Shown: piece by piece, positions 1 to 25,036 of the stretch
How positions within the stretch are numbered: the first letter of the stretch is position 1
How the letters are laid out: each line of letters starts with the position of its first letter
Origin: a virus
Length of the DNA: 25,036 nucleotides
Direction: 5' to 3' (one strand)
Virus record (IMG/VR): IMGVR_UViG_3300000116_000100
Coordinates: 7,757 to 32,792 of that record
Notes under the pieces: generated by a model
The model's database searches: none
Seen by the model: only the letters and a program-made list of their open reading frames with translations
What the model was told of the DNA's origin: nothing
Made by a program: the position numbers and the translations under genes

Positions 1-1
1 G

Positions 2-1009
2 GCAGCACTAGAGGTAGCTAACATGCTACCACCAAGCAAGGCTAAGATAGCCAAGCTTCCACTGAAGGATGCGTCTGATATGGTACAGGCTGGTAGACAG
101 GCTGAACTAGTAGATGCAGTGTGGAGTGCCAAGACATTCAGACCTGATGGCATCATAGCAGGTACTGATGTATGGGAACTAGTCAGCACCAATGATGACA
201 AGGACTCAGTACCCTACCCATACGCTGGACTACAGGAGAAGACTGGTGGCTGTCGTAAGGGTGAGGTCGTAACTATCACGGCTGGCTCTGGTATCGGTAA
301 GTCACAGCTAACACGTGAGTTTGCTCACAGCTTTGTTAAGCAGGGTGAGACAGTAGGATACATAGCACTAGAGGAGAACGTAAAGCGTACTGCTCTTGGT
401 CTGATGTCCTTGGAACTAAACAAACCACTACACTTAAGACAACATGACGTACCAGAAGAGGAATTAAAACATGCGTTTGATGCAACGGTTGGGTCGGGCA
501 GGGTTTATATGTACGACCATTGGGGGTCTACTGACTCTGATAATCTGCTATCTAAGATACGGTATCTGGTTAGAGGGTGTGATTGTTCTTTTATTATCCT
601 TGACCATATTAGCATTGTCGTATCTGGACTGGAAGGTGGAGACGAAAGACGATTGATTGATAACACTATGACTAGACTACGTGCCTTAGTCGAGGAGCTT
701 AACTGTGGACTGATACTAGTGTCACACCTTAAGCGTCCATCAGGTGACAAGGGCCATGAGGATGGAGCGCAAACATCCCTCGCTCAACTGCGAGGTAGTG
801 CTGCCATTGGTCAGCTTAGTGATATGGTCATAGGTCTTGAGCGTAACCAACAGGACAAGGAGAACTCTAACATCAGTGATGTCAGGGTGTTAAAGAACAG
901 ATGGTCAGGGGATACGGGCATAGCCTGTCACTTGGCCTACTCAGCAGAAACAGGAAGGATGACTGAGACTTATTGGGAAGATGAAGAAGAACAACAAATA
1001 GAATTTTAA
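2..1009 (+). CDS. Primase-helicase, T7 gp4-like, 5'-truncated by window edge
   Basis: This is the helicase part of a T7 gp4-type replicative primase-helicase, the ring motor that unwinds DNA at the fork. The reading frame is open to the first base of the window, and the residues before the first Met (position 23) continue the end of the Toprim primase domain, as in T7 gp4 (LPxGKxxxAxLPxKDA). The true start is therefore outside the window. Counting from that Met: Walker A GSGIGKS at 88-94, LEEN with the likely catalytic Glu at 116-119, Walker B IILDHISIVV at 191-200, the SHLKRP motif near 234, and the Arg-finger region RWSGDTG near 293. The C-terminus is acidic (WEDEEEQQIEF) and ends in Phe, as in T7 gp4, where this tail binds the DNA polymerase. 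The polymerase gene follows after 18 bases. The family call is very secure; the primase half cannot be seen. Confidence 0.96.
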   Translation, partial: AALEVANMLPPSKAKIAKLPLKDASDMVQAGRQAELVDAVWSAKTFRPDGIIAGTDVWELVSTNDDKDSVPYPYAGLQEKTGGCRKGEVVTITAGSGIGKSQLTREFAHSFVKQGETVGYIALEENVKRTALGLMSLELNKPLHLRQHDVPEEELKHAFDATVGSGRVYMYDHWGSTDSDNLLSKIRYLVRGCDCSFIILDHISIVVSGLEGGDERRLIDNTMTRLRALVEELNCGLILVSHLKRPSGDKGHEDGAQTSLAQLRGSAAIGQLSDMVIGLERNQQDKENSNISDVRVLKNRWSGDTGIACHLAYSAETGRMTETYWEDEEEQQIEF

Positions 1010-1027
1010 TCAGTGCGGAGACACGAT

Positions 1028-2737
1028 ATGAAATATGCATGGGATATTGAGGCAGACCACCTACTGGATGAAGTAAGTAAGGTATGGTGTAATGTCTTTA
1101 GAAACTTAGACACGGATGAGGTATACACCTTTGACCTAACACAGACACAAGAGGCACTACAGTTTATTGATAACAACGTGACCCTACTAGTAGGACACAA
1201 CATCATAGACTATGACTTACGTGTGCTGAAGAAACTATATAACTATACCTACACTGGTGAGTTATTAGATACGTTAGTATACTCTAGGACTATCTGGCCT
1301 GACATTAAAGAGATTGACTTCAAGCTACACAAGGCGGGTGGCATACCACAGAAGATGATTGGTAGTCACTCACTCAAAGCTTGGGGCTATAGACTAGGAG
1401 AATTAAAAGGTGATTTCAATAACGGTGTTGAGAGCTTCGCAGTATATTCCGATGAGATGCTCGCCTACTGTGAGCAGGACACAGCAGTTACTGCTAAACT
1501 TTATCACAAAATCATGGAGAAAAATTTCAGTCAAGAGGCACTAGACCTTGAGGTTGAGATACATACTCTACTAATACAGCAACAGGAACACGGCTTTACC
1601 TTTGACACAGACAAGGCAGTGGTACTGTGGAACAAGTTAGCTACACGTAGGTCAGAGATTGAAGAGGAGTTAGTCAACACCTTTGAGCCTACTATCATTG
1701 AGCTAAAGACTAAGACCAAGACTATCCCATTCAACCCTGCATCACGACAGCAGATTGCTGACCGCTTGATGAAGAGAGGATGGAAGCCTAAGGTATTCAC
1801 TGACAACGGTGAGCCTAAGGTAGATGACAGTGTACTATCTGGTATTGATATGCCTGAGGCTAAACTGTTGTGCGAATACTTAATGCTAAACAAACGAGTG
1901 GGTCAGCTTGCAACAGGTAAGCAAGCATGGCTTAAGATGGAGAGGGAAGGTAAGCTACATGGTAGGGTTAATCACATGGGGGCTGTCACTTCTCGTTGCA
2001 CACATAGCAATCCGAACATGGCCCAAGTTCCTAGCATTGGTGCTGAGTATGGTAAAGAGTGTCGGGAGTTATTTACTACCCCGAAGGGATACTCACTACT
2101 AGGTGCTGATGCTTCTGGCCTAGAGCTACGTTGCCTTGCTCACTACATGGCAGCCTATGACGATGGTGCATACGCTGACGTTGTACTGAACGGTGACATT
2201 CATACAGCTAACCAAGAAGCGGCAGGTCTTGAATCACGTAACCAAGCTAAGACATTCATCTATGGATTTCTTTACGGCAGTGGTGATGAGAAGACAGGCA
2301 AGATTATTGGTAAGGGTGCGAAGGAAGGTAAGGCAATCAAGACTAAGTTCTTGAAGAAACTACCAGCACTTAAGTACCTTAAGGATGCAGTAGCTACAGC
2401 GGCAGACAGCAGGGGTTGGGTCAGAGGATTGGATGGACGTATCATTCCTATCCGACACAGCCATGCCGCACTTAACACTCTACTACAGAGTGCAGGTGCT
2501 ATCGTTTGTAAGACATGGTACGTGTACATAGCACGTGCCTTGAAGGAAGCTAAGTTAGACGCACAGATTGTAGCGTTCATTCATGATGAAGTACAGGTAT
2601 CAGTAAAGGAAGGTCAAGAAGATGAAGCAGGGCGAATTATTCAAGGATGTATGCGAGATGTCGAACAACACTTCAAGTTCAGATGTAGACTCGACAGTGA
2701 ATACAAGTACGGAAAGCATTGGGCAGACACACACTAA
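1028..2737 (+). CDS. Family A DNA polymerase, T7 gp5-like, without thioredoxin-binding insert
   Basis: Replicative DNA polymerase with 3'-5' exonuclease, 569 residues against 704 in T7. The ATG at 1028 is preferred over an upstream GTG at 1013: GGAG lies 7 bases before it, and MKYAWDIEA matches the T7 N-terminus. Exonuclease acids are D6 and E8 (DIEA), GHNIIDYD near 56, and YCEQD near 147-151. Polymerase motif A is DASGLELR at 361-368. Motif B is K408-T-F-I-Y412-G-F-L-Y416. Motif C is HDE at 520-522. Tyr412 corresponds to E. coli Pol I Phe762 and T7 Tyr526. T7 has a segment of about 75 residues that binds host thioredoxin; here only about 15 residues join ...VNTF to FNPASR, so the processivity clamp is missing. 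The 3' end overlaps the next gene. Confidence 0.97.
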   Translation: MKYAWDIEADHLLDEVSKVWCNVFRNLDTDEVYTFDLTQTQEALQFIDNNVTLLVGHNIIDYDLRVLKKLYNYTYTGELLDTLVYSRTIWPDIKEIDFKLHKAGGIPQKMIGSHSLKAWGYRLGELKGDFNNGVESFAVYSDEMLAYCEQDTAVTAKLYHKIMEKNFSQEALDLEVEIHTLLIQQQEHGFTFDTDKAVVLWNKLATRRSEIEEELVNTFEPTIIELKTKTKTIPFNPASRQQIADRLMKRGWKPKVFTDNGEPKVDDSVLSGIDMPEAKLLCEYLMLNKRVGQLATGKQAWLKMEREGKLHGRVNHMGAVTSRCTHSNPNMAQVPSIGAEYGKECRELFTTPKGYSLLGADASGLELRCLAHYMAAYDDGAYADVVLNGDIHTANQEAAGLESRNQAKTFIYGFLYGSGDEKTGKIIGKGAKEGKAIKTKFLKKLPALKYLKDAVATAADSRGWVRGLDGRIIPIRHSHAALNTLLQSAGAIVCKTWYVYIARALKEAKLDAQIVAFIHDEVQVSVKEGQEDEAGRIIQGCMRDVEQHFKFRCRLDSEYKYGKHWADTH

Positions 2738-3248
2738 TTGTTACGAATGTAATACAGAACTAAACTTAGATAACTGGATGCCATCCTTTGCCAAACGAAA
2801 TCAAAGAATATGTAATACTTGTTACAAGGATAAGTTTAACACTAAGAATAGTAGGGAAACTAATCCATTACAGATGTATGTAAATGGTAAGTATATATCT
2901 CGTAAACACCCTCTCTATAAAGCAGGACATTACAAGACATGGGATGATGTACATAGTCATGGCGTACTAGATACAGTTAAAGAGGGTGAGGTATATATCA
3001 TTACTAATCCCGCTTGGCCTGAGTGGGTAAAGATTGGTATGGCTATTGATGCAAAGGATAGATGCAAGGGCTACCAAACTAGTAGTCCAATGCGTGACTA
3101 CATACTTATGTACTCTGTCTATACTAAGGACAGACGTAAGACAGAAGCACAGGCACACAGGTCGGCTGAAGTAATAGCAGACCGTAGGGGTGAGTGGTTT
3201 AAGATGTCAGTAGGCGAAGCAAAGGAGTGCATCCAACATGGACTTTGA
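2622..3248 (+). CDS. Zinc-finger plus GIY-YIG (T5orf172-type) nuclease
   Basis: Predicted DNA endonuclease of 208 residues. A CxxC...CxxC zinc-binding module (C40, C43, C64, C67) resembles those of phage recombination endonucleases. It is followed by a T5orf172/MUG113-type GIY-YIG domain: VYIITNPAWPEWVKIG (124-139), R147, YQTSSP, the E175-AQAH stretch and GEWF (190-193). It occupies the place of T7 gp3 endonuclease I between polymerase and exonuclease, so a role in resolving branched DNA or degrading host DNA is inferred. The start is uncertain. ATG 2622 has AAGGAAGG 8 bases upstream but overlaps the polymerase by 116 bases. ATG 2658 and GTG 2697 are alternatives. The first 35 or so residues are Ser/Thr-rich, as expected from an out-of-frame reading of conserved polymerase codons, and may not be translated. 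Confidence 0.88.
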   Translation: MKQGELFKDVCEMSNNTSSSDVDSTVNTSTESIGQTHTNCYECNTELNLDNWMPSFAKRNQRICNTCYKDKFNTKNSRETNPLQMYVNGKYISRKHPLYKAGHYKTWDDVHSHGVLDTVKEGEVYIITNPAWPEWVKIGMAIDAKDRCKGYQTSSPMRDYILMYSVYTKDRRKTEAQAHRSAEVIADRRGEWFKMSVGEAKECIQHGL

Positions 3249-3438
3249 TTTCTTTTTCAAGATGGTATGTACCATCAGCTTTGCTGGTGTAACTCTAGTA
3301 CTCTGCATCAAGTGGATAGTAGAGGCATACCTTGACTACCTTCAAGTTACTACAGGCATTAAGGTACTAACCCTTACAGCCATGAAGGATATGCAACAGG
3401 AAGAACAGGAGATAGATGATGACCCTACTGCTTATTGA
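3238..3438 (+). CDS. Small single-span membrane protein, unknown function
   Basis: A 66-residue product with one hydrophobic stretch (about residues 9-30, MVCTISFAGVTLVLCIKWIV) and an acidic C-terminal tail (EEQEIDDD), consistent with one membrane helix and a soluble tail. AAGGAG lies 10 bases before the ATG. The gene overlaps the nuclease upstream by 11 bases and the exonuclease downstream by about 20 bases, so it is tightly embedded in the replication operon and probably real. I do not recognise the family. A holin-like or replisome-membrane anchoring role is possible but nothing in the sequence decides it. Confidence 0.7.
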   Translation: MDFDFFFKMVCTISFAGVTLVLCIKWIVEAYLDYLQVTTGIKVLTLTAMKDMQQEEQEIDDDPTAY

Positions 3439-4144
3439 TGGAGACATCGTAGCTTACAAGGCAGCTACTATCGCAGAGAAACCTATTGATTGGGGTGATG
3501 GACTGTGGACACTACATGCCTTTGAGTCTGAGGTAGAGGCAAGGATTGAGGAACAGATAGCTCACCTAATGGAAGCACCTGTTCAGGATTGTATCATCAC
3601 CCTGTCTGACAAGGAGAACTTCCGTAAGGATGTGGCACCATATTACAAGCTTAATCGTAAGACTGTACGTAAGCCTATGCTACTACCTTGGGCTAGGGAA
3701 TACATGACTAAGAAGTATAACACTATAATGTACAGGAGGTTAGAAGCTGATGATGTCTTGGGGATACTTGGTACTAAGAATCCAGATACTATTATTTGGT
3801 CTGCGGATAAAGACCTACTTACTATTCCAGCGAAGCACTGGATTGATGGTAAGGTTGTTGAGATTAGTAAAGAAGAAGCTGACTATAACTTCTACTATCA
3901 AACTCTTATCGGAGATAGTACAGACAACTACAAGGGTTGTCCTTCCATCGGGCCTAAGACTGCTCACAAAATTCTGGAAGGGTCTTATCACTCTGGTGAC
4001 GGATGGGACAAAGTTGTTAGTGCGTTTGTTTCTAAAGGCTTATCAGAAAAAGTAGCACTAGAGAACGCAAGGCTTGCACGTATCCTACGTGACGGTGAGT
4101 ACAACACAGAGACAGGAGAAGTATACTTATGGCAGAGCAACTAA
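3419..4144 (+). CDS. 5'-3' exonuclease, T7 gp6-like
   Basis: Flap-endonuclease-family 5'-3' exonuclease of 241 residues. In T7 the homologue degrades host DNA, removes primers and helps packaging recombination. The metal-binding acids of the family are visible: LLIDGDIVAYKA at the N-terminus, LEADDVLG in the middle, WSADKDLLTI, and GDSTDNYKGCPSIGPKTA, the helix-hairpin-helix region. The end ARILRDGEYNTETGEVYLWQ closely resembles the end of T7 gp6. Two adjacent ATGs exist at 3416 and 3419. AGGAG ends 4 bases before the first and 7 before the second, so 3419 is chosen. Its 3' end overlaps the DUF3310 gene by 16 bases. Confidence 0.94.
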   Translation: MTLLLIDGDIVAYKAATIAEKPIDWGDGLWTLHAFESEVEARIEEQIAHLMEAPVQDCIITLSDKENFRKDVAPYYKLNRKTVRKPMLLPWAREYMTKKYNTIMYRRLEADDVLGILGTKNPDTIIWSADKDLLTIPAKHWIDGKVVEISKEEADYNFYYQTLIGDSTDNYKGCPSIGPKTAHKILEGSYHSGDGWDKVVSAFVSKGLSEKVALENARLARILRDGEYNTETGEVYLWQSN

Positions 4145-4449
4145 GGCATGAGGAATACATGAAGCAGAAACTAGCAGAGATTAACGAGGCTAGTATACGT
4201 ATCTGTGACAAGATAGATATGGTCAACAGTCCTGCTCACTATGCAGATAGTAACATCGAAACCATTGACTACATCGTGGATGTACTAGGTGAGTACGAAG
4301 CTATCAGCTACTGTCAGGGTAACGTGATAAAGTATACAGGCTCACGCCTGATGAAGAAGGGCAATCCTATACAGGATGCAAAGAAAGCCATCTGGTATCT
4401 TAACAAGATGGTAGAACTATTAGAGAAAACTAAGGGAGTAAACTGGTAA
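4129..4449 (+). CDS. DUF3310 protein (T7 gp1.7-like nucleotide kinase family)
   Basis: A 106-residue protein with the DUF3310 signature: VNSPAHY near residue 32, IETIDYIVDVLGEYEAISYC, GNVIKYTGSRLMKKGNPIQD and AIWYLNKM. T7 gp1.7, which carries this domain, is reported to be a nucleoside monophosphate kinase acting on dTMP/dGMP. That activity is carried over here by family only. Placement directly before ThyX, MazG and ribonucleotide reductase supports a role in deoxynucleotide metabolism. The first 30 residues are a charged helix with no recognised match. AGGAG lies 10 bases upstream of the ATG, which sits inside the end of the exonuclease gene. The stop overlaps the next start (TAATG). Confidence 0.87.
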   Translation: MAEQLRHEEYMKQKLAEINEASIRICDKIDMVNSPAHYADSNIETIDYIVDVLGEYEAISYCQGNVIKYTGSRLMKKGNPIQDAKKAIWYLNKMVELLEKTKGVNW

Positions 4450-4649
4450 TGGATGAAGTAACTTTTCGTGTAGACAGATGGGATGATGACGGTAATTATT
4501 TAGGAAGTACTGAGCAGAAGTTCATGACTGAGGGTTATCTAGTAGACATGAACCAGAACTACCTAGACTTCCTGAGGGGTATGTCCTTTGGTTATGTAGA
4601 TGATGTAATAGCTATTAAGAATGATGGTGTCGAGGTGGGTACAGAATGA
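4449..4649 (+). CDS. Small acidic protein, unknown
   Basis: A 66-residue, Asp/Glu-rich, soluble product (MDEVTFRVDRWDDDGNYLG at the start), with no motif that I recognise and no membrane segment. It is judged real because its ATG overlaps the preceding stop by one base, its stop overlaps the thyX start (ATGA), and GGGAG lies upstream at the right distance. Translational coupling inside the nucleotide-metabolism operon is likely. Function unknown. Confidence 0.7.
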   Translation: MDEVTFRVDRWDDDGNYLGSTEQKFMTEGYLVDMNQNYLDFLRGMSFGYVDDVIAIKNDGVEVGTE

Positions 4650-5278
4650 AGGTAGACTTGATTGAACACATGGGTACTGACTTAACAGTGGTTAATGCTG
4701 CACGTGTATCATACAACAAGGAAGTCAAAGGTGCCTTACAGGATGGAGATAAGAAGCTCATCAAGTATCTAGCCAAGCACAACCACTGGTCCCCTTTTGC
4801 TCACTGCTTCTTACAGTTCCGTATCAAAGCACCAGTGTTTGTAGCTAGACAATTAGTCAAGCATCAGGTAGGCTTGTCGTGGAATGAAGTGTCACGTAGA
4901 TATGTAAGTAGTGACCCTGAGTTCTACATACCTGATACATGGAGAGGTAAACCAGAGGATAGTAAACAGGGTAGCACAGGCGAGGCTGAGTCTCAGTACT
5001 TCCCTACTACATACCTAAAGGATGTAAGTGACCTAGCCCTACAAAGTTATCAGAAGATGATACAGCAGGGGGTAGCACCAGAGATGGCACGTATGATACT
5101 ACCTCAGAACATGTACACTGAGTGGTACTGGTCAGGTAGTCTCATGGCATTTGCACGTGTGTGTGAACAACGGTGTACTTCTGATACACAGCATGAAACT
5201 ATGTTAGTAGCTGAACAGATAAACATACATGGCTATGAAACATTTCCCCATAGTTGGGAAGCAATAAGGGATAACTAA
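4646..5278 (+). CDS. thyX: FAD-dependent thymidylate synthase ThyX
   Basis: Flavin-dependent thymidylate synthase, 210 residues, methylating dUMP to dTMP with methylenetetrahydrofolate and FAD/NADPH. It differs from host ThyA by leaving tetrahydrofolate rather than dihydrofolate. Seen directly: NAARVSYNKE near 17, WSPFAHCFLQFRIKAPVFVARQ at 48-69, the signature KHQVGLSWNEVSRRYV at 72-87, and LPQNMYTEWYWSGSL with ARVCEQRC further on. The canonical RHR-x7-S motif reads K72-H-Q74 with one extra residue before S83. I recall this variant from other marine phage ThyX proteins, so loss of function is not implied. The start overlaps the preceding stop. It would feed dTTP synthesis together with the reductase and MazG. 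Confidence 0.95.
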   Translation: MKVDLIEHMGTDLTVVNAARVSYNKEVKGALQDGDKKLIKYLAKHNHWSPFAHCFLQFRIKAPVFVARQLVKHQVGLSWNEVSRRYVSSDPEFYIPDTWRGKPEDSKQGSTGEAESQYFPTTYLKDVSDLALQSYQKMIQQGVAPEMARMILPQNMYTEWYWSGSLMAFARVCEQRCTSDTQHETMLVAEQINIHGYETFPHSWEAIRDN

Positions 5279-5279
5279 G

Positions 5280-5600
5280 ATGAACTTCAGTGAGTACCAG
5301 AAGAGAGCTAATGCTACTGCAATATACGATAGTAAGTTTAACATCCTCTACCCTACCCTTGGCCTAGCAGGTGAAGCAGGTGAGGTAGCAGATAAAGTAA
5401 AGAAGATTATCCGTGATAACAAGAGTATCGTGGATGAGAAGGAAGACGTAGCTAAAGAGCTAGGAGATGTACTATGGTACTTAGCCGCAGTAGCACGTGA
5501 CATAGGTTATAGCCTAGAGGTTATAGCTGAGATGAACATAGAGAAACTAGAGAGCCGCAAGGAACGTGGCGTACTACAAGGGAGTGGAGACAACCGATGA
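5280..5600 (+). CDS. mazG: MazG-like nucleotide pyrophosphohydrolase
   Basis: A single-domain, 106-residue, all-helical MazG-type protein. The Mg-binding motif is clear: E32-AG-E35 in GLAGEAGEVADKVKK and E60-LG-D63 in KELGDVLWYLA, the ExxE...ExxD pattern of the family. MazG proteins hydrolyse (d)NTPs to monophosphates. In phages, roles in host nucleotide recycling or lowering ppGpp have been proposed; neither can be read from this sequence. The gene starts one base after the thyX stop and overlaps the reductase start (ATGA), so it belongs to the same operon. Confidence 0.92.
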   Translation: MNFSEYQKRANATAIYDSKFNILYPTLGLAGEAGEVADKVKKIIRDNKSIVDEKEDVAKELGDVLWYLAAVARDIGYSLEVIAEMNIEKLESRKERGVLQGSGDNR

Positions 5601-7495
5601 TTAGTAATCAATTACCAACAGACTACCAGACTTTCATTGCTACCAGTCGGTACGCACGATGGCTTGAGGAAGAGAACAGACGAGAGACTTGGGGTGAAAC
5701 AGTACAGCGATACATCAACTACATTGCAAAGACTGGTCTACCTAAGGAAGAGCTAGATGAACTAGAGGAAGCTATCCTCAACTTAGAAGTCATGCCATCT
5801 ATGAGAGCATTGATGACTGCTGGTCCTGCCGCTGACCGTGACAACACTTGCATCTACAACTGTTCATACCTACCAGTGGATGACATGAGAGCCTTTGATG
5901 AGGCTATGTTCATCCTGCTGTGTGGCACAGGCGTAGGCTTTAGTGTTGAGCGTCAGTCGATTGCTAACCTACCTACTATCCCACCTCAGTTCGATACTAC
6001 ATCTGAGAAGATTATAGTAGAAGATAGTAAAGAAGGTTGGGCTGGTGCGTTACGTGATTTAATTCATCAGTTATTCATGGGCATCATACCTCAGTGGGAC
6101 TTGTCAGGTATTCGTCCAGCAGGTGCAAGGCTTAAGACCTTCGGCGGTAGAGCCTCAGGACCAGAGCCATTGAATGACCTGTTCAAATTTGTTACAGAAA
6201 AATTCAAGGGTGCATCAGGACGTAAGCTAACAAGTATTGAGTGTCACGACATCATGTGTAAGATTGGTGAGGTTGTTGTAGTAGGCGGTGTACGTAGGTC
6301 AGCTATGATTAGCCTATCTAACCTGAGTGATGGACGCATGGCACACGCTAAGTCAGGTAGCTGGTGGGAGAACGAGGGTCAGCGTGCGTTGGCTAATAAC
6401 TCTGTAGCCTATACAGATAAGCCAGACATGGAAGGGTTCATGCGTGAGTGGTTAGCTCTAGTAGAATCTAAGTCAGGTGAGCGTGGTATCTTCTCACGTA
6501 TTGCAGCAGACAAGCACGTAGAGAATAACGGACGCAGAGAGACAGGACATGAGTGGGGTACTAACCCTTGCTCTGAAATTATCCTACGTCCCTACCAGTT
6601 CTGTAACCTGACTGAGGTAGTTGTACGTGAGGTAGATGACCTTAAGAGTCTTAAGCGTAAGGTACGATTAGCTACTATCCTTGGTACTGCACAGTCTACC
6701 TTCACTAAGATGCCTTACCTTCGTAAGATATGGCATGATAATACAGCCGAAGAGAGACTACTTGGTGTATCGCTGACAGGTATCATGGACAATCTACTAC
6801 TGTCTAAGAATGTAGATAGCAAGCGTTGGTTGTCTGAGATGAAACAGGTAGCTATTGATACTAACTTTGAGTATGCTAATAAGATGGGCATCCCTGTATC
6901 TGCCGCTATCACATGTGTCAAACCTTCTGGTACTGTTAGTCAATTAGTTGACAGTGCATCAGGTATCCACGCACGACATAGCCAGTACTACATTCGTACT
7001 GTACGTGGTGATAACAAAGACCCACTGACACAGTTCATGAAGGATAGTGGTATCCCTGCTGAAGCATGTGTAATGAAGCCTGATAGCACTACAGTGTTCA
7101 GCTTTCCTACTAAGTCACCTACTGGTGCAGTCACACGTAATGATATGACAGCACTAGAACAGCTAGAGTTATGGAAGACATACGCTCTAGTCTGGTGTGA
7201 GCATAAGCCTTCTGTTACTATCACAGTACGTGATGATGAGTGGATGGCGGTAGGTGCATGGGTCTATGAGAACTTTGACATCTGCTCTGGTATCTCATTC
7301 CTACCACACAGTGACCACACATATGCACAAGCACCATATCAGGATATAGATAGGGAAACATATGAGACACTCAAGGAACAGATGCCTAGCACGATTGATT
7401 GGACAGCACTGTCTCTCTATGAGAAGGAAGATACAACAACTGGCGGTCAGACTCTGGCGTGTACTGCTGGTGCATGTGAGTTAGTAGACATCTAA
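5597..7495 (+). CDS. nrdJ: Class II (adenosylcobalamin-dependent) ribonucleotide reductase
   Basis: A 632-residue monomeric class II reductase of the Lactobacillus RTPR type, converting ribonucleotides to deoxyribonucleotides with a B12-generated thiyl radical. The N-terminal redox Cys is C89 (NCSYLPVDD). The radical-site signature is NPC325-SE327 with C336 in QFCNLTE, giving the same 11-residue spacing as RTPR C408 and C419. The C-terminal reducing pair is C622 and C627 (ACTAGACELVDI), the same 5-residue spacing as RTPR C731 and C736. Other family segments are CGTGVGFSVERQ (109-120), VVGGVRRSAMISLSN and CVKPSGTVSQLVDSASGIH. No R2 subunit or activase gene is nearby, as expected for class II. 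It needs cobalamin from the host. It ends the operon and is followed at once by an intergenic repeat element. Confidence 0.96.
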   Translation: MISNQLPTDYQTFIATSRYARWLEEENRRETWGETVQRYINYIAKTGLPKEELDELEEAILNLEVMPSMRALMTAGPAADRDNTCIYNCSYLPVDDMRAFDEAMFILLCGTGVGFSVERQSIANLPTIPPQFDTTSEKIIVEDSKEGWAGALRDLIHQLFMGIIPQWDLSGIRPAGARLKTFGGRASGPEPLNDLFKFVTEKFKGASGRKLTSIECHDIMCKIGEVVVVGGVRRSAMISLSNLSDGRMAHAKSGSWWENEGQRALANNSVAYTDKPDMEGFMREWLALVESKSGERGIFSRIAADKHVENNGRRETGHEWGTNPCSEIILRPYQFCNLTEVVVREVDDLKSLKRKVRLATILGTAQSTFTKMPYLRKIWHDNTAEERLLGVSLTGIMDNLLLSKNVDSKRWLSEMKQVAIDTNFEYANKMGIPVSAAITCVKPSGTVSQLVDSASGIHARHSQYYIRTVRGDNKDPLTQFMKDSGIPAEACVMKPDSTTVFSFPTKSPTGAVTRNDMTALEQLELWKTYALVWCEHKPSVTITVRDDEWMAVGAWVYENFDICSGISFLPHSDHTYAQAPYQDIDRETYETLKEQMPSTIDWTALSLYEKEDTTTGGQTLACTAGACELVDI

Positions 7496-7514
7496 AGTTA
7501 CAACATTAGCGAAA
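7492..7514 (+). promoter_or_regulatory. Intergenic element, copy 1 (16-bp identical repeat)
   Basis: CTAAAGTTACAACATT starts 4 bases before the end of the reductase gene and is followed by AGCGAAA. The same 16 bases, followed by GACGAAA, occur at 22613-22635 before the tail fibre gene, so 21 of 23 positions agree. Both copies lie in short gaps between functional modules. No good sigma-70 -35/-10 pair is visible. A phage-specific promoter or module-joining recombination site is inferred. Confidence 0.45.
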
Positions 7515-7523
7515 GTTAGCATA

Positions 7524-7706
7524 ATGAAGTTATTAGGTAACGACTTTAATATAACGGATGGGTTAATTAACCATCTTAACATACTGTATCCTAACAAACT
7601 TCCACACACACAAGTTACTCCTGAGGAACTAGGTTTCCTTAGGGGTCAACAGTCTGTGATAGAGAAGCTTGTTGAATTACAAAACCAAGATTATGAGGAA
7701 TATTGA
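7524..7706 (+). CDS. Hypothetical 60-residue protein
   Basis: A small soluble product with a likely helical second half (TPEELGFLRGQQSVIEKLVE) and an acidic end (NQDYEEY). No family is recognised. It is the first gene of the structural block, directly after the intergenic repeat. No clear Shine-Dalgarno sequence precedes the ATG (bases 7508-7523 lack a GGAG core), so translation may be weak. The following gene starts two bases after its stop, which supports a shared transcript. Coding status is moderately supported by position and by the absence of any other gene in the gap. Confidence 0.55.
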   Translation: MKLLGNDFNITDGLINHLNILYPNKLPHTQVTPEELGFLRGQQSVIEKLVELQNQDYEEY

Positions 7707-7707
7707 T

Positions 7708-7938
7708 ATGGGTGGTTTAATGGGTGGTCGCAGTCCTGCACCACTACCAACACCTGCTCGTCCAGTGACAGCAGTAACAAAGACACCTGACATTGAGCTA
7801 GATGATACTGAACTAGCGTCAGATACTATTAGTAAGAAGCGTAAAGGTAAACGTGCGCTTAGACAAGACATCATACAAGATACTGCAACGCAAGTAGCTA
7901 GTGCAGGTTCGGGGTTACAAATCCCTAAGGGAGTGTAA
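7708..7938 (+). CDS. gp7.3-like small virion/tail protein, paralogue 1
   Basis: A 76-residue basic, Pro-rich protein. The ATG at 7708 is chosen over one at 7669 because GAGGA lies 8 bases before it and because MGG matches the start of the next gene. It has an N-terminal Gly/Pro-rich stretch (MGGLMGGRSPAPLPTPARPV), a basic KKRKGKRAL motif near 45-53, and the C-terminal SGLQIPKGV. T7 gp7.3, which also lies just before the portal gene, ends with a similar basic RKR..GKKSL stretch and a Gly-rich GINI end. A virion or tail-assembly role is therefore inferred by analogy. It is clearly homologous to the next gene. Confidence 0.72.
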   Translation: MGGLMGGRSPAPLPTPARPVTAVTKTPDIELDDTELASDTISKKRKGKRALRQDIIQDTATQVASAGSGLQIPKGV

Positions 7939-7939
7939 C

Positions 7940-8167
7940 ATGGGTGGTTCACGTAGAAGAAGTGCCCCGCCACCTCCACCACAGCCAGTAACATCTGCAC
8001 CTAAGGCTAGTAGCATGGAAGATAATGCTATGCAATTAGAGGCAGATACTACAGGAAGTGGTACACTAGCTCGTAAGCGTAAAGGTAAGAGAGCCTTAGT
8101 AGGTGAGAATGCTGCCGCCCAAGTAGGTGGTGAAGGCATGTCTGGATTAAACATTCCAAAGGGATAA
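7940..8167 (+). CDS. gp7.3-like small virion/tail protein, paralogue 2
   Basis: A 75-residue basic protein, start at 7940 with AAGGGAG upstream and one base after the previous stop. It mirrors its neighbour: MGG start, Pro-rich segment (SAPPPPPQPV), acidic middle, basic RKRKGKRAL, and the ending SGLNIPKG. The two genes are a tandem duplication that has diverged in the middle but kept both conserved motifs at the same spacing from the C-terminus. By position before the portal and C-terminal motif it resembles T7 gp7.3, a tail-associated virion protein. Pro-rich N-terminus suggests a disordered arm. Function is inferred only. Confidence 0.72.
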   Translation: MGGSRRRSAPPPPPQPVTSAPKASSMEDNAMQLEADTTGSGTLARKRKGKRALVGENAAAQVGGEGMSGLNIPKG

Positions 8168-8171
8168 GTAA

Positions 8172-9710
8172 ATGGAATATGAAGAAGTAGGTACAGTAGC
8201 TAAACGCTACCACCAGCTTGAGAGTGAACGTGATACGTTCCTTGAAAGAGGCCGTGAGGCAGCAAAGCTAACCATTCCTACTCTCATGCCAGAGGAAGGC
8301 CATAGTAGTTCATCTACTTATGCCACACCTTATCAAGGCATTGGAGCAAGGGGTGTAAACAACCTCGCATCAAAGTTACTTCTTGCTCTGCTACCCCCTA
8401 ACAGTCCGTTCTTCCGTCTAACCATTGATGACTTTGACCTGCAATCTATAGCAGGTGATGCACGTGGTCAGGTAGAAGAAGGACTTGCTCGTATTGAACG
8501 GGCAGCAATGCAAGAAATTGAAGGTAAGTCTATACGTGTCCCTACATTTGAGGCACTAAAACTACTTATCGTTACTGGCAATGCTCTAGTATACATGCCT
8601 AAAGAGGGTGGTATGAAGGTCTTCAGACCTGACCGCTACTGTACTAAGCGTGATACTATGGGTAACATACTAGAAATTATTACTAAGGAAACTGTGTCAC
8701 CACTGATGCTACCAGATGCAGTGAAGGAAATCATTCCCCCTTCTGATACACCAGTTAAGAACTATGACCTATATACCTGTGTTAAGACCACTGAGAAGGG
8801 GTACTCTGTACACCAAGAGGTAGCAGGTATTGAAGTTCCTAGTTCACGTGGAACATTTAAGAAGGACCAGAACCCATTCATTCCATTACGCTTTATCCGC
8901 ATTGACGGTGAAGACTATGGGCGTGGTTTCATCGAAGAATACCTTGGAGACTTACGTAGTCTTGAGGCACTGACACAGGCCATCGTGCAGGGTAGTGCCG
9001 CTTCATCTAAGGTTCTATTCTTGGTACGTCCTAATGGCAACACTAAGTCAGCTTCACTAGCTAAAGCAGCTAATGGTGCCTTCCTGAGTGGTGACGCTAA
9101 CGATGTATCTACACTACAGGTACAGAAATCAGCAGACTTCCGTGTAGCCCTTGAGACTATGCGGATGATTAACGATAGACTAGCCGCCGCCTTCCTACTT
9201 AACAGTAGTGTACAACGGTCAGCGGAACGTGTAACAGCAGAAGAAGTACGCTTCATGGCACAGGAACTAGAGACATCACTAGGTGGTGTATACTCTATTC
9301 TGTCTCAGGAGTTCCAGCTTCCTCTGATTAACCTACTACTTGAGTCTCTTACTAAGCAGGGTAAGATGCCTCGTATGCCTAAGGATAGTGTACAGCCTAC
9401 AGTTGTCACGGGTATTGAGGCATTAGGTAGAGGTCAAGACCTAAACAAACTCGCTACATTCTTACAATACCTACAGCCACTTGGCCCTGAGGTTATTGCT
9501 AGTGAGATGAACTTAGGTGATTACATTGACAGACTAGCCGCATCACTAGGCATTGATACTTCTGGCCTGATTAAATCAGCAGAGCAGAAGCAACAAGAAC
9601 AGATGATGCAACAACAAATGCAACAACAACAAATGTTAGAACAAACAGCTATGGGTATGGCACAGGGTGCCGCACCACAATTAGCTAAAGGCGCAGTAGA
9701 AGCGGAGTAA
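8172..9710 (+). CDS. Portal (head-tail connector) protein, T7 gp8-like
   Basis: A 512-residue portal protein; 12 copies would form the connector ring at the capsid vertex used for DNA packaging and tail attachment. Strong similarity to T7 gp8 is visible: GARGVNNLASKLLLALLPP near 58-76, LRFIRIDGEDYGRGFIEEYL, LGDLRSLEALTQAIV, AAAFLLNSSVQRSAERVTAE, LGGVYSILSQEFQLPL and GIEALGRGQDLNKL. The C-terminus is Gln/Met-rich (EQMMQQQMQQQQM near 477-489), as in many podovirus portals. AAGGG lies 8 bases before the ATG. It is followed after two bases by the scaffold gene. Length fits the family (T7, 536). Confidence 0.97.
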   Translation: MEYEEVGTVAKRYHQLESERDTFLERGREAAKLTIPTLMPEEGHSSSSTYATPYQGIGARGVNNLASKLLLALLPPNSPFFRLTIDDFDLQSIAGDARGQVEEGLARIERAAMQEIEGKSIRVPTFEALKLLIVTGNALVYMPKEGGMKVFRPDRYCTKRDTMGNILEIITKETVSPLMLPDAVKEIIPPSDTPVKNYDLYTCVKTTEKGYSVHQEVAGIEVPSSRGTFKKDQNPFIPLRFIRIDGEDYGRGFIEEYLGDLRSLEALTQAIVQGSAASSKVLFLVRPNGNTKSASLAKAANGAFLSGDANDVSTLQVQKSADFRVALETMRMINDRLAAAFLLNSSVQRSAERVTAEEVRFMAQELETSLGGVYSILSQEFQLPLINLLLESLTKQGKMPRMPKDSVQPTVVTGIEALGRGQDLNKLATFLQYLQPLGPEVIASEMNLGDYIDRLAASLGIDTSGLIKSAEQKQQEQMMQQQMQQQQMLEQTAMGMAQGAAPQLAKGAVEAE

Positions 9711-9712
9711 GA

Positions 9713-10474
9713 ATGGTAGACACAGTTAATACTTATCAAGAACCTGAGGCTGAGAATCCAGAGCATGTTAAAGAAATGCTTGAGAAGGTAGAGGGTAATC
9801 AAACAGACCCTGACCGTCCTGATTGGTTGCCTGAGAAATTTAAGAGTCCTGAGGATATGGCTAAAGCTTACTCTGCATTAGAGGGTAAGCTAGGCCAGCC
9901 TAAGGAAGAAGTAGAAGAAGCACCTACTGAAGAAGCTGACGGTACAGAGACAGCATCTGAGGTGTCTGAGTTACTAGATAGTAAGGGACTAGACTTCAGC
10001 GTATTCGAGCAGGAATATGCAGCAAATGGTCAGCTATCTGAGGACGCTTACACTGCACTAGAAGAGGCAGGTTTCCCTAAGTCTATGGTAGACTCATGGG
10101 TAGCAGGGCAGGACGCTCTAGCCTCTCAGGTGACAGCAGAGATGCACTCCATCACAGGTGGTGCAGATGAATACAACAACATGGTACAATGGGCATCAGA
10201 TTCTCTACCAGAAAACGAGATAGATGCCTTTAATGCAACAATGGAAACGCAAGACCCTAATATGATTAGGCTTGCTATCCAAGGTCTAAACGCACGTTAT
10301 CGTTCTGAGGCAGAACCTACTCTATTACAGGGTGGCAATAGTTCTGTATCCACAGGCGGGAAGTTCGAGAGTAATGCGGAACTCACTGCTGCTATGAGTG
10401 ACCCTAGATACGCTAAAGACCCTGCCTACAGGCAATCAGTAGCTGATAAGTTAGCTAAGTCTAGCCTGTTCTAA
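9713..10474 (+). CDS. Capsid assembly scaffolding protein, T7 gp9-like
   Basis: A 253-residue acidic, helical protein that would fill the prohead during assembly and leave before maturation. Support: location between portal and capsid, the conserved PDWLPEKFKSPEDMAKAYSA near 38-57 common in podovirus scaffolds, a Glu-rich segment (EEVEEAPTEEADGTE), and a basic, helical C-terminus (DPRYAKDPAYRQSVADKL) of the kind that binds coat protein. GCGGAG is 6 bases before the ATG. The gene is followed by a 327-base non-coding gap containing the capsid leader. Confidence 0.93.
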   Translation: MVDTVNTYQEPEAENPEHVKEMLEKVEGNQTDPDRPDWLPEKFKSPEDMAKAYSALEGKLGQPKEEVEEAPTEEADGTETASEVSELLDSKGLDFSVFEQEYAANGQLSEDAYTALEEAGFPKSMVDSWVAGQDALASQVTAEMHSITGGADEYNNMVQWASDSLPENEIDAFNATMETQDPNMIRLAIQGLNARYRSEAEPTLLQGGNSSVSTGGKFESNAELTAAMSDPRYAKDPAYRQSVADKLAKSSLF

Positions 10475-10490
10475 CATTGTTGCATGGGTT

Positions 10491-10508
10491 GGGAGATTAA
10501 GTTCTCCC
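10491..10508 (+). terminator. GGGAGA hairpin after scaffold gene (possible weak terminator)
   Basis: GGGAGA pairs perfectly with TCTCCC around a 6-base TTAAGT loop, starting 16 bases after the scaffold stop codon. The following TTCCTTCT is pyrimidine-rich but not a true T run, so termination would be weak. The last base is shared with the 5' arm of the long inverted repeat, so the two structures can coexist or compete. It may be a terminator, processing site or mRNA 3'-end stabiliser. Confidence 0.45.
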
Positions 10509-10663
10509 TTCCTTCTAAATACATGAATACACCACCGAAGTTACGTCATACGTGCAGAAGATTCGCTACCTTAGGACGTTATAGATACGGTCGCTACGGG
10601 CAGGTGTCAGGTCGAGGTAACAGGTAGTGCTGACCTCGCCCTTCTTATGTATTTAGAAGGAAG
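10508..10663 (+). ncRNA. Structured capsid-leader RNA closed by a 17-bp inverted repeat
   Basis: CTTCCTTCTAAATACAT (10508-10524) is the exact reverse complement of ATGTATTTAGAAGGAAG (10647-10663). A G-U and an A-U pair can extend it inward. The enclosed 122 bases hold further pairings. CGAGGT (10613-10618) pairs with ACCTCG (10633-10638), continuing as CAG (10621-10623) with CTG (10630-10632) across an AA bulge. GGGC (10598-10601) can pair with GCCC (10638-10641). ACGTC (10543-10547) can pair with GACGT (10575-10579). No open frame with a ribosome site is seen here. It is likely a structured 5' leader or RNase III-type processing element of the capsid mRNA; the boundaries are guesses beyond the inverted repeat. 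Confidence 0.6.
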
Positions 10664-10675
10664 CTAACCCTTCCT
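10658..10675 (+). promoter_or_regulatory. Competing hairpin sharing the 3' arm of the long repeat
   Basis: AGGAAG (10658-10663) pairs perfectly with CTTCCT (10670-10675) around a CTAACC loop. AGGAAG is also part of the 3' arm that pairs with 10508-10513. CCCTTCCT occurs identically at 10506-10513 and 10668-10675, so two copies of one strand compete for the same partner. This is a mutually exclusive arrangement like those in attenuators, but no regulator is known. The rest of the gap to 10801 shows a short CCCT/AGGG hairpin at 10712-10723 and the capsid ribosome site, and nothing else I can support. Confidence 0.4.
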
Positions 10676-10786
10676 AACACGAAGTAAACAAGACAAACGA
10701 TTACCCCTGACCCCTTGCGAGGGACAATCTTGGAGAAAGGATGTAGTGTAATACAGAGTGTACTCAACTCAACTATTATACTCACT

Positions 10787-10792
10787 AAGGAG
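10787..10792 (+). promoter_or_regulatory. Strong ribosome binding site of capsid gene
   Basis: AAGGAG sits 9 bases before the capsid ATG at 10802, followed by an A/T-rich spacer (TAATTTAA) free of obvious pairing. This favours heavy translation of the most abundant virion protein and fixes the start at 10802. Confidence 0.75.
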
Positions 10793-10801
10793 TAATTTAA
10801 A

Positions 10802-11923
10802 ATGGCACAAGCTGCTTCAAATCCCGCCTATAGCGTAAGCTTTCAAGGCCAGAATAACAACACAGGTGACGTACGTGACCTCTTCCTTAAGCTTTATGCA
10901 GGTGAAGTTCTCACAGCATACGAAGAGAAGAAAGTCCTTATGGACAAAGTACGCACTCGCACAATCTCTAAAGGTAAGTCTGCCTCATTTCCAATGACAG
11001 GACGAGCCACTGCTGAATACCTGACCCCCGGAAACGAGATTACTGGTGGACAGATTCGTGCAGGTGAACGCATTGTAACTATTGATGACTTGCTCATCTC
11101 TAGCCAGTTCATTGCTAACATTGACGAAGCCATCAACCACTACGATGTTCGTTCAATCTACTCAAAAGAAGCTGGTATTGCACTAGCTAATGAAGCTGAC
11201 CGTAACGTAGCACGTATGCTTGTTAAGGCTGCCTTGTCAACTAACGCGACAGCCGCCGCTGGTCTTATCCAAGACTACAAAGGTTTCTCTGAAGAAGACT
11301 TCACTGGTAACGTCACTGTTGGTGCAGCTACTGCTGACCTACTTGACCCTGCTAAGATTGCTAAAGCTATCTTTGATGCCAAGAAGACAATGGACATTGC
11401 TAATGTTCCTTCAGAAAATGCAGTCGTAGTTCTTCCACCAGAGCAGTACTATGCACTGATGGATGTAACAGATGGTTCAAAGCTGACATACATGAACTCA
11501 GACTTTGGTGGTAACGGTTCTGTTGCCTCAGGTATGGTTCCAGCTATTGCAGGTATTCCTGTAATCATGTCAAACCATGCTAACGTGTCTAACCTGTACA
11601 CTAACTTCACCACAGGTGATGCTGCTGAAGGTAAGACATCAGACAACGCACCACTAGCTAACACTGCTGGTTCTGGACGCGCAACACACTATGACCTGCC
11701 AACAGCCGCTGTTGATGGTCGTGACATGGTTGCAGAAGCCTCACTAATTAAGGGCTTTGTCTTTACACCTGAGTCAGTTGCTACTGTTAAGTTGCTTGAC
11801 CTTGGCATGGAGTCTGAGTATCAGATTAACCGTCAGGGTACACTCATGGTTGCTAAGTACGCAATGGGCCACAACGTCCTACGTCCTGCATCATGTATCG
11901 CATTGCTTGACGCAGACGCTTAA
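10802..11923 (+). CDS. Major capsid protein, T7 gp10A-like (HK97 fold)
   Basis: A 373-residue major coat protein, against 345 for T7 gp10A. Matching segments: LKLYAGEVLTAYEEKKVLMD near 29-48, ISKGKSASFPMTGRATAEYL, IVTIDDLLISSQFIANIDEA, NHYDVRSIYSKEAGIALA, a P-domain-like DAKKTMDIANVPSENAVVVL, and the C-terminal MVAKYAMGHNVLRPASCIAL, which is almost diagnostic of this family. It has its own strong ribosome site and a structured leader, and ends in a strong terminator, so a discrete abundant mRNA is likely. No slippery run like that producing T7 gp10B is seen near the end. Confidence 0.97.
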   Translation: MAQAASNPAYSVSFQGQNNNTGDVRDLFLKLYAGEVLTAYEEKKVLMDKVRTRTISKGKSASFPMTGRATAEYLTPGNEITGGQIRAGERIVTIDDLLISSQFIANIDEAINHYDVRSIYSKEAGIALANEADRNVARMLVKAALSTNATAAAGLIQDYKGFSEEDFTGNVTVGAATADLLDPAKIAKAIFDAKKTMDIANVPSENAVVVLPPEQYYALMDVTDGSKLTYMNSDFGGNGSVASGMVPAIAGIPVIMSNHANVSNLYTNFTTGDAAEGKTSDNAPLANTAGSGRATHYDLPTAAVDGRDMVAEASLIKGFVFTPESVATVKLLDLGMESEYQINRQGTLMVAKYAMGHNVLRPASCIALLDADA

Positions 11924-11930
11924 ATATCTA

Positions 11931-11959
11931 GGGGGTAGCTTAACGGCTACTCCCTTTTT
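11931..11959 (+). terminator. Rho-independent terminator after capsid gene
   Basis: GGGGGTAGC (11931-11939) pairs with GCTACTCCC (11946-11954) as a 9-bp stem with one G-U pair and a TTAACG loop, followed directly by TTTTT (11955-11959). It begins 7 bases after the capsid stop. It would end or strongly reduce transcription before the tail genes, lowering their level relative to capsid, as the T7 terminator after gene 10 does. Confidence 0.9.
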
Positions 11960-11974
11960 ACTTTGGAGTAAGTG

Positions 11975-12229
11975 ATGAGTATTACACACGCAGGAGAAAC
12001 CTTTAGAGGTTTAAGGATACCTAAGAGTTCGCCCAAGGGTACTAAGTCCCACGCTGTCCTAGTAGGTACTAAGGAAAGTCCTAAGATAATTAGGTTCGGT
12101 GAGAAGGGTGCTAAGACTAATCAATCAGCAAAGCAACGTAAAGCGTTTAAAGATAGACACGCTAAGAACATAGCCAGAGGTCCGTCTAGTGCGGCATATT
12201 GGGCCAACAAGGTTAAGTGGAAAGCATAA
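11975..12229 (+). CDS. Small basic phage protein of unknown function
   Basis: An 84-residue, Lys/Arg-rich protein. ATG 11975 has GGAG 6 bases upstream; a GTG at 11972 is less well spaced. Visible pattern: HAGETFRGLRIPKSSP, SHAVLV, IIRFGEKGAKTN, a central KQRKAFKDRHAKNIARG and the end SSAAYWANKVKWKA. I recall this RFG...RHxKNI...AAYWANKxKW pattern from short conserved proteins in several phage genomes, but cannot name a function. It sits right behind the capsid terminator and 11 bases before the tail tube gene, so a virion or DNA/RNA-binding role is plausible. The ribosome site of the next gene overlaps its stop. Confidence 0.75.
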   Translation: MSITHAGETFRGLRIPKSSPKGTKSHAVLVGTKESPKIIRFGEKGAKTNQSAKQRKAFKDRHAKNIARGPSSAAYWANKVKWKA

Positions 12230-12240
12230 AGGTAAATGGT

Positions 12241-12825
12241 ATGGCAGGAACAACACAATTAGATGCAGTCAACACGATGCTTTCTGCCATTGGCGAAGCA
12301 CCAGTAAGTAGTCTATCCTCAGGTTTGATTGAGGCAGAGATTGCAGAGACTATTCTTAACACAGTAGACAGAGAAGTACAGTCAACAGGCTGGCACTTTA
12401 ACACAGAATTAAATAAGACATTCGCTCAAGACACAGCAGGTGAGATTATCCTACCAGCTAACATCCTTAGAGCAGATGCAACACTAGCCGCTGAGAGTCC
12501 TAACTTGGTCCAGCGTGGCTTAAAGATGTATGACAGAACTAACCACACCTTTAACATAGGTGCTTCTACACAGTTAGATGTAACAGTACAACTAGACTTT
12601 GGTGATTTACCTGAGGTAGCAAAGCGTTACACTATTCTACGTTCTACCCGTATCTTCCAAGACCGTGTAGTAGGTTCTAATACATTACATGATTTTCAAT
12701 TAAGAGATGAGGCACTTGCACTTGCAGAGCTTAAAGAGTTTGACAAGGCAGCAGATGACCACAACATCTTTGACAACTATGACACATATTCTATTATTGA
12801 TAGGCAGGGACGGAGAACACTCTAA
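12241..12825 (+). CDS. Tail tubular protein A, T7 gp11-like
   Basis: A 194-residue tail tube (adaptor) protein that would ring the portal beneath the capsid. The start at 12241 is chosen over 12217 because AAAGG lies 8 bases upstream and because the T7-like beginning (TTQLDAVNTMLSAIGEAPVS) follows directly. Other matching parts are TILNTVDREVQSTGWHFNTE, VQRGLKMYDRT and RTILRSTRIFQDRVVGS-type segments near the middle. The stop overlaps the gp12 start (TAATG). Confidence 0.94.
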   Translation: MAGTTQLDAVNTMLSAIGEAPVSSLSSGLIEAEIAETILNTVDREVQSTGWHFNTELNKTFAQDTAGEIILPANILRADATLAAESPNLVQRGLKMYDRTNHTFNIGASTQLDVTVQLDFGDLPEVAKRYTILRSTRIFQDRVVGSNTLHDFQLRDEALALAELKEFDKAADDHNIFDNYDTYSIIDRQGRRTL

Positions 12826-15167
12826 TGGCACTCATCAGTCAATCTATTCCTAATCTTATTAACGGTGTATCACAACAGCCACCCTCTCTGCGTCTAAACA
12901 CACAGGCAGAGCTACAGGAGAATGGATTGTCTAGTGTGGTGTCAGGACTATCTAAGCGTCCTAGTACAACCCATGTAGCTGACTTAGGTGTTATTAGTAA
13001 CCTAGACAAAGCCTTTGTTCACACTATCCGCAGAGATGAGAACGAGTTCTACTCTATGGTAGTAGATACTGCGGGTACTATTAAGGTCTTTGACAAGGAT
13101 GGCGTATCTAAGACTGTAACTAATAATGCAGCAAGCTACCTATCAGGACTAACAGACCCTAGCCAAGAGCTATCTGCTGTATCTATTGCTGATTCTACAT
13201 TCATTGTAAATAAGAATACTATAATAGCTAAAGGCACAGCAACATCCTCTAGCCGTAATCCAGAGGCTTTAGTATATGTCAAACAGGCTGACTACTCTGC
13301 TACCTATAGACTGGTATTAACCAAGGGTGGAAGCACAAGTACAGTAGAGTTTGCTACTAAGTCATCTACACAGTCATCTACGGCTGAGACACAGAACGCA
13401 GAGCGTGGTGCGTCAACTGATTTGATTGCAGAAAACTTAGCTACATTCTCAGGCACTAGTGTAAGTACAACCTACTACCAGAACATTACTAACGGTTCGG
13501 CTGTAACAGGTTTAACCGTCACACTATACGGCTCAGTACTACACATTCAGTCTTCAGATGCTACAGATTTCCAAGTAGAAGTAGGTGACTCACACGGTGG
13601 GGACCACTTGCTAGTATTCAAGGATGAGACAGCAGACTTCAAGAAGCTACCTGTAGAGGGACCAGCTAACTTTAGCATTAAAGTGTCGGGTGATAACCAG
13701 AAGGCACAGGATGATTACTACGTTACTTTCACTGACGAGAGTGTGTGGAAAGAATCACTAGAACCTTCAGCACTTACACAGCTAGACGCATCTACTATGC
13801 CTCACAAGTTATTAAAGCTTTCTAATGGTAACTTTCAGTTTGACCCTACAACCTACAAGGACAGAAAAGTAGGGGATGATGATACTAATCCCTTCCCATC
13901 CTTCATTGGCTACCCTCTAGCTGACATCTTCTTCCATAGAAATAGACTAGGTGTATTGGCAGATGAGAATGTAATCTTCTCTCGTGCTGGTGAGTTTGAG
14001 GAGTTTGACTTCTTCCGTAAGTCTGTACTAACTATTGTAGATAGTGACCCCATTGATGTGGCAGTGTCCTCTAACAAGGTTAGTATACTTAAACACGCTA
14101 TACCCTTTAACGACAGTCTACTCCTCTTCTCAGACCTTACACAGTTTAAGCTTACTGCTGACCCTGTGCTTACACCTGAGACAGTCAACATCTCTAACAC
14201 TACAGAGTTTGAGGCCAGTCTCAGAGCCAAGCCAGCACAAGCAGGTAAGTATGTATACTTCGCATCTAAGCGTGGCGCATGGTCTGGTATGTGGGAATAC
14301 TTTGTAGACACTGACACTGATACTAACGATGCTACAGAGATTACAGCACATGTTCCTGAGTATTTAGATGGTGAAGTAAAGAACATCCAAGCCTCGTCTA
14401 ATGAGGATATGCTTATCGCACAGACAACTAATGACCCTACAGCCCTTTACGTGTATAGATACTACTGGCAGGGCAGAGAGAAGCTACAGGCTTCATGGTC
14501 ACGCTGGACGTTTGGTGGAGATGTTATAGGTTATTCCTTTAACAGGGCTGATATTACAATCCTAGTTAAGAGAGGTAGTAACTTATTTCTTGAACGTATT
14601 AACCTATCCGTAGACACAGCTACCACCTACACTACTGGTGCCTTCTCTATCCACTTAGATAGACGAGTGACGTTAGAGACAGGTGGTACTACTACACTAC
14701 CATACACTGACTCCTCTGCTATCTACATAGACCAGACAGGCGGTATCATACCCTTGTCGGCTGTAGCAGGTAAGCTGTCAGATAGTCAGGTAGTCTTTGC
14801 GGGTGTTCCATTTACCTTTAAGTATACGTTCTCTGAGCCTGTAGTTAAGGACCAGAACAAACCTATTACTACTGGACACTTACAACTTAGAAACTATGCA
14901 GTAGTGTACAACAACACAGGCTTCTTTGAAGTAGACGTAGCCCCTCTAAGAAGGGACGTATACACTAGAAGCTTCACAGGACGTATCGTTGGCGGTGCTA
15001 ACAACATCCTTAACCAAGCCGCTGTGGACTCTGGTACTTACCGCTTTGGTGTACTAGGTAAGTCCACTAGCACAACTGTAACTCTTAAAAGTAGTAGCCA
15101 TCTACCCTGCACATTCCAATCAGCAGAGTGGGAAGGCTTCTTCGTTCTACGTTCAAGGAGAATGTAA
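12825..15167 (+). CDS. Tail tubular protein B (nozzle), T7 gp12-like
   Basis: A 780-residue tail nozzle protein, close to T7 gp12 (794). The N-terminus is characteristic: SIPNLINGVSQQPPSLR near 7-23, then AELQENGLSSVVSGLSKRPS. Further hallmarks are FHRNRLGVLADENVIFSRAG in the middle, LKHAIPFNDSLLLFSDLTQF, and a Trp-rich WSRWTFGGDVIGYSF segment. It would form the tip of the short tail and hold the fibres with gp11. The start overlaps the gp11 stop by one base and its stop overlaps the next start in the same way, so the tail genes are translationally coupled. Confidence 0.96.
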   Translation: MALISQSIPNLINGVSQQPPSLRLNTQAELQENGLSSVVSGLSKRPSTTHVADLGVISNLDKAFVHTIRRDENEFYSMVVDTAGTIKVFDKDGVSKTVTNNAASYLSGLTDPSQELSAVSIADSTFIVNKNTIIAKGTATSSSRNPEALVYVKQADYSATYRLVLTKGGSTSTVEFATKSSTQSSTAETQNAERGASTDLIAENLATFSGTSVSTTYYQNITNGSAVTGLTVTLYGSVLHIQSSDATDFQVEVGDSHGGDHLLVFKDETADFKKLPVEGPANFSIKVSGDNQKAQDDYYVTFTDESVWKESLEPSALTQLDASTMPHKLLKLSNGNFQFDPTTYKDRKVGDDDTNPFPSFIGYPLADIFFHRNRLGVLADENVIFSRAGEFEEFDFFRKSVLTIVDSDPIDVAVSSNKVSILKHAIPFNDSLLLFSDLTQFKLTADPVLTPETVNISNTTEFEASLRAKPAQAGKYVYFASKRGAWSGMWEYFVDTDTDTNDATEITAHVPEYLDGEVKNIQASSNEDMLIAQTTNDPTALYVYRYYWQGREKLQASWSRWTFGGDVIGYSFNRADITILVKRGSNLFLERINLSVDTATTYTTGAFSIHLDRRVTLETGGTTTLPYTDSSAIYIDQTGGIIPLSAVAGKLSDSQVVFAGVPFTFKYTFSEPVVKDQNKPITTGHLQLRNYAVVYNNTGFFEVDVAPLRRDVYTRSFTGRIVGGANNILNQAAVDSGTYRFGVLGKSTSTTVTLKSSSHLPCTFQSAEWEGFFVLRSRRM

Positions 15168-15625
15168 TGCAAGGCTATGTGAGAAAAAGTACACAAGAAG
15201 ATGTAGACTATCTGGTAGATAACTTAAGACCAGAAGATGCACAAGAGGTACAGGCATCACATGGTAGTACAAGAGAAGCGTTACAGATGGGGTTTGATGA
15301 CTCAGATGAGTGTTGGACTATTATAGTAACAGACACAGAAGAGATAGCAGGTATCTATGGAGTATCTAGGTATGATGAAATGACAGGTATACCTTGGTTA
15401 CTAACAACACCTGCTATCACTAAAGTGTGGCGACCCTTCCTACGTGGTTCACGTGAGTGGGTAAAAGAAATTAATAACAGGTACCCCCTGTTGACTAACG
15501 CAGTGGATGCAGACTACACACTAGCTATTAACTGGCTACGCTTTGTCGGCTTCACATTCATAAAGAAATATGATACGTGGGGTGTAGGAAACAAACCCTT
15601 CTTAGAATTTGTGAGGATACGATAA
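15167..15625 (+). CDS. Internal virion protein A, T7 gp13-like (GNAT-like fold)
   Basis: A 152-residue protein in the position of T7 gp13 (138 residues). The ATG at 15167 has AAGGAG 6 bases upstream; an upstream in-frame start at 15128 inside gp12 is rejected. The sequence CWTIIVTDTEEIAGIYGVSR, the Trp-containing central part (TKVWRPFLRGSREWVKEI) and the end NWLRFVGFTFIKKYDTWG follow the acetyltransferase-like pattern seen in gp13-type proteins, where the fold is present without known enzymatic use. In T7 gp13 is needed for particle infectivity. It overlaps both neighbours by one base. Confidence 0.82.
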   Translation: MQGYVRKSTQEDVDYLVDNLRPEDAQEVQASHGSTREALQMGFDDSDECWTIIVTDTEEIAGIYGVSRYDEMTGIPWLLTTPAITKVWRPFLRGSREWVKEINNRYPLLTNAVDADYTLAINWLRFVGFTFIKKYDTWGVGNKPFLEFVRIR

Positions 15626-16248
15626 TGGACCCGATGACCATGATGAGTATCGGTCAATCTGTAATGGGCTTTATGGCACAGAAACGCCAAGCAGCTGCGG
15701 ATGAGGCACGATACCAACAGAATAGAATAGCGGCAACAACCGCACGTGATTTAAAGATACAGAGTCTTAATCGTAGAGCTATTCAAGAAGCTGAGAGTAT
15801 TACAGGGCAGAAGATTGACCTAGCTATTAAGGCACTTGAGACAAGAGAATCACAGGTAGTAGCCGCAGGTGAGGCTGGTGTAACTGGTCAAACAGTAAAG
15901 CTTCAGCAGGACAAGACTGAAGCTCGTAAGCTTCGTGGTGATATGATTTACAATGCCCAAATAGGCGGCATACTTCAGCAGATAGAAGATGAAAAAGCAG
16001 GTGCAGATGCACAGGCAATGAGTCGTATAAACTCTATGGCTAGGGGGCAAGAGCCTAGTATGATGGGTGCTGTTCTTGGAGCCGCTTCTAGTGCTTACTC
16101 TACTGAATTACAGATAGCAGGTAGAGGTGAGGGTAGTTTCTTAGAGGGCATAGGACTAGGCGGTGCGCCTATCGGTGGTGCTGACCCTAAGAGTAAGACT
16201 AACTTTATCATTAGACAAGCTACGCCAGAGATGATGCCTACTTGGTAA
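15625..16248 (+). CDS. Internal virion protein B, T7 gp14-like
   Basis: A 207-residue protein in the position of T7 gp14 (196 residues), which is ejected first and forms a pore in the outer membrane. The start at 15625 overlaps the gp13 stop and is preceded by GAGGA; a longer frame from 15577 is rejected. The N-terminus is Met-rich and weakly hydrophobic (MTMMSIGQSVMGFMAQK), followed by a long charged helical region (residues about 25-140) and a Gly-rich part (GEGSFLEGIGLGGAPIGG). Low sequence conservation is normal for this family; assignment rests on position, size and helical pattern. Confidence 0.83.
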   Translation: MDPMTMMSIGQSVMGFMAQKRQAAADEARYQQNRIAATTARDLKIQSLNRRAIQEAESITGQKIDLAIKALETRESQVVAAGEAGVTGQTVKLQQDKTEARKLRGDMIYNAQIGGILQQIEDEKAGADAQAMSRINSMARGQEPSMMGAVLGAASSAYSTELQIAGRGEGSFLEGIGLGGAPIGGADPKSKTNFIIRQATPEMMPTW

Positions 16249-16271
16249 TATAGAAAGTAATAGGAAAAGAC

Positions 16272-19220
16272 ATGGCAGAACAACGAGTACAAGTTAGGGA
16301 GTTAGCTCTTCCTCAGGGTGTAAGTCCTACAGCAAGTCCAGTTGAGACTTACGTAGCTCCCGCTGAAATTCAAACACAACCTAGCCAATTAGAAGAATTT
16401 GTTTCTGCTCTAGCCCCTGCTTTCAAAGCTAATGCAGAGCTTACACGTGTTGAACGTCTAAGAGATGAACAAGAAATTAGAAATAATACTAGAGCTAACC
16501 AGTTAAACCAGATGGATAAAGCTGCTCTAAATCTTGGTGGTATGATGAGCCAAGATTACGTAGCTAATAAAGAAACACTATTAAATAATAAGGTGCCAGA
16601 AGCAGAGTTTCGTGAACATTACGAAAAGTTTATAGATAACTGGTATACTGGTTTAGGTGATATTAGTCCTGTTGTTAAAGACAGAGGCTTAAGACAAGCA
16701 CGTATGAACTTGGAAGAACTTGTAATAAAGTCATACAGACCTGACTTAGCTACGAGAGCAGACCAAGATTTAGATGAGAGTTTCTTTGGCTCACTAACAA
16801 CCCTATCAGGGGTACTAGCACCAGACCAAGTTACTGTAGATGAGGTAGGTCGTCAACTTGATAGTACCATAGCCGCTAACCCTAAGGGTGATTTAAAGGC
16901 TACTCGTCAGTATTGGAATGACAAACTTGTAGACTACGCAGTGGAACAAGCTAAGTCTAATCCCTTTGACCCTGTTATTCAGTTTACCATGAATAAGATT
17001 TTAAAGTCTGGTAGATATGTTGAGCAACGTGTGGCTATTGAGAAAGCACAAGCAGTAACTACTTCTAGTACTAACAAAGTTGCTAAAGATAAAGCTGTAG
17101 CTGTCCATATTGACGCTGTTACAGAAACAGTTTTGCAAGGGACAGCCGCTGCTGTTAATCTAGAAACTCCTACTACCTTACAAACAGAAGATGGCACTTT
17201 AGTAGAGCATAAAGTAACTGCAACTGAGATAGCTACAGTCTTAAACGAAAAGACTATGCTTGAGTTAATACAACATGACAAGCAGAGAGTAGAAATAGAA
17301 GAAAGTACTATACTATCTGATGTAGAAAAAGAAGATGCTCTAGCTGTACACGCTCAAAAGAAAGCTCTACTAAAACGTGAACATTTTGCAGCTTACGCTA
17401 CTATTGGTAAAGTACCGCCAGAGTATATAACAGCCCGAAGAGATGCTACTGCATCCTTCTTTGCAGACTTAACTAACCCTGAGGCTGTTGGTAGAGCAGA
17501 ACTAGCTTTTACAAAACTAGAGGAACTTGAGTCATACTTTGGCGAACAGGGTACCTCTAAAATCTTTGCAGGTGACAAGCAACTAGGACAGGCTTATGAA
17601 GTTATTAAGTCAGCACTAGAAGCCAATGTATCTTTTAAAGATGCTGTAGACATGGCGCAGAAGTTTGACAAGGAAGGACTACCTGAGTTTACCCTCACTG
17701 ATGTCGAGTTATCAGAGCTAATTGACCCTAGTATGTTTACATTTACTAATTTAGATGAGGTAGCTAACATGGGTGTTATGACAGCAGATGTCATCAACTT
17801 AGCTACTATTAAGATGGGTACTAGTAACGGATTGGTTACAAAAGAAGAAGCTATTGCCTATGCTGTGGAGCAAGTAAAGAAAGATTACCAAACACTACAA
17901 CAACCTGATGGTACTTATATAGCAATCAAGGCAGAAAACTTTGCCCACACTGAGCGTAGTGTAAACGGGGCTGAAAGAGCCTTAGGGGTAGCTATGAATA
18001 ATCCAGAGTTTGTTATAGCTATCCAAGAGAAGTTTGGTATCCAGCCTAAGTCTTCCCTACAGCTTACTACAGGTCTGCTAGGTTCTGGTAGACCTTTGTT
18101 TGCAGACACTAAGGGCTTTACACTTAACGTCTCTAACAGCTTAAACAATTCTAATCAGTTAGATATATATGCTGTGGAAACTGACAGTGACGGTAAGATG
18201 ATGCCTACTGGCTTTAGACATTTAATTGGTAACATTGACATGACTACTATTGATAAACAGACTAGGTATAAGTTTATTGATGATACGATGGGTAACTATC
18301 AGCAAACTGTAGCTCCTCTTACAGCCTCTACTCCTGAGTCTGAGTTAGGTCTTAGTTCTTTAGACATGGATGAGGAAGTATTAGACTTTACTCCTACAAC
18401 CAGTAAGAGTTTTGCTGAGATGTCTAGTGTTGATGAGTTTCTAGCAACACCTGTGATGCAGGATATAGCAAAGGGTTTTTCTTTAGATAACGAAATACTA
18501 CAAGCAGGTTTAGACCTTAACAACGATGCAGCAAATTATATCATGGACACAGCCTCTAATGTTGTTGATACTGTGACAGACTTCTTTACAGACGATACAG
18601 CAGAAGCTTCTGAGATAGTACCTAGTGAAACATCAGTAGTACCTAGTAGTGAAGTATCACAGAGAACTTTTACTGACAGCACTGTAGACACTACTAGTAT
18701 TGTAGGTGACACAGTAGCAGACAAAGCTGCTAACCTTATTCAGGTACAGGAAGACTTCAAAGCTAACCCATATCCAGATGGTAAGAACAAATCTGTAGGT
18801 TATGGTTTCTATCTACCATCACTAGAAGCTGATGAGAAGGCATTGATTAAAGATGTCAACAACATAACAGAGCCAGAAGCACAGGCTGTTATGAAGCTTA
18901 AGGTGTCAAAGATTACTGAGTTCATGCAGAATGAAATAGATAACTTTGATGGCCTACCAGAGAGTACACAGTTAGCTGTTACAAGTATGGCTTTCCAGTT
19001 GGGAAGACAGAACGTGAGAGATGATTGGCCTAAGTTTATGACTGCTATTAAGAAAGCGTCTGGCCTACCTACTGGTTCTACTGAGCAGTTAGAGGCTCTT
19101 GAAGAAGCTTCTACACATATGCTGTTTAACGTGAAGAATGGTAAACAAACTAAGACAGGTTGGCATAATCAAACACCTAACAGAGCTAATGAAATGGCTA
19201 GGTTTGTAAAAGGAACATAA
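16272..19220 (+). CDS. Internal virion protein, gp15-like, with C-terminal lysozyme-like domain
   Basis: A 982-residue protein in the gp15 position, some 235 longer than T7 gp15 (747). The long N-terminal part is helical and charged. A Ser/Thr-rich linker (about 775-815) leads to a C-terminal domain resembling GH24/T4-type lysozymes. E827 (VQEDF), D836 (PYPD) and S841 (KSVGYGF) sit where T4 lysozyme has E11, D20 and T26, with spacing 9 and 5 against 9 and 6. The usual GH in GxGH is G845-F846. Downstream helices include STQLAVTSMAFQLGRQNV, like the family's second half, and GWHNQTPNRANEMARF near the end. It would cut peptidoglycan during DNA ejection. Activity is inferred. Confidence 0.87.
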   Translation: MAEQRVQVRELALPQGVSPTASPVETYVAPAEIQTQPSQLEEFVSALAPAFKANAELTRVERLRDEQEIRNNTRANQLNQMDKAALNLGGMMSQDYVANKETLLNNKVPEAEFREHYEKFIDNWYTGLGDISPVVKDRGLRQARMNLEELVIKSYRPDLATRADQDLDESFFGSLTTLSGVLAPDQVTVDEVGRQLDSTIAANPKGDLKATRQYWNDKLVDYAVEQAKSNPFDPVIQFTMNKILKSGRYVEQRVAIEKAQAVTTSSTNKVAKDKAVAVHIDAVTETVLQGTAAAVNLETPTTLQTEDGTLVEHKVTATEIATVLNEKTMLELIQHDKQRVEIEESTILSDVEKEDALAVHAQKKALLKREHFAAYATIGKVPPEYITARRDATASFFADLTNPEAVGRAELAFTKLEELESYFGEQGTSKIFAGDKQLGQAYEVIKSALEANVSFKDAVDMAQKFDKEGLPEFTLTDVELSELIDPSMFTFTNLDEVANMGVMTADVINLATIKMGTSNGLVTKEEAIAYAVEQVKKDYQTLQQPDGTYIAIKAENFAHTERSVNGAERALGVAMNNPEFVIAIQEKFGIQPKSSLQLTTGLLGSGRPLFADTKGFTLNVSNSLNNSNQLDIYAVETDSDGKMMPTGFRHLIGNIDMTTIDKQTRYKFIDDTMGNYQQTVAPLTASTPESELGLSSLDMDEEVLDFTPTTSKSFAEMSSVDEFLATPVMQDIAKGFSLDNEILQAGLDLNNDAANYIMDTASNVVDTVTDFFTDDTAEASEIVPSETSVVPSSEVSQRTFTDSTVDTTSIVGDTVADKAANLIQVQEDFKANPYPDGKNKSVGYGFYLPSLEADEKALIKDVNNITEPEAQAVMKLKVSKITEFMQNEIDNFDGLPESTQLAVTSMAFQLGRQNVRDDWPKFMTAIKKASGLPTGSTEQLEALEEASTHMLFNVKNGKQTKTGWHNQTPNRANEMARFVKGT

Positions 19221-19230
19221 GGGAAAACGA

Positions 19231-22200
19231 ATGGCTGATGAAACTTTTGAGAAGACCATAGCAGACATGGGGTTTGGGGGCATGTCTCCCTCTCCTGTAA
19301 ACGGTAGGTTTACGTCTGTTGAAATGGAGAAGGCTGCACAGAAAGCTAAGAAAGCTTCATCTGGATTTCTTAGTGGTTACGTCAATCAACAGTTTGCAGA
19401 AGGAACTACGGCTGCAACAGTAAGACTTTTCTCTGATGCTCCTGAGGATAACACACCCTTTAGTACTGACATTGCTAGAGAATTGACAGCAGGTTATACT
19501 GATACTAACCTTATTGAAAAGGTTATTGACGCAGGTGTAAACAAAGGAACAGGGGCTGCACGTAAAGTAGCACATGAAATAGGTGTGGTAGAAGAGTCAC
19601 GTGCTAGAACAGCACAAGGTGATGGCTCCTACTTTACAGGTAGTATGGCGGGGTACGCTTTAGACCCTGTGGATACTAGTGCGGCTCTTGCTACTGCCGC
19701 CGCTGTGTCAGCTATGCAACCTCAGTTTGCTCCTGTTACTGGTACCGCTACCTTCTTAGGTGTTAAGGGTTATAGGTTTCTAAGTAAAGTAGCTCCTCAA
19801 GTAAAGTACTATATGGGTGCTACTGGTATTGGTGCCGCTGAACAGGCAGGTCTTGAGCTATTACGCGCACAGACTGTACACCAAGTTACTGGACGCGATG
19901 TTATGTTAGCGGCCTCTATAGGTGGTGCGATTAACTACGGTGTTAGTAAGTATGCAGTATACTCAGCTAAGAAACAACAAATACTACTTGCTTCTCAGAA
20001 GAAAGTTAATGGTGAAGAGCTTACTCCTCAGGATGAGGCTGTACTAAAGGCTGCTTCTGATGAAGTACTAGCTAATCACTTTATTGACCTAGCTCATCGT
20101 AATGATGACTTTGGTACAGGAACTGATGAAGCACTACAACAGACAGCAGGAAGTAGCACAGCGGGTGTAACTCGTAAAGATATTACTGAGATGACACAAG
20201 CAGAGATTGAGGCTACTCCTGCACAGCGTGGTAGGTTTGTAAAAGCCAGAGGTTTAGTGGCTTCTATAGCACCTATTATAAACTCTACAGATGGGCTTAC
20301 ACGTTGGTTAGGTAGAGGCTTGGCCTTAGATAGTCTAGGTGTTAAGGGTGGTAAAGGTGTAGTAGGTGGTAACGCACTAGAAACACGTGATATGATTATC
20401 ACTACTACACAACTACCAAACGCTATAGAACTAGGTAAGCTTTATGAATCTGCGGCAAAGAAACTTAACCTTCGGGTAAGCCAAGTAGAAGAGTTAGTAG
20501 GGGATTATGGTCGTGTACCTGACCCTACTGCTATCGAAGAGATTAAGAAAATTGCTAAAATCTACGAGGTTGCTAAAGATAAAGTAGCGCAGATGGCTGT
20601 TGACGCTAACGCCGCTGGCTTTCTTCCTGAGATGATGGGTAACATTAAGAACTACTTACCTCGTAAAGTTAATAGAACTAACGTATCTGAGTTTAGATTA
20701 GGTACCAAGCAGACAGCGGCCAAGCTTCCTGACGTTGAAGGAGATATTAACCCTGCGTTTGTAGACCTAATGGAAGGTGCTATTCGTAGTGAACAGAAGG
20801 ACATTGTTAGAACTGTAACAAAGTCTCTGAAGGACGCTGGTAAGAAGAACATTACTGCAAAGAAAGTAAATACCTTTATTAGAGCTATGGCCCGTGGATA
20901 CGCTAAAGGTTTCTTAACTCCTTCTAGTAATGAGTTCCGTAAACTTGGCGATGGTATGGCTGATATGGATGATACTAAGGCAGCACTAAAGGCCGCAGGT
21001 ATCGCTGACGAAGACGTTGATGTAATGTTAGACGTACTATCAAAGAACATACCAGTTAAGGGACACCCTCGTACTAAACATCGTATGCGTCTTGACGAAG
21101 GCTTTTCACTAGCTGTCAAGGGTTCAGATGGTGAAGTATTTACTTTAAAGATGTCGGACATTTTAGAACGTAATGCTAGAAGTCTACACGAAAGTTACTT
21201 GTTTCAAGTAGCAGGTGCAGTAGGACTAGCACAGAATGGTATTAATACTAATACACTTGGTTCTAACTTTGACACTCTTATGGGTAAGCTACCTACTGGT
21301 ACTCCTGATGCTGATAATGCACGTAAGCAACTAGACTTTTTATATAAAAGTGTAACAGGTAAGTTAGCTTATGAGAGTGGTTTCTCAGCAGGTACTCAGA
21401 GAACACTAGCACGTGTACGTGAATACGGGTTTGTTGCTAACATGGGTATGTCAGGGATGTCTGCTATTATGGAGTTTACTAACGTAGTGTTTGAAAGTTC
21501 TTTTGAAACTCTACTTAAGACTGCTCCTCAGTTTAAGAATTTAATTCTTGATGCATCCACTGGAAAACTAAAGAACAAGGTAGCACATGAGATGATGGTA
21601 GCTACTGGCTCTGGTGGTGATGGTATGTTGGTTAAGGTTACATCACAACGTAACAGACTAGAGGGCGGTATTGCTGAAGGTGAGGACTTTATTGGTTCTG
21701 GTGAAGTAACTAGGTTAGATGAGATGTTAGGTAAGGCACGTATCTTTGTGTCTATGGCCTCAGGTCTTCAAGGTGTAACAGATATGTTACGAAGATTGTC
21801 TACCTATAACTTTGCAACAGAAGTAGCAATGAAAGCACAGAGAGGTGAAGTAGCCTTTTCAGCTATTAAGCGTGAACAGATGGGCATCACAGATGAAGTA
21901 GCTCTTGAGATTAATAATCAAATCAGGAAACACTCACAGTTTGTAGATGGTGATACGTTAGACTCTATCAATCTTAATGCATGGGATAATACACCAGCAG
22001 GTCAGGCAGCTAAGAATGTGTTCATTCGTGCCGCTAGGCGTGAGTCTCTACAATCTGTACAGGAAGTTAATAATGGTTCTGTTAGTTACTGGCTACGTAG
22101 TGAGGTAGGTAAGAGTTTATTTCAATTCTTATCATTCCCTATGGCTTCTCTAGAACAACAAGCAGGACGCTTTGCTGTACGTGCGGCTAATGGAGATGCT

Positions 22201-22611
22201 GTAGATGTTGCAAAGATTTTAACATCTGGTGCTGCATTAGGTACTCTTATGTATATTGCCCGTTCTCATATGAACTCTCTAGGTCGTAGTGACAGAGAGG
22301 AGTACATGAAAGAACGTATGAAGTTTGGTAATGTAATGTATGGCGCACTAGGTCAGATGGGTCCAAGCTCTATGTTCCATTGGGTTTACGAAGTATCTAC
22401 AGGAGCTATGGATGGTTCTACTAAGGCTGTAACTCCTGCCGCTGCTGGAATGTTAGTAGGCACTCTATCAGGAGTTAAAGACCTTGCACAGGCTATAGCT
22501 GGTGATGATTTAACTGAATCAGAAATGCGTAGTATGTTGAGACTGTTACCCTTCTCCTCTCTCTACGGAGCTAGGCAACTATTAAACGCATCAGCTAGGA
22601 TAGTAGACTAA
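19231..22611 (+). CDS. Internal virion protein D, T7 gp16-like, no visible transglycosylase domain
   Basis: A 1126-residue protein in the gp16 position; T7 gp16 has 1318 residues, forms part of the ejection channel and carries an N-terminal lytic transglycosylase. Here the N-terminus (FEKTIADMGFGGMSPSPVNG) leads into Ala/Gly-rich, weakly hydrophobic segments (GSMAGYALDPVDTSAALATA near 139-158) and no SLT catalytic pattern is seen. Long helical regions follow, with LRSEVGKSLFQFLSFPMASL near 950 and a C-terminal region (GMLVGTLSGVKDLAQAIAG, LLPFSSLYGARQLLNA) typical of large podovirus internal proteins. AAGGGAAAA precedes the ATG. Muralytic function seems to have moved to the upstream gene. Confidence 0.88.
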   Translation: MADETFEKTIADMGFGGMSPSPVNGRFTSVEMEKAAQKAKKASSGFLSGYVNQQFAEGTTAATVRLFSDAPEDNTPFSTDIARELTAGYTDTNLIEKVIDAGVNKGTGAARKVAHEIGVVEESRARTAQGDGSYFTGSMAGYALDPVDTSAALATAAAVSAMQPQFAPVTGTATFLGVKGYRFLSKVAPQVKYYMGATGIGAAEQAGLELLRAQTVHQVTGRDVMLAASIGGAINYGVSKYAVYSAKKQQILLASQKKVNGEELTPQDEAVLKAASDEVLANHFIDLAHRNDDFGTGTDEALQQTAGSSTAGVTRKDITEMTQAEIEATPAQRGRFVKARGLVASIAPIINSTDGLTRWLGRGLALDSLGVKGGKGVVGGNALETRDMIITTTQLPNAIELGKLYESAAKKLNLRVSQVEELVGDYGRVPDPTAIEEIKKIAKIYEVAKDKVAQMAVDANAAGFLPEMMGNIKNYLPRKVNRTNVSEFRLGTKQTAAKLPDVEGDINPAFVDLMEGAIRSEQKDIVRTVTKSLKDAGKKNITAKKVNTFIRAMARGYAKGFLTPSSNEFRKLGDGMADMDDTKAALKAAGIADEDVDVMLDVLSKNIPVKGHPRTKHRMRLDEGFSLAVKGSDGEVFTLKMSDILERNARSLHESYLFQVAGAVGLAQNGINTNTLGSNFDTLMGKLPTGTPDADNARKQLDFLYKSVTGKLAYESGFSAGTQRTLARVREYGFVANMGMSGMSAIMEFTNVVFESSFETLLKTAPQFKNLILDASTGKLKNKVAHEMMVATGSGGDGMLVKVTSQRNRLEGGIAEGEDFIGSGEVTRLDEMLGKARIFVSMASGLQGVTDMLRRLSTYNFATEVAMKAQRGEVAFSAIKREQMGITDEVALEINNQIRKHSQFVDGDTLDSINLNAWDNTPAGQAAKNVFIRAARRESLQSVQEVNNGSVSYWLRSEVGKSLFQFLSFPMASLEQQAGRFAVRAANGDAVDVAKILTSGAALGTLMYIARSHMNSLGRSDREEYMKERMKFGNVMYGALGQMGPSSMFHWVYEVSTGAMDGSTKAVTPAAAGMLVGTLSGVKDLAQAIAGDDLTESEMRSMLRLLPFSSLYGARQLLNASARIVD

Positions 22612-22612
22612 C

Positions 22613-22635
22613 CTAAAGTTACAACATTGACGAAA
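22613..22635 (+). promoter_or_regulatory. Intergenic element, copy 2 (16-bp identical repeat)
   Basis: CTAAAGTTACAACATT followed by GACGAAA lies two bases after the gp16 stop. It matches copy 1 at 7492-7514 in 21 of 23 positions. Eight further bases just upstream (TAGTAGAC) are also shared, though they code for the protein ends there. The fibre's ribosome site (AAGGA) follows it directly. Recurrence at module borders suggests a regulatory or recombination site. Confidence 0.45.
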
Positions 22636-22649
22636 CATAAGGATAAGTA

Positions 22650-24104
22650 ATGGCTTTTTCATATCATAATTATACAGGGGATAACTCGACAACTACGTTT
22701 AGTATTCCCTTTACATACACAGACACTAGTGAAATTAGTGTAACAGTTGATGGTGTGGCTGAAACTGGCCTTACTTTTCCATCTTCTTCCGAAGTAACTC
22801 TGACCTCTGCACCTGCGTCTGGTACGCTAGTACAAGTCAGACGTACTACAACCCTCACATCACGTACAGTAGACTTTGCCTCAGGTTCAGTACTGACAGA
22901 GGAAGATTTAGATAACTCTAACATTCAGGTCTTCCATGCGGCTCAAGAGGCTGTAGACACAGCAGGTGATGCTATTACCCTTGGTGCTGATGACAAGTGG
23001 GATGCACAGAGTAAGGTTATTAAGAACGTAGCTGCTCCTGTAGCTAACACTGACGCTGTGAACAAGCAGTTCATCTCTACTAACCTACCTAACATCAGTA
23101 CAGTGGCAGGTATTAACACAGAAGTAACAACAGTAGCAGGTATTGCTAGTGATGTGACTACTGTTGCAGGTATTAATGCTAATGTAACTACTGTTGCTAC
23201 AAATGATACAAATGTTTCTTCTGTAGGTACTAACATAACTAACGTAAATAAGGTTGCCGCTATTGATGCTAATATAACTACTGTTGCCGCTATTGATGCT
23301 AATATAACTACTGTTGCAGGTGTTTCAACAGAAGTTACTTCAGTTGCAGGAGTCTCTTCTTTAATTACAGCAGACTTTGTGAGCGACTTAAATACTCTAG
23401 CAACAGCCCCTATTGTAACAGACTTAGATGCGCTTGCTGACTTATCTACAGAGATAGATGCATTAGGTGACATCACATCTGCAATTTCAGGTGTTAATAG
23501 TAACTCTTCTAATATTAATGCTGTTGCAAGCAACGAAACTAACATTAACTTAGTTGCCGCTGATATTGGCACTATAGCCACTAAAGCAAATGCTGGCGCA
23601 AACTCTGACATTACATCTTTATCTGGCCTTACTACAGCACTAAGCGTTGCTCAAGGTGGTACAGGTGCAACGTCTGCATCAGCGGCTCGTACTGCGTTAG
23701 ACCTTGAAGTTGGTGTTGATGTTCAAGCATTTGATGCTGACATTGTTGCAAAGGATGTGACTAACGTATTCACCAAAGCACAAGTGCCAAGCACCTACAC
23801 TGGCTCTGCTCTGACTCTAGACTTCGACACATATCAGAACTTCATAATTACATTAGCGGCTGGCTCTAACACGCTTGCGGCTCCATCCACTGAGGCTGGT
23901 AACGTAGGTCAGACAGGCACTATTATCTTTATCAACCCGTCATCAGGTGCGGCGGCAACATTGTCTTTGCATGGTGATTATGAATCTGTTGGCGGTGCTG
24001 GACTAACAATATCAGCGACTAACGATGCTTATGATGTCGTGCCTTACATTATTAAAGCAGACAACTCTATTTTGTTAGGCGCACCACAGTTAGGATTTGC
24101 ATAA
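22650..24104 (+). CDS. Tail fibre protein with gp17-like N-terminal attachment domain
   Basis: A 484-residue fibre. The N-terminal 140 residues match the T7 gp17 tail-attachment domain: FSYHNYTGDNSTTTFSIPF, VQVRRTT, LTEEDLDNSNIQVFHAAQEA and DKWDAQSKVIKNVAAPVANT. Nine decapeptide repeats follow at 151-240 on the pattern TVAGIxxxVT, likely a trimeric shaft, and looser repeats continue to about 310. A common fibre linker motif (VAQGGTGATSASAARTAL) sits near 330-350, before a small beta-rich C-terminal domain without a recognised chaperone or enzyme motif. Its stop overlaps the next gene's start (TAATG), suggesting the receptor-binding part is on the following protein. AAGGA is placed 6-7 bases before the ATG. 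Confidence 0.92.
   Translation: MAFSYHNYTGDNSTTTFSIPFTYTDTSEISVTVDGVAETGLTFPSSSEVTLTSAPASGTLVQVRRTTTLTSRTVDFASGSVLTEEDLDNSNIQVFHAAQEAVDTAGDAITLGADDKWDAQSKVIKNVAAPVANTDAVNKQFISTNLPNISTVAGINTEVTTVAGIASDVTTVAGINANVTTVATNDTNVSSVGTNITNVNKVAAIDANITTVAAIDANITTVAGVSTEVTSVAGVSSLITADFVSDLNTLATAPIVTDLDALADLSTEIDALGDITSAISGVNSNSSNINAVASNETNINLVAADIGTIATKANAGANSDITSLSGLTTALSVAQGGTGATSASAARTALDLEVGVDVQAFDADIVAKDVTNVFTKAQVPSTYTGSALTLDFDTYQNFIITLAAGSNTLAAPSTEAGNVGQTGTIIFINPSSGAAATLSLHGDYESVGGAGLTISATNDAYDVVPYIIKADNSILLGAPQLGFA
23100..23369 (+). repeat. Nine tandem 30-bp/10-residue units in tail fibre
   Basis: Nine consecutive in-frame units of exactly 30 bases code for decapeptides on the pattern xVAxIxxxVT. 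Two neighbouring units (23253-23282 and 23283-23312) are identical base for base, indicating recent duplication or conversion. Others have diverged in the variable positions 6-8. Exact period and frame suggest a structural repeat in the fibre shaft whose number can change by slippage. Confidence 0.9.
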
Positions 24105-25036
24105 TGGCTAATTTCTCAAATGATGTTTGGATGGCTAGTACAGCCGCTGGCTTCTATCCGCACAGCATAGACCAGAGCTTGCGCTTTGAGGATGGCGATA
24201 GTGCTTACCTATCTCGCACACCTTCATCTGCTGGAAACCGTAGAACGTGGACTTGGAGTGGCTGGGTAAAGCGTGGCAATTTAGGCGGAGACCAGTTGCT
24301 GTTTGACGCCTCGTCGGCTTCAGCAAATCAATGCAGAATATACATAAGAAATAATAATGACCTTCAAGTGGATGACTATAACGGTAGTTTTCAAATGAGA
24401 CTAACCTTAAGCCCACAGCTTAGAGACGTTTCAAGTTTTTATCATTTTGTAGTTTCTGTGGATACAACGCAATCAACAAGCTCAAATAGAGCAAAAGTCT
24501 ATATAAACGGCACCTTGCAAACCAGTTTTACAAATGAAGTATATCCATCACAAAATTATGAAACTAACTTTAATCAAGCAACCGCTCATTCAATAGGGCG
24601 AAGAACATATAACAATGATTTCTTCTTTGATGGCTACATGAGCGAAGTAAACTTCATTGACGGAACAGCGCTTGGGCCTGACAGCTTCGGGGAATTCAAA
24701 GACGGTATCTGGGTGCCGAAGGATGTCAGCGGCCTGACCTATGGCACTAACGGCTTCCACCTCGACTGGGCAGACAGCAGTGCTATCGGTAATGATGTTT
24801 CTGGAAATGACAATGACTTCGCTGTGTCTGGCCTTGTTGCCTCAGATGTTGTGCTAGACAGCCCGACGAATAACTTTGCTGTTTTGAACGCAGTCAATAA
24901 GCACACCGGCGCAACCCTTAGTGAAGGAAATTTGAAAGTTACGCACGACGTCGGTGGCGGCGACTGTCCAGCAACAATGGCTTTGCCATCGGAGGGCAAA
25001 TGGTATTGGGAAGTTAAATGCACGAACAATGCGAAT
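24104..25036 (+). CDS. Receptor-binding/tail adhesin with LamG-like and SPRY-like regions, 3'-truncated
   Basis: The frame from ATG 24104 stays open for all 311 codons to the window edge, so the gene is real but incomplete. It starts MANFSNDVWMASTAAGFYPH. A LamG/concanavalin-like jelly-roll is suggested at about 24-190 by SLRFEDGDSAYLSRTPSSAG, WTWSGWVKRG, FYHFVVSVDTT, KVYINGTLQTSF, HSIGRR and FDGYMSEVNFIDGTAL. A link of LDWADSSAIGNDVSGNDNDF type follows, then SEGKWYWEVKCTNN at the end, which looks like the opening strand of a SPRY domain. Such modules bind carbohydrates or proteins in phage adhesins. It is coupled to the fibre gene by TAATG. Base composition is patchy. The target receptor cannot be read from the sequence. 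Confidence 0.87.
   Translation, partial: MANFSNDVWMASTAAGFYPHSIDQSLRFEDGDSAYLSRTPSSAGNRRTWTWSGWVKRGNLGGDQLLFDASSASANQCRIYIRNNNDLQVDDYNGSFQMRLTLSPQLRDVSSFYHFVVSVDTTQSTSSNRAKVYINGTLQTSFTNEVYPSQNYETNFNQATAHSIGRRTYNNDFFFDGYMSEVNFIDGTALGPDSFGEFKDGIWVPKDVSGLTYGTNGFHLDWADSSAIGNDVSGNDNDFAVSGLVASDVVLDSPTNNFAVLNAVNKHTGATLSEGNLKVTHDVGGGDCPATMALPSEGKWYWEVKCTNNAN

Follow-up and report, generated by a model that had tools for sequence, protein, structure and literature searches.

The window analysed here, 25,036 nucleotides long (G000:C1:7757-32792), is part of a 32.8-kb record from an uncultured virus and has a T7-like gene order: portal, scaffold, capsid, tail tube proteins A and B, gp13-like and gp14-like proteins, a protein of 982 residues, a gp16-like protein and a T7-type tail fibre. 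The gp12-gp14-gp15-gp16 order is present, all on the + strand, as tail tube protein B (gp12-like; 12825..15167; phrog_457, E = 1.2e-224), a gp14-like ejection protein (15577..16248; Pfam T7_gp14, E = 5.5e-16), the 982-residue open reading frame (16272..19220) and a gp16-like ejection protein of 1126 residues (19231..22611). Two further reading frames lie elsewhere in the window: a small one at 2622-3248, with a DNA polymerase gene on one side and an exonuclease gene on the other, matches phage families of unknown function and, weakly, a homing endonuclease family; another, following the tail fibre at 24104-25036 and ending with the window, carries a laminin-G/concanavalin-like domain (Pfam, E = 5.7e-14) and is possibly a second receptor-binding or virion protein.

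The 982-residue protein has no PHROG match, and we call it gp15-like by its position between the gp14-like and gp16-like genes, in keeping with a review according to which most gp15 assignments are based on size and synteny (PMC8954989). Resemblance to known families is limited to its C-terminus. The body shows no detectable sequence homology to T7 gp15 (hhalign, E = 0.39) and gives no alignment with the body of phiKMV gp36, the lysozyme part of which alone aligns; a tblastn search with the whole protein against 50,697 phage records returned no match at E 1e-3, and cultured relatives were therefore sought via the tail tube protein. Residues 776-812 (18597..18707, + strand) form the Ser/Thr-rich linker that the earlier note had pointed out, with a Ser plus Thr content of 41% against 14% in residues 1-775.

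For comparison we used 80 of 255 relatives identified by their tail tube proteins, together with 10 gp16 relatives. The gp15 alignment comprises 36 hand-picked complete proteins (the window's and those of 35 other loci), leaving out duplicates or near-duplicates (L007, L008, L016, L038, L055, L062, L063, L069, L071, L076, L077, L087 and L092) and reading frames cut by contig ends; the gp15 of L102, incomplete in the stretch fetched, was left out of alignment A6. Among these 36 distinct proteins, 31 carry a lysozyme domain, the window's included.

The proposal that the gp15-like protein ends in a T4-lysozyme-like domain was put to the check that had been suggested for it, structure prediction and a fold search of the C-terminus, and a lysozyme fold was found. 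An AlphaFold model of residues 808-982 (18693..19217, + strand), computed from the 31 aligned domains with the window's own among them, reached a pLDDT of 89.9 and a pTM of 0.86; VIA-align placed it at Z 13.8 to both T4 lysozyme and the phage-21 endolysin (140-141 residues, rmsd 2.6-2.8), and Foldseek matched it to T4-lysozyme chains at E values of 1.2e-4 to 1e-3, with a pesticin-T4-lysozyme hybrid and T4 lysozyme at the top. A profile of the 31 domains likewise recovered T4 lysozyme (E = 6.4e-6) and the C-terminus of phiKMV gp36 (E = 2.1e-6). Single-sequence matches are weak: the domain alone as query matched T4-type lysozymes weakly (T4 lysozyme, E = 0.004), Pfam Pesticin was matched below the cut-off (E = 0.003), and PF00959 (Phage_lysozyme), whose cut-off the window protein does not reach, went undetected across the record with the threshold relaxed to E 10; the same family matches 7 of the 36 gp15 proteins at E<=0.1 (best 2.8e-7). 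A pesticin-like toxin was considered and set aside, the sub-threshold Pesticin match covering residues 864-927 only. We regard the predicted fold as decisive for the lysozyme identity, and on this modelling the assignment of residues ~808-982 as a T4-lysozyme-like domain (GH24-type) that follows a Ser/Thr-rich linker holds. The domain has the fold and the catalytic Glu and Asp in common with T4 lysozyme (gene e) and the phage-21 endolysin R21, which differ in being free lysis enzymes with a Thr at +6 after the Asp and with the His of the GxGH motif.

Examination of the active site placed E827 (codon 18750-18752), D836 (18777-18779) and S841 (18792-18794) in catalytic register, in agreement with the reading first made from the sequence. 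E827 and D836 stand at the T4 spacing, which is kept in 30 of the 31 domains (the exception, L089, has an insertion); Asp occupies the D836 position in all 31, and the Glu and Asp positions together hardly vary, if at all, across the set, at identities to the window's domain that fall as low as 35%. The gp15-position protein has a single copy of the motif E-8-D-4/5-[ST]-x-G-x-G, at residue 827, and the motif turned up in 72 of 20,000 shuffled versions of that protein; across 1,168 open reading frames of the scanned loci it appears in 49, whose coordinates are those of gp15-position frames or cut pieces of them. Two residues had been singled out as unusual. The replacement of the GxGH His is real: the window has Phe (F846, codon 18807-18809), all 31 domains have Phe or Leu, and phiKMV, SP6 and K1E retain the His. 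The Ser in place of Thr is not unusual, being shared with those same three phages (E-8-D-4-S in phiKMV gp36, D-4-S in SP6 gp36 and K1E gp35), in which, as here, it sits one residue closer to the Asp than the T4 Thr does. Across the 31 domains this position holds Ser in 28, Ala in 2 and Thr in 1; given the two relatives with Ala, the Ser may be dispensable.

These substitutions bear on what the domain does. Domains that lack the T4 His and have Ser or Ala where the water is placed could act as lytic transglycosylases and not as hydrolases, leaving an anhydro product as lambda endolysin does; single-Glu enzymes of lysozyme-like fold, lambda endolysin among them, act in this way according to passages of a paper on the AP3 endolysin (PMC5674055), and the two Ala-bearing domains would suit such chemistry. 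We consider this unlikely, since the invariance of Asp836 is what a hydrolase would be expected to show and the nearest folds are those of T4 lysozyme and the phage-21 endolysin. The universal loss of the His and the two Ala residues would also fit a lysozyme fold that has been kept but is catalytically dead, serving to bind peptidoglycan or as a structural part of the tunnel. That is a shade less probable again: the Glu and Asp have been kept across divergent domains, the AP3 paper gives the water-positioning role to Thr or Ser alike, and phiKMV gp36, with the same arrangement of E, D and Ser, has a C-terminal lysozyme domain (gp36C) reported as active in the relevant section of a 2017 review (PMC5380687). 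An active muramidase is the reading that we carry forward.

Attention to the neighbouring gene bears out the earlier observation that the gp16-like protein has no soluble lytic transglycosylase (SLT) motif. Its match to phrog_342 (E = 7.3e-75) spans profile positions 300-1223 of 1235, and it resembles phiKMV gp37 (E = 2.1e-14); on these sequence matches the protein is homologous to gp16 beyond the N-terminal domain. Pfam found an SLT domain in none of 29 gp16 proteins of the clade, the T7 gp16 control being positive (E = 1.7e-31), and no SLT match anywhere in the 32.8-kb record. AlphaFold gave a poor model of the gp16 N-terminus (pLDDT 47.4), and a profile of that region drew chance matches only from the PDB; a cell-wall enzyme or fold other than SLT may be present there. 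Among cultured relatives, RHEph01 has an SLT domain in its gp16 (E = 3.8e-8) and a gp15 of 674 residues without the lysozyme motif, a motif present in none of the eight gp15 proteins examined from cultured relatives found via the tail tube protein. By Pfam, SLT occurs in the gp16 of 2 of 11 phages (RHEph01 and T7) in a set of nine cultured relatives, T7 and the window, and the others may carry other enzymes or none. To the eye, the N-terminus of the 1551-residue gp16-like protein of Bordetella phage BB8 (L106:5653-10305) resembles a lysozyme of the lambda type and not SLT.

The enzyme had been described as moved from gp16 to gp15, which is too loose a description: the N-terminal SLT transglycosylase of T7 gp16, absent here, has a like role in opening peptidoglycan at ejection but differs in both enzyme family and carrier protein, so that one has replaced or bypassed the other. 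Nor is the swap new. A gp16-to-gp15 exchange of the enzyme was already stated in a 2022 review, which places a lysozyme on the gp15-position protein of K1E, gp35 (PMC8954989); phiKMV gp36 and SP6 gp36 are listed as virion lysozymes, with K1-5 as a further precedent, in sections of PMC5380687; and the cryo-EM ejectosome of PhiM1 has, as parts of its description relate, a lysozyme-like domain on its octameric ejection protein (PMC11440229). The layout of the window is expected from phiKMV, SP6 and PhiM1 and is an already known arrangement, the C-terminal lysozyme fusion to a gp15-position ejection protein corresponding, as judged from sequence, to that of phiKMV gp36 and SP6 gp36.

Each precedent differs in detail. 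Like the window's protein, phiKMV gp36 is the second of three ejection-gene products and has a C-terminal lysozyme with E-8-D-4-S and a W-x-x-QT-x-x-RA motif near its end, but it keeps the GxGH His, its body is unalignable with the window's, and it belongs to another host and lineage. SP6 gp36 and K1E gp35 (Molineuxvirinae) are similarly large gp15-position proteins (978 and 982 residues) with a lysozyme near the C-terminus and a D-4-Ser arrangement, whereas they have an extra C-terminal stretch after the lysozyme, keep the His and have a longer candidate Glu-Asp stretch. In PhiM1 the lysozyme-like domain, Gly718-Ser903, ends the gp15-like octamer protein, as here, but the phage's own gp16-like protein has an endolysin-like domain at residues 268-528 (PMC11440229), of which we detected no counterpart in the window's gp16. 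The uncultured marine lineage described here confirms that in T7-like phages the enzyme that cuts the wall can sit elsewhere than on gp16; what it adds is a demonstration, at the level of DNA, that this enzyme recombines as a unit.

That demonstration comes from comparison of the window with L007, preferred to L006 because of its longer contig. Blastn identity is 93.0% over 2985-16505, is lost over 16506-18598 (the gp15 body), returns at 88.9% over 18599-19221 (+ strand), which takes in the linker and the domain as far as the gp15 stop codon, and is absent from there onward to 21190. Identity at third codon positions follows the same pattern: it is 79-92% in the domain but falls to 36-50% across residues 1-760 of the body and to 38-52% in gp16, a contrast that rules out slow protein evolution as the sole cause of the domain's conservation. 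Recombination breakpoints thus lie at the domain borders, and the module runs from the linker to the stop codon of gp15. L091 and L089 present the converse, agreeing with the window at 65-79% of residues in gp16 but at only 37-45% in the domain. Trees of the 24 taxa shared by the set of 31 domains and that of 29 gp16 proteins conflict: the grouping seen in gp16 is rejected on the domain data (p-AU 6.4e-7), and that seen in the domain is rejected on the gp16 data (p-AU 1.8e-6); the two clades tested were picked with the identities already known. Taken together, the L007 pattern and the conflicting trees identify the domain as a recombining module, and the modular exchange that had been surmised is seen directly in DNA. 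L007 also matches the 13.5 kb that precede the gp15 body at 93% identity, which fits transfer of the domain or replacement of its flanks alike, and a comparison of GC content with the gp15 body (0.400 in the domain, 0.397 in the body) gives no compositional sign of recent import of the domain.

We conclude that the region very probably encodes a virion-associated T4-type (GH24-like) muramidase, fused through the flexible linker to the C-terminus of the gp15-position ejection protein of an uncultured marine T7-like phage, that takes the place of the SLT of T7 gp16 and recombines as a module. By analogy with phiKMV, SP6, K1E, PhiM1 and T7, which guide us on virion location, enzymatic activity, timing and a role in the tunnel, the ejection proteins would leave the head upon adsorption and the gp15-like protein would build a periplasmic tunnel, while the tethered lysozyme would cut peptidoglycan glycan strands locally and let the tunnel cross. 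In this scheme the general acid would be E827, with D836 as the second catalytic residue and S841 positioning the water; the gp15 domain, which is exchanged among related phages as one unit from linker to gp15 stop codon, would assume the role of the N-terminal transglycosylase of T7 gp16. That the gene instead makes chiefly a lysis enzyme, an endolysin produced as a fusion, is very improbable. In its favour, a search with four Pfam families found no separate endolysin in the record, which shows little for a record that may be a fragment; against it, the domain is in frame with a 775-residue body inside the ejection gene cluster, while phiKMV has a separate lysozyme gene for lysis and its similar fusion, gp36, is listed in sections of PMC5380687 as a virion-associated lysin.

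The relatives of the gp15-position protein vary in what follows, or replaces, the lysozyme. Sorted by eye, the tails of the 31 lysozyme-bearing proteins fall into 10 that end with the lysozyme, 15 that add a CHAP/TIGR02594-type domain (L091, L090, L068, L043, L025, L037, L035, L002, L056, L032, L053, L003, L064, L052 and L060) and 6 that add a further unassigned module. Over all 36 proteins, TIGR02594 matches 16 (best E = 1.6e-15) and CHAP 14 at E<=0.1 (best 4.7e-8); the added domain would probably cleave the peptide side, as an amidase or endopeptidase. The five proteins without lysozyme comprise one with CHAP alone (L049), one with the unassigned module alone (L050), two that look SLT-like by eye (L046 and L079) and one in which nothing was detected (L005). 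Whether the gp15-position C-terminus in this marine lineage is an exchange slot for cell-wall enzymes is, on this variety, an evenly balanced proposition. If it is, host cell-wall chemistry might select the enzyme used at ejection, and the relatives, in which nature has combined various enzymes on a single ejection protein, could be used to address such selection by host peptidoglycan.

The tandem enzymes of these relatives are a better lead than the window's own layout. Virion lysins with two lytic domains all come from phages of Gram-positive bacteria, by the statement in the relevant section of the 2017 review (PMC5380687), and our searches of open-licence full texts turned up no description of a lysozyme-CHAP tandem on an ejection protein. 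Judging from the type of phage, the hosts here would be Gram-negative; two complementary cutters on a single ejection protein of such a phage would, if real, contradict that statement. The Cys and His typical of CHAP appear, by eye, to be conserved in the tandem C-termini. In the last ~240 residues of L079:9310-12273 and L046:10583-13546, which match no Pfam family above the cut-off, an SLT-like motif (HES ... GxxQ) can be made out, without lysozyme. The extra module follows the lysozyme in L072, L022, L010, L009, L070 and L074, and the same module replaces it in L050; L010 and L050 match phrog_7348, annotated 'endolysin', at E about 1e-9.
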